Translations under genes and position numbers: made by a program | NCBI RefSeq assembly: GCF_019059575.1 | Contig: NW_024882720.1 | Span: forward strand, 62,001-126,000 | Length of the DNA: 64,000 nucleotides | Source of the DNA: Amphibalanus amphitrite | Lineage: Eukaryota > Arthropoda > Thecostraca > Balanomorpha > Balanidae | Direction: 5' to 3' | Notes under the pieces: model-generated | What the model was told of the DNA's origin: nothing | What the model saw: only the letters and a program-made list of their open reading frames with translations | The model's database searches: none | Shown: positions 1-64,000 of the stretch, one piece after another | Position numbering within the stretch: position 1 is the first letter of the stretch | How the letters are laid out: each line of letters starts with the position of its first letter

Positions 1-289
1 CACTGCCCGTTGCGGCCCGCGGGTCACCTTGGCTAGACAACAGCCGGCCGGCAGCCGCCCCGCCGACAACACTGCAAACGGACACGGCAGGCTGCCAAGG
101 TCGTCTCTGAACGGGACACTGGCCCTAGCTCATAGCAACGACGCTAACGGTTATCTTCAGAGTTAAATTACGTCTATGTCCATGCATAACTACAGAACTG
201 TGGAGAGGGAACAGTGGGGTACGGGGCAAGTCGATCCACCCACTGTTCCAAGCAAGCAATACGGTTAGAATTACACATGGGTCGTATCG
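1..289. other. Stretch with no recognisable feature
   Basis: I see no coding signature, terminal repeat or RNA gene here. The first 60 bases are GC-rich, and the rest is ordinary mixed-composition sequence running up to the first degenerate AGGTCA-rich element. Confidence 0.4.
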
Positions 290-660
290 GTATACACGCA
301 TAGGGGGGGGGGGGAGGTCGGATGAGCCCCTTGTTTTTTTCGCGAATAAAAACAGTCAATTGCGTCAAGACATGCAATACCCTCGAATTAATAAGATTAC
401 ACATACTCCGAACATTTCATGACCCTGACCACAATAACCCTTGATATGTGAACCCATCGGTGCGCAGGTTAAGAAGTTTTGGCTGGAAGGTCAACCAATG
501 ACTTACGAAGTTACAAGAGAAGACAACACGCTCATTTTATCCGCGAAACCAAAGCTCAATAGGGGGCTGAACGCCTGGGGAGTCCGTTGGACTCCCCCCC
601 CCCGACCCGCCCCCCCCCCCGTAAGTAGCGGCCAGCAAAACGCCAACACGGGCAACTGGA
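290..660. mobile_element. Degenerate AGGTCA-rich TTAA-type element (copy A)
   Basis: A G-run followed by a short spacer at about 302-330, the words TTTTTCGCGAATAA and TTTCATGACCCTGACC, and a second G-run/C-run block at about 590-620 reproduce in order the ends of the better preserved copy at 23098-23993. The interior is shortened and no clean TTAA boundaries remain, so this looks like an old, internally deleted member of that family. It has no coding capacity. Confidence 0.55.
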
Positions 661-1053
661 AAAAAAAAACGAATCATATAGCGTGAGGAAAGCTACAGTC
701 AAATTTAGACCACTTCCATTTACGCTGAAGGATCGTTGCCTCATGGGTTGATGGCTATTTCAGTGAACTTTAATATTCCGTATTTGCGATTTCTTCTTTC
801 AAATATTAAACAAATGAGAGCAAGAAATCTACTAAGTGCGTACTATTATACGACTTCACCCTACAGTGCTTTTGTCTGTAGATCTCTCGATCTCTTCCTG
901 GCCTTTCGTTTGACTACTAGGTATCTGGAAACTTCTCTACAGAAGGCAAAAGTAGAAGCGCTTAGAGCATCAAATCCTCCACACCTCTCTGCCACAGAAG
1001 TTAGTGCTGCGGACGGGTCCTGCAAACAACAAAAAATCGAGCCTCCGGTTCTA
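661..1053. other. Stretch with no recognisable feature
   Basis: This is AT-rich sequence between two AGGTCA-rich elements. A 141-codon open frame crosses it but runs into the poly-G block of the next element and shows no recognisable domain, so I do not call it a gene. Confidence 0.4.
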
Positions 1054-2098
1054 TTAACCCTCGCCGGACCTATTGGTTTTCTACATACGCGCCGGCCGAG
1101 GGGGGGGGGGGGGGGGCGGGTACGTCCCCCCCCCTCGCCGTTTCGCCCCTGGTGGAGCTAGCGCGTCGCGGAAAAAACGAGCGTGTGCGCCGTTACGAGA
1201 CGCAGAGATTGGTACCCGATTTTAAGGTCCTAGGTCAACCGGTGACCTCTGAGGTCAGGTCAAGTGCCCCAAGGTACGGTTCAGTTTTTGGTGAATAACT
1301 TCGCAAAAAACGGCCGCAGAGCGCCGATTTTGGCAGCATCGTGTTCGTCTCGCTCAGGCGCGTCGAATGATATACTTTTTGTCCGGGTCAGGTCAACTTG
1401 GGGTGTTGACCTCAGGTCAAGGTCAGGTCAGCACCCCCAGGTCACGAAGTTGGTCGAAAGAGGTCATGTCGCATAGCATTCGATTCGGCAGGTCTTCCTG
1501 AGTCCATTGGTGGCTTTCCCGACTCGCTAGCTCAATTTGATCGCGAGTTATTGACGAAAAACTAATATGACCTTGATGACGTCATAAGTGACGTCACGCA
1601 AGGTCAACATTGCAAAAGTGACGCATCTAACCTTGCAAGGAGTGCATAAAATCACGATTCTGTGTGCTTGAGATAGTTGGAGATCGTTCCCGGCGCCAGA
1701 ATAGCAGTTTTCATTTTTCCCCATTGACTTATAATGGTAAGGTCACGAAAATGACCTGACCTCATATGACCTTTAGGAAAAATCCGAGATATACAAGTTG
1801 TGGGACTCATAATGGATACTAGATCCTGCAAGTTTCATTTCCCTGTGACATCTCCTCTGGCAGTGAGGGCGTTGCGAAGTTGCGACATCTGAAGACCGTG
1901 CAGAGGTTCACTTATGACGTCATAGGTCAGTGACCTGACCTGACCCAAAAATGCGGTTGGTGTCAAAAGATGCGGCTTGGATCAAAGGTCAGGTATGCCA
2001 AGTTTCAGCTCTCTATCGCCAGCGTGTTCGGAGCTATCGCGAAAAAACCCTATGGGGGGGCGGCACCCGCCCCGCCCCCCTCGGCCGGCGAGGGTTAA
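1054..2098. mobile_element. TTAA-flanked AGGTCA-rich nonautonomous element (copy B)
   Basis: The element is bounded by TTAA at 1054-1057 and TTAA at 2095-2098. Its termini are inverted repeats (CCCTCGCCGG at the left, CCGGCGAGGG at the right). Just inside each end lies a G-run, a short CGGGTAC-like spacer and a C-run, able to fold into a hairpin. The interior contains many AGGTCA/TGACCT hexamers in both orientations and no open frame with domain content. TTAA target use is typical of piggyBac-type transposition. Assignment to that superfamily is inference, because no transposase is present. Confidence 0.8.
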
Positions 2099-2485
2099 AG
2101 GAATCGATCTCAGTTTTAACATGGCGTAAAGTAAGACCAATACTGTTAAAACTTTTTATGCTTTGACTCAGCTCGATTCTACATACATTGTTATAAGATT
2201 GCTATTTTGTCGATTTCAACCATTTTGAAACACCCGACAGCTATAATAGCTCGGGAGCCAATAGAGCTACATCGCCTCGGAAAAGCGCATACGATAGCTC
2301 TCATAACGCTCTTTCGCTGCCGTGTCCTCAGATTTGACTTCAGGTCAACGGTTTAGCCTCCAGAGAACAAAAAAAAAAATAGCTCAATTCACGAAAAAAT
2401 GTTTTTCGGTAATAACTTTTGACTCAAGAGAGCCACGACATTACTTTTACCAGCACCGTGTTCCTTTCATCGAGAGGCGTCGAGT
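2099..2485. other. Probable old AGGTCA-family remnant
   Basis: This AT-rich stretch contains AGGTCAACGG and phrases such as AATAACTTTTGACTC that recur inside the AGGTCA-rich elements (compare about 38045). It is probably a remnant of an older copy split by element B. I see no boundaries. Confidence 0.35.
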
Positions 2486-3687
2486 GTAAACGCCGCGAGT
2501 TGCTGGGGAGGGGGGGGGGTGTTAAACGCCCCCCCCCCCCATTTTTCGCCGCGCTATAGCATAAAACGTCGCGCCAAATTTTGGGTACCGGTAGGGAATT
2601 GATTGAAGTTTATTGTGAAAAGTTTTAAAATAGCGGTCAGAAAATTTTTGAAATATCGAGGTTTTAGTGACGTCATTATTTCTGAGTTTTCGACCAAAAA
2701 CTGCATATGTTCAAAAAATCATATAAAATTACAGGATAGACATGCAGACCTGCCGTAAACGCCATTCAACTGCCAATACCATGAGCATTCAAAAGGATGT
2801 ATTCGGTTTTCAGTTGTCGTTTCACATTTCCCAAAATCTTGAACTGATTCTTGGTAATTTTTCGTGACTTCTTCACGACCATGATGCATTTCCTAAATTG
2901 ACTTTTTGAGTCAAATACGTGCTCGTATGATAAAAAGAATGTCACCATCGTGTTCTATGCCCAAAATTAGCCTAAAAATTTGTGTCAAAGACACAAATTT
3001 ACAAGTTTTGATTTTCGAGGATATGTGCTTACCTGATTGACCCGACCCTGACCCTGGCCTTTGTTTGACTGACCCCTACATAGAGCTGTTTGACTGACCC
3101 CTACATATGTAGAGCTCTTTAAGCCTTTTATGAAGGCTTGTGCACAGTTTTGACAGTTTATCACGACAGGCGCCCATTACGAGGCTCCGAAGTCCATGCT
3201 ACTGGAAGCCCGATTTCAGGTGTTTGACCTGACTTTGACCCGACCTGTGACCTCAAAATTCAACTTTCAAGCACCCATCTGAAGCGTCTCGTCGCCTTCT
3301 TTCGTTTGCCGCCTCCTGTGATTCGCTGCGCGCTTATTGGTTCTCGAGTTATCGCCTGGAGGTGTTCAACGCCCGATTGGACTCATTCGGCGCCTCGGCC
3401 GGGGGGCCAGGTAGGTACTGCCTGCTTTTTGGCTCGGCGAGTTTCGGGCGGGATCGAGGCTTTCTGAAAATTTGGTTTGGTCATGTGTTCTTTGTTTAAT
3501 TTAATTGGAGAAGCGCCTTTGATTTAAGCTTTTTGCTTTTGCGATAATCCTCTATTGTTTTGTTCTCTGTTCTTGTCTACATTTGATGAAATGCCATGAA
3601 CTGAACTGAACTGAACTGAACTGAACGCCCCCCCCCCCCCTCCAGCAAACGGCTGGTGGCGAAATATCCCAGCAACTGTCGGGTTAA
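2486..3687. mobile_element. AGGTCA-rich element, CGCGAGTTGCTGG subfamily (copy C)
   Basis: The right end has TTAA at 3684-3687 preceded by CAGCAACTGTCGGG. The left end at about 2486 has a mutated TTAA followed by CGCGAGTTGCTGGGG. It is collinear with copy J (55779-56706) over most of its length, including the sentence-like block GGGAATTGATTGAAGTTTA near 2593. A short GAACT pentamer array (about 3602-3626) and a long C-run lie just inside the right end. It is noncoding, and the left target site has decayed. Confidence 0.7.
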
Positions 3688-5475
3688 ATAATCATTTTAA
3701 AATTAAAACTCAGGTAACTTTCAAGGTCATGACCTGACCGGAAGGGGTCATGCTACCCATCAGTCGATACGTATCGTTGAGCTGAACAGTGGCTAGCCGG
3801 AGTAGAGCCATATCGACCCAAACCTCTGTTTCGACGGTGTCCGCTTACACTGGCCCGAATCTGGTAGGCCGGAGTTGCCGGGGCAAAACGGACTTAAGCC
3901 AGACCAAATTGCTGGCTGGGTATTTTGCGCTTGCGCACATACAGGGCGACGCCTCCAGATCTAAAAAACCGCTGGACCGATTGCATTCAAATTTGGCACA
4001 CCGCTAAGGGGCCAGTTGGTAGGGTGCCATGCACAACTCACTTTGGAAGCACTCACATGCAGTTCCACACGTGCAAGACGTGGGCTCACCCGACCTCTCG
4101 CTCTCTTGTTTATCGCCCCAAAAGGCCGCTACTATCTACTACTGGCTACTGCCAGGTGTAAGATTTTAATTGTCGCATCATGTCACGCATGATGTAGTTG
4201 AAAATAACACCGAAAACATGACAATGTGTTTGTGCTAACTTAAGGCATCCTCAGACGTGCATCAGTATTTGCTTTGTAGCCTTTGTATGAGTGTATGTCG
4301 GTGTGTGGGTGGTGTGTAGGTGTGTGTGTTGGGGGGGGGAGGGGGTCCGTGCTGCTGTCGGTTGTTTGTCGCGACATTACCTCGGTCAACACTGCGGTGA
4401 TCCATACGTCCAGAAGTCAGCCTTCGAGCAGCTGTCGAGTGGTGTGCGAGGGGCGCGGCCAGACACCGGGAGACAGACGTGTTTGGCCGGCGCCCATTTC
4501 CGGCACGCCGTCAGGGGCCGACGGCTCTGCCATCCTGGGGATCCTGCCCACAGCCCACAGGGGATGGGGGATGGTAGCCTCTGCCATCCTGGGGGTCCTG
4601 CCCTGCGGCAGGGGATGGGGGGGGGGGGGGGCAGCGAAGTGGATCGCGCTCACACCGCTCGGCGCATGTTTCAGGACCCATGGAGCAGCAACACTTACAT
4701 TCCGGTGGTTGCAAAGCAATCCTTTAATCCGCGCCCCGTTGGGGCTCCTGCATTAGCGTCGCCACGGGGGAGAGGGGCAAGCGAGGCAGCTGACTCCCCT
4801 TCCCCCCCCCCCACACACACACACCTCTGACCGGGTTCCCCTTGAGATCGATGCAGATCCGATGAGATTTTGGAGTTGGGAAAAATGGGGATAGTTTTCG
4901 AGAATGACAGTGAAGTCAGACTCGATTGGAGTCGGAGTCCCAGCCAGTAGGAGTGAGTCACCAAAATCTTCGGGACTTCCGACTCCAGACTTGGGCATGT
5001 TTATACTTTAAATTCGATCAATTTCTTGGTTGGTTTCAGCTGAATTTTACATTTGGTTTTCACCAGTCTATAGTCATTGGCCGGATTTTTTAAAGCCTGT
5101 CTTTTGTCTAATCGTTTAAAGAGCTTTGATGAAAAGCGCACGTGAAGCCTCGATACTTTTAGCACTAGCCATGTGAAAATATCACCTTGTTGATTTTTCT
5201 TTTTTTACTTTCTGTTCGTTCCAATAGCTCGTCTCGTACCGTATCTATTTATGCACTTTAAGCGGTTAAACAGGCTTAAACCATTAATACGCCTTTTTGG
5301 GCGACCAACAAGCGAGCGTACCTAATTCATTTATTTCTATACGACTACTATGCCTACTTTCTCGGTGGGGGTGTTTCTTACCAAATATAAATTGACTTTC
5401 TGTGGCTGCTAGTGAAAACACAATCCGCCGCGTGAAGGCCGCCACAATAGGATTGCACATCACTTTTTTGATCAC
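3688..5475. other. Noncoding stretch with a short internal duplication
   Basis: No convincing gene is visible. Features are a GT-rich run at about 4283-4340, an imperfect duplication of a roughly 60-70 bp GC-rich unit (two copies of TCTGCCATCCTGGGG at about 4525 and 4580), and a short CA run at about 4812-4824. The overlapping open frames at 4283-4830 on both strands are products of this low-complexity GC-rich DNA. Confidence 0.4.
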
Positions 5476-7020
5476 TTAGGAGGAGCCCCAGCCAGCAGCG
5501 AGAGTCGGGTGCCAACTGGCCGGCGAGGAACCTGCGATAGGCAAGGATGAAAAAGGCCTATGCACAGCGTAATGATGCACTGGAGTAGAATGGAGATGAC
5601 TCAAGTTGATTCTCATAGACGCTGGAGGAGCCTGTAGACTTGCATTGCGCCTCTTTCGCCCGTTGCTGTTGTTAATGAGAACTAGGCGGCTCCGCTGAGC
5701 AGCGGCTGGATCCGTTGGGTTTAAAATGAGTCCGCGCAGAGAAATGGCGCGGCTCAGCGCTACGAAGGTGAGTCCAAGCGCAAATTCATTGGACCCGATG
5801 TCGATCCAGACGGCTAGTTTTGTCCAGCCTTGGCACCTGTGGATGGTGACTGCAAATGCCGGAGACAGAGGAGAATCTGCGTTCGGCTGTGGAGTCGCGC
5901 TCCCTCCATCCACTTGCTGGTAATGGCAGACACCGGCACTACCTGAGCTTCTCTGGGTTCCATGCTGAGCCCTGGTAACCGGGGAACTCCACGCAGACTG
6001 CGGCTGGCAGGGTGTCTTGGCCAGGCGCGTCTGGAGGGTACAGTAGCCCGACCACGGTCCCCTGAGTGCCGTTCGTGAGACCGGCGCTTACCCACATAGT
6101 TATTTGATTTCAGCATCACCTTGGCCCCGTCAGTTGGACTACCGGCTCTAGACCACCGGCGTATTCCGCTGACTTTTTCCTGGCTGTGGCGGGCTGGTGG
6201 ATGGCCTTCAGGTTGAAGCAGGGCCGACCGATGTTCCGCAGCTGACGGCGGTTGATATGCTGCCCCATCTCGTGGCTAGCGACGAGCCGCTGTGCGTCAG
6301 CAAACTTACGCCTCTCTTCGTTGGAAAGATGAGTCTCCAGACGGGTTGAGAGGAGCCTATGATCATCAGTGGTGGTGTTCCCGCCTCTGACGTGGGCGAG
6401 TCGACGTCGGGAGTGGAACTGCTCCTGTGCTGGTTCGCTACCACGCACAGCGCACAGGCTCCACCCGTATCAGAACGACGGCCTTTCCAAGCTCGGAAGC
6501 TGGCGCGGCCGTCTTCACTGAGCCGCCTGCCGCCTGCCGTCGAGTCGAACATTGGCCGATCCATGACGGGGGCAGCTGTCCAAAGTCTCCGACGAGACAC
6601 ACGCTCACCGCGCGGAAGGGCTCGGAGGAGTGGCATGGGAAGGCCCGGCGAAGGCACAGGTCTACAGCGCGCAGAAGCTGTCTCCCCACCATCGACATTT
6701 CGTCGATGGTGAGGAGCCGGAGTCCCTCCAGCCGTGTCTGCAGCGCCTGTAGTTGTTCGCCGGTCAGCTCCGGCGGGTCATTTGTCAGTGGCACTGGCAC
6801 GGACACACACCGATGTAGCGTCTCGCCCGTAATGTTAAAGGCGGCAGTGCCGTGAGCAGCAGTGCCGTGCCGTTAGGCGCGCAGACGCGCAAAAGATGCG
6901 CGGACTGCTCGCCGAACTCCTCCAGACACCGCTGCCTCAGACGTGACATGATGAGGGAGCTCTTCCCAGAGCCAGCCGTGCCGCTGACGAGCAAATGGAC
7001 TGCAGCGGCGTTTGGATAGT
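5476..7020 (-). pseudogene. PIF1-like DNA helicase, frameshifted remnant
   Basis: Read on the minus strand, the pieces give the superfamily 1B helicase motifs in the right order. They are a Walker A motif GTAGSGKS (about 6960-6983), a Walker B motif DEMSMV (about 6690-6716), motif III GDFGQLPP (about 6571-6593), a block of about 70 residues leading to NGTQGTVV (about 6040-6090), motif V TIHRCQG (about 5828-5850) and motif VI FVALSRA (about 5750-5771). PIF1-family enzymes unwind DNA 5' to 3', and related domains also occur in Helitrons. The motifs lie in at least three reading frames (shifts near 6800, 6440 and 6090), and the region before Walker A is missing, so the copy is broken unless the assembly has indel errors. 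No Rep/HUH domain is visible, so a Helitron origin cannot be shown. Confidence 0.8.
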
Positions 7021-7459
7021 ACGACGCATGCAGCAGTTGGTATCAGCCCCCGTTCACGAGCTTCAGAATTCCTTTACCGTGACGTCATCACGGCGCATGA
7101 ATTTTCCTTCACCCATAGCAATGCATGCAAAGCATGGTGTGTTTCAGGCGGTCTAAGGAGAAATCCAAGGCCTATATGTGTTCAAAAGACGTATCACTGA
7201 GCCGATGGATTCGTCTCATTACGATAAATGGGGTTGAAATCGAAACACTCGGCCTATATTTATCTAAAATGGGCCAATCAAATGATCCCTGCAACTCATG
7301 ATGAAGGATTTCCTCTGCGTTAAAAAATTTGTTTGGTGTGTTTTTTTTTTATCAGCGACAGGGGAAATCCTTCATAATTGCTACCAGATTACTACCATAT
7401 TCCCTCGCATTTCTGTTGCGCATTGCCTCACAAATCAGAGTTTTGTGAAGTTTATACTA
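7021..7459. other. Left flank of the foldback element
   Basis: This is AT-rich DNA with a T-run at about 7341-7350. The phrase ATTGCTACCAGATT near 7378 recurs near 14517 in the same orientation, but the shared stretch is only about 20 bp. No gene is visible. Confidence 0.35.
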
Positions 7460-8029
7460 ATTTAATTGACGTGCATAAAGTTGCATTATATTCACATTCA
7501 GATTCGCGTGCACATTCGCGGACCCCTCAGATTTGGCTCAAAATTGCACAGCTTATAGATTTTGAGCTCCTGATTGCGAAAATCATGTTTTTATTTCACG
7601 CCGTCAAGTGGTTCTCAAAATATTCACATTTGTATTACTGCCAACATATTCTGGACCGTAACCCTTATTGGAAAAATCGGACCCCTCCAAATTCCTCAAA
7701 AACTCCTGAGTTGATGTAAACATAAGCGCTGATCCAAAAAACTAATTTGTACTTAACGCCGTCCCATAGTTTTCTCAGGATGAGCATCTAAAGTTCAAGG
7801 TCGTTCAAGGTCATGTACCTTTTCTCACCTTTTGGCGCTATTTGACACGTGACAGCTTTATATTTATGATGGACATTCGCACTACCTCCTACAAAAACAA
7901 TATACTGAAATCCAAGAGGCGTTGCTGTACCAAAATGTAAAAAAAGCGTCAAAACCTCTTTCATACAGCTAACAGTTAAATACAAGGGATATTCGAATTT
8001 GCCACACATAAAGCAAATTTGTCGGACAT

Positions 8030-10801
8030 GGTCGGACCCCTCCGATATCGTTCAAAATCTCAGAAATGATGCTCATTGACCTCCTGAACATGAAAATGGT
8101 ACTCCCTTTGAACGCCGTCAAGAACTTTTCCAGATATACGCATCCATGCACATTCAAATTGCATAGGTGCTGCATATGGACGTTCGGCGGACCCCTCCGA
8201 TTTCGTTCAAAATATCAGGAATGATGCTCCTTGACCTCCTGAACATGAAAATGGCACTCCCTTTGAACGCCGTCAAGAACTTTTCCAGATATACGCATCC
8301 ATGCACATTCAAATTGCATAGGTGTTGCATACTCGTATGCACGTTCGGCGGACCCCTCCGATTCCGTTCAAAATCTCAGGAATGATGCTCCTTGACCTCC
8401 TGAACATGAAAATAGTACTCCCTTTAAACGCCGTCAAGAACTTTTCCAGATATACGCATCCATGCACATTCAAATTGCATAGGTGATGCATATGCACGTT
8501 CGGCGGACCCCTCCGATTTCGTTCAAAATCTCAGGAATGATGCTCCTTGATCTCCTGAACATGAAAATGGTACTCCCTTTGAACGCCGTCAAGAAATTTT
8601 TCCAGATATGCGCATCAATGCACATTCAAATTGCATAGGTGTTGCATATGCACGTTCGGCGGACCCCTCCGATTTCGTTCAAAATCTCAGGAATGATGCT
8701 CCTTGATCTCCTGAACATGAAAATGGTACTCCCTTTGAACGCCGTCAAGAAATTTTCCAGATATGCGCATCAATGCACATTCAAATTGCATAGGTGTTGC
8801 ATATGCACGTTCGGCGGACCCCTCCGATTTCGTTCAAAATCTCAGGAATGATGCTACTCGACCTCCTGAACATGAAAATGGTACTCCCTTTGAACGCCGT
8901 CAAGAACTTTTCCAGATATACGCATCCATGCACATTCAAATTGCATAGGTGTTGCATATGGACGTTCGACGGACCCCTCCGATTTCGTTCAAAATCTCAG
9001 GAATGATGCTCCTTGACCTCCTGAACATGAAAATGGCACTCCCTTTGAACGCCGTCAAGAACTTTTCCAGATATACGCATCCATGCACATTCAAATTGCA
9101 TAGGTGTTGCATATGCACGTTCGGCGGACCCCTCCGATTCTGTTCAAAATCTCAGGAATGATGCTCCTTGACCTCCTGAACATGAAAATGGCACTCGCTT
9201 TGAACGCCGTCAAGAACTTTTCCAGATATACGCATCCATGCACATTCAAATTGCATAGGTGATGCATATGCACGTTCGGCGGACCCCTCCGATTTCGTTC
9301 AAAATCTCAGGAATGATGCTCCTTGATCTCCTGAACATGAAAATGGTACTCTCTTTGAACGCCGTCAAGAACTTTTCCAGATATGCGCATCAATGCACAT
9401 TCAAATTGCATAGGTGTTGCATGTGCACGTTCGGCGGACCCCTCCGATTTCGTTCAAAATCTCAGGGATGATGCTCCTTGACCTCCTGAACATGAAAATA
9501 GTACTCCCTTTGAGCGCCGTCAAGAACTTTTCCAGATATACGCATCCATGCACATTCAAGGTGCATAGGTGTTGCATATGGACGTTCGGCGGACCCCTCC
9601 GATTTCGTTCAAAATCTCAGGAAAGATGCTCCTTGACCTCCTGAACATGAAAATAGTACTCCCTTTGAACGCCGTCAAGAACTTTTCCAGATATACGCAT
9701 CCATGCACATTCAAATTGCATAGGTGTTGCATATGCACGTTCGGCGGACCCCTCCGATTCCGTTCAAAATCTCAGGAATGATGCTCCTTGACCTCCTGAA
9801 CATGAAAATGGTACTCCCTTTGAACGCCGTCAAGAACTTTTCCAGATATACGCATCCATGCACATTCAAATTGCATAGGTGTTGCATATGGACGTTCGGC
9901 GGACCCCTCCGATTTCGTTCAAAATCTCAGGAACGATGCTCCTTGACCTCCTGAACATGAAAATGGCACCCCCTTTGAACGCCGTCAAGAACTTTTCCAG
10001 ATATACGCATCCATGCACATTCAAATTGCATAGGTGTTGCATACTCGTATGCACGTTCGGCGGACCCCTGCGATTCCGTTCAAAATCTCAGGAATGATGC
10101 TCCTTGACCTCCTGAACATGAAAATGGCACTCCCTTTGAACGCCGTCAAGAACTTTTCCAGATATACGCATCCATGCACATTCAAATTGGTTGCATATGC
10201 ACGTTCGGCGGACCCCTCCGATTTCGTTCAAAATCTCAGGAATGATGCTCCTTGATCTCCTGAACATGAAAATAGTACTCCCATTGAACGCCGTCAAGAA
10301 CTTTTCCAGATATACGCATCCATGCACATTCAAATTGCATAGGTGATGCATATGCACGTTCGGCGGACCCCTCCGATTTCGTTCAAAATCTCAGCAATGA
10401 TGCTCCTTGACCTCCTGAACATGAAAATAGTACTCCCTTTGAACGCCGTCAAGAACTTTTCCAGATATGCGCATCAATGCACATTGAAATGCATAGGTGT
10501 TGCATATGGACGTTCGGCGGACCCCTCCGATTTCGTTCAAAATCTCAGGAATGATGCTCCTTTACCTCCTGAACATAAAAATGGCACTCCCTTTGAACGC
10601 CGTCAAGAACTTTTCCAGATATACGCATCCATGCACATTCAAATTGCATAGGTGATGCGTATGCACGTTCGGCGGACCCCTCCGATTTCGTTCAAAATCT
10701 CAGGAATGATGCTCCTTGACCTCCTGAACATGAAAATAGTACTTTCTTTGAACGCCGTCAAGAACTTTTCTAGGTATACGCATCCAAGCACATTCAAATT
10801 G
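8030..10801 (+). repeat. 155-bp tandem repeats, left arm (about 18 units)
   Basis: Successive copies of GTTCGGCGGACCCCTCCG recur at a spacing of 155 bp (for example near 8655, 8810, 8965, 9120, 9275, 9430, 9585, 9740 and 9895). Two units (starting near 8329 and 10041) have an extra ACTCGT-type insertion, and one (near 10190) is shortened. Units differ by only a few substitutions, which implies recent homogenisation. 155 is not a multiple of three, so every open frame closes after about 1.4 units; the array is not coding. Confidence 0.92.
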
Positions 10802-12490
10802 CATTTGAATGTGCATGAATGCGTATATCTGGAAAAGTTCTTGACGGCGTTGAAAGGGAGTTCCATTTTCATGTTCAGGAGGTCAAGGAGCATCATTCCT
10901 GAGATTTTGAACGAAATCGGAGGGGTCCGCCGAACGTCCATATGCAACACCTATGCATTTTAATGTGCATTGATGCGCATATCTGGAAAAGTTCTTGACG
11001 GCGTTCAAAGGGAGTACTATTTTCATGTTCAAGAGGTCAAGGAGCATCATTCCTGAGATTTTGAACGAAATCGGAGGGGTCCGCCGAACGTGCATATGCA
11101 TCACCTATGCAATTTGAATGTGCATGGATGCGTATATCTGGAAAAGTTCTTGACGGCGTTCAAAGGGAGTACTATTTTCATGTTCAGGAGGTCAAGGAGC
11201 ATCATTCCTCTGATTTTGAACGAAATTGGAGGGGTCCGCCAAACGTGCATATGCAACACCTATGCAATTTGTCATTTGAATGTGCATGGATGCGTATATC
11301 TGGAAAAGTTCTTGACGGCGTTCAAAGGGAGTACTATTTTCATGTTCAGGAGGTCAAGGAGCATCTTTCCTGAGATTTCGAACGAAATCGGAGGGGTCCG
11401 CCGAACGTCCATATGCAACACCTATGCAATTTGAATGTGCATGGATGCGTATATCTGGAAAAGTTCTTGACGGCGTTCAAAGGGAGTACTATTTTCAAGT
11501 TCAGGAGGTCAAGGAGCATCATTCCTGAGATTTTGAACAAAATCGGAGGGGTCCGCCGAACGTGCATATGCAACACCTATGCAATTTGAATGTGCATTGA
11601 TGCGCATATCTGGAAAATTTCTTGACGGCGTTCAAAGGGAGTACCATTTTCATGTTCAGGAGATCAAGGAGCATCATTCCTGAGATTTTGAACGAAATCG
11701 GAGGGGTCCGCCGAACGTGCATATGCATCACCTATGCAATTTGAATGTGCATGGATGCGTATATCTGGAAAAGTTCTTGACGGCGTTCAAAGGGAGTACT
11801 ATTTTCATGTTCAGGAGGTCAAGGAGCATCATTCCTGAGATTTTGAACGAAATCGGAGGGGTCCGCCGAACGTGCATATGCAACACCTATGCAATTTGAA
11901 TGTGCATGGATGCGTATATCTGGAAAAGTTCTTGACGGCGTTCAAAGGGAGTGCCATTTTCATGTTCAGGAGGTCAAGGAGCATCATTCCTGAGATTTTG
12001 AACGAAATCGGAGGGGTCCGCCGAACGTCCATATGCAACACCTATGCAATTTGAATGTGCATGGATGCGTATATCTGGAAAAGTTCTTGACGGCGTTCAA
12101 AGGGAGTACCATTTTCATGTTCAGGAGGTCAAGGAGCATCATTCCTGAGATTTTGAACGAAATCGGAGGGGTCCGCCGAACGTGCATATGCATCACCTAT
12201 GCAATTTGAATGTGCATGGATGCGTATATCTGGAAAAGTTCTTGACGGCGTTCAAAGGGAGTACTATTTTCATGTTCAGGAGGTCAAGGAGCATCATTCC
12301 TGAGATTTTGAACGAAATCGAACGGGTCCGCCGAACGTCCATATGCAACACCTATGCAATTTGAATGTGCATGGATGCGTATATCTGGAAAAGTTCTTGA
12401 CGGCGTTCAAAGGAAGTACCATTTTCATGTTCAGGAGGTCAAGGAGCATCATTCCTGAGATTTTGAACGATATCGGAGGGGTCCGACCAT
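10802..12490 (-). repeat. 155-bp tandem repeats, right arm (about 11 units, inverted)
   Basis: This is the same 155-bp unit in the opposite orientation, marked by CGGAGGGGTCCGCCGAACGT at regular spacing. The axis falls in CATTCAAATTGCATTTGAATG at about 10801, so the arms meet with a spacer of only about 5 bases. This arm has about seven fewer units than the left one, which indicates unequal exchange or slippage in one arm, or assembly collapse. Confidence 0.9.
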
Positions 12491-13058
12491 GTCCGACAAA
12501 TTTGCTTTATGTGTGGCAAATTCGAATATCCCTTGTATTTAACTGTTAGCTGTATGAAAGAGGTTTTGACGCTTTTTTTACATTTTGGTTCAGCAACGCC
12601 CCTTGGATTTCAGTATATTGTTTTTGTAGGAGGTAGTGCGAATGTCCATCATAAATATAAAGCTGTCACGTGTCAAATAGCGCCAAAAGGTGAGAAAAGG
12701 TACATGACCTTGAACGACCTTGAACTTTAGATGCTCATCCTGAGAAAACTATGGGACGGCGTTAAGTACAAATTAGTTTTTTGGATCAGCGCTTATGTTT
12801 ACATCAACTCAGGAGTTTTTGAAGAATTTGGAGGGGTCCGATTTTTCCAAGAAGGGTTACGGTCCAGAATATGTCAGCAGTAATACAAATGTGAATATTT
12901 TGAGAACCACTTGACGGCGTGAAATAAAAACATGATTTTCGCAATCAGGAGCTCAAAATCTATAAGCTGTGCAATTTTGAGCCAAATCTGAGGGGTCCGC
13001 GAATGTGCACGCGAATCCGAATGTGAATATAATGCAACTTTATGCACGTATTTAATTG

Positions 13059-14900
13059 TCATATTTTGACTGATTTTGGCGATTTTTAATTATTTGAACG
13101 CAGCATGGATCAGATAGCACTCATAGTTTGCTGAAGAATGTGGCTTTTGCTTGGTTATTATCAAGTTATCTGTGATTTGGTGCGCCGTGATCGTAGCATT
13201 ATGCAAAATGCAAATTATTAAATCAACTTTTGAAGTAAAGTTCACATGAAAAACCAATAGTTCAAGCATAATAATTGTTAAAACACAATGATGCAACATG
13301 TGTCTCCGAGATGGAACTCATATTTCAAATGAAAACTGAAAATGGAAAACAGAAGATGAATCTGCGGAGTCACTGAGATCACAAAGTGCTCTTGATTGTT
13401 GGTGGTTAAAGATGTTGAGAGAACTTGTGAATCTGCATACCAGGTCCTGACTTGCTTGATTGTTCAAAGCTATTTTAATTCTCATAATTGTGTGTGGTGA
13501 CTGTGCACACTGCGCAGCACATAGAAATGTGCAGGTGGTTGGTAGGTGGGTTAAATTTGGGAGGTGTGAATTTGGATGTCAGTTTTAAAATTCATGGTTA
13601 TGCCTTGTAGAGTAAGTTCTGCTATTATTTTTGTCTTTTTATAGTTGTAGGTGTATCTAATACAGCTGTTTGTTTCATTTTTATCAAAATGCTCAACCAG
13701 AATTTGCAATGTTTCATGCATGAATGGCTAAGTTTGGGGCGTTTATTCAACTCTGATTGCTAAAGTTTTTCAAAGGCACATGGCACAGCCGGCACAGCAC
13801 GACTTCGGGCTAGACCAGCTGGTATGTACCTACCTGTTGACTATTTTCTGTTTTTGGTGGTGATGTGTTTGCTGTTTGCCTTTTGCAAGGTAATCAATGA
13901 AATAAAATAATACATTATTTTGGAATGTTTCCTTGACAGAAGCCAGGAGCCAGATTGATGTGTGCTGGTGAATGAGATGGTTCAAAAGCATTATCTGATG
14001 TGTTTCAATGTGCGCATTCGCAAGCCATAACATCCCTTTTATATGCTGAACTTTTAAATAACTTCTGTCATTTTCCTGAAATATTGGTGTAGATAAGAAA
14101 TATCAGTACCTACTCAGAAGAACCTGCCTTCTGCTGAATAAATATTTCATTGGTTGGACGAAATAGGCAGGTAGCCTTATGATGATGTAATGTGAAATGT
14201 TATTTCTATAAAACTTAGAAAATGAAGTTCTAATTAATTAATTAATTATGCATATCTGCATACATTTTTCATGATTCAGAAAGTTTTCCACAAGAGTAGG
14301 TAATATGAGAAAGTCTATAAAATGACACACTCTGAAGGCTCAATGCTGACAGAGTGTTGCCTCAAAGAATAACTTACTTGCTGGGTTACGAATATTTCTT
14401 TATTTTAATTATTAAATGAAACGTACAATACATTGCAGTGAAAGAACAAAATAGTGCAGTAAAATAGGATTGGTGACGATCAAACAAAACGCGCGCCATT
14501 GATGTCTGCAAAAATTGCTACCAGATTGCTACCAAATACGTGACGTAGCTACGGCGCCTTTATTTCCCTAGTGAACCAACCTGAGTAGTAAAGTAATCTT
14601 GGTTGGTATGCCATCTATTCTATTGCTCCTCGTTCAGGAGTTTGGCGCGCGCACTGTCCGGCGGCACGAAGCGCACTTCGTTTTCGCTTTTACTCGTGCG
14701 TTTATGTGACCATCCCACCTTAACATTAGTTTTGAGTTGAGATAGTTGGGATCCCTGGCTTGCACTTATCGGTTCTCACAACATCGAGAACTGCTTCAAT
14801 TAGGAGACATTCAATTTCAAACTTGCAGTTTTCATGATGTAAAATCTAAGGGGCTAATGCATTCGAATGCCCCCCTAGAATTTGTACCGTCAGCGGAGAT
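13059..14900. other. AT-rich stretch without a recognisable gene
   Basis: I see no domain-bearing frame, terminal repeat or RNA gene. A short AATT tetramer run lies at about 14231-14248. This appears to be unique or old intergenic or intronic DNA forming the right flank of the foldback element. Confidence 0.4.
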
Positions 14901-15769
14901 TTAAAGGTAGTGTGCCACCTTTGAAAGATTTTCCATTTTATTTTTCCTAGGATAAGAAGCTTCTGTTTTTACCTAATATCGCAAAAAAAAATCAAAAATG
15001 GGCCTGGAATAGTGCCTTTTTCGCCTAAAAGTTTATCGGTTTTTAGATATGTATAACAACTGTAGTGGGCTCACCTGCAAACAGGCGTCGGGCAACAATC
15101 GCGAATGCGGCGCACTTGTGACAATAAGCAAAGGTCATTATAGTGTTACGACCATACGACGTACGGGAATGAGTTATCAGCTGTCTAATCGTAGACAACA
15201 CAATGTCGAGCCTTAAACTGTAAGCCCGTATTGGTATTGTTTCTTTTATTTGGCTGTCGAACATTATTTATGGTTTGAAATATGATTTTATGTAAAATAA
15301 TTGATATGAAAAAGCCGTCTTATAAGTTATGACCCCATTTCACCACACGCAAGTGGCAGAAATGACAATGATCAGCTGACGCATTTTTCTTGGCCGAAGT
15401 CAGAGCGCGCGGCCCGACGCACCACGCGTATTTGGAAATTCCGACCTCGACGAGCATCAGAAGCCACCTAACAGGCGTGTTCGAAACCGCAGGAGATGAT
15501 GATGAACGGGTTTATCGAAACTTGATTGGATGAGCATATCGGTAATAGCGATTTCAGTGTGTGCATTTATTGTTCATAGTGGTGTGAAATGTGGTTGGGG
15601 TACGACCGACAACCCGTCGGGGCGAATTTCGCACTGGGGTACTCAAAATTTGAAGAATTTAAGACGTTTCCATGAGTTTTGAAGGTATGGATAAGTTCTA
15701 AAAATCCGGTTCTCCTTATCTGGGCCATTAACTCCATACGGTCCAAGAAAGCTGGCACACTACCTTTAA
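14901..15769. mobile_element. piggyBac-like TTAA element, AGGTAGTGTGCCA family, copy 1
   Basis: The element is flanked by TTAA at 14901-14904 and 15766-15769. Its terminal inverted repeats are AGGTAGTGTGCCA at the left and TGGCACACTACCT at the right. At 869 bp with no transposase frame it is a nonautonomous element. It is collinear with the copy at 24424-25504 over nearly its full length (for example both contain GGGCCTGGAATAGTGCC near the left end and CCGACAACCCGTCGGGGCG near the right). Confidence 0.9.
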
Positions 15770-15819
15770 CGAGTTTTAGATTTTATACTAAAACCATCGG
15801 TAAAACGTGGTGACATATT

Positions 15820-16150
15820 CTGCTTTGAGCAGTGTTCCATTTTTCAGATTTTTTGGTGGGAAATCACACCTAATGGGGAAAATATTTTCATCCCTAGGGA
15901 TAATATGAATGACCGACTTCACTTCATCTCTGAAAAAAGTTTCATGTATTCCCAACAGCCAGTTTACATGTCACTTGACAGTTGATGCACCCACATCCTT
16001 TTGTACACCCTGTCAAGATCCTGACATGCAACCCTGGTTTATCAGTTGGCATAATAATTGGCATTTACACCATTCTGCAAAAAAATACTTCAGTTATTTA
16101 CTTCCTTTATTCTCATCCTAGGATTTTTTTTTTTTCTTCATCGGCACACC
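15820..16150 (+). repeat. Dispersed repeat, inverted partner at 53290-53610
   Basis: Blocks such as GTGTTCCATTTTTCAGA, GGGGAAAATATTTTCATCC, CTTGACAGTTGATGCA and CCAATTTTAGAACACTG appear in the same order, reverse-complemented and diverged, at 53290-53610. I see no clear ends. It is an unclassified dispersed repeat and the small open frames here are not genes. Confidence 0.65.
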
Positions 16151-17127
16151 CAACCAATATCCAATTTTAGAACACTGGCTTTGAGCGTAACATCTGCTAC
16201 ACTTGTTACGCCAGATAATTGCTAGATAATTGCTTCCAAATGACGTAGGAGCAGCGGAGGTCCAAAAAAGTAATCAAAAGTAAGAGTCTAATATCTTGAA
16301 AACCAGTGAATATTTTTTCGGTAAAATTTTGTCGATATTCATTTTTGTATTTATGAACCACGGGACATCACTATTATGCCAATTCATTAGCTTTTTGGAA
16401 GATGGGTGGGTCCCTTTGATGCACTCGTTTCAATCGTGCATTAAAGCACTCGTCCTCTAGCCACCCATCTCGTGCGTTAAAACAATTTATGCACGGGAAA
16501 CTATGTATTAGAACACTATATTTGAACTGTGTATTAGAAGAATGGTGATTGTATGCTGTGGAACTTGCATTGCTATGTAATGTATAACTACCATGGACAT
16601 TGGTCAGAACTGTCTTCCCGATTGCGACTTTTTCACCCATTTTTTGCCGTTTTATGCATCCTGCCGTTACTCCATATCACCACACATATGCCGGCTTTTG
16701 CCTTTGACATTAACCTCTACGTCGAAAATCGACCTGAGGTGAAAAATATTGGGTTATCTAGAATCGTCTCTTAAAAACCTTTTGTTTGGTACCGCTTTTG
16801 TTTCCGCAGCTCCGTTATTTACGGAGTTAGACAGGGTGGCGAAAAACGCTCCCCCCGGGCTGCATGGTGGTTGGGATTACCCCTGGGACTGGCCGGGTTA
16901 ATTAGTTCAGTTATACAGAATTCCTGACAAGTCGTCTATCCCTATGGAGTAGGGGAATGTGGGGTAAGACGGACCAGCTAAGGTTTGAGGTCGCATATCT
17001 TACTACACTGCTCTCGTAATTCGTATTGTTTATAGTCATCTGAATGATCAATCCTTCCTATTTTGATGCGTGCAAAGACTGAATTTCAACTTAAAGAAAT
17101 CTAGGTGGTGGCTGTTCTTAACCCTAT
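16151..17127. other. Stretch without a recognisable gene
   Basis: This holds mixed repeats. A possible right end of an AGGTCA-type element occurs near 16890 (GCCGGGTTAATT after a CCCCCCGGG block at about 16852), but I could not find its left end. I see nothing else. Confidence 0.3.
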
Positions 17128-17737
17128 CACTGAGAAAAATCCTGACTCCGCATGACACCCCCAGGGGGAGTTCACCAAAACGACACCCAAAAACTCCCAG
17201 GTGGTACTCCTCATTACACCGCCTCCAAAACTCTCCATTACACCCCAAAACTTCCCTCGAGAAACTCTCTGCAACTCTCCCTACCGTTTTAGAAAACTCT
17301 TCATTTCTCTCCTTTACCCTATCAAAACAAACAACATACTCCCTGAAACTCCCTTCCATTACTCTCAATGACTCTCTTACTGCCTCATAATTACTCCCAA
17401 TTACTCCATTCCATTATTCCCCAAAACTCCGTTTACAGCTTCATGGTATACCTCTAGTTACTCCCAATCAAACTCACCCAAACTTCCCATCACTCCACTC
17501 CAGCCCCCCCCCCCTCGAAAATAAATATTGGACGAATAGCGTAACCACCCAAAGCTCGTGTACCGAAGCACAGATAAAAAAATATATTTCAAGAAATGTG
17601 TATTCATAGTCCGGGGCGGTGGGAGGCTAAAAAAATTGACAAACGCTTTTGACATTCCGCCGCGGCACGCTCTCCGGGGATCTCACTCCATATGCTACAC
17701 GGTCGCGAGTTCTGACGTTAAAGATCCAAAAGGCGGC

Positions 17738-17913
17738 CTACCACAGCAGGAATGCTTGGTCTGGTGGTGCCGCTACCACCTCCTGGGCCTCGACGAATAC
17801 TACGTCTTCTTCGTTCAGCTCTCCTTTCACGATGGTGGGATGGATATTTTGCGGGCCTCCGTTGGCTTCCGACGTGTCTTGCGGGATGCGATGCAGGCTC
17901 TCCAGCTCATCCC
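17738..17913 (-). CDS. Possible terminal coding exon (unidentified)
   Basis: On the minus strand a good 3' splice site (pyrimidine-poor tract then TTTTGCAG, ending at 17914) leads into an open segment of about 58 codons ending at a TAG at 17738-17740. The segment is acidic (words DELESLH, ELNEEDVVFVEAQEVV) and higher in GC than the AT-rich DNA on either side, which is what makes it exon-like. I recognise no family and cannot find the preceding exon. It lies inside an inverted-repeat element, so it could be captured host sequence or chance. Confidence 0.25.
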
Positions 17914-18039
17914 CTGCAAAATGTTAATAACCATTAAATTATAGGTACACTTAACATTGCGTGGGAGGAAATAGAGGAGAAAGAAAAAAGAGAAGGAGGG
18001 AAATAATGAAGGAGGGAGGAGGGAGGGAAGGAGGGGAGG

Positions 18040-18225
18040 GATGAAGGAAGGAAGGAAGGAAGGAAGGAAGGGAGGAAGGAAGGAAGGAAGGAAGGAAGGA
18101 AGGAAGGAAGGAAGGAAGGAAGGAAGGAAGGAAGGAAGGAAGGAAGGAAGGAAGGAAGGAAGGAAGGAAGAAAGGAAGGAAGGAAGGAAGGAAGGAAGGA
18201 AGGGAGGGAGGGAGGGAGGGAGGGA
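18040..18225 (+). repeat. (GGAA)n microsatellite
   Basis: This is a nearly pure AAGG/GGAA array grading into GGGA units at about 18200-18225. It creates long spurious Lys/Arg/Gly-rich and Ser/Phe/Leu/Pro-rich frames on the two strands. Confidence 0.97.
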
Positions 18226-19810
18226 GAGAGGGAGAAAGAAAGGGAGAGAGAGGGGAGGGGAAGGAGGGAGTGAGGAAGGAAGCGAGGAAAGATGGAAGGA
18301 AGAAATGAGGGAGGAGAGGAGACTGAGAGGTAGGCGAACGAGACGAGACACACGCGACCTGACATGTCGAGGGAAATTATGTATGATATTTGCCAATTCC
18401 TAGAAACTCAGAGCATGCTTTTTCCGATCTTTATCTCACTCAGGAACGAAACAAATCGATTACCCTTACAAAGACCATTCCAGCCCATCAAGAACATGGG
18501 GCTACCATATGTTCTCATCACAGCATTATAACACTTTGCACTATAAAAGCATGATGAGAAATATAGCTAAGCTTACCTTTAAATCCAAAGTAAGGTCCAA
18601 TTATCCGTCACTGTAGAGGTCAGGTCCGTCTAAGTCAACACGCTCTTCACTAACACCTCGCCCGCCGCCCCGCACAACGTGCTGTATACTACGCGCAAAA
18701 GATGGCGGCCACCGCGGCAGCCTCGCGACGTATGCTAAAACCGCTTCGTAACTCCCCTTTTACTCCTGTCGGAACGTTCGGGAAAGGTTTTTCGGGAGTA
18801 ATGGAGAGTTGCGTCACAGAGTTATGGGGTGTCACACATGGAGTCATTTCGCCATCCATTAAGAACTCTTGAAAACTCTTTCGCAAAATGAGGAAGGCTC
18901 AAAGTTACCCTAGAACACACTCAATAACTCTGCTGTAAAGGGTGTTATCGATGGTTTTCAGGAGTTATCAGGGGAGAATTTTCAAGAGTTATGACCCATA
19001 TGGAGTCAATTTTTTTCTCAGTGTATTAGTGGCAGGCTCCTGGCTACCCCTATTAGTGGCAGGGGGGCTGTTTACGACCCCCCCCTGATATCTCGAGATC
19101 TAAAGGGCCGATTTTCGAAATTCAAACGGCATTCGATTTCGCTCAACGTGATCTACATTTCTAAAAAAATGAAAATTAAAAAATGTCAATAGGGGGGTAG
19201 AGGGGGGGGGGTTAAAACGGGCAAATTGCAGATACATTTTAGACTGTTTATCACGGCCAGGTTTCTGAACCAATCTTAACGCAACTTTTGCCGATCGATA
19301 GAGAATGAACCAGGAATTCACATGGATCCTAAAAATATGCATTTTCAAAAATCATAGGCGGATACAGATCACTTAGATTGGGGGTACACAAAAAGTATAG
19401 TAAATACGGTTTTTGTTGGTACTATTTCCAAAAAGGGTGGCAATGGTCTTGTTATGTTACAATTTTCTTATGAGAGAACGACTACAATTGTATTGGTCAT
19501 GCATAGGCGGTGTCAGGGCACCTATGTTGGGAGGTAAAACATAACCCCCCCCCTTTTGGACGCCTGGATCCGCCTACTATAGCAAAAACGTGTCAAAAGA
19601 GGATGCACAATAACTTTGTATATGTTATCACATGATACCTTTCATTCACTGTTCGTAAAACTGGTGCATACACATCAGCATCGTGATCTTCGCCCAAATG
19701 ACTCGCTTCACGAATAGGACCCCCAATTCCCAGTGCTCTGGAGCCGCCCCTTGTAAAGTTATGAACTTGAAATTTTCAGGAAATGTGCCCAAGTTAGTTT
19801 TAGGAAAAGT

Positions 19811-20656
19811 CAGTGGCGGCGGAAGCAGGGGGGCAAGGGGGGCAGCTGCACCCTAAAGCTATGGAAAGGGGCGCCTCGAAAATCTGTAGAGGAGGCAGGA
19901 AGTTAAGAGGTGCGGCAGCCATAAAGCTGAGCAGTGCGAGGCGACACCGCAACTGATAAAGGCACTTGTGACACGAAGAGGGTGGCAATGACGTGGGAAA
20001 AGTATCTTTTGATATGCTGAAGAGTGGAGGGCATCCTTATTCCTTATCTGAAACAAAGGCAGATGCTGCCGACCCTGTCGAATATAATCTTGCCAGGCGA
20101 TAAAGGCTAGGAGGGCGCAGCTACTCGAGAAGCGCGCCATGCGGAAGAGGGGCGCCTGCATGCGAAAGAGGGGCGCCTGTGTGTGTGACGAAAAAGAAAC
20201 ATTTATGGAGACGTCTTTGAAGGCGATAGGCTCCGAACGCCAACACGAACATATGAGGGCTTATAGCGTTGCAGGCTCCATGCGACAAAAAGGGGCTCGC
20301 ATATCGGCCTGATGGCCGATATGCGAGAGGAAATTAGTTTGTGTAACATTTATCGGGGGCGGTTTGCCGTTTACAACATATGAATGTTAAGGGAGGTCCG
20401 AGATTGGGGCCTGTAAAATTGCACTGTCCGTATGGGCGGTTACACCCCTAGTGCTAGGGCGTATTTTGCGTTTTTTTTTTTTTTTTACTGGGGAGATGAT
20501 TATGACCAGGAATAGCACTCTGCAAACTTCTATGGGCGCCTGTATAGGGGCGAAACTGATTTTCCAGTGCAGGGACGGCCATCGGCATGGCCCAGCGGGA
20601 AGGGGCGCTTCAATATCGTTTGCACCCCTATCCTAGAATACCTTCCGCCGCCACTG
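19811..20656. mobile_element. Nonautonomous hAT element (846 bp), 8-bp duplication GGAAAAGT
   Basis: The terminal inverted repeats are CAGTGGCGGCGGAAG and CTTCCGCCGCCACTG. The flanking 8-mers are identical: GGAAAAGT at 19803-19810 and 20657-20664. CAG-type termini with an 8-bp duplication are characteristic of hAT transposons. It has no transposase. It is inserted inside the element at 19048-20762, so it is the younger of the two. Confidence 0.9.
20296..20327. repeat. Perfect 14-bp stem hairpin
   Basis: CTCGCATATCGGCC, a 4-base loop TGAT, then the exact complement. It lies within the nested hAT element. It has no polyT tail and its role is unknown. Confidence 0.8.
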
Positions 20657-20762
20657 GGAAAAGTCAGAAAATTTCAGCACCGTAGCTTCAGCGGTTTCGG
20701 AGATATTCCCGAAAAACCTGAGGGGTGGATGAAAACAACCCCCCTGCCACTAATAGGGTTAA

Positions 20763-23097
20763 GGAAAATGAGTCGTGGCAAAGTTTAACTGAAAAAGGGG
20801 TGACTGCCACTATGCCAAATAATGGTTTTTTAACGCCAACAAATACTTTTCAAGCATTTTTGTTCCATTGTATGGGGAAGGCCAACCATCCTTAATTGTT
20901 TAATTGGAAAAAAAGCAATTCGAGGTTTTTTGCTCTTAAACCATGTACAAAAAAGGAGGGCTACCTTACTTTTTATAATACATTAAAGTTGTTGTGAATG
21001 ATAGGGTAACTGATGGGAAAACGCACCCCTGGGTTAAACGCCTCCCCTAAAAAATCACATTTCTTACCGACGAATAGTCTTTTTTCTTTCCTTCACAACA
21101 GTCAGCTGGTTGTTTACATCGGTCTCTATTTCCGGTTCTGCATCTGGAGGAGCAGCGTGGGTAGGTGCTGGTGTTGGTTTTGGGTGTTGTTTTTGTTTTT
21201 CGGCAGATTCCTAAAATTGTGATGCCCTCGTTATTCCACAAAACTTGATAATGTGCACATCACTCAAAACTGCGTTTCATTGCCGTTCTGTTGAATTTAT
21301 AATGCTGCGGCGATAGTGGCGCGTTTTGTGTCAGTATTTTGTTGACCGGAAATGAAGTGGATGGGGGAAGACGCCTACTCGATACATGGGGCAAGACTCC
21401 CCAGGGGGCGTCTTATCCCCAAGTACCTGAAAGGGGGGCGTTTTGCCCGGATGGGGAGTGTGCAGGGTAGCTTAGGTGTGACCCCAAGTGGATAAGTGAA
21501 ATGTGGGTTATAAGCAGTTGCCATGTGTTATCATTGTGAAGTGTGACCTTTGTTTATTGTTAAAGGGAGATAATGAGCTTTCTTTTTTCTTAAATAAAAA
21601 TTACTCGACATCTATACTTTTTCTACTGTAGTTTCTATAAAATATGAAAATTTCCTAGCATATTTTCGTATGTGAAAAAGGTTTTTATTTTTGCAAAAAA
21701 GAAGCAGTACTTGCAGTACTTGTAACACCCACCGAAATGCGTTGTCCTTCTCTATAAAAAGTCGCAGTATATGGCGCTTTTGTTTCAAACAGCGACGCTT
21801 GGGTTTTTGTTTATGTTATCGCCTTGTCGTTGCTTGGTTGTAAGGATTCTAATTTGAATTAGAGTTAATTCGGTTTAGAATTAGTTAGATTCTAATTCGG
21901 GGGTACATAGTGCCTACTCTTCTTTGTTTCCAAGTATTATTTTGCGCCACAAATGAACGGCATGCGCCAGAAACGCAGCCAAATCTGGCGATTGCGACTA
22001 CGAAATTCATTATATTGGCGTCAGAGCCTGAAGCGAAAAATACAAGCATATTTATTTCAAAAAGACTTCAGGTTTGTCGAACGGTGTTATGAGAATTTTG
22101 ATAACAGTATTGCATAAGTTTTTCAGTGATGCCGCAAAAGTGTTGTATCTATCTTCTTTTATTGTGCAGTCGGCGGGACCGATTCAAAATTGAGTCGTTG
22201 CTACTAAAATAGCAGCATATGGCGTCAGATGATGAACAGGAAAAATAGTTGCGTAAATTTAGACATAAACCACCCCCAAACCATGAATATCTTTTGAAGG
22301 CACTATAGACGACCATTAACTAACTAGATGTGATGAAGATCAAATGTAAGGAATACGCTCATTTTACAAAATTACATGCAAGTACCAAAAAGTGATGTAA
22401 GTACTTATTCAACGGTCATTTTCAGCGCTCCCCGCTAACGTGACTTCAAGTTGAGATATTTGCGGCAAGGTACCGAATTGAGCAAAATGGTTTTAATTTA
22501 CATTATAACTTGTGTTTTGTCAGAAAATGGTCCTAACTCCAGGGCATATTTTAAGGATTTTTCACTGCGTCCCAAAGGTGGCATAGGGCAAACGCTTTGA
22601 TCGGAAAGGGCACATTGCAAGCGAAATAGTATATAATGCAAGTGAGATAATGTACAGATACATGTGTACTGTGCTGGTGGAGGGGCACTGCAAGCGGGAT
22701 ATTGGGAGCGGGCTGTGATTGCTTTTGGCCAGTCTCGAAATTCGCCCAGTCGTAGTGCGTTCTTTATCCGCATTCAAAGGGCGGACCGGCGATTTAATGA
22801 CATTTGCATTGTTGCTAGACACTCGTTTTCCTGAACGGCGTTGGGCGTGTTTGACCTCCCTTGACGCATCAAATTGTACCTATGCTTTTGCTTAGAGAAT
22901 AAAAATGAATATGCACATGATTAAAATGTGATACATACGTCTCTTCATGCGTTTTTCACGCTTATCAATCGACTCAAAATAGAGGTTGACGTGTGAAACA
23001 TTGCCAATTTGCATTGAAGATACTATGTGTTTGAAATAATTAGATGACGTAAGGTCAAACAGTACCCACCTAAGTTGTGACAAGAAATCATCGGATT
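20763..23097. other. Stretch without a recognisable gene
   Basis: This is mostly AT-rich sequence with degenerate repeat fragments (GGGGCGTTTTGCCC-type words at about 21435 and an ATTAGA/TCTAAT-rich imperfect palindrome at about 21848-21895). Frames of 60-90 codons occur, but none has a recognisable domain or good exon signals. Confidence 0.35.
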
Positions 23098-23993
23098 TTA
23101 ACCCTCGCATGTGTAGGGGGGGGGGTCGGATGGACCCTCCCCCCCCATGGTTTTTCGCGAATAACTCGCGTAAAAGGCGGCCGATCGCGACGAAACTTTC
23201 AGTACTCTCGCATTGATCAATTTTACACCTACCCTGAAAATTTCATGACCCTGACCCAAATGACCTTTGACCTGTGACCTCTTTTCCGAGACCATGTTTG
23301 GCCGGAATCGCGATTTCGCGTATGTCGGCTCGCACTAGCCGCGTGTTTGCAAGCTTTTCGTGGTTTCAAACGTTCAAACATGTGATTTGATGTTACTCCC
23401 GTGTGTGTCAAGGTCACCTGAAGGTCAGGTCAGGTCATTGACCTTTGGTGACCTCGGGTGACCTCGGGTCACTTTTTCGAGTTTTACATGTTTCTAGGCT
23501 AGTTTTTGGAGCTGAATTCGAATTTAGCAACCATTTGAACATTTACGAAGTAGTTTTGGTGACTTCGTAACATGTTACGAAGCTGTCAGAGGCGGTTGAC
23601 ACGTACTACGGATACCCGTCACGACGCCTACTGGTTGACCTGACCTGACCTGACTCGACCTGGTCTAAATGCTTCAAGACATCATCTGTGATCAAAACTA
23701 ACACGATATTCGTGATCAGCACCCCGAAAAACCCCTTAGCAGCCACACTTTACGACTTTCTAACAGGTCCCGATTTTCCCGACTTTGGGTCATTGACCTG
23801 ACCTGGAAGGTCAACCAATGACCTAGGACCTTAAAATTGGGTATCATCGGCTTCCTCTCGTCACGGGCAACACGCTCGTTTTTTCCGCGAAGCTCTAGCT
23901 CGATCAGGGGCCAAACGGCAAGGGGGGGGGTCCAACCGACCCCCCCCCCTACACATTAGAAGCTGGCAAACGCCGCACACATGCGAGGGTTAA
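23098..23993. mobile_element. TTAA-flanked AGGTCA-rich element (copy D)
   Basis: TTAA lies at 23098-23101 and 23990-23993. The terminal inverted repeats are a perfect 13-mer, CCCTCGCATGTGT. Both ends have a G-run, a TCGG(A/T)TGGACC-type spacer and a C-run, the right one being the reverse complement of the left. The interior has many AGGTCA hexamers, including a direct repeat with one-base spacing at 23261-23273 (TGACCTTTGACCT). It has no coding frame and is the best reference copy of its subfamily. Confidence 0.88.
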
Positions 23994-24423
23994 AGCTACA
24001 TAAAAAATCCATCATAGATTAATACTTTGGATGAACGGATGCTTTGGATGCTTCGGATTTCGCTTCCTTACTATGTAATATAACCCAAACTTTTCCCAAT
24101 GGAAGTTCCTTTGTTTAATTATTATGCCCAGAAATGTGTCGATTTTGTGCCATTTCCGGGCGCTTTGGGGGGGGGGGAGCATGGCCCCGTGGCCCCCTCT
24201 ATATCCTCCTATATGGCCAGACGGCCATGACGGCTCTGATCTGACCGTATGCCATCAAATGTCAAACTTCGCAATGATGCGATATTTTTTTCTCGGAAAA
24301 CGTGCCGGTATCTCAAAAACTATGATAGCTAGGAGGACGCAATCGATAGAAGAAAAGCAATTGATATATCTTGAACAGCTCTTTCGTCAATATATTTCGT
24401 CAGAATTGAGTTCAGATCAACGG
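23994..24423. other. Spacer between two TTAA-type elements
   Basis: This is AT-rich with a G-run at about 24167-24178. I see no gene. The frame at 24124-24447 runs into the terminal repeat of the next element. Confidence 0.35.
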
Positions 24424-25504
24424 TTAAAGGTAGTGTGCCACCTTTGAAAGATTTCCCATTTTATTTTTCCTAGGATAAGAAGCTTCTGTTTTTACCTAAT
24501 ATCGCAAAGAACATAAAAAATGGGCCTGGAATAGTGCCTTTTTCGCCTAAAAGTTTATCGGTTTTTCGATATGTATAACAACTGTAGTGGGCTGAGCTGC
24601 AAACAGGCGTCGGCAACAATCGCGAATGCGGCGCACATGTGACAATAAGCAAAGGTCATTATAGAGTTACGACGTACGGGAATGAGTTATCAGCTGCCTA
24701 ATCGTAGACAACACAATGTCGAGCCTTAAACTCTGTAAGCCTGTATTGGTATTGTTTCTTTTATTTGGCTGTCGAACATTATTCATGGTTTGAAATATGA
24801 TTTTATGTAAAATAATTGATATGAAAAAGCCGTCTCTTAAGTTATGACCCCATTTCACCACACGCAAGTGGCAGAAATGACAATGATCAGCTGACGCATT
24901 TTTCTTGGCCGAAGTCAGAGCGCGCAGCCCGACGCACCACCGCCGCACCACAAAGTATGAGCAGAAGCCGCGCCCAAAGCCAGGGCCCCGGTAACGTGAG
25001 GTAGCCGAGTCGGGGCAGCGTGCGCTGACCCAAGCCGGGGCCGCAGCTTTGGGCGCGGTCTACCGCATCCCCGCAGGCAGCCCCGGGCTATCACATGACA
25101 CCGGGAGGACGCGCGGCCCCGGCTTGGGTCAGCGCACGCTGCCCCGACTCGGCTACCTCACGTTACCGGGGCCCTGGCTTTGGGCGCGGTCTGCCGCACC
25201 ACCTAACAGGCGTGTTCGAAACCGCAGGAGATGATGATGAACGGGTTTATCGAAACTTGATTGGATGAGTATATCGGTAATAGCGATTTCAGTGTGTGCA
25301 TTTATTGTTCATAGTGTTGTGAAATGTGGTTGGGGTACGACCGACAACCCGTCGGGGCGAATTTCGCACTGGGGTACTCAAAATTTGAAGAATTTAAGAC
25401 GTTTCCATGAGTTTTGAAGGTATGGATAAGTTCTAAAAATCCGGTTCTCCTTATCTGGGCCATTAACTCCATACGGTCCAGGAAAGCTGGCACACTACCT
25501 TTAA
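24424..25504. mobile_element. piggyBac-like TTAA element, AGGTAGTGTGCCA family, copy 2
   Basis: It has the same terminal repeats as the copy at 14901-15769, with TTAA at 24424-24427 and 25501-25504. A block of about 40 bp present in copy 1 (about 15427-15467) is replaced here by a GC-rich palindrome of about 250 bp. The right TTAA is shared with the left end of the AGGTCA-rich element starting at 25501, so one of the two used the other's target duplication as its landing site. Confidence 0.9.
24968..25189. repeat. GC-rich palindrome (arms about 77 bp) inside a TTAA element
   Basis: The left arm, 24968-25044, and the right arm, about 25112-25189, are reverse complements with essentially no mismatches that I can find. 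They are separated by about 68 bp. Arm ends read CCGCGCCCAAAGCC and GGCTTTGGGCGCGG. Composition is far more GC-rich than the host element, and the collinear copy at 14901-15769 lacks it, so it is an insertion. GCCGCACCAC-type words on both sides may be remains of a duplication. Confidence 0.88.
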
Positions 25505-26417
25505 CCCTCGCCCGCACATGGGGGGGGGGGGTTGCCACCCCCCCCCCCAGGTAGTCTTTCTGCTCTGCACTCAACATTTTTAGAGCTAGAAGGCTGATTT
25601 TTCGTATAGCTGCTCCTCTATTCTTTCTTGATGTCCACTGAAAATTTCAAGTTTCTGTGATTTTTGGTTTCGGAGATATGACCTTGTTTTTCAGGTCATG
25701 TCATGACCCAAATGGCCAATTCTCAGCATCTTGCGCTGGTTTGGGCCTTGTGAGCTTTTGACACCTTGATTTCGGCCTTTTTTGCCAGTCTTACCTCCCA
25801 ACTATCATGGAACATGTTGTTCGACGATGTACAGATGTCAAGGTCAAGGTCAAGGTCAACCTAGGGCATCTAAGATAATTGCGTTTTAGGTAAGCGGAAA
25901 TTACTTTTTGTCAAGTTTTTTGACTACATTTTTGGTAAAAGCTTCTCAGATCATGATTTCATGTAATATGGACACAAAAACAATCGGTGCACACATAAGT
26001 ATACACACAGACACACACAGACATACAAACACATATTATTGACCTTGACCTAACTTGACCTGGCATGACCTCAGCAGCAAAAATCTGGTCGGGTAGTGTG
26101 ACAAAGAGGTTCTAGCTGGCTTGGCACCAGAAAACAGCATCGTCATCGGTATATGGTAAGCAGCGCACTTGATATCCAACGTTGACCCAAAATAGCAACA
26201 TTTTTTAGTTTGACCTGACCTGGAAGGTCAATGACTGACCTGAGAAGGTAAAACTGGGTATCATTGGATTCTTCTCTTCCCAAAGAATCTTTTTGGTCTT
26301 TACCGCTAAGCTCTATCTCCAACAGGAACGAAATGGCGCGGGGGGGGGGGTGTGGCAACCCCCCCCCCCCCATGTGCGTTCTAGGATGGGAAAATGGCAT
26401 GTGCGGGCGAGGGTTAA
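25501..26417. mobile_element. TTAA-flanked AGGTCA-rich element (copy E)
   Basis: TTAA lies at 25501-25504 and 26414-26417. The terminal inverted repeats are perfect over 16 bp (CCCTCGCCCGCACATG). Both ends have a G-run, a TTGCCAC-type spacer and a C-run, complementary between ends. The interior includes four tandem AGGTCA-type hexamers with no spacing at about 25838-25860, and a CA/ACAC-rich patch at about 26002-26030. Noncoding. Confidence 0.88.
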
Positions 26418-26699
26418 GGCTCCATAGCCAAAAACGGGTAAAATTACAATTTTTGTCAATATAGGTTTCATGAAAAGCTTTTAAACTAAAAAAAAAGGTA
26501 GAGAATTTTCGTTTGCACGATCGTTCTTCTCTCATTTTTACCTCGAAATGTCAAGGTCAGAACTTGACCTCACATTAAGGTCATTTCGTGACCAAGATAG
26601 ATCATGTCGCATACCAGTCGATGCGTTTCGATGAGGTACCTCAAAACAATGATACAATCCACTGTGCATGCAAAAGCCCTGTAGGGCCAGATTTTGGGC

Positions 26700-28090
26700 C
26701 AGGCTCCGGGCCTGCGGGCTCCAACTTGATATCTCTAAACAGGACTTTAGGGAAGGGCAGGACACAGAGTCTGAGCACTAAGGACAGGGCAGGCACAGGC
26801 CATGAAGCTAAGATAAGACGGATACTTGAGGGCTGGGTAGGATGCAGGGTCCGAGGGCAAGGCAAGGCGCGGGTCTGAAGCTATCATTACACAAGGCCGG
26901 AGAGTAGTGCAAGACACAGGGCCTTAGAAAACCTGATGATCAACACACCTGATGGCAGGGAAACAAGCAGGATCTTAGAGCAGGGCAAGAAATAGTACCT
27001 AAAGGTAGAGCAAGACATAAGACACAGGTATGGCACCAGGCCCGAAACACCGCCCACGTCTTGTCATACCTTCGGGCCCCGAGGGTATGACAAGACGTGG
27101 GTGGTGTTTCACGGATGCTGCTATCGAATTCCGCGAGCTGACGTCATACTTGTGGTAGTGTTTGAGCAATGGGCCTGTTGATGTCTCCATGGAAACCCAA
27201 TTTGACACGTGTAATAGCAGCGTGCTGCTATCACCGGTGAAACAGGGCCAGGGTATGGGGCCTGAGGGCAGGGCAAGGCTCAGGGCATGAAGGCAGAACA
27301 AAGCACGGGTTCTGAGGACAGGTAAGGGCACGGGGCATGAGGACGGGAAACGGCACGGGACCTGAGGGCGGGAGACACCACAGGGCCTGATGACAGGGCA
27401 GGGCACAGCGCCTGAGAGCGGGCATGGGACACGAGACCTTAGGGCAATGCAGAATACAGGGCTTGAGGGCAGAGTAGGACACAGGGTCTGATGGCATGGG
27501 ACGGCACAAGGCCTGACGACAGGGCAGAGCACAGCAACTTAGGGCGAGGCAGGGCCCGGGCCTGAGGGCGATACAACGCATAAGGCTTAATGGCAGAATA
27601 GGGCACAGGGTCTAAGGTTAGGGCAATGCACATGAGGCCTGGAAGCAGAACATGACAGGACAGGGCCTGAGGCAGGGCAAGGCATTAGGCTCGAGGATGG
27701 GCGCGGGGCCGGGGCATGAGGACATGGGAAGGCCTGAAGACAAGGCAGCGGCACGGGGTCTGATGGCAGGACGTGTCACAAGGCTTGAGGGCAGAGAAGG
27801 GCAAGGGCCCCAAACAAGGGTAGGGCAGGGCACGGGGCCAAAAGACGGGAAGGCAGCGCATCAAATTTCCAGGCAGAATATATAAAGTATCGTGTTTGAG
27901 GGCAGGGCAGAGCGGGGCACAGGGTCTGAATGCAGAGCAGGGCACAGGGACTGAAGAAAGGGCAGGGCAAGGTACAAGACCTAAGGACAGGGCACTGGGC
28001 AGGGCACATATCCTAGGGGTATAGTAGGGAAGAACATAATAAGGTGTATGACCAAGGGTAGGGCAGGGCACAAGGACTGGAGAGGGCATG
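26700..28090 (+). repeat. Degenerate GGGCAGGGCA minisatellite
   Basis: About 1.4 kb is made of variable units of roughly 25-30 bp built around GGGCAGGGCA, CACAGGGCCTGAGG and similar words. The units are strongly diverged, so this is an old array. The Cys/Pro/Ala-rich minus-strand frames across it (for example 26999-28119) are low-complexity artefacts. Confidence 0.85.
27044..27110. repeat. Hairpin inside the minisatellite
   Basis: GAAACACC.GCCCACGTCTTG is followed about 25 bp later by its near-exact complement ending GGTGGTGTTTC. The arms are about 28 bp. It interrupts the minisatellite register, so it is probably part of a small inserted inverted-repeat element (perhaps about 27040-27245). 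Confidence 0.7.
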
Positions 28091-28620
28091 TATGTGCTTA
28101 GGTACATAGCCCAGGGCACAAAGCAATCGGAAAGCCAACATCTTTTACACAGTAAAAGACCGAGGCATGTTACTTATTTTTGCTCGCACTTTTCGGCTGA
28201 AACCGTGGCATTTCAGTGTGGGACGCAGTGGTCCAAATTTCGCAAGGGCTATGTCCCAAAGGCAGGGGGCTGCGTCCCAAAATGGGACGCAGTCAGTATG
28301 TTAAAATATGCCCTGCCTAACTCAGATTTTGTGGAAAAAGGTCATTATCTCCCTTTAAATACCACGTAAAAAATACAGTTAAATGTGAATTATGTAATCA
28401 TTTTTACTTATGCCGTACGAACTTATTATGCTGCATTACGCGTTCAAACATTTGGTCTTTGTTTTTCCCCATTTTTTTTCCTCCCCACCATCATTTATTT
28501 TTCATAGCAAGGCCCTTCACTCCCTTGTACAGCTATAATGTAATTTTGCAGTACGCATGCACCTTTCTTCTGTCCCCACCAATCCTTACCTCCTTTCCCC
28601 TACCTTCCAGCTCCCGCACG
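28091..28620. other. Upstream flank of the pogo-like gene remnant
   Basis: This holds a short inverted pair GGGACGCAGT / ACTGCGTCCC (about 28221-28293) and a T/C-rich tract at about 28455-28620 just before the first ATG of the transposase remnant. I see no gene. The C/T-rich part could be promoter or splice-associated sequence, but that is guesswork. Confidence 0.3.
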
Positions 28621-29079
28621 ATGGTCCGAGTCTACCGACGGAAGACAGAGCGAGCGCAGTAGGGGGAGGCAACCTCCGCAATGCTATGCACGCAGTATCA
28701 GCTGCGAGACTGCCATTGAAGACCGTCGCAAAGAAGTATGGGATTCCAGCACGAACCCTTCGTCGACATCGCGATTCTCGTGTATATCGTCCAGGATGTA
28801 CATACATCGCTGGGACGCAATCAGGTTTTCTCTGAAGAAATGGAGACTGAGCTGGCAGGCCACATACTAGACATGGAGAAGAGACTGTTTAGCCTCACCA
28901 AAACCGCAGTCCGTCGCCTCGCATTTGAATTCGCAGTGAAGTGCGGACTGCCGCATCCCTTTCAGAATGGCAAGGCGGGCGAAGACTGGCTGAAGGCATT
29001 CCTCACCCGTAACCCGCAGGTGACTCTTCGTAAGCCTGAAGGCGACTCACTCAGTCCAGCCAAGGCTATAGAACTCCAG
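28621..29079 (+). pseudogene. pogo/Tigger (CENP-B/jerky-like) transposase remnant, DNA-binding region
   Basis: The ATG at 28621 starts MVRVYRRKTERA, the usual opening of this family. After a +1 shift a psq-type helix-turn-helix follows (words AVSAARLPLKTVAKKYG and GIPARTLRRHR). After another shift comes a CENP-B-type helix-turn-helix (VFSEEMETELAGHIL, LAFEFAVKCGL, DWLKAFLTRNP). A strong 5' splice site, CTCCAG|GTAAGG, lies at 29079/29080, suggesting an intron of 3.9 kb to the catalytic region at about 32997. Such proteins are transposases or domesticated DNA-binding proteins. Two frameshifts within 250 bp argue for a pseudogene, but sequencing indels would look the same. Confidence 0.8.
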
Positions 29080-29111
29080 GTAAGGACACCAGCCGTTTGA
29101 CCTTGAACGCC

Positions 29112-29678
29112 GCCGGCCGGCCGATGACGTCATTGGAGGCAAGCCGGCTCGGCGGACACACAGGGCGAATGCATAACGGAGGGGCGTTGGGACGTTGCGG
29201 GAGCCAGGGAGATATTTTAAAGTGGTTGCATACCACCATTGTTTGTTGATTGATCTGCAGACTGCATCCTTTTAAACCTCGATGCATCCTAGGCCTAGAT
29301 GGTGCGTACATTCGTGGAACGATCACCCCGTCCGACGTCCGTGGTCGAAGCTGTCATAGTATTTAAGACACTAAGATGGGTGCAATAACGGCGATCCGAT
29401 CCCGTCTCTGGCGAATTTAGAGGGGTCGTAAGGACCCAGGCCGAATCTGACCGTCTATTTTTAGGGAAACGGGGTGGGTGAATTGACAACCGATGGCTTA
29501 AGAGATGATGAGAAGGGATCCCGTCGTCGATTGTTGTTTGACAGACAACACATGTTGTACTGGGCGTATGACCATCAGAGGTAATGCCTGAACGTAGGCA
29601 AGCATAATTGGTCTGTCATATTGTTTAGGAATATAAAATGGTAATGGAGATTATTGAGGATATGATCTCTACATTACG
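29112..29678 (+). repeat. 567-bp tandem duplication, copy 1 (empty site)
   Basis: The unit runs from GCCGGCCGGCCGATGACGTC to TCTCTACATTACG and is followed directly by a second copy. At about 29355 it contains an uninterrupted TATTTAAGACAC, the empty target site of the element inserted in copy 2. The two copies look identical apart from that insertion. Confidence 0.92.
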
Positions 29679-31194
29679 GCCGGCCGGCCGATGACGTCAT
29701 TGGAGGCAAGCCGGCTCGGCGGACACACAGGGCGAATGCATAACGGAGGGGCGTTGGGACGTTGCGGGAGCCAGGGAGATATTTTAAAGTGGTTGCATAC
29801 CACCATTGTTTGTTGATTGATCTGCAGACTGCATCCTTTTAAACCTCGATGCATCCTAGGCCTAGATGGTGCGTACATTCGTGGAACGATCACCCCGTCC
29901 GACGTCCGTGGTCGAAGCTGTCATAGTATTTAACCCTCGCACGACCAGGCCATTTCTCATAACACGAACGACCAGGGGGGGGGGGGGGGTTGTTACGACC
30001 CCCCCCCCCCTGGCGTTTCGAAACGGAAGGTCGTAGAGCTTAGCGGAAAAAACCAACGGATTGCTCTCAACGAGATCTCGCGATTGTTGGTATATTTTTT
30101 GGTCCTAGGTCAACATTTGACCTACTTTTGACCGGTCAAAGGTCAAATTTTCGGAAAAATAGACTTTTTTTCAACTTTCCGTGGCGATTGCGGCAAAACG
30201 GTGGGAGATATCGACTTGAAACCTTCACTATCGTGTTCCTTGATCAATTCTCTATCGTTTGGTATGTATTTCGTTTCCCTAGCTCTAAAAATGGCGCGTT
30301 GGGAGCGCCGGAAGTCGGCAAGGTCACAGTCGGCGGCAGAAATTCGAAAAATCAAAATTTAAATTTTTGAAATCTGATTGTATTTTTGGATTTGGGAGGT
30401 CCATTTGCTCCCTATAGAAGCTAATATTGCTGCATATTCCCATTGACGTGACAAGAATTAGCAAAATAGTGGTTCGGGCGCTTTTCAAAAATAGTACCGG
30501 ACGCTGTTCCTCTTGTGACGTCATAGCTCCGTGACCTGACCTGACCCGGTCAAATTTCTTATACCATATGATAGCCAATACTTGCCCCAACATGCATGGG
30601 AAGTTTCATCACGATCCATCAACCGATGTCCGTACCACCGGCAGGAAACCACGGGCGTTGGCACTCAGTTTGTTAAAATCCGGCCGGAGGCTGTACCTCT
30701 TATGACGTCATAACTCCGTGACCTGACATGACCCGATCAATTTTTTTTCGGCAAAAGATGCGCAAAGGTTGCCCCAGAGGGTATTGAAAATTTCAGCCCG
30801 CTACGACAAGCCGTTTAGCGTGCACTTCGAAAAAACCTCAGGGGGGGGTTGATACAACCCCCCCTAGGCGTTCTAGGGTTAAGACACTAAGATGGGTGCA
30901 ATAACGGCGATCCGATCCCGTCTCTGGCGAATTTAGAGGGGTCGTAAGGACCCAGGCCGAATCTGACCGTCTATTTTTAGGGAAACGGGGTGGGTGAATT
31001 GACAACCGATGGCTTAAGAGATGATGAGAAGGGATCCCGTCGTCGATTGTTGTTTGACAGACAACACATGTTGTACTGGGCGTATGACCATCAGAGGTAA
31101 TGCCTGAACGTAGGCAAGCATAATTGGTCTGTCATATTGTTTAGGAATATAAAATGGTAATGGAGATTATTGAGGATATGATCTCTACATTACG
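29679..31194 (+). repeat. 567-bp tandem duplication, copy 2 (filled site)
   Basis: It is the same unit with a net insertion of 949 bp at TTAA. Length arithmetic is exact: 1516 bp minus 949 bp equals 567 bp, the length of copy 1. Confidence 0.92.
29930..30882. mobile_element. TTAA-flanked AGGTCA-rich element (copy F), insertion proven by empty site
   Basis: TTAA at 29930-29933 and 30879-30882 flank an element beginning CCCTCGCACGACCAGG and ending CCTAGGCGTTCTAGGG. Copy 1 of the surrounding duplication has a single TTAA at the same place, so this family inserts at TTAA and duplicates it. G-run/C-run hairpins sit near both ends (about 29977-30010 and 30841-30864). The interior has many TGACCT and GGTCA words, including GGTCAAAGGTCA at about 30134-30145. 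Confidence 0.93.
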
Positions 31195-31771
31195 GGAATT
31201 CACTAATTACTACGGCCCATAGGGGCACCGCCGGAGCTGTTGTTTTGCCATCGGTCCCAGGCAACTCCAGGGAGCTGCAGTATCCGGCGGCCAAAGCGGC
31301 CACCTCGTCGACTCGCAGGTCCTCTGGGATTCCGTGATACTTTAGTGCTTCACCCACAGAAGCACGGGCATAGCAGTAGGATGTGGGGCTAGGTGTCTGT
31401 CCACCTCTTCATTCAAAGAACAACGTGTACAGCGCGTGGTCCCGCCGAAGCTCGGTATCGACCGTGACTTATTCACAACTGGCGGATCCAGGAAGCGGTA
31501 TTGGACACTGCGGGGGCTTACCCCAAAAAGGTTTCTCGGAATTAATTTAAAAAACTCGGATTTCGATTCCTTGCGCACTGCTGCGCGGTGTGATTAACCA
31601 ACATTTCCTCAGAAAAGTTGTGAAGTTTTCATTTATTCTCGAAAATCGATTTCGGGCGCTGCCCTGGTTGTTGGGGAAGACATTTGCCCCAAATGCCTTC
31701 CCCTGGATCCGCCAGTGGCCGTTGCCTCACTCCGAGCTTGACTGAAGACGTCTTCAAACCTCACCAGAAAC

Positions 31772-32606
31772 CAGGGATGCGGAGCCGGAGCCGGAGTCGG
31801 AGCCGGAGCCGCCGGAGCCGGCATATTTTGCCCGGAGCCGGAGCCGGAGCCGGAGCCGTGAAACAATATAGACCGGAGCCGGAGCCGGAGCCGGAGCCGC
31901 CAAAAAAGGGGGCGACTCCGGCTCCTTTTTATTTTTTGAAGAGGAAAAAAATAATTGACCTAGTTCGGTTTGACAGTACAAGGCAGTGAAACATATGGTA
32001 TGTACTTACGTCATGGGCCATCAAGTGAATGAAAAAAGCCGAATATCCCCAGTATCCCACAGTACGCAATCAACTTCCTGTCTGCTCCTCCCCCCCCCCC
32101 CCCCACGTCTACTGCATCCCCAGAACATGAGGACCGGTCATCAGGTGACGGCCATTGTTTTCAAGCCAGTGCAGTGGACTGCGACTCCCAGCACCGTCTC
32201 TGCCGAGACGGGTGTCAGCTTACGATGGTTCAGTGAACTCCGATTCGCGGCGACTGCGTTTCCAATGCCATCGCTTCCTAGTCCTTTGTTCTGCCAGTTC
32301 TCTCCGAGGTGCGTTTGCGCGGGGACGCGGTCATGAGCCGGTCATGGCAAAGAGTAACGCGTATAACCAATCCAATTTTTCTTCCACCCGTATTTAATTG
32401 ATTGCATAGGGGATGTACTGAGTCGGAGCCGGAGCCGCCGGAGCCGGAGCCGCCGGAGCCGGACCATTTTACTCGGAGCCGGAGCCGGAGCCGGAGCCGC
32501 CATAACATTTCACCCGGAGCCGGAGCCGGAGCCGGAGCCGATTTTTTTCTCCGGAGCCGGAGCCGGAGCCGGAGCCGTCTGAAATTTCCACGGCTCCGCA
32601 TCCCTG
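31772..32606. mobile_element. Nonautonomous hAT element with (GGAGCC)n interior, 8-bp duplication CCAGAAAC
   Basis: The ends are CAGGGATGCGGAGCCG and CGGCTCCGCATCCCTG. The flanking 8-mers are identical: CCAGAAAC at 31764-31771 and 32607-32614. Both subterminal regions are arrays of the hexamer GGAGCC (about 31780-31905 and 32420-32577), interrupted by short AT-rich words. The middle (about 31920-32400) is unique. Arg/Ser- and Glu/Pro-repeat frames across the arrays are artefacts. It has no transposase. Subterminal hexamer arrays may be transposase binding sites (inference). Confidence 0.92.
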
Positions 32607-32996
32607 CCAGAAACCGATGGTAAGGTGAATTTAAATCAAATAACTCATCTCTGTCTGCCCGCCTAAATATACTACACATGGTACAGCACCCGGCCCTGTC
32701 GGAGCTATGAGCCGATCGTGATATTTTCGGCTTTCCCCATCCCAAGCTCGATTAGAAACGTTCTCCTTCCCCACCCGATTGCTGATGTCAATTCAAATTC
32801 AATGCCTCATCTCTGTCTGCCCGACCATAACCCATTCATTGCACACCGTTCAGCGCCCGGCCCCGCCAGAAGTATCCTAGCGCGCTGAGCAGTTGCCTCC
32901 AGCCGCGTCATCGCGAGGCCCCGCGCGGCCCATAAATGAATACATTGCGCGAATAGCCGTGTCGCCCCCCTGAGTCCAGCGCTAGCCTTCAGCAAG

Positions 32997-33950
32997 ACCA
33001 ATGTCGAGCGGTTCTTTAACATCTACCGGGAGGTGATGACGAATAAGAAGTTCCTCCCAAGCAGCTTCTGGAACATGGATGAGACGGGGGTGACGTCAGT
33101 GCCGAAACATCCCTCAAAGGTCCTGGCAGGGAGGGGCGGGAGGGAGGTGGGTGTAATCACCTCCGCAGAGAAGGGCAAGAACGTCACCTTCGTCGCGTGC
33201 ATGAGTGCGGGAGGCTCGTATGTCCCGCCCATGATCATCTGGCCTCGAAAACGCGTGCAAGAAGCCCTGATGAAGGGGGCCCCGGCCTGCGCTCTAGGGG
33301 CGTGCCCAGACTCTGGTTGGATGGAGTCCCACCTCTTCGTTGAGTGGCTGCACCACTTTCAGAGAACACACACACAGCAGCAAGACAAACCCACAGCTGC
33401 TTCTCCTCGACGGACACCACAGTCACAAGACCATGGAAGCTATCTGCTTTGCCAAGGAGCACGGGATAGACATGATCACCTTCCTTCCTCACTGCACCCA
33501 CAAGATGCAGCCTCTGGACAGGACATTTTTCAAGTCCTTCAAGGCCGCCTACACGCTGGCAGTAGAAGAGTACATGACCAGCTACCCGGGGCGAAAGGTA
33601 ACCATGTACGAGATCGGCGAGCTCGTCGGCAGAGCGTACAACCAAAGTACAACAAGGTGGCCGCCCCGGAGAAGGCCGTTAACGGGTTCCGCGTGACAGG
33701 CATCTGGCCGTTGGACGAGACCGTATTCACGGAGGACGACTTCGTGGCTGCAGAGCTCGAGGCTGCAGCTCCTACTGCAACCGCAGCCAGTGAAGGCAGA
33801 GCGCGCCGCACAGAGGATCACCCGCTCGAGGATGTGGCTGGGTCCACATCCGCAATTGAAGAAAGTGACGCAAGGCGCTCAGAAACACAACAACCAGCTT
33901 CGGAGGTCACCAAGATCACTGCACTCCGCGGTATTATCCAGGTCCAGTGG
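32997..33950 (+). pseudogene. pogo/Tigger-like transposase remnant, DDE catalytic domain
   Basis: After a possible 3' splice site (CCTTCAGCAAG, 32986-32996) the frame reads TNVERFFNIYREV and then the DDE_1 catalytic core. The first aspartate is in WNMDETGV (about 33078), the second in LLLDGHHSH (about 33412), and the third in the block HKMQPLDRTFF (about 33516), giving the D,D,D pattern usual for pogo relatives. It continues into NGFRVTGIWPLDE (about 33677-33715) and an acidic tail. The frame slips by +1 near 33370. A tandem 11-bp duplication of GTACAACCAAA near 33640 shifts it back. All three catalytic residues survive, but the gene is interrupted, and it is cut off after about 33950 by other repeats. 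Confidence 0.85.
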
Positions 33951-34313
33951 TCGGCAGGTCATTCGGGGTCGTGCCCCCTTTTTGGGCGCCAGGCAGGGCC
34001 ATTACCCGCACCTACCAGACCCCATTGCTGACACAACCAAGTTTACTGAAATTCCATACCGTCCTGGAACTCTTTGGGTATTTGTGCATTTCCAATGCAT
34101 CAAATTTAAAACATGACACTTGCTCCACAAAACATTTAATACCTATATCCCAGTAGCGGCGGAACACCTTCAATTAAGGGGGGGGGGCCACTGCCGACTT
34201 TTGGTCCCATTCTTTCCATGCAACGCCCATAGGGCTAATGTTAAAATGCAAAAATCAAAGGGTGCACGGTGCTCCGGTGCCCTCCCCGTTCCGCCGCCTA
34301 TGCTATATCCCAT
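33951..34313. other. Break in the transposase remnant
   Basis: Homology to the transposase tail fades here. It contains a G-run at about 34180-34188. I see no gene and no clean element boundaries. It separates the catalytic region from the C-terminal finger at about 35570. Confidence 0.3.
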
Positions 34314-34945
34314 TTAACCCTTGTACGTATAGGGGTGGCGGGTGGTTTTTCGTTAAAAGCTCACGTAAAAGGCATTGGATCACGACCAAATTGTACCCTC
34401 GAGCCCATCATTTTTTTTTTTTGTTACCAGCCCGGAAAATATCATGACCTGAGACCAGTTTTACCACCAGAAAAATAACCGCCTGCCGGAATTTTTGCCT
34501 CAAGACCGCTTCACATACAGAGCGTAAACGCGATGGGCTCGTAAGCGGATAGGGCTTTACCGTTTACGCTCCATATGTGAAACGATCTTTAGGCAAAAAA
34601 TTCCGGCAGGCGGCTATTTTTCTGTTGGTAAAACTGCCCTCTGGACCCATAATGACTGTTGGCTTATGAGCTTTTTCTGGAGATCATCTTGAGCCATAAA
34701 ATCTCACTTCAAGAAGTTATAGCGGGTCCCAATTTTCTCGACACTTGTCATTGCCCTCTTGAATGAGACGGAATGACCAAGGACCTTAAAAATGGGCAGC
34801 AGCGGCTTCCTATTGTCACGGTTAGCACGCTCGTCTTTTTTATGCACAGCTCCATCTCAAGAGTCCGAGAGGCCGCGGGGGTCCGATCGATTCCTCCCCC
34901 TTACGTTAGCGGCTGTTGAAACGCCAACAGACGGGCGACGGTTAA
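34314..34945. mobile_element. TTAA-flanked AGGTCA-type element (copy G), short, with internal hairpin
   Basis: TTAA lies at 34314-34317 and 34942-34945. The ends (CCCTTGTACG and CGGGCGACGG) and blocks such as TCCGATCGATTCC and GAAACGCCAACAG resemble the copy D subfamily in diverged form. It has few AGGTCA words. The interior carries a long inverted repeat, about 34460-34640: ACCAGAAAAATAACCGCCTG on one side and its near-complement on the other, arms about 75 bp. Noncoding. Confidence 0.65.
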
Positions 34946-35199
34946 AAGTTGCAGCTGCTTTTGTACGACTATACGGAGGGGTGAGATGGTGAGGCGAGCA
35001 GGTACGTGAAAATTGGTATCTAATCAATGTGTGCTGTGCCTTTGGCCTGGGCTAATCTTTGAACCCTGGGATGCAACAGTCACGATGGCTCCATCGCTGG
35101 AGCTACAAACTCTAAAAAGATAGGCTTTCTCAGAATCCCTCATTACCCCCACCGAAAGGGCTCCATTACCCCCAAAGGGGGCATGCCCCACCATTTGCC

Positions 35200-35747
35200 G
35201 ACCCCTGATCCAGGAGATGAGTCCGATTCCGAAGGTGGAGCCGAGCGCGCGTCGCAAGAGGGTGGAAAAAAGCCAGCACTTGACGAAGTCGCCAGTGAAA
35301 CGGCAGTCAAGCGCATGAGAACAGAAAGCGGTTGGTGCAGAGGATATAATCCTTGTAGTCGATCCAGACCACCCGAAGATCCGAGAGGTTACGGCTCAGC
35401 TTGAAGGGGGACAGGAGCTTGGAATCCCTGTTGATGACACGACGTGAGAGCTGATCGAGAAACATGCGTGCGGGACAAACGAGAAGAAAAGCGGCATGAA
35501 GAAAGGGAGGAAAACAGCAAAACAGCCTCTCAAAGGACAAAAAGACAGAAACACGACAAACGATACGGAAACGACATATGTCTACTGTGCGGAGTGGATA
35601 TGACAAACGGATGTGACAAATGTCTTCCGCAGAAATGAGTTATGGCTCATGTGTGTCAGATGCAGCGGATGGTGTCACAAGGATTGTACTGACAGTAGTG
35701 CGGCTGGTCCATCGAGCGGTTACATTTGTGACCTTTGTAGGGAGTAG
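35200..35747 (+). pseudogene. Possible C-terminal tail of the pogo-like transposase with PHD-type zinc finger
   Basis: Several short frames are consistent with one decayed coding tail. First comes an acidic/serine linker (DESDSEGGAERASQEGG), then EDIILVVDPDHPKIREV in another frame, then a Lys/Glu/Arg-rich stretch (35444-35560). Last is a Cys/His-rich finger: CLLC at about 35581-35592, and after one more shift CVRCSGWCHKDC (about 35660-35695) and YICDLC ending at a TAG at 35745-35747. Tigger/jerky-type transposases of many invertebrates end in a PHD-like finger with this C-x2-C ... C-x2-C ... H ... C-x2-C layout, and the position downstream of the catalytic domain fits. It could instead be a separate PHD gene fragment. 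Confidence 0.5.
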
Positions 35748-37550
35748 TGTGGAGGAGTACAAAGCGGGGGATTTGCATTATTCGGCGATGATGCAGTGGT
35801 TCACTACCGTGTTTGTGTTTTCTGCACAGGAAGTACGTTACTATTGAAGACAGCGCTGAGCTGAGTGTGCCTCTGACGATACAGCAACATGGCTAGTGCC
35901 GTTACCGCTTAGTTTCATGTTCTGTGTTTTAGGAGCATTTTAAGTGGCGATATCGCAGTGAAAGTTCCGTGCGTTGAATTTTGTATATGTAGTAAGTACC
36001 TATATTATCGAGCTGATAATAAATACCTATGGTTTAACTTCTTTTTTCTTTTTGCTCAAAGATCGCAATGAATTTATTTACGAATCGGTGGATGATTCCA
36101 TGTCATATTAGAACAACGCATCAGAGAAAATGAAAGTAACTTTCTGTTGATGGTTGGGGTGGGGGCGCTTTGCACATGGGTGTGGGCGTATTACCCAGGG
36201 TATGGGGCAAAACGCCCTTTTGTAAGGGTATGCGAAAACCTTTTTAGGGGGTTAAATACCACATGCAGGTGTCATTTTTTGGTCTCAAAGCGTAGTAAAA
36301 AGAATGAGCTGGTGCCCGAAAGCTTAAGTAATCTGTATTGGGTTGAGTGTCAGAAGGTTTCGCGCTTAAGGGGGGCGTTTTTGACCTATTCACCCTATTT
36401 GATAGTTAATAGAAACTGAAAAATGGCTAAGAATAGATAAATAAGCAAACGTATTATTGTATCGGTACTCTAGGACCTTGCCGCTTTTTCCAGCGGCATT
36501 AAGAGGAACAGAAAGAGGACGTTCTTGCGGGAACTTACCGACACCTTTATCATCAGCGTTTTGATCTATAAAATGATACAGATTTCTTCGGCCAGTCTTA
36601 CTAACAAACTCAGGAGTTGTAGATGATCATGGCTGTGCTGAAAAGTTGGGGCCAGCTTCATCCATGTTTTTATTTTGGTAATTTTTGGCTTTCTATACTC
36701 CCACTGTGCATTCCTGTGTTAATGTTCAACATATACCTAAACTTTTACTTTTCAAAAACCAGTTTGAAGATCAAAATCGTGCTATATTAAAAACTTATTT
36801 TGAATTGCATCGGATACCGAAGTATTTCATTCTTGCATTGATATCATGGTGGTCAAGTCACCCCATGTGGCCTGCAATTCACTTGGAAAAATCGCTAACC
36901 AAAAGTTTTAGGTAAATGAAGTGACAAATGCCAGTTTTGTTGGATATGCTAACTTAACAGCCTTGTCATGATCAACCATACCAAGTTTCAGCATCGCAGT
37001 TGGTCTAGAGACATGTTTAGTTAATAAAAAAAGTTCGAACCTCTTCAAATTTGACCATTTCAATGACTCCAATAAAATGAAGTCTAGTCAGGTATTTAGT
37101 GGTAACTCGTCTCTCAGTGTTGGTTATGTTGGAAGGCCCATCAATTATATTTTATTTGTGCATAAAAAATTATTACATTCTTCGTAGAATATCACTGGAG
37201 ATCACCCTAAAGCATTTTTTTAGAAGCATGGCAAAGTCAACCAGTACGGCAAAGTCACCCCCGTTTACGGTACCCCAGGTTTGGCTCCTTCATGAGTTCC
37301 TCCCCCCCCCCCCCTCCAATGCAAGTCTGAGTCCGCCAGTGCCTATGGTCAGAGGTTAGGTCAGGAGACCCCGAGCTGGGGTTTTAGTTTTGTTTTGCGA
37401 ATCACTAAAACAAAAATGATCCTAGAGCTAAAACAGCCAGGGACGTAGCAAAGGGGGGGACACGGGGTCCATGCCCCCCCCCCTGAAGGAAAAAATAAAA
37501 TACAATTTAATAAAAATAAAAATAGATAACAACAGCTGCACCACACCCCC
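35748..37550. other. AT-rich stretch without a recognisable gene
   Basis: An AATAAA at 36019-36024 could be the old polyadenylation signal of the upstream transposase remnant. GGGGCAAAACGCCC-type words at about 36204 resemble others near 21435. I see no further supported features. Confidence 0.35.
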
Positions 37551-38713
37551 TTAACCCGCGCCCTGCTGGGGGGGGGGGTGTTTGAACACCCCCCCAGTTT
37601 TTCGCGAATATCTTGGTACACCTTATCATACATCAATTCTACACATGTTGTGAAAATTTCAGACCAAGGTCATTCAAGGTCAGGTCACCAGGTCACTTGA
37701 AGTGACCTCACCTCATAAAAAGTTTCAATGTCTGCCATAGCTACACCGAGTGACCGATCGCTTTGAAACTTTCAGCGATTGATAAGGGTAACAGTATCTA
37801 TAAAATGTTTATCTCGGAATTTTGATATCGGTGACCTAAGGTCAGGTCAATTTTGCGACCTCTCCATTATAAGTCAATGGGAGAAAATTGAAATGCGCCT
37901 CTTTTGGACGAAAGACATTATAAGCACTCCCAAACACTGAATTACAAGTGGTTTAGACACACTGAACATGAAAATGGTGTCCGTGACCCCTATTTATGCC
38001 CCTGAGGTCATCTCAGGTCACAAATGGTGTCTAACAGTTTTTCGCAAATAACTTTTGATAGAGGCATGCTAGAGCGGTGAAAACGCCTTAGATGTGCTCA
38101 GCTCGACGATACGGATCGACTGATATGCAACATGACCCTTTCCGGTCAGGTCATAACCTTGACCTGAGGTCAAATTTTCAAGTTGACCTTTCAAGATCAA
38201 ATTATAGTTCATTCGATGCGTCTTGACCAGAGGAACACGATGCCGGTAAAAGCAAGCTCGTACAAGGCTTGGGTCAAAAGTTATTGCTGAAAACTGTTTC
38301 CGAAAAAATCGTCTATTTTTGAAGTTTTTGCCCCCTGCAGGCAAAACCGTTGACGTTAGGTCAAATCTGAGAGAATTACTCAAAAAGGGCGTTAATAGGG
38401 CTATCGATTGCGCTTTTCCGCGGCGCTGTAGCTTTATTGGTTCCCGAGTTATGCGTTGGCTTCAGGCCTCCTGGAAATTGTCGACATTCGACCTGAAAAT
38501 CGGCGAAATTTTGCCTTCAATGACCTCTGGTGACCTGACATTTGACCTGACCAAAAAAGTGACCGAAGTGATTTCGTCATTATTTTTGGCGCTCTTTCGA
38601 ACGCCGCCTTCTGCGTATCGCTACGTGGCCCAGGAGCCGAGTTAGAAGGGGGGGTGTTCAACCCCCCCCAGCAGGGCGTGGAAATCCAGGACCCCTAGCC
38701 GGGCGCGGGTTAA
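37551..38713. mobile_element. TTAA-flanked AGGTCA-rich element (copy H)
   Basis: TTAA lies at 37551-37554 and 38710-38713. The terminal inverted repeats start CCCGCGCCC. Both ends carry a G-run, a TGTT(T)(C/G)AAC spacer and a C-run (about 37567-37597 and 38648-38670). Many AGGTCA/TGACCT words occur between about 37660 and 38560. It is the longest copy at 1163 bp and is noncoding. Its right TTAA forms the first four bases of the 8-bp target duplication of the large hAT element that follows. Confidence 0.87.
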
Positions 38714-40604
38714 CAAGCAGGGTTGTATACCAATCAAGTCGATTGAATTGATTGATTTGATTCAGCGCGTATTTTGAGTTGATTGGATTGAGTCGATTGA
38801 CTTTTCGAGATGACTGGTTGACTGACTCGTTTGACTTTAGCGACTGGTTGACTGATTTGATTCCCGAAAATTAGAGTGACTCGTATGATTGAGTCGATTG
38901 AATGGAAAGTTGAAATAAGTTTTAGTTGACGAAAAATAATGACACCAATTGATGACATCAAAGATCACAAAACTACACTGAAAACTGCTTGTCATCACAA
39001 CTGCAATATGGAGTAGATGGCCAAATAAAGAACAGGGCCTAAACATGAACAGCCAACTTTGACTTTCAACTGCAATAACTGCTCTGAATCCTGTGATAGA
39101 ACCTGGCGATGCACCTACCTACCTTTTTGCACTCAGCAGGAATTTTTTTTTTAATCCAGATGATAAAGTGCAAGGCCCTATATACTAATAAAGTGTGATT
39201 AATTACTAATTCACATCTCCACATCTCCTCAGAAACAACCCACTGAACTCTATAAATATCTCACTGAACTCTATAATGAAATATCTGAAACCCCTACAAA
39301 AATAACTGAAACAAAAGCGCCGTTTTCGTCTCGCTAATTACGTTTACATTAATAGCTAATTTGCTGCATTGTTTAATTTGCAGCAGAACGTTTGTTGATC
39401 CTTTTCTCCTGAGAGCCTAGGCATAACATATTTAATATATTTCATTTTCCTTAAAATATTTTACCGAATATTATTAAGTGGTTTTATTTCAATCGAAATA
39501 ATAATTAAAACGAAATTGGTGTTGTACAACCGATTTATTTTATGATGATCTACCATACTACATGATAATCAATGACGTCATCTTACCAAAAAATCAAAAG
39601 ACGAAGAATAAGGATTTATAAAAGCTTAGCATATTTCTTGGCAAAACGTTTTCTTTGTTTTTTCGCAGTCCACCAACGGCATTTAATTTTCCTTGTTCTT
39701 CTTCCTTTGTCCTTAACTTATCCTGTGGTTCCAGAGTCCCTGTCCATTCCATTTCCTTTTAAATATATTTTTAATGCTCATCCCTATCCCCCAGTCCTAA
39801 CAGTTTCAAATTGTATTGCAATAAAATGTTTTGAATTCTTCACATATAACCTATCTACCTTCGTTGGTACTGTTGGTAGCCAGTGACACATCTAGGCAGG
39901 TAAGTAGTTAGGTACACTCGGGGGCAGATTGATGTTCCACAACTCTTTATCCACCGGGTTCCTATGGCTCAGCATTGGCAGCAGCCGCCTGGTACCGGTA
40001 GACTGTGCCGCTTCACTTACTTGTCAAGCGGCACAGCCTACCCACACCGTATGACACCGGTCTGGGTCGGTGGCTGGAAGGCGATGTGGGCCGCCTGTGA
40101 CGTCAGCGCAGCGGTGAGGGCCGAGCCCGGAGGCATGGCTCGGGTCGGCGCGGCGCGGCGGCTGGCGAGGGCTGGGGAGTGAGGTGGGATGGGAGCACGG
40201 ACATCGCGCGGCTGAGCGAGTGTAGTTAACTTTCGCGTCTCAAGGCGCCAATTATTCTACCTAACAATTGTGCTAAAGCAGTTGTTAAAATGTCCTATCC
40301 CCAAGACAGCGCCTATCATCATACTTGCAATGCACATTACGACACACTTAAGCGTGGCAATGGGACAGCCGATATAACTTATGTCACTCGTGAGTCGTGC
40401 ATCGAGGTGCGGAGCTATATTTTGTATAACATATTAGTATTAAGGCCTTGATTGAGCAGATTGGTGTCTATTGTTTCGCACGGCAATCGTCCAGAGACGT
40501 GGGAACTGGGGGTTATGAGTAGTGCCGCAGCCAACGCTCTAATTAAAGCGATTATTATATGGTCGCAGCCTCCAATAGCAAACCGTTCCAACTAGGAGCC
40601 AAAA

Positions 40605-40688
40605 ACTCGGCCACTCAGGGGGGTTCGAACCGGGCTTCTCCCACCGGCCAACTCACGACACGAGCGTTCATCCACTGAGCTACCGAGA
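40605..40688 (-). repeat. tRNA-like module (SINE-type head), left arm
   Basis: On the minus strand an A box (TAGCTCAGTGGATGAACGC, about 40664-40682) and a perfect B box (GGTTCGAACCC) are spaced as in a tRNA gene, and CTCGG/CCGAG can pair as an incomplete acceptor stem. The full cloverleaf is not convincing, so I call a tRNA-derived polymerase III promoter rather than a working tRNA. Confidence 0.6.
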
Positions 40689-40792
40689 ATGGTCCTAGTC
40701 CGCACAAAACAAAATGACATTCACCCGCTGACCGCCAATGACAGCATTGTGACATTTAATCGCGTTTGACCGCGGCGGGTGGCTGCTGGTTT

Positions 40793-40862
40793 CGACAGCT
40801 CAGTGGATACACGCTAGCGTCGTGCGGTGACCGGTTGGAGAAACCCGGTTCGAACCGTCCCA
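40793..40862 (+). repeat. tRNA-like module (SINE-type head), right arm
   Basis: This is the inverted partner of the module at 40605-40688: A box CAGCTCAGTGGATACACGC (about 40796-40814) and B box GGTTCGAACC (about 40847-40856). The two modules point away from the axis of the palindrome. Confidence 0.6.
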
Positions 40863-41907
40863 GGTGCGCGACTTATTTGTTCCTAGATGGAACGGTTTGC
40901 TATTGGTGGCTGCGACCACACATTAGAGGAACAGGAAGAGTTGCTTAAAGTTGGGACGCCGCGCTATCCAAAAACACCAGTTCCCACGTCTCTGGACGGT
41001 TGCTGTGCGAAATAATAGACACCAATGAGCTCAATCAAGGCCTTAATACTTATCTGTTAAAAACAATGTAGCTCTGCAACTCGATGCACGTGTGATATAA
41101 ATTCTATCGGCTGTCCCAATGCCACGTTTAAGTGTGTCGTAATGTGCATGGCAAGTATGATGATAGGCGCTGTCTTGGGGATAGGACATTTTAACAACTG
41201 CTTTAGCACAATTGTTAGGTAGAATAATTGGCGCCTTGAGACGCGAAAGTTAACTACACTCGCTCAGCCGCGCGATATGGTCCGTGCTCCCACCCCACCT
41301 CACTCCCCAGCCCTCACCAGCCGCCGCGCCGCGCCGACCCGAGCCATGCCTCCGGGCTCGGCCCTCACCGCTGCGCTGACGTCACAGGCGGCCCACATCG
41401 CCTTCCAGCCACCGACCCAGACCGGTGTCATACGGTGTGGGTAGGCTGTGCCGCTTGACAAGTAAGTGAAGCGGCACAGTCTACCGGTACCAGGCGGCTG
41501 CTGCCAATGCTGAGCCATAGGAAGCCGGTGGATAAAGAGTTGTGGAACATCAATCTGCCCCCGAGTGTATAGTCGGTCAAATATGTATCTTTCCCGGCCG
41601 GCCCTCCCCAAGCTGGGCAGGTCGGTAACTTGGCTGAATCCGCCGGCCGCTGCGAGTACTACGGAGGGGAGGGGACAGGTTGTGCGGTTGCCGCGTCGGC
41701 CAATGAGCGCGGACCTGGCGAGCGGGCTGGGGCCACGGCGTGTTGACCTAATATGGTCAAAGGTTCATGCCCTGCGGGTATGGTCTGCGGCCAGCTGGCC
41801 CACTGACTGAGCCACAGCACCGGGTCGCGGAAAGGTTTCGATAGGTATCTGAATTGGAGAGTGGAGACCGTTAGCTTGAACTTGAGTGTAGTCGCTCTAG
41901 GTTTGAG

Positions 41908-42005
41908 ATGCCGTATCACTGCACCGTTTTTGAAAAGGGGAGAATTATTCAGTTGAGTGATGAGGGTAGAACGGTTGCAGAAATCTTTAGGAGGGTTGGT
42001 TTAGG
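41908..42005 (+). pseudogene. N-terminal fragment of a Tc1-like transposase
   Basis: An ATG at 41908 opens a frame with FEKGRIIQLSDEGRTVAEI followed by FRRVG, which matches the first helix-turn-helix of Tc1-type transposases (regulator-like helix, 'G-x-S/T-x-x-E-I' turn). It ends at the repeated GGTTTAGGAGG words where the AGGTCA-rich element begins. The rest of the transposase, including the DDE domain, is absent. Confidence 0.65.
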
Positions 42006-42906
42006 AGGTTGTTTTAGGAGGGGGCGGTTTTACGCCCCCCCCCCCGTCTAACTCGACTCCTGAGCGTCGTAGAGACAAGCGGTAGGCGGCGTTCGAAAGA
42101 GCGATAAAAAACGTTTTTACTTCTGATACTTTTTCTTAAATAGCTTTTGATCCAGACAAGATAAAGGATCGATTCGAACGTCATCGTTCTTAGCTTGTCA
42201 AAGCGCATCGAAAGCTATATCATGTGACCTCAAAAGGTCAAGTTGAAAATTTGACCTAAGGTCAAGGTCATGACCTGACTGAAATAGGTCATGTTGCATA
42301 TCATTCGATCCGCATTGATCAGACAAACATGATAAACGTCGAACGGAGTCTCTATTTCTATTCACTCAAAAGTTATTGCAGAAAACCCCCGCTGGTGACC
42401 TCAGGTGACCTCGGATGACCTAGCGACACCTTCCAAAGGTCACCGGTGACATCTTTCGGTAGAATGACCACCAGGGACCTGCAACACCATGATCCTGAGT
42501 ATATTGTGTGGATCGGGTGGCATTCAGATGAAGTTGAAATTTATCCCATTGACTTATAATGGGGAGGTTGTGAGATTGATCTGACCTCAGGTCATAGATA
42601 AAAAATCCGAGACATACATTTTGTGGATATTGTCACCCTTACTAACTCCTGAAAGTTTCATATCGATCGGTCAACAGTTGTAGCTTTGGTGCAAGTTCAA
42701 ACTTTTTGTGACGTTAGGTCACTCAAACCGACCTGTTGACCTGACCTTAAGTCATATAAGGTCAAAATTCGCACACAGTATGCGCAATAGATGGAAAAAC
42801 AGGTATGCAAAATTTGGTGGCGCTGCACGCCGCCGTTTTTCGGCTATCTGCGAAAAACCTGGGGGGGGCGCAAATCGCCCCCCCCCCCCGGCCCGGCGCA
42901 GGTTAA
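42006..42906. mobile_element. AGGTCA-rich element (copy I), left end decayed
   Basis: The right end is CCCGGCCCGGCGCAGG then TTAA at 42903-42906. G-run/C-run hairpins lie at about 42020-42046 and 42860-42890, and the interior is AGGTCA-rich (for example AGGTCAAGGTCATGACCTGA near 42260). The left TTAA is not found, and tandem TTTAGGAGG words occupy the junction. It interrupts the Tc1-like transposase fragment. Confidence 0.7.
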
Positions 42907-44161
42907 GATTTTCAGTAGATATGGCTTAACGCTTTCCCGTTAATGCCAAAAAAAAAATGAAAAAAGTTTTTGCTTTATCAAAAAATAACCGGTCATAATT
43001 CGATTAAATATTTCTCTTGCGCTAATCATCATATCACCAAGCATTCAATCGTATCAAGAGCAACCATCTTAATTTTTAGGTCAGCGACCCCTGTTGAAAC
43101 ACCAGATAATCCTTTGATAGCTCATAGCACTCAGTCTACAATTTACACGGCGCATGAAAGCACAGCCATCATTAGACCATCGCGCTGCCCTCACATTCGT
43201 TAGATTCCTAACGCATCCGCTTGCTCGCCTCTCCCGGCCAGACCCGCCGGAGCACCCGGCGGCGAGGCCGTCCAGTGCTGGTCTGCGGTCACTCTCCAGC
43301 CGGCCGCTGTGTAGCTCCGCCCCCCGCGCGTGACGTCACAGGGCCGCCAGAGCCGCCAGGGCAGCTGGGGTGTGGGCTCAGCCAACTATCGAATCCAGAC
43401 CGTAGCGCCACTTGGCGGCCGGGAAAGATACATATTTGACCGACTATACCTACCTGCTTTCCTGCTGTCTTCATAAAGCATACCTAATGAAGTTGTCAAA
43501 TTTATAGCACATTTTCAACACTTTCATATCAATATGGTGTCAGTGTGGCATGTAACCTAGCTAGGTTCATTATGTTCAGGGTTCAATTCAGAAGAGCTCC
43601 GCATAACTCACATAAGAGACAGACGGGGGCTTTACATGGGGTAGATGGCCTGATGACTTAGCTGGAATATGGCCAAAATTAAATTGACAACTTTTAGGTA
43701 AAAGGTGGTGATTTGGGTTAAGGGGCGTTTGTTGAAGTCAACTACTGGGTTATTTTGCACCCATTAAATGAAACTTCTGCTCCAATTCTACCCATTGAAC
43801 CTCAATATCATGATCCACCTGTCCATCATTAGGTATCCTTCCTTATTACATAGAAACTTTGAATGGCATGGCAATTTATAATTTTAAATGACAATATTTT
43901 TGTTTCTTCTGTAGGTAGGTAGGTAGGTAGGTACACCAGACTGCTATGGACACTTTTCCAAGTTGGTGGGGCAAAAAACCTAATGTATATCTTGGTTTGA
44001 GTCGTTTGATTGAGTTGATTGATTCCTTTCATTGTCGCGTTTGAGTCGATTGAATCAATTCCCGAAAACTGCTCTGACTTGATTGATTTGATTGGTTTCC
44101 CAAATTTGTCGTGATTGAATTGATTGCTATTGATTGAGTCGTATACAACCCTGTTAACAAG

Positions 44162-45927
44162 TGGACCAAATCCGAGAAGTTTTCCTTTTTTGGAGGGGAT
44201 ACGACACTAGGCCGTGACCTGTGGCCCCTCCCTGAGCAAAATCCTGGCTACGTGCCTTAATTAAAACAGCGGTACGTACGCATTCGTCACACAACCTTGA
44301 CCTTCACACAATCTTGTCTTACATCAATACATGGACTGCAATCTGATATATAGGGTATTCGAAGAAGTGCAAAATTTGAGGTCAATTTTAAACATGACAT
44401 TGAATCTGTCCTTGGCCTTGACTACAGTTGGCACGAGAAAGTAAAACGCGTAATTCTTCGGAGTGACAAGTTTGTAGGATGCTTAAGTCGAGTACGAAAT
44501 GACTACCATTTTCATTATTGCCAACACCCTTTTGGCGGCTGTCTGAGTTATGGGGAGGCAAACAGGCGTATTTACCTCACTTTTCTTGTGATTGAGGAGG
44601 CAGGCTGATGTGACAATGCCGTTTGGCGGACGACAGAGGCTGTCCTGTTAGGAGGCCATCCTGTTAGGCCATGCGCTGTGGGGGTGGGGCGGCTGAAGAA
44701 GTGAAGACAGAGCTGGCTGTGCTGTGGGGGTGGGTGGGGGGGGGGGGGGGCGGCGACAGGCGGGGCTAACGGTGCAGTGGGGAGGCGGCAGGCGGAGCCG
44801 ATCGTTGTGTCATTTGTTTCGCGCGGCTGATCATTGGCCATTGCCGGAGGCGTCGTTAGCTCGCCCCTCGCCGATGATGTCTGCTGATGAACCGTGACGG
44901 CACGCGCGGCCCTGCTGCGGGCCGCCGCGCCGCCACCTATCACTATGCCCGGACTGGTCCGCTGCGTCTCTGCACCGCGCCAATGGAGACATCCTCTGCG
45001 GCAGCCACAGGTGGAGCCGCAGAGTCGGACGCCGCCGGCACCGCCCCGGGCGCCACAGGTGCTGAGGCGACCGGGGGGTCGATCGTCAACGAGCAGAGGC
45101 AAAATCACAGCCGTGTCGGCTGCCACACAAAGAAACGTGGGAACGGGGTGAGCAGTGTGCATATATGATCGTTTCAGGTCGGCTTACCGGGGAGAGGGCA
45201 GGCCGACTAAATCATCCTGACTGATGCATCAATTAGTTGCCTCAATAATGGCCTGCGTTCTTGTCGCGATGGGAACAACACAGGCCGTTGACGCGTTCAG
45301 GTCAGAAAGAAACAGTCTCGGCTGTCCCATCTCCATAATGCGCCCATTCATGACTAGCCTTAGGTTGATGGATGTTTGACGTACACCGATTCCGTTTATT
45401 AATAAACAATAAACACCAGCAGATACACGTAACACTGAAACAATTACCAACTATCCACAGGCATTACACACTGGGCCCCGCTGAACAACAAACCTAGACT
45501 GGACGCCTCCAGGGCCACCTCGGCCTAAAAGCCACGCGGCAGCCTAAAAGCCCCCGCAGGAGTTTAGCTTTCGGCAGTATCAGAAGCGCCACGGGAGATA
45601 CACACAGACTCTCTAACAGTCGGCGCGCCGCTGAGGGCAGTGAAGCTGCGAACAACAAACAAAGGCAGTGGTGCACCGCGCACGGCTGAAAGTCAATGCA
45701 CCTGCAAACGTCATCGATATTGCATAGTCTATTCACTGATATTGCACAGTCTGAACTATGATGCCATCGAGAGGCGAGAACAGGAATTACGTAAATGACG
45801 CGCAATGTCAACAATGCCAACCTTGTCATTCATTCGATCCGAGAGTCATCAGGAGCGGCGGGGGCCGCCAGCTGCCAGTGTACTTGTGTCTCATAGGCAA
45901 TCAGGCTCGCTGGCTGGCCTGCGGTGC
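44162..45927. other. Intergenic stretch, partly GC-rich
   Basis: 44570-45160 is GC- and CpG-rich with low-complexity Pro/Ala/Gly frames on both strands. 45229-45927 lies directly downstream of the GPCR stop codon and may be its 3' untranslated region; TTTATTAATAAAC at about 45397 contains possible polyadenylation signals on the minus strand. Confidence 0.4.
44983..45147 (+). CDS. Possible first coding exon (unidentified)
   Basis: An ATG at 44983 in a purine/C context opens 55 codons rich in Ala, Thr and Gly, ending in a basic stretch (HTKKRGNG). It stops exactly at a consensus-like 5' splice site GGG|GTGAGC at 45147/45148, in a CpG-rich region. No family is recognised, and low complexity makes chance frames likely here. 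The minus strand is equally open (44572-45162). Confidence 0.2.
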
Positions 45928-46187
45928 TCAGACGCTGGCGGCGGCGCGCGGCGAGGCCCGGCCTGCCGTCGCCGCCGACGGCCGCGCCGCGCGAGACACC
46001 ACCGAGGCGCCGACGGGCGGCGGGCCGCGGCGCCGGCCGCCGCCGCACAGAATCTGCCGAAACGCCTGCTTGAACTCGAGCGAAGTGCACACGTAGATGA
46101 AGGGATTGAGGCAGCTGTTGCAGTAGCCGAGCCAGAAGAAGAAGGCGAACAGCGGCTCGGGAACGTGGCAGACGGAGCACAGCGCCC
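45928..46187 (-). CDS. Last exon of a biogenic-amine-type class A GPCR
   Basis: On the minus strand a 3' splice site (GACCGTTTCAG, ending at 46188) leads into about 86 codons. They begin with a Cys-x2-Cys loop ([10 protein letters not shown]), pass through transmembrane helix 7 ([17 protein letters not shown], with the NPxxY motif as NPFIY), helix 8 ([12 protein letters not shown]), and a Cys/Gly/Arg-rich tail to a TGA at 45928-45930. The WLGYxNSCxNP spelling is typical of adrenergic/octopamine/dopamine/serotonin receptors, and the [10 protein letters not shown] continuation most resembles the alpha1-adrenergic/octopamine side. The exact ligand cannot be decided. Exons for helices 1-6 should lie at higher coordinates on this strand, but I did not find them in the window; the intron may be very long. 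The frame is intact and GC-rich. Confidence 0.8.
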
Positions 46188-46931
46188 CTGAAACGGTCAG
46201 CGACGGTCCGTCAGAAGGCGTCGGTACACGGCGGAACAGTGGCCAGAGGACGGGGGGGAGGGGGGGGGGACGGCAATAGTGCTGTGTCGGAGAGCCGCTT
46301 TTACTCAGAAGTGCAAAAGTAAATGCATGAGTCTCCTTCTTCAAATGACCGGCATCGGCCACTGGTTCCGTGGAACTATCGCAATTGAGTCTTTAACGCA
46401 TGCTTGCTTTTTGCCAACGTCTGCAGAAGATGCAGCAGGCTAGCTTAGCACTATGCCTTCTGAAAGTGTCCATTTGCAAATTTGCGTCAAAGAATGCACC
46501 CACCCAGCCCATGACAGCTCCTTTAGACCGTCATTAGCGCTGTCGAAGGCCGAGCTCCGGTCGATGGCCATTATCGACGCGAACAGGGCGCCGTCAATCC
46601 TGTCAAGTTCCCACGACAGAGGCTAGCGTCGATCACGGTGTGCTCTGTTATCCGCGGCGACCACGCCTGGCACCGCAGGTAAATGGCTCGCCGCCGAGCA
46701 TATTGGCTCAGCCGGGCGCGGGCAGCACACCCAGCGATTTGCTCATGACAGGCGGTGAGGAAATATGGCGGCGGCTGCTGGCTGCGCTACCGACGCCAGT
46801 CGCTGTTGTATGTAGAGACCATGGAGGCTATTTTCTGGCGTTCAGGAAACGCGCCGATAGCGATCGATACGCCAGATGAAGCGGTAATGGTCTTAATATG
46901 GCTGCACTGGCACCACGGCAGGCTACAGCTA

Positions 46932-46935
<4 letters not shown>

Positions 46936-47015
<80 letters not shown>
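46936..47015 (+). repeat. (CT)n microsatellite
   Basis: About 40 uninterrupted CT units embedded in CpG-rich DNA. It generates spurious Ser/Leu and Glu/Arg frames. Confidence 0.97.
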
Positions 47016-47016
<1 letters not shown>

Positions 47017-48437
47017 TCCCTCTTCTGCTCCCTGCTCCCCCCTCCATGGTTGGCCGTCGTCGGCTGTCGTTCCGTTTCCGTCTCGCGCCGCCGCCGCTCG
47101 GTCTACGTCACTCGTCGCTCTGGACCTGTCACCGGCAGCGGTGGCCGGCCAAGCCGCGCCGCTGCGGCCCCGGCACCCGCGAGCACGGTACACCAGACAC
47201 CAACGAGCCCGGCCCCGGCACAGAGAGGAAGGCCCACCACAGACCGCCGCGGCACCACAGACAGAGGGAGCCAACTAGCACCGCTGGCGGCCGCAAAACT
47301 GCCTATCGCCAGTCACCACGAGTCACGAAAAGGGTAAAGAGACAATCCATACTGTTAAAAAAAAAAAATATTTGTGTTAGCGACAGAGGTGCCGCCCCCT
47401 TGTAGCGGAGAACGGTCCGGACTGGAATAGCAGGTATTCGCAGCGGTATCGAAGGCTGAAGGCTGAATTATCTTTGGGCGCGGTAGATTGGGTATGGGGA
47501 GGTCAAGTGACATGTCAACTGGCCGCGTATGCCGCGATTTTCTTTTCTCAACGTTCCAGTCAGAGGTTCAGCGACGGACGTTTTATAAAAGGTATGACGT
47601 AGTTACCGAAGCGCAAATCTTATTCGGACTGGGGCGCTTCAAATTGTTACTGGCTACTTCCAACATTTCACTCATAATTGGTCTTTCATTCGTATTAAAT
47701 TCACGCAGTTTTGTGAAAGGCGGGTACGTTATGAACATTGCACTTAGCGTGCTGAGCACTTGGCATGTGTATTGTGTAGCAGCCCAAACGAGACTTTTCT
47801 AGCTTTTCGTTTGTTCTGGTTGCTTTATTTAGTAAAGGAGCTGGTTTGAAGTACCTATTGCCTGACACCTATCGCAAGGCCTTAGTGTTAATTAAATCCA
47901 AAAGATTCGTAGGAACATTCTTTCCTAACGGGTCGGGTCGGCCCAGAAATAGCTCCCGAAATAATAGAACTGGCTGAATTTCCCAAGCGGAAATATAAAG
48001 TGGCACGAGCCATTTTCTGGTTCATTGTGACACATCAGCATAGATGAGACAATTCAGTGCGCTGTAAATATCTCACCGTCTGGGCCTCCAATGAGCAGCG
48101 ATAAATTCTGGAAATCAAGCAATGAATATCGCACAAAGGGGCTTCCAGCCCGCGCGATTTTATGTGGCCTTGGTAACAACATAATATTAAAATACCACAA
48201 ACCTTGTCCTCAGAACAAGGTTTGAAACGTTTTTTAGCATGATTATGATTACGATAAGAATGGAAAATACCCTTATGGAAAAATAATCCAAAGTAGTTTC
48301 TGGCCTCCTTTGATTATTATCAAAAAGTAATTATTCCTTCTTATTACGGGACCTCATGTTGAAAATAGATAGCTGGCGTATACCTCAGTTAACCCTCGTA
48401 ACGCCGTTGACATCCTCTACTCCACAACTCCGTATCG

Positions 48438-48642
<205 letters not shown>

Positions 48643-49686
48643 ATGCTCTCCTCGCTCTGGCCGCCCGCCGGTGATGTCCCGGTCCCTCCAGCAAGGTCAG
48701 GTCGGGCCACCGCTCGCCAGTGCCGGCCGGCGTGGTTCTGGAGGTCAACCGCGGCTATGTGTTTGAACAAGGATGCGGCGTTACCGTTAACTGGCATTCA
48801 TTGACTGGTTATGCGACATTTCTCAAACGAATTGTTGGTGAACCAGAATTTATCCAGAAGCGAAAAATCGGTGCCGATTTTTCGCTGCCTTACAGGCACC
48901 ACTATTCCACTCTATTCGGACAGCAGAAATGCGCTTCATTCAACCTGCGAATTTTCATAATTCCGACTGCATGCAAGTACCAACTCCCTCGCCATCATGT
49001 CAGATGGTTGCAGAACACTGACACCAGTATAAAACGTGCAGCAATGTTAGCTTCTGTCATGGCAACAGCCATTGATGTAAAAACAACATTTGGGGTATAA
49101 TCGTATGTTGCTAAGGGCGACTGCCGCCCCACAGCAGACTGAGATCTTTGACCCCGCGCGTTGTATGAATGTATGGATCATGGTGTACCCAGCCTCCATG
49201 GTAGAACGATAGCCGTGATGTGGCCTTTCAAAACCCCCACAGGAACTCCTATAATACAGCGGGGCACGAGTTGACCTCAATGGACGGAGATTCCCTCACC
49301 GATCTAAAAACGCCTACACTTTTCAAAGGCCTTCGTGGTATCAGGGGTGATTGTGTGAAATTATGGATACACTGAGAAAACAGTGTCCCGATTTTCGGGC
49401 TCAGAGACCAGTTTTCGGGCTAATGTACCATATTCAAAACAGACAGCACATTTCGAGAATACTTTCTGAGCAACGCCACATGGGCTCATACGATCCCTTA
49501 AATCGGTATCATTGATCGCAGAAACAGAGCTCAGTCAGTACCCATTATCGGTGTCAAGCTCTAAAACTAGTCTCACTATGATACCAGTTTTCAGCCTGAT
49601 CCCCATTTTCGAGCTCACCTGATTCCAGTTTGAGGGCTCAAATTGTGTGGTGAAGCCAATATTAGGGCTCACGTCATCGCTTTTCG

Positions 49687-49928
49687 GGGCTTTGGTAAAA
49701 GCTGGATTGCGTCAGCTGGCTGGCCAGCTGGCGACGCACGAAAGGTATTTAATTTTAGATATACCTAAGCGCGGTAGTAGGATGGACATAAATATTTCAA
49801 ATGGCTTTAAATGAAAAATTGATTGGTAAATATTTATTCTTTTATATCTAGCATTGATATGTAAGAAGCTCTGCTAGCGCCACCATACGGCGCCAGCTGG
49901 CAAAAAAATCCAGTTAATACCAGAGCCC
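49687..49928. mobile_element. Small hAT-type MITE (242 bp), 8-bp duplication GCTTTTCG
   Basis: The terminal inverted repeats are GGGCT(T/C)TGGTA then four variable bases and CTGGATT, extending to CAGCTGGC. Identical 8-mers GCTTTTCG flank it at 49679-49686 and 49929-49936. It has no coding capacity and sits in the left subterminal region of the 5-kb element. Confidence 0.82.
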
Positions 49929-50423
49929 GCTTTTCGTCCGATGCAGCCCCTCCTCCCCCCTCCCCCGTGTCCAGCAGCTGCGAATAAGACGAAGCCGCGG
50001 ACAAACTTTTTTTTTGCTCGGCCAGCCTAGCGCCAGTCTCGAGCGGTGGGACAGTTAACCCGGCAATTTTGGCCGGGATGCAAAAGTTACGTTAAACCGG
50101 TTTATGTTAACCCGGGAGCAAATAACAACGTGGGAGCCTATCTTAGGTGTGGCAAAGCTAACGGATTACTTACTTGTTGCCGAGGTGCCCAAAGAAGGTA
50201 CTGGAACCGAAAACACAACATTGGTTCATGTATTTATTAACATTCATACACACAGTCATACTTGTGCAAGGTGTCAGTGTTCGGTTGTGGGGTGTAATAG
50301 CCAGGGAAAAAGTTCTATGAACTGAAAAACCCGGCGCCTATTACTTCGCAACATGGTTGTGTATTCAACATGAACTGCAAGGAGTGCAGACGACATTGCC
50401 TGTGCTAACTTAACGTCTCACGG

Positions 50424-51480
50424 GCAGCGCCGCGCTCTGACACCTTGGTCCCAGAAGCGGCGGCGTTTCTGACCGCAAATCGCCGGAGAGCCGGTCGACG
50501 CCGTTGAGGGGACTGAGCAGGCCGCTGCCAGCTCCACCTTCACGTCCGCGCGGCGCAGCTCGGTGTGCGGCGGCGGCTCATCGCGCGGGCCGCACCCGTC
50601 CGTCCGCTGCACGAGCCGCTTTTCGATCCGACAGCGCAACACCGGCACGCCATTGTGCTGGCTGAGCGGCGGCAGCGGCACGTAGGCAACAAAACAGTAG
50701 AAATCGATGGGCCTGGATCGGCGTTGCCAGCAACGCCGGCAGCGGCGCGGCAGGAGGCGCCAGTGCCGCCGTCGGGGACGTGTGCCCTTCGCTGCGCTCA
50801 TTCGAGTTGGCCGGCCGGCCGCGCGGCGTAGTCCTTTTGACACGGTGCGAGAAGAGCCGGATGAAGGTGGACTTTTTATTGGCGTTGCTGGTGCTCACGC
50901 CGCCGGCGTCCAGTTTGGGCGGCAAGTCCGAGTACCAGGAGTCGGACAAGTCCCGCGCGAACGCCGCCAGCCGGTCGTCGTCACTGCTGGCGGCGGCCCG
51001 CCGACGGCGCTGCCTCAGAATCGGACGAGTCGGTGGTACTGAGCACCTCGCGGGACGGGTAGCTGGGAGTGGGCCGGCCGCGGCCCCTGCCAGGCCGCGC
51101 CACCTTCACCGGCGCAGCCGCCTTCAAACTGCCCTTGCTGGGCGGCGGGTTGGTCGGCGGAGGCGGCAGCGGTGCCTCGACGTCAGTCCGAGTCGCTGTC
51201 ACTGGGCGGCCGCCGCGGAGACGGCTTCTGTTTGACCCGCAGCCGGCCTGGGCCGGCTCGGCGCCCTCGGCCGGCAGCGCGCCGTTTCGAGCGTTTCACC
51301 TTTTCACTGTTACTCTCGCCTGGTCCTCAGCGTCGAGCGGCTCGGCGCTGTTCGGTTTCATGTGGCCCATGCTGCTGGGAAACTCGGGTGGGGACAGCTT
51401 TCTGACTGGAGTGCCGTCGAAGATGGAGGAGACGGGGGTGCTCGCAGAGTCCTTGCCCAATGCCCATGATAGAGCCGAGG
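50424..51480 (-). pseudogene. Frameshifted nuclear-protein coding remnant, possibly AF4/FMR2-like
   Basis: Read on the minus strand, four or five pieces in different frames together look like one nuclear protein. They are STPVSSIFDGTPVRKLSPPE (about 51450-51390), a Lys/Arg-rich SEKVKRSKRRAAGRGRR with PSDSDSD, then VKVARPGRGRGRP (an AT-hook-like core) with STTDSSDSE, then RDLSDSWYSDLPPKL and KSTFIRLFSHRVKR, and last GVPVLRCRIEKRLVQR and KRRRFWDQG. It ends near a 5' splice-like CCC|GTGAGA. The serine/aspartate and basic blocks, together with the short hydrophobic 'V-x-x-L-x-x-I-x-x-x-L' element near the end, recall AF4/FMR2-family (lilliputian) scaffolds of the super elongation complex. The family call is tentative. 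The frames may be broken by decay or by uncorrected indels. Confidence 0.4.
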
Positions 51481-51529
51481 CTCCACTGGACGCCCAGCTT
51501 AATCGGGCTATCGCCGCCCTCCTTCTATG

Positions 51530-52340
51530 GTGGATTCTTCGGCCCCCTACAGCCACTAGGGCCATCATATACTCCCAGATGGCGGCACCTAGGGGATGAG
51601 GGGGGGGGGGTGTCTGGGCCACTTGTCCACCTCGTGGCGTCGCCAGCGACGCCTGCGAGTCGGAGCAAATGATTATGGGGTCTTCCTCGAAGGACGGGTG
51701 CTTCAGGAGATGTTGCTTTGCCGTCTTGAGCGCCACCATCTCAGATCGGTAAATGGAGCAAATCCTCCCCGCCGCCTCCCGCAGTACCAATGTTGTACTG
51801 TCTGGGTGCTCGGTGAGGACCCCAGCGCCGCCTTCCTATTACTCCCCCGGTCGCAGACCCGTCGACCCAGGCCCACGTCGCACGCTGGGGGAGCGCTCCC
51901 AGGCACGCCTCCGCAGCACTCCTCCTCGCTGTCGCGGACGCCCCGATCGGCAGCAGGTCCAGGTGGACCGTGACGCCGTCTGTTGGCGTCTACGGGGGCA
52001 GTCTCGTGGATAAGCGCGCCTCGGCGGGCAGCGCCACTCCAGTGGTCCCACACCGCTCCCCCGCGCTCTCTCCAGCCGGTCACTGACTTCAGTCACGGTT
52101 GGGGGGGGGGGGGCTTCCGCCACGACGCGGCGGGTCCTCCGACGGGAGGGAGAGCGCCTTCGCCAGTAGGCGCGATGCCAGCGCATCCCTCCTCATCTCT
52201 CCATCGGCACGACGCCCGCCTCGGCCCTCACGGCGAGTCTTGGAGCATGGAAATCGGGCAGCCAGTGATGACTCATGCCACCATCAGCATCTCCGCCTCC
52301 AGGACGCCAAGATGTGTGGCCGCAGCCGCAGGCAGCCACG
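51530..52340 (-). pseudogene. Non-LTR retrotransposon fragment: end of reverse transcriptase plus RNase H
   Basis: The minus strand shows, in shifted frames, RVITGCPIS and RLAVRAEAGVVPMERR (about 52300-52190), the usual region just after the reverse transcriptase of jockey/I-type elements. An RNase H-like segment follows, with EAAGRICSIYRSEMVALKTA and IIICSDSQASLA (about 51780-51640) and LGAAIWEYMMALVAVGGRR-type sequence. The catalytic aspartate of the DSQ motif is visible. Several frameshifts, a G-run insertion at about 51600 and loss of the downstream third make it a dead fragment. Confidence 0.65.
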
Positions 52341-52859
52341 CCGACCCCGCTGCCCGCATGCCCAAGTAGTCTCGAATCGCTGACACCTCTCCTGAAACAA
52401 GAGTGGTGTCGTAAACTTAAACCCCTTGCTGGCGCCCGCCAGCCGCGACAACACCGCCACACCAATTTTTGTGACCCCGGAACTTCCGTCCCGAGCCTTA
52501 TTTCACGGCACGATGCTACAGTGCGCTACACGTATTGTGGTATTCAGCTTCCATGGAAACATCAACTAATTTGGACGCTCAAACATGGGAGTCAGGAGTG
52601 GTTAAGGCCCAGAGCGTTCTGTCTGGTTTATAAAACCTTGGCCAGCAGATGTAAACGTGCTTTTTGTATAAGTGGCTTAATTTTGACGCAAAAGGGCACT
52701 AACCTTCGGCGCAAATAATGCAGAAATTTCAGCGCAAATTGCAAAATAGCTTGCGCCGAACTTCGGCGCATGACGGCTTCACGGGCGTCCGGCGTACCAT
52801 ATGGATGTTTTCCAGTTTGGGCTGCAGGTTTTAGCTCTAGGTTTTAGACTGTAGGTTTT

Positions 52860-52995
52860 GGATTGGGTTGGGCTGGGCTGGGCTGGGCTGGGCTGGGCTG
52901 GGCTGGGCTGGGTTGGGCTGGGCTGGGCTGGTTGGGGTGGTTGGGTTGGGTTGGATTAGGTTAGGTAAGTTTAGGTTAGTTTAGTTTAGGATAGA
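52860..52995 (+). repeat. (GGGCT)n array grading into GGTTA/TTAGG-like words
   Basis: It holds about 13 GGGCT/GGTTG pentamers, then GGTTGGGTTGG, GATTAGGTTAGG and TTTAGGTTAG. The right part resembles degenerate arthropod telomere-type TTAGG sequence, but no clean array is present. Confidence 0.85.
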
Positions 52996-54118
52996 TATGA
53001 ATACCTATTTTTTGTAAGTTGAATTACTTTTTTCATTTTGTAGCATCATATGCCTTCCATCTTTGAACTGCCATATTCAAGCACCAGAATAAGTATGGAC
53101 TTGAACCTTTTCCAGTCTGGATGCCTGTATGGAAGTTGTGCAAAATCATGCAGTTGAAGGTATTGTAACCACAAATAAGAGCTCATGACTCAAGTCTCAA
53201 CTTGTCCATAATTGGTTATCTTGATGTATACTTGTAGACCCTTCCTCTTACTTGGCACACAGGCATGGTGTCACAGTGTTCTAAAATTGGATTTCAATTG
53301 GGTGTCCCAATAAAAAAAAAATCTGAAGACAAAATGAGATAGATTTAGTCTTTCCGCAAAACTGCATAATGCCATTTTTTACCTCAGATTTTGTCAGAAC
53401 CTTCAAAGGATCTGAAATGAAATGATGTAGAGTAGATGCATCAACTGTCAAGTCATGCGTAACCTGGCAGCTGGCTGTTGAATCAAACTTTTGACATATT
53501 TTTTTAGCAAAGATGAAATAAAGCCACTTGTCATATTTTTAGGATGAAAATATTTTCCCCATCATGTGTGGTTATTCACCTAAAATTCTGAAACATGGAA
53601 CACTGTCATACCAGCATTCCATCATGTCAACCAGCATTCCGCAGCATGTTAGCAGAAACAGCAGCATGTTATAAGTATATGAAAGATCCAAATAGGTTGT
53701 AGGTTGGTAGGTATTGGTACTAAGTTTAACTTAATAGGTTAGTAGGCAAGGTTAGGATTAATTTTAGTTGAGCATCAAGATAACCATTACGAACAAGTAA
53801 CAAAATCCTTACCTACCCTTGAAAGTATTGCTTCAATCACATCATCACGAAGAACCAGACAAAAATTCTGCACATTCTTACACTATTTGACATCCTGAAT
53901 GCAGATATGATGCTTTCATGTGGCGCAAATATAAGAAAAACGAATAATCAAACCCGTGCGTATTCGTATCAACGGCGCCACAATTGTAGATCAGACCTTT
54001 TCTGAACAAATACCACCACAATTTTAATTGATAAGGGATTAAAATGGCATGAGCATCAACATCTTGATTTTTTCTAAAAGATAGCGATAACTGATAACTA
54101 ATAACTTACCATTCATTT
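52996..54118. repeat. AT-rich interior including dispersed repeat (53290-53610)
   Basis: The part at 53290-53610 is the reverse-complement partner of 15820-16150. The rest is AT-rich with TAGGTTGTAGGTTGGTAGG-type words at about 53693-53750. I see no gene. Confidence 0.5.
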
Positions 54119-54618
54119 TGAAATCACGGCGGTAGGTACACCAACACATGGCACTGAAAACAGCAAAAGACGGAATGGCGGAATGTCGTATGGAGCCCTA
54201 AAACGCAGCTCGAATTGAGCCCGAAAAGGAAGACGAACTGATGCCGCTTTCGGGGCTAATGTACTTTGAGCCCGAAAAGGGCGCCTAACTGATCCCGATT
54301 TTAAAATCATACAGATTTGAGCCCTGTTTTGGCACTCATATGAGCCCTTATTCAAAAATGTTCTCAAAGTGTTTTCTGAGTGTACAATAGCCGACTAAAA
54401 GAGGGAGAGCTCATAGCACGTTGATACTGGCGGCACCCCATGTTGAGACAATCAGCCGGCGACGGGCAGGGAGCGCGTGCGCCTCACTAGCCGGCGGCGG
54501 GCCGCCTCAGAAAACTCGCTGCTTCATTTATCTCCCTGATTATTTTTCCGGTGCGTTTAAGTTCGGCCATTTATCAGGGGTAGCCTTATCACAGCTGTGA
54601 ATACTGTTCTGTAGAGGC

Positions 54619-54755
54619 TGAAACAGACTCTTTCCGCGTTCAGGAAATCGCATGCGAGAGACTATTCAAATACATTATAATTCTTCCCGCGTGCTTCCAT
54701 GTATTGGAATAAGCTCTCGCATGCGATTTCCTGACTGGGGAAAGAGTCTGTTTCA
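54619..54755. mobile_element. MITE-like hairpin element (137 bp)
   Basis: Inverted arms of about 42 bp, TGAAACAGACTCTTTCC at the left and GGAAAGAGTCTGTTTCA at the right, include the inner palindrome CTCTCGCATGCGA and have a centre of about 50 bp. No convincing target duplication is visible (only GGC on both sides), so the superfamily is undetermined. Confidence 0.75.
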
Positions 54756-55778
54756 GGCATAAAGCTGGGCCCGCTGCGCGCTGTAATACAGACGTATATA
54801 CGAGGTGGTCGGTCGATGACGTGGGGTACGCCGGAGCACGCCGCGCCGTGCGCGCCGCCCGCCTATCGGCACGGCGTCACTATTCCGGGTGGCTGGCTCC
54901 TGGCGCGCCATCCATCCCAACTAGTCCGACAGGTCGGCCGGCCGGAAAAACGGTCCTCGCGCGGCCGCCGCGCGCCCAGGAGAGACATTACCGACGCGCC
55001 CGGGCCGCCGAGAGAGAGACGGTACCGACGCAGCAGTGACAGCGCGTGTCAGGGGACGAGCGCCGCCCCCGTCACAGCGCGCACTGTGAAATGAACAGGA
55101 ATTCACACCAGTCCGAGTCATCCTCTGTCGTTGCGCTCACCGTGAAATGAGCAAGAGTTCACAGCAGTCCGTGTTATCAATGACTGACCCTGTGACATTT
55201 ACGGGAGCCCGGTCGATGTCAGGGCGGTATATCAACGCTCCCATTCAATAGGTAACCAATGTGAAAATCGGAACTCCGAAAAGGACGACGGAAGCCTGAA
55301 ATCATCCACCGTGAATGGGGAGACAGCATTACGATCGCGGAGTACAGGTGACCTTTCAGCAAAATAATGAGCAAATGTTGCAGACAAATGGACAGAGAAG
55401 AGCTGAATTGGTGCACTTTTTATGACACGCATGTATTTACTCAAGTACCCACATTGATAAAACCAAGAGCTTATTTAGTCCCGGTAGGAATATCCATATT
55501 TAATTGTCAGTTCTGGTAAAAGCAGGTTAAAATTGTGTCCTCAATATCGTATCAAAGCACAACTACCTCTGTTACCATTCCCAATTACCATACCAATTAC
55601 CAATAGGTAACCATATTAGCAGCACAGCTACTCGACGAAATGTCTCAGGGAAATGCCGGTTTATCAGTTATTCAGTACCATACTTATTTGGGCTTTTGGT
55701 TTTCATTATTTAGCCTTTATTTTTATTATAAACGTCAATTTGTTTATGTTTCTATGGAAACCAAAGCGCAATAGCGCT
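54756..55778. other. Stretch without a recognisable gene
   Basis: 54815-55090 is CpG-rich with Arg/Pro-rich frames on both strands. A roughly 30-bp phrase on CAGTCCG with TGAAATGA..AGGAATTCACA recurs imperfectly at 55085-55175. The rest is AT-rich. Nothing is supportable as coding. Confidence 0.35.
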
Positions 55779-56706
55779 TTAACCCGCGAGTTGCTGGGGG
55801 GGGGGCGTTTAACGCCCCCACTTTTTTCGCCGGGCCATAGCATAAAAACGGCGCGCCGCAGGCGCGCCAAATTTTTGGTACCTGTAGGGAATTGATTGAA
55901 GTTTATTGTGACAAAGTTTCAAAAAAATCGGTCGGAACATTTCTGAGATATCGAGGTTTTAGTGACGTCATGATTTTTGAATTTTCGACCAAAAACGGCG
56001 TATGTTCAAAAAATCATATAAAATCACAGAATAGACATACAGACATGCCGTAAACGCCATTAGACTGCCAATACCATGAACAATCAAATGGCTATCTTCG
56101 ATTATTGATTATCGTTCCGCATTTTCCAAAATCTTGAACTGCATCTTGACAATTTCTCGTGACTACTTCACGACTATGATACATGCGTTTCTTAAATTAA
56201 ACTTTTTTAGCCAAACACGTACACATATGATATAATGAATATCACCATCGTGTTCTACGCCCCAAATTACCCATAAAACATGTGTCACGGGCTGCGAATA
56301 TCAGTTTTGATTTTCGGGGATATGTGCCTACCCGGTTGACCTGACCTTGACCCTGACCTATGCTTGACTGACCCCTACATGGAGCTGACACTCTTGTAGG
56401 CCTTATACGATGGATTGTGCACCATTTTGACAGAGTTTATGACGAGAGGTGCCCATTGCGAAGTCCTGAAGTCCATGCTACTGAAAGGCCGATTTCAGGT
56501 GTTTGACCTGACCTTGACCCGACCTGTGACCTCAAAACTCAACTTTAAAGTACTCATCTGAAGCGTCTCGTCGCGCTCTTTTGTTTGCCGCCTCGTGCGT
56601 TTCGCTGCGCCTATTGGTTCTCGAGTTATCGGCTGGGGGCGTTTAACGCCCCCCCCCCCCCCAGCAAACGGTGGGTGGCGAAATACCCCAGCAACTGCCG
56701 GGTTAA
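55779..56706. mobile_element. TTAA-flanked AGGTCA-type element (copy J)
   Basis: TTAA lies at 55779-55782 and 56703-56706. The terminal inverted repeats are CCCGCGAGTTGCTGGGG and CCCCAGCAACTGCCGGG. Both ends carry the hairpin core G-run CGTTTAACG C-run (about 55796-55820 and 56637-56662). It is collinear with copy C (2486-3687). It ends 11 bp before the BEL/Pao left LTR. Confidence 0.88.
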
Positions 56707-56717
56707 TAGTACCTAAC

Positions 56718-57181
56718 TGTAGATGCCGTTTCTATGTCGGCGGCGTCATTCGTGACGGGCACGAGCTAAACCAAATAAAATTTTGCTGAAGTAGAAAAGT
56801 AGGACAGAAATAATTTTGAACAAGTAAAATAGGCTTAGTAGAAGGGTTTTGAAAATAAGTATCGAAACCGCACGACAAGGAAAGAAGAAGTTAAGCGATA
56901 TTTAAGTTTACGTGGTGTAGAATAAGATAAGCCTTTCATGTAGCCGCGGACCAAAAATCGCTTTTGACGGTGGTTGTGGTTGAGATTGTGTGCGTGAAAG
57001 AAGAAGAACCTGTGAGAAAGACGGTGATAAGAACCGGTGTGAAGTGTGCTATTTTGTGCCTGAGTTTATATTTTATTTTATTACCGAAATATTACGACAT
57101 CCCGATCAACTTTAGTTTGAAATAAATCAGAGAAAAATCACTCAGCTCAAGCCACCCGTAAAGCATTATCCAGCGCCTACA
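56718..57181 (+). repeat. Left LTR (464 bp)
   Basis: It begins TGTAGATGCCG and ends CGCCTACA (TG...CA form). Compared with the right LTR I count four substitutions and one 10-bp difference (extra GGTGGTTGTG-like bases near 56972), about 99% identity, which implies recent insertion. AATAAA at 57120-57125 could serve as polyadenylation signal. Confidence 0.95.
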
Positions 57182-57315
57182 CTTAGTCAAAAGCGCTTTT
57201 CTACGTTTATGATTCTTACTTTTAGTCAAGTTTAAGATATGAAGATATGAAGTTTGTTTAACGTAAGAATCATTTAACGTAAACAACGCAAGTGTAAGTC
57301 AAAGTACATAAGAAG

Positions 57316-58923
57316 ATGGGAGCTGACTCTCCAAACGACCTACCGTTACGTACGGCAAAGTCCCTACGGGAAGAACTCAGAAAAAGAGGACTGTCGACAA
57401 GCGGCAACAAGGCTGTTCTGATAGAAAGACTGGAGAAAGTTCTAGCTGCCGAAGAGCAAGCGGAGGCAATTGAATGCAGAAGCTCAATGTCACATGCATC
57501 TCTCGTTTCAAGTTCCTCTACTTCAAGCCAAAGAGCCCAAGAAACTCTTAAGAGGGCAGAGCTAGAGGCCAAAGTAGCTCTACTCGAAGGAAAAGAACGA
57601 CTTCTTCGTGAAGAAATGGAGCTTAAGATGAAACGAGAGAGGCTACAGCTGCGAGAAGAAATGGCGCTTGCTGAAGCAAGAGAAAAAGCACTTGAGATGA
57701 GCGCGAGTGTCCTCAATGAAGAGACCATTCCAAGACGACAAGGCTCAGCTGCGAATGGCGATGACAGTGACGATTCGCAACGAGAACTGACAGCTATTCA
57801 AGCACTGTTAACTCAACAGAAGAGAACTCTGCTACCCCAGTTGCAGATTCAGACTTTCCGAGGCGATCCTTTGGAGTATAAAGGATTCATCCGCGCATTT
57901 GAAAGCAGGATAGCCAAAAGGACAGAAGACTGCGCGGAGCGCCTGCACTTTCTGGATCAATACACAGACGGAAAGCCCAACACCATAGTGCGGAGCTACA
58001 TGCACATTGATCCAGTAAAGGGCTACGCTGAGGCTCGGAAGGCTCTCGACCGAAAATACGGCGATGACTACAAAATATCTAAGGCGTACGTGGAAACGCT
58101 GCTCACCTGGCCCGCGATCAGAGCCACGGATATAGACGGGCTGGAAGACTTCGCTATCAAACTGAGAGGCTGTTTGAATGCTATGGAAGACATCAGCAGT
58201 CTAACTGAGGTAAACCACCCAAAGAACCTGCAGAAGATTGTTGGCAAGCTACCAGCCGCCCTTCAAGAGGGCTGGCGACGGTTAGCCTTCTCTCTGACAA
58301 GACAGGACGCGAAGCCCAGCTTTCAAGATGTCGTGGAGTTCGTGGAGAAGGAAGTGGAAGTGGCGGCCGATCCCGTGTTTGGAACCGCTGAGATGGCTGC
58401 TATCTCCAGTGGAACAAAGTCATCACCTGTAAACAGAAGAGAAGATGTAAAAGTAAAGAAATCGAAAATTCATGTGACGAAAACAACGGAAGATGCAGCA
58501 AACGGCGAACTCTGTCCGTGTTGCAAGGAAGGTCACGACCTGGAAGCGTGCCAGAAGATGCTGTATAAAACTACCAGCGAGAGACTGGAGCTGGTCAAGA
58601 AAAGTGGCCTATGCTTTGGATGCCTCCGATACGGGCACAGCTCTAGACAGTGTCGCAAAAGGAAGACATGCTCGAAGTGCGGCTCTCGTCACACAACTCT
58701 GCTTCACATGGACCCAAGAAATTCAGAAAAAGGAAGACCCGGTCCGCTGCCCGAGCCAAGAAGTAAAGTATGTGGCGGAACGACGACGGACCGAGCCGGA
58801 CCTGTCATGTCCATACTACCCGTGCTGGTCACGGGCCGGAACGGAAAAAAAGCAAAACGTACGCCTTTCTTGACAGTGGCAGCTCGGCAACATTCATCAC
58901 CAACGCTCTCGCTGAGAAGTTGA
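57316..58923 (+). CDS. gag: Gag-like polyprotein of the BEL/Pao element
   Basis: The ATG at 57316 follows the left LTR by 134 bp, and the frame is open for 535 codons. Residues about 8-45 form a SAP-type DNA-binding motif (LREELRKRGLSTSGNKAVL). Residues 55-135 are a charged coiled coil. About 175-360 match the DUF1759 gag-like region (TFRGDPLEYKGFIRAFES near the start). Cys/His knuckles follow: CPCC..GHDLEAC near 398, CFGCLRYGHSSRQC near 432, CSKCGSRHTTLLH near 452. It packages RNA and assembles particles in this family. A SAP motif at the N terminus is less usual. The frame overlaps the protease frame from 58770, with a slippery A-run at 58845-58851. Confidence 0.9.
   Translation: MGADSPNDLPLRTAKSLREELRKRGLSTSGNKAVLIERLEKVLAAEEQAEAIECRSSMSHASLVSSSSTSSQRAQETLKRAELEAKVALLEGKERLLREEMELKMKRERLQLREEMALAEAREKALEMSASVLNEETIPRRQGSAANGDDSDDSQRELTAIQALLTQQKRTLLPQLQIQTFRGDPLEYKGFIRAFESRIAKRTEDCAERLHFLDQYTDGKPNTIVRSYMHIDPVKGYAEARKALDRKYGDDYKISKAYVETLLTWPAIRATDIDGLEDFAIKLRGCLNAMEDISSLTEVNHPKNLQKIVGKLPAALQEGWRRLAFSLTRQDAKPSFQDVVEFVEKEVEVAADPVFGTAEMAAISSGTKSSPVNRREDVKVKKSKIHVTKTTEDAANGELCPCCKEGHDLEACQKMLYKTTSERLELVKKSGLCFGCLRYGHSSRQCRKRKTCSKCGSRHTTLLHMDPRNSEKGRPGPLPEPRSKVCGGTTTDRAGPVMSILPVLVTGRNGKKAKRTPFLTVAARQHSSPTLSLRS
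58845..58851 (+). promoter_or_regulatory. Candidate -1 ribosomal frameshift site A_AAA_AAA
   Basis: Seven adenines sit so that, in the gag frame, they read A|AAA|AAA (gag codons at 58843-58845, 58846-58848 and 58849-58851). The protease frame is exactly the -1 frame. This is the canonical slippery heptamer arrangement. A homopolymer sequencing error would mimic it. Confidence 0.5.
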
Positions 58924-59118
58924 AGCTAAAGGGAGAAGAAACGTCACTGGCTATAACGACCGTGGAGCAAGACGAGCTAAAAATCAGCAGCGAAGCCCTA
59001 ACCGGACTTCAAGTATCAAGCCTGGACGGGAGCGGCAGCGTAAAACTGCCGTGTACATACACAATCAAGAAGATCCCTGTCACGAGCAGCGATATACCGG
59101 ACGCATCTGTCGTGCAGG
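58845..59118 (+). CDS. Aspartic protease region (-1 frame), truncated
   Basis: In the -1 frame relative to gag, the sequence gives YAFLDSGSSATFI with the catalytic DSG motif of retroviral-type aspartic proteases, then LKLKGEE and about 70 further residues to IPDASVVQ. Beyond about 59118 the frame continues to a stop at 59285, but the residues (Pro/Gly-rich, over a run of 12 G) no longer match the family. It reaches the gag frame through the heptamer A AAA AAA. It is truncated at its C terminus relative to the usual A17 region. Confidence 0.8.
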
Positions 59119-59266
59119 CCGTATTTGCTTACCCGACCGCTGGCGCTTATCTAGCCTCCTATTGGCGCCCGCACCCTCTGGTGGCCGGCTCCCTCATATG
59201 CCGGGCACCTCCAGGAAACGGGGGGGGGGGGCCGGTTGCACCTCTAACGCCAAGCGTTAATGTATT
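59119..59266 (+). other. Damaged protease-pol junction
   Basis: About 150 bp of unrelated GC-rich sequence with a 12-G run replaces what should be the rest of the protease and the N-terminal lead-in of the reverse transcriptase (roughly 200 residues in relatives, from family knowledge). It contains a TAA at 59258-59260 in the pol frame. It looks like a deletion with a filler insertion. Confidence 0.65.
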
Positions 59267-62200
59267 TTGCACGGAACTGACGTGAAAAGACCAATAGCTC
59301 TACCACTGAAGTACGAAGACACTAGCCTACCGAATAATCGCAAGATGGCTGAAAGACGAGCCGAAGGGCTCAAGAAAAGACTCGAGAGGGACGAAGGTCT
59401 ACATCAGCGATACACTGAGTGTGTCGAAGAACTCATCCGAGAAGGTCACGCTGAAGTTGTCCCTCCCGAACAGCTCCATCGACTTAGCAAGACATGGTAT
59501 CTGCCCCACCATGCCGTCAGCCATCCTGCAAAGCCAGAAAAGACGCGAGTCGTCTTCGATTGCTCAGCAAAGTACGGCGGCGTGTCACTGAACGATCAGC
59601 TGCTACAAGGACCTGATCTGACAAACAGTCTGCTCGGTGTACTGATAAGATTCCGACAGGAAGAAGTCGGATTCGCCGCTGACATCAAAAGCATGTTTCA
59701 CATGGTCAGAGTGCCTGAGAAAGATGCAGATTTACTGCGGTTCCTGTGGTGGCCTAAAGGTGACACATCCCAGGAGCCACAGGACTACCGGATGAGGGTG
59801 CACCTTTTTGGAGCCAAGTCATCGCCAGCGTGCTCAAACTTTGCCCTCAAGAAAACTGCAGAAGACATAGGGACCGAAGACCACTCGGAAGTGAAGAACA
59901 CGATAGAACGTAACTTCTACGTAGACGACTGCTTGAAGTCCGTGCCAGACGTAGATTCAGCTGTGAAGTTAACCGAGTCGCTCCGCTCAGCATGTCAGAA
60001 GGGGGGTTTTCACCTCACGAAGTTCGTTTCGAATGACAAGTCAGTCATGGAACACATCCCAGAAGAAGACAGAGCGGTAGAAGCAGCCAGTAAAAGCTTA
60101 CTGGAGACGGACTCAGCCGAAAAACGTGTTCTGGGTATCCTCTGGAATGTCTCATCAGACACGATCGGAGTTCAAGTTCAGGACATGAGAAAACCTGCAA
60201 CAAGAAGAGGCATCTTATCGGCAACCAGCTCGCTCTTTGACCCTCTGGGGTTCGTAGCACCCGTTCTGATGGCTCCGAAGATCCTGTTACAGCAGCTCTG
60301 TCAGCTGGACCTGGGATGGGACGACCCCATTCCTCAGCACCTGGAACAGAAGTGGATAGAGTGGACGCAGGCTCTTCATCACCTTCAGGACTTCAAGATA
60401 AGACGGTGTTACAAGCCCCCAGGCTTCAAGGCCATCACTTCCTGCCAGGCTCACTATTTTGCCGATGCAAGTGAGACAGGATACGGCGCAGTAGCCTACT
60501 TGCGGATGACAGATATCGAAGGGAAGACCCACTGCTCATTCTTGGCTGGAAAGGCAAGAGTAGCACCCTTGAAGACTGTCACGATTCCACGCCTCGAGCT
60601 GACAGCTGCCACGGTAGCAGTACGTCTAGACGCACAGCTCAAGAGGGAGCTAGAAGTAGCGGTAGACAGCACTACATTCTGGACGGACAGCTCTACCGTT
60701 CTCCGTTACATCAAGAACAGAACTAGCCGTTTTCATACATACGTGGCCAACAGAGTCCAGGTCATACAGCAGCACTCAGACCCAAGTCAGTGGCGATTCG
60801 TAGATGGCAAGTCGAATCCGGCTGATGAAGCCTCCCGTGGGGTTTCTGTGGAGAAGTTTCTCCATCGTTCGAGATGGACATCAGCACCGGAGTTCCTGTG
60901 GAAAAACGAAGAGCACTGGCCTGTGGATCTGAACTTACCTGTCCAACTGGACCAGAATGACGCAGAAGTGAAGCGACCTGCGATAGTTTCGGTCACAAGC
61001 ACCTCAGAGAAGAACCCCACAGACAGACTTCTACTGCAGTACTCATCATGGTACCGACTGAAGCGAGCGGTGGCGTTCTTCCTGCGGCTGAGACGCCTCC
61101 TGAAGGCCAAGGCAGAGCGGGCGCTCTCGGCTCTGCAGACGAGGACAGCAGCACACGACGGGAGCAGATCGAGTGCCTCGAGTACATCGGCCAACGAAAA
61201 GAAGAAGCCGAACAAGAAGGGGACAGCTGCTCGCGCTGATCAGCCGACCACACCAGCTCTCCTGTCTGTGGAAGAAATTGACGACGCAGAGACGGCCGTG
61301 ATCAGCTATGTTCAATCACAAAGCTACAAAGAAGAAATAAGCAGACTGAGAGGGATGCAAAATGTCAAGCGCTCCAGCCCGATAAGCCGCCTCGATCCCG
61401 TTCTAGACCAGAACGTGTTACGAGTCGGAGGGCGTCTCGGTCGGTCTACACAAGCATTTGAAAGGAAGCATCCGGCTATTATGCCGGCCAAGTCACACGT
61501 AACGGATCTCATCATCCAAGACGTGCATCAATCAGTGGGTCACCTAGGCCGTCAGCATGTCCTAGCTTCACTCAGAGAGAAGTTCTGGGTGGTGCGTGCA
61601 AACGCAGTTGTTCGGCGGGTCCTGTCCCGCTGTCTCACATGCCGACGACTTCAAGGAAGACCGCTGACGCAAAAGATGGCCGACCTGCCGGTGGATCGCG
61701 TTACGCCCGACCGGCCGCCGTTCACGTTCTCGGCGGTAGACCTGTTTGGCCCCCTGCTCGTGAAGAAGGGAAGAAGTATGGTCAAACGGTATGGCGTGCT
61801 GTTCACCTGTCTAACGACCCGAGCGGTTCACATTGAAGTGGCTCACACCCTCTCCACGGACTCGTTAATTAATGCCCTGCGCCGATTCGTATCCAGGAGG
61901 GGTCAAGCTGAAGAGATACGGTCGGACAATGGAACGAACCTCGTCGGGGCCGAAAGAGAGCTGCGTGAAGAGATAGACAAATGGAACCTGCAGCAGATCC
62001 ATGAAGCAATGCTTCAGCATCACGTGAAGTGGAAGTTTAACCCACCTGGCGCTTCTCACCATGGTGGAGTATGGGAGCGACAGATTCGCTCTGTCAGGAA
62101 GATACTGAGCTCACTAGTGCTCAGTCAAGTCGTGGACGAAGAAGGCCTATCGACACTGCTGTGTGAAGTTGAGTCGATTCTCAATAGCCGTCCACTGACA

Positions 62201-62617
62201 CCAGCGTCTGACGATCCACTGGATCTCGACCCTCTGACGCCCAACCATCTTCTTCTCCTTCGAGCCGGTCCTCGCCTACCGCCTGGTGCGTTTAGCGACA
62301 GCGACAACTACACCAGAAGAAGATGGCGGCAGGTTCAGCACCTGGCAACAGAGTTCTGGAGAAGATGGAGCCAAGAATATCTGCAGAGTCTGCAGCACAG
62401 GCAGAAGTGGACGAGGGAAGAAAGAAACCTACAAGTCGGAGACGTAGTTATCATCGCAGACAAGAACGCTCCTAGGAGCACATGGAGCATCGGGCGCGTG
62501 ACACGCGTCTTTCCAGATGCGGGCGGAGCCGTTCGTGCGGCGGACGTGCAGACGAAAAGCACAGTGCTGAAGCGTCCGGTGACTAAGCTGGTTCTCCTCG
62601 CGGAAGCAGGAGAATAA
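59267..62617 (+). CDS. pol: Pol of the BEL/Pao element: reverse transcriptase, RNase H, integrase
   Basis: The frame is open for 1116 codons to TAA at 62615. It has no ATG at its 5' edge (first Met codon 59345), so it would be made as a fusion in an intact element. Reverse transcriptase: ADIKSMF near residue 145 and the catalytic YVDD at about 218. RNase H: FADAS near 398, PRLELTAA near 443, WTDSS near 472, and NPADEASRG near 520. Integrase: the HHCC zinc module (H-x3-H in VHQSVGH near 757 to CLTC near 789). The catalytic aspartates lie in AVDLFGP (about 824) and SDNGTN (about 886), and the glutamate in GGVWERQ (about 935). DUF5641-like region near 990-1110. All catalytic residues I can check are present, so this part is well preserved. 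Confidence 0.93.
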   Translation: MHGTDVKRPIALPLKYEDTSLPNNRKMAERRAEGLKKRLERDEGLHQRYTECVEELIREGHAEVVPPEQLHRLSKTWYLPHHAVSHPAKPEKTRVVFDCSAKYGGVSLNDQLLQGPDLTNSLLGVLIRFRQEEVGFAADIKSMFHMVRVPEKDADLLRFLWWPKGDTSQEPQDYRMRVHLFGAKSSPACSNFALKKTAEDIGTEDHSEVKNTIERNFYVDDCLKSVPDVDSAVKLTESLRSACQKGGFHLTKFVSNDKSVMEHIPEEDRAVEAASKSLLETDSAEKRVLGILWNVSSDTIGVQVQDMRKPATRRGILSATSSLFDPLGFVAPVLMAPKILLQQLCQLDLGWDDPIPQHLEQKWIEWTQALHHLQDFKIRRCYKPPGFKAITSCQAHYFADASETGYGAVAYLRMTDIEGKTHCSFLAGKARVAPLKTVTIPRLELTAATVAVRLDAQLKRELEVAVDSTTFWTDSSTVLRYIKNRTSRFHTYVANRVQVIQQHSDPSQWRFVDGKSNPADEASRGVSVEKFLHRSRWTSAPEFLWKNEEHWPVDLNLPVQLDQNDAEVKRPAIVSVTSTSEKNPTDRLLLQYSSWYRLKRAVAFFLRLRRLLKAKAERALSALQTRTAAHDGSRSSASSTSANEKKKPNKKGTAARADQPTTPALLSVEEIDDAETAVISYVQSQSYKEEISRLRGMQNVKRSSPISRLDPVLDQNVLRVGGRLGRSTQAFERKHPAIMPAKSHVTDLIIQDVHQSVGHLGRQHVLASLREKFWVVRANAVVRRVLSRCLTCRRLQGRPLTQKMADLPVDRVTPDRPPFTFSAVDLFGPLLVKKGRSMVKRYGVLFTCLTTRAVHIEVAHTLSTDSLINALRRFVSRRGQAEEIRSDNGTNLVGAERELREEIDKWNLQQIHEAMLQHHVKWKFNPPGASHHGGVWERQIRSVRKILSSLVLSQVVDEEGLSTLLCEVESILNSRPLTPASDDPLDLDPLTPNHLLLLRAGPRLPPGAFSDSDNYTRRRWRQVQHLATEFWRRWSQEYLQSLQHRQKWTREERNLQVGDVVIIADKNAPRSTWSIGRVTRVFPDAGGAVRAADVQTKSTVLKRPVTKLVLLAEAGE

Positions 62618-62677
62618 CAACCGTCGAAGCGAACACTAAGTGACGCTCGGGCTAACGTGCGCCGACGGGGGCGGGGG

Positions 62678-63131
62678 TGTAGATGCCGTTTCTATGTCGG
62701 CGGCGTCATTCGTGACGGGCACGAGCTACACCAAATAAAATTTTGCTGAAGTAGAAAGGTAGGACAGAAATAATTTTGAACAAGTAAAATAGGCTTAGTA
62801 GAAGGGTTTTGAAAATAAGTATCGAAACCGCACGACAAGGAAAGAAGAAGTTAAGCGATATTTAAGTTTACGTGGTGTAGAATAAGATAAGCCTTTCATG
62901 TAGCCGCGGACCAAAAATCGCTTTTGACGTTGAGATTGTGTGCGTGAAAGAAGAAGAACCTGTGAGAAAGACGGTGATAAGAACCGGTGTGAAGTGTGCT
63001 GTTTTGTGCCTGAGTTTATATTTTATTTTATTACCGAAATATTACGACATCCCGATCAACTTTAGTTTGAAATAAATCAGAGTAAAATCACTCAGCTCAA
63101 GCCACCCGTAAAGCATTATCCAGCGCCTACA
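62678..63131 (+). repeat. Right LTR (454 bp)
   Basis: It is the same TGTAGATG...CGCCTACA sequence as at 56718-57181 but 10 bp shorter. It starts 60 bp after the pol stop codon. Confidence 0.95.
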
Positions 63132-63227
63132 GTAACGGCTATAGCAGCGTGCCATGAAACAGAGCCCTGACTTCAACTGGCTGCAGCTGCTCCCACCAAC
63201 CGCAGATCACCCCCGTGATTCTCACTT

Positions 63228-63303
63228 CTCGAGAGCCGGAGCGACTCGAATCCGGGCTGTCTACCGGGAGTCCAACGCTCTTCCCATTGAGCTACTGAAA
63301 GGA
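63228..63303 (-). repeat. tRNA-like SINE head
   Basis: On the minus strand an A box (TAGCTCAATGGGAAGAGC, about 63278-63295) and B box (GGATTCGAGTC, about 63242-63252) are spaced as in a tRNA gene. The acceptor stem does not pair and the anticodon arm is irregular, so this is tRNA-derived rather than a tRNA. The body of the possible SINE would run toward 63140, where it nearly touches the retrotransposon end. Confidence 0.55.
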
Positions 63304-64000
63304 TATTTAAGTTACGAATAAATCAAGCATGTGAGGATCACGATAAAAAAGGCCGATGATAACGGGGATGTGTGGTATTACACAATCACGTTTCGCCTCA
63401 GTTACGGACTTCGGTGTCCAGGCAAGCTCTGTCGATTGGCCACGATGACTTTATTGGGCTCAGATCAGTGAACGACAGCAACTAAACCAGATCCTAAGAA
63501 GTCGATATCATTTCACGTTTAATTTTGAATGAGGTAAGTGTTGCTTAGTCTCGCAGCTTATTTATGATTATCGTATCGTTTTCCACCCGGCGTGTATCGC
63601 GCTGTCTTCATCAGCGGCGCCGTGGTGCCACTGTAGACAGGGCGCCGTGGCGGCCCGACCTCGACCGTCCACCGCCTGGGAGCGACGCCAGCTGTCCCTC
63701 CTCTCGCTCACTTCGCCAGCTCCGGAGCCGACAGCGGCGGTCACTCGCGCGCGCCGCTTTACAAAACGAGCGAAACTTGGCACCGCGCGCGGCCTAATGG
63801 TGATAAAATGGCCGCCGTTAGGAGAGCGGCCGATTCACGATGCCGCCAAACGGATGTGATTTAACCAAGTCTGGTGCAGCTGACTTCTACATTGTAGATA
63901 CTAAAATTGACTGCTTCAAAATGAAGTGACGATTTTTTCAATTCACTTAAGTTCAGAAATACTAAAACAAAAAGCTTCCGCCATCCATGATGTTCAAAGA
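63304..64000. other. Right edge of the window, no recognisable gene
   Basis: 63600-63860 is CpG-rich with open frames on both strands and no domain. The remainder is AT-rich. A promoter or first exon could lie in the CpG-rich part, but nothing specific supports it. Confidence 0.35.

Follow-up and report, generated by a model that had tools for sequence, protein, structure and literature searches.

Tetris, a foldback element of Drosophila virilis, carries in each arm a distal domain and tandem units of about 220 bp, with a middle domain between the arms, is flanked by duplications of 8 to 10 bp, lacks a conserved open reading frame, and has been suggested to belong to Mutator (PMC4079207). In Tetris, 37 bp of the distal domain match the unit at about 80%; it is also reported that one pair of alleles has three or four units in the left arm, and that Tetris units can seed satellite DNA (PMC4079207). 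Rehavkus-1_TC of Tribolium castaneum, an element of 9.5 kb, is described as having inverted termini with short arrays of a 164-bp satellite unit, mostly of 5 and 8 units (PMC10218199). Tm1, a Mutator/Foldback family of root-knot nematodes, has composite inverted repeats with units of 8 to 21 bp, one to nine per arm and in numbers that differ between the ends; duplications of 8 to 10 bp, mostly 9 bp, are given for 45 of 53 complete elements, the arms of one element average 93.15% identity, and one element is known to carry a Phantom-like MULE transposase (PMC3169594). Galileo of Drosophila is a member of the P superfamily, and is described as having tandem units of about 210 bp inside long inverted repeats, arms of up to about 1.26 kb, at most three units per arm in the F copies of D. 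mojavensis, four direct repeats in Galileo-G of D. buzzatii, and sites for the transposase domain in some of the units (PMC3688188, PMC3573991). Within the terminal inverted repeat (TIR), the footprint of this domain covers +63 to +80, and EMSA showed binding to additional sites in two of the four TIR repeats (PMC3688188).

In the present study, we analyzed a 64,000-nucleotide stretch of the genome of the barnacle Amphibalanus amphitrite (hereafter the window). An inverted repeat of 5581 bp (7469-13049) is flanked on both sides by the direct repeat ATTTAATTG, at 7460-7468 and 13050-13058 (both + strand), as the earlier note had claimed. This repeat is exactly 9 bp and maximal, the adjoining bases differing on both sides. 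The left distal domain (7469-8032, + strand) starts with ACGTGCATAAAG and the right one (12486-13049, - strand) ends with CTTTATGCACGT; these 564-bp domains lie outside the arrays and align without gaps, with seven substitutions between the arms (557/564 identical). The window contains ACGTGCATAAAG only there, exactly once at each end of the element. The left array (8033-10799, + strand) consists of 18 units of about 155 bp, the final one incomplete, and the right array (10803-12485, - strand) of 11 inverted units of the same length, the innermost one incomplete, as delimited by TRF, unit extraction and nhmmer. The arms of 155-bp tandem units that had been proposed were recovered by TRF at 8033-10804 (17.9 copies) and, inverted, at 10803-12485 (10.8 copies). 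From the sequence and a palindrome scan, the arms join at 10788-10814, centered on 10801, in a perfect palindrome with 12-bp arms and a 3-nt spacer, TGC (10800-10802); thus, the element has no middle region. The arm-to-arm alignment has 95.8% identity over 2262 columns. The earlier statement that the whole 5581 bp folds on itself needs correction: the coordinates make the left arm about 1.08 kb (seven units) longer than the right, and this excess must bulge out of the folded structure. No stop-free frame of more than 125 amino acids overlaps the element, which is therefore non-coding and non-autonomous.

Long inverted repeats that form most of the element, tandem arrays inside them and an exact 9-bp target-site duplication are features of the foldback (FB-like) class, and the structure is supported as a further example of this known class. 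Given the composition of the flanks, a 9-bp match at a single fixed boundary pair has a chance probability of 4e-6, and of 2,000,000 boundary pairs drawn at random from the window, 26 gave such a match. Since ATTTAATTG is AT-rich and has three further occurrences on the + strand of the window (3499, 32392 and 55498), the chance for this particular word is nearer 1e-4, which is still small at one fixed place. A 9-bp duplication is also found in the Mutator/MULE superfamily (Phantom), and it is the sole basis on which we regard this superfamily as the most likely affiliation. Our main reading, to which we assign a probability of roughly 0.8, is a non-autonomous animal foldback transposon mobilized in trans by a transposase most likely of the Mutator/MULE superfamily, with the 155-bp unit as a binding module that was amplified inward and with exchange between the arms.

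The barnacle element resembles Tetris in its distal domain followed by tandem units, in the size range of the duplication, in the lack of coding capacity and in the similarity of part of the distal domain to the unit, but here the homology extends across most of the unit, the arms have 18 and 11 units, and a middle domain is lacking. In unit organization, including a satellite unit of similar length, Rehavkus-1_TC is also similar, although the present element is shorter (5.6 kb) and its arrays are longer. Tm1 shares the unequal unit numbers and the prevalent 9-bp duplication and differs in its short units and in its known transposase; Galileo shares the internal tandem units and differs in superfamily, unit length and unit number.

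A new finding is that two diverged copies of the 155-bp array unit, one clear and the other weaker, lie within the distal domain. Diverged unit no. 1, located at 7519-7629 (+ strand) in the left arm and at 12889-12999 (- strand) in the right, was detected by nhmmer with an E value of 1e-9; the left-arm copy scores 83 in local alignment, whereas none of 500 shuffles scored above 37. Unit no. 2 (7678-7798, + strand, left distal domain) has a score of 40, which was reached by one of 500 shuffles, the reverse complement of the same stretch scoring 31; its score against unit no. 1 is 45 (shuffle maximum 37), and it is absent from the nhmmer report at E 1e-3. Thus, the homology of the module is clear for one distal copy and marginal for the second. 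A third candidate, at 7780-8032, was rejected, its score being equaled or exceeded by 151 of 500 shuffles.

Over 139 ungapped columns, the array consensus is identical to copy 1 at 93 and to copy 2 at 76, and 63 columns are identical in all three, with uninterrupted runs of 10 and of 8 columns. When the columns of this alignment, itself selected by similarity, were shuffled 20,000 times, 1.8% of the shuffles gave a run of 10 and 0.06% gave both runs. The consensus and both diverged copies have in common the words CGGACCCCTC and ACGCCGTC, 78-79 bp apart, the first CGGACCCCTC beginning at +51 of the inverted repeat. There are 33 possible places for each word when two diverged copies per arm are counted, and the exact words stand at 31 (CGGACCCCTC) and 32 (ACGCCGTC) of them, in a single orientation within each arm. 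Outside the element, CGGACCCCTC is absent from the remaining 58.4 kb of the window and ACGCCGTC occurs twice. The spacing of 78-79 bp was observed behind 30 of the 31 exact CGGACCCCTC words; the remaining one reads 234 bp because the second word of that unit is mutated. The two words are candidate transposase-binding sites, for which the Galileo footprint at +63 to +80 offers a precedent.

Left-arm and right-arm units are intermixed. Unit distances between arms are no larger than those within arms (difference -0.32; at least as large in 1750 of 2000 label shuffles), and the nearest neighbor or neighbors of 15 of the 27 full units, a count given without a shuffle baseline, lie exclusively in the opposite arm. 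This suggests exchange between the arms, although the intermixing could also reflect rearrangement after one arm had recently been copied into the other. Conservation of unit order between the arms is weak at best: under three settings, 12, 18 and 37 of 500 shuffles did at least as well as the observed local unit alignments. The loss of one 7-unit block from the left-arm order to give the right arm fits worse than shuffled orders (70 versus a mean of 62.5, p 0.98), and a single 7-unit deletion or duplication was therefore rejected as the origin of the difference in arm length. There was no sign of tandem slippage among neighbors, adjacent full units of the left arm differing at 6.63 sites on average against 6.76 in shuffled orders (708 of 2000 as low).

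Under our main reading, the course of events would be as follows. The transposase, most likely a Mutator/MULE enzyme acting in trans, would recognize repeated subterminal sites, cleave at the ACGTGC ends and insert these into a target opened with a 9-base stagger. The module that it binds would be the 155-bp unit; an ancestral end would have had one or two such modules, and inward amplification of one of them would have produced arrays with 18 units in one arm and 11 in the other. The units would then be kept alike by unequal exchange and conversion, also between the arms, which can pair as a hairpin. A bolder version, which we put forward only tentatively and hold to be doubtful, is that a single 155-bp module with two candidate binding words 79 bp apart gave rise to both arms, much of the terminal domain cut by the transposase included, and that the element is a cargo-free, self-amplifying array of sites made uniform through hairpin exchange between its arms.

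Multiple dispersed copies are a further trait of the foldback class; in the window, a single copy of the element was seen, and no second insertion site, empty site or transposase was found. Elsewhere in the window, the best nhmmer profile match to the array unit had an E value of only 0.15, and the best blastn match to the distal domain an E value of 0.029 over 21 bp. No Pfam match to a MULE model was obtained among the six open reading frames of the window that were scanned. The window also contains a reverse-transcriptase open reading frame of the BEL/Pao type; among the best 120 of 5779 matches, it is 56% identical to one from Amphibalanus amphitrite, five matches score better (57-93%), and molluscs, echinoderms, fishes and corals supply others at close to 50%. 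Searches with the unit, the end or the first 1182 bp gave no match in viral contigs and prokaryote genome contigs (exact patterns) or in plasmids, phages and E. coli genomes (the last in near mode only), but these absences say little because the collections are viral or prokaryotic. A literature search for a foldback transposon in barnacles returned no match, and no element with such a 155-bp unit was found among the literature matches listed, judged by titles and the beginnings of abstracts.

Mobilization by another superfamily, for example by a P-type transposase as for Galileo or by Merlin, is in our view unlikely, though it deserves to be kept in mind. The target-site duplications of Merlin are 8-9 bp. 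The foldback form is said to have arisen several times (PMC3169594), and Galileo, a P-type element, has tandem-repeat arms (PMC3573991, PMC3688188). However, the flanking sequences given for Galileo, and with them the duplication expected for the P superfamily, are 7 bp (PMC3573991), against exactly 9 bp here.

True membership in the Drosophila FB family (FB/FB4, with NOF), whether by vertical inheritance or by transfer, is very improbable. The earlier note had called the element an FB-type foldback and found the shared 155-bp length striking; the foldback class, with its tandem-repeat arms and 9-bp duplication, stands, but membership in the fly family is unsupported. In Drosophila melanogaster FB, the 9-bp duplication, distal ends of about 470 bp (467-479 bp in two elements, 564 bp here) and opposed arrays of unequal length are indeed similar (PMC7642927). 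The fly block, however, consists of five 27-31-bp repeats with CTC between them, and a middle region of 321-322 bp is present in both fly elements (PMC7642927); we found neither feature in the barnacle element. In the 155-bp consensus, the self-match reaches 0.316 at lag 30, about 2 sd above the mean (0.251, sd 0.034, lags 1-77), and 0.265 at lag 31, with the maximum of 0.329 at lag 6. When five 31-bp pieces were aligned with gaps, 63 of 200 shuffles scored as high, and TRF reported no sub-repeat within the consensus. With no significant 27-31-bp sub-repeat, the equal unit length gives no support for a tie to FB.

Even less probable is satellite DNA made palindromic by a chromosomal rearrangement, without transposition: the length and homogeneity of the units are satellite-like, but the exact 9-bp direct duplication at the ends, the sharply bounded distal domain common to both arms and the lack of the unit sequence outside the element within the window argue against it. 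The least probable explanation is a chimeric hairpin read, an artefact that takes just such a nearly spacer-free form as this 5.6-kb hairpin; it is largely answered because the flanks do not mirror one another, the two arms are not identical (they differ by seven units, by 7/564 bp distally and by about 4% over the aligned columns), and the entire structure lies between the copies of a 9-bp direct duplication, although the exact number of units may still be misassembled.

The reason why tandem units are frequent in foldback arms is unsettled; additional transposase sites are one proposal, backed biochemically only for Galileo among the elements compared here. If the barnacle element is, as we favor, a non-autonomous foldback transposon, it offers a testable prediction for this proposal, namely two named words at a fixed spacing in about 30 repeats. 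Furthermore, it is a large natural palindrome, nearly spacer-free, in which exchange between the arms may be read from the variants of the units.

The element is 5581 bp long (7469-13049) and, as the earlier note had claimed, is bracketed by two exact copies of a 9-bp direct repeat, ATTTAATTG (7460-7468 and 13050-13058). The duplication is limited to 9 bp, the adjoining bases being unlike at both sides. ATTTAATTG is AT-rich and has three further + strand occurrences in the window; given the base composition, a 9-bp match at a single fixed boundary pair has a probability of ~4e-6, and among 2,000,000 boundary pairs drawn at random in the window there were 26 matches. The arms align with 95.8% identity across 2262 columns. 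Each consists of a 564-bp outer part, the distal domain (7469-8032 and 12486-13049; 557/564 sites identical, gap-free), and an array of the ~155-bp tandem units that the note had correctly described: 18 in the left array, which starts at 8033, and 11 in the right, which ends at 12485, with the innermost unit cut short in each. The 27 full units have a mean identity of 94.6% (range 87 to 100%), and the two truncated units are alike at 117 of 126 sites. The element has no middle region, because the arms join directly in a perfect palindrome (10788-10814) whose 12-bp halves are separated by a 3-nt spacer. From the coordinates, the left arm exceeds the right by ~1.08 kb (7 units), and this excess must therefore bulge on strand folding; thus, the proposed fold of the whole 5581 bp holds for the aligned arms but not for this part of the left one. 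No stop-free stretch that overlaps the element is longer than 125 amino acids, and the one of that length is, by eye, translated repeat units; the element therefore encodes no transposase.

Mirrored flanks and equal arms would be expected from a chimeric hairpin read, whereas the flanks of this element are not mirror images of each other, and its arms are unequal in both length and sequence. Together with the direct duplication around the whole, these features suggest that the element is probably not an assembly or read artefact.

Judging from alignment scores, the distal domain contains old copies of the array unit, the second one weaker. The first (7519-7629; mirror copy at 12889-12999) was matched by the array profile with E ~1e-9, and its alignment score of 83 exceeded the best of 500 shuffles (37). 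The second (about 7678-7798) was not reported by the profile at E 1e-3; it scored 40 against the unit consensus, a value reached by 1/500 shuffles (the reverse complement of the stretch scored 31). Aligned with the first copy, the second scored 45, where shuffles reached at most 37. A search of 7780-8032 for a further copy gave nothing above shuffles (151/500 as high). The consensus and the two diverged copies agree pairwise at 93, 76 and 82 of 139 ungapped columns, and all three at 63, including identical runs of 10 (CGGACCCCTC) and 8 columns (ACGCCGTC). When the columns were shuffled 20,000 times, 1.8% of the shuffles had a run of 10 and 0.06% had both runs. The element contains CGGACCCCTC 31 times and ACGCCGTC 32 times, against none and two occurrences, respectively, in the remaining window; of 33 places in all, 31 hold an exact first word and 32 an exact second word. 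The distance between the two words is 78-79 bp for 30 of the 31 exact copies of CGGACCCCTC, and 234 for the other, because the second word of that unit is mutated. The first word begins at base 51 of the transposon. In Galileo, a transposase-domain site was located at +63 to +80 by DNase footprinting, and additional sites were bound in EMSA in two of four TIR repeats, according to the cited report (PMC3688188). We infer that the two words are candidate transposase sites.

Separate evolution of the arms would be expected to leave the units grouped by arm, but no such grouping is seen: between-arm minus within-arm distance was -0.32, between-arm distances being slightly smaller, and 1750 of 2000 label shuffles gave a difference as large or larger. 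Nearest neighbours lay solely in the opposite arm for 15 of the 27 full units (a count without a shuffle baseline), and two pairs are identical across arms (right-arm unit R04 and left-arm L07; R06 and L05). The simplest reading is inter-arm conversion or unequal exchange, aided by hairpin pairing. The mixing could possibly also stem from one arm having recently been copied into the other, with the units shuffled afterwards. Unit order is not clearly conserved between the arms, and a single-block length change fitted worse than shuffled unit orders.

Drosophila FB and the present element are alike in the 9-bp duplication, the similar length of the distal end sequences, and the opposed arrays of unequal lengths, as far as the FB account cited here describes them (PMC7642927). 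However, the FB block in that account is made up of five repeats of 27-31 bp, separated by CTC, whereas the 155-bp unit has no significant such period: at lags 30 and 31 the self-match was 0.316 and 0.265 (mean 0.251, sd 0.034), gapped alignment of five 31-bp pieces was no better than shuffles (63/200 as high), and TRF found no sub-repeats in the consensus. The common 155-bp length, which the note considered striking though possibly coincidental, is most likely a coincidence; FB family membership is not supported.

A second foldback-like inverted repeat lies at 39913-41569, with ends (ACACTCGGGGGCAGATT) unlike those of the main element, and arms of ~770 bp (89% identical overall, 99% in the outer 290 bp) separated by ~105-115 nt. 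No clear target duplication was seen by eye at its ends, and 41567-41600, at its right end, is found again inverted at 43416-43449 (34/34 bp). A BEL/Pao LTR retrotransposon (56718-63131; LTRs 97% identical, adjoining bases CTAAC and GTAAC) has a SAP domain in its first ORF (Pfam, E 4.4e-11), and its nearest named relative among the matches listed is from a barnacle (56%); this retrotransposon points to an animal host. The Pfam scan covered six ORFs of the window. An ORF at 32940-34031 with a DDE_1 match (PF03184, E 0.00029) is perhaps a decayed pogo-like transposase, and a fragment at 45931-46392 with a rhodopsin-type receptor end (7tm_1, E 1e-5) is possibly a host-gene exon; both matches are under the curated Pfam cut-off. 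Decayed ORFs at 5476-7000, which by eye we take to be Helitron/PIF1 helicase-like, gave no Pfam match in the two ORFs scanned. Repeats of 255 and 317 bp inside ~2.1 kb (29112-31195) suggest a recent local duplication, since they are 100% identical.

Better parallels than FB, in the published descriptions cited, are Tetris of D. virilis, with ~220-bp units (~155 bp here), duplications of 8-10 bp (9 bp here) and a 37-bp stretch common to distal domain and unit (PMC4079207), and Rehavkus-1_TC of Tribolium, with a 164-bp unit in its inverted termini (PMC10218199). Judged from one copy, the element is non-autonomous and adds a new member to the structural class of foldback transposons. By analogy, it would probably be mobilised by a MULE; the best support for this expectation is that nematode Tm1, as reported, combines foldback arms and mostly 9-bp duplications with a Phantom-like MULE transposase (PMC3169594). 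The element belongs to a kind already known; its points of interest are the module-built arms, the paired shared words and the absent middle region.
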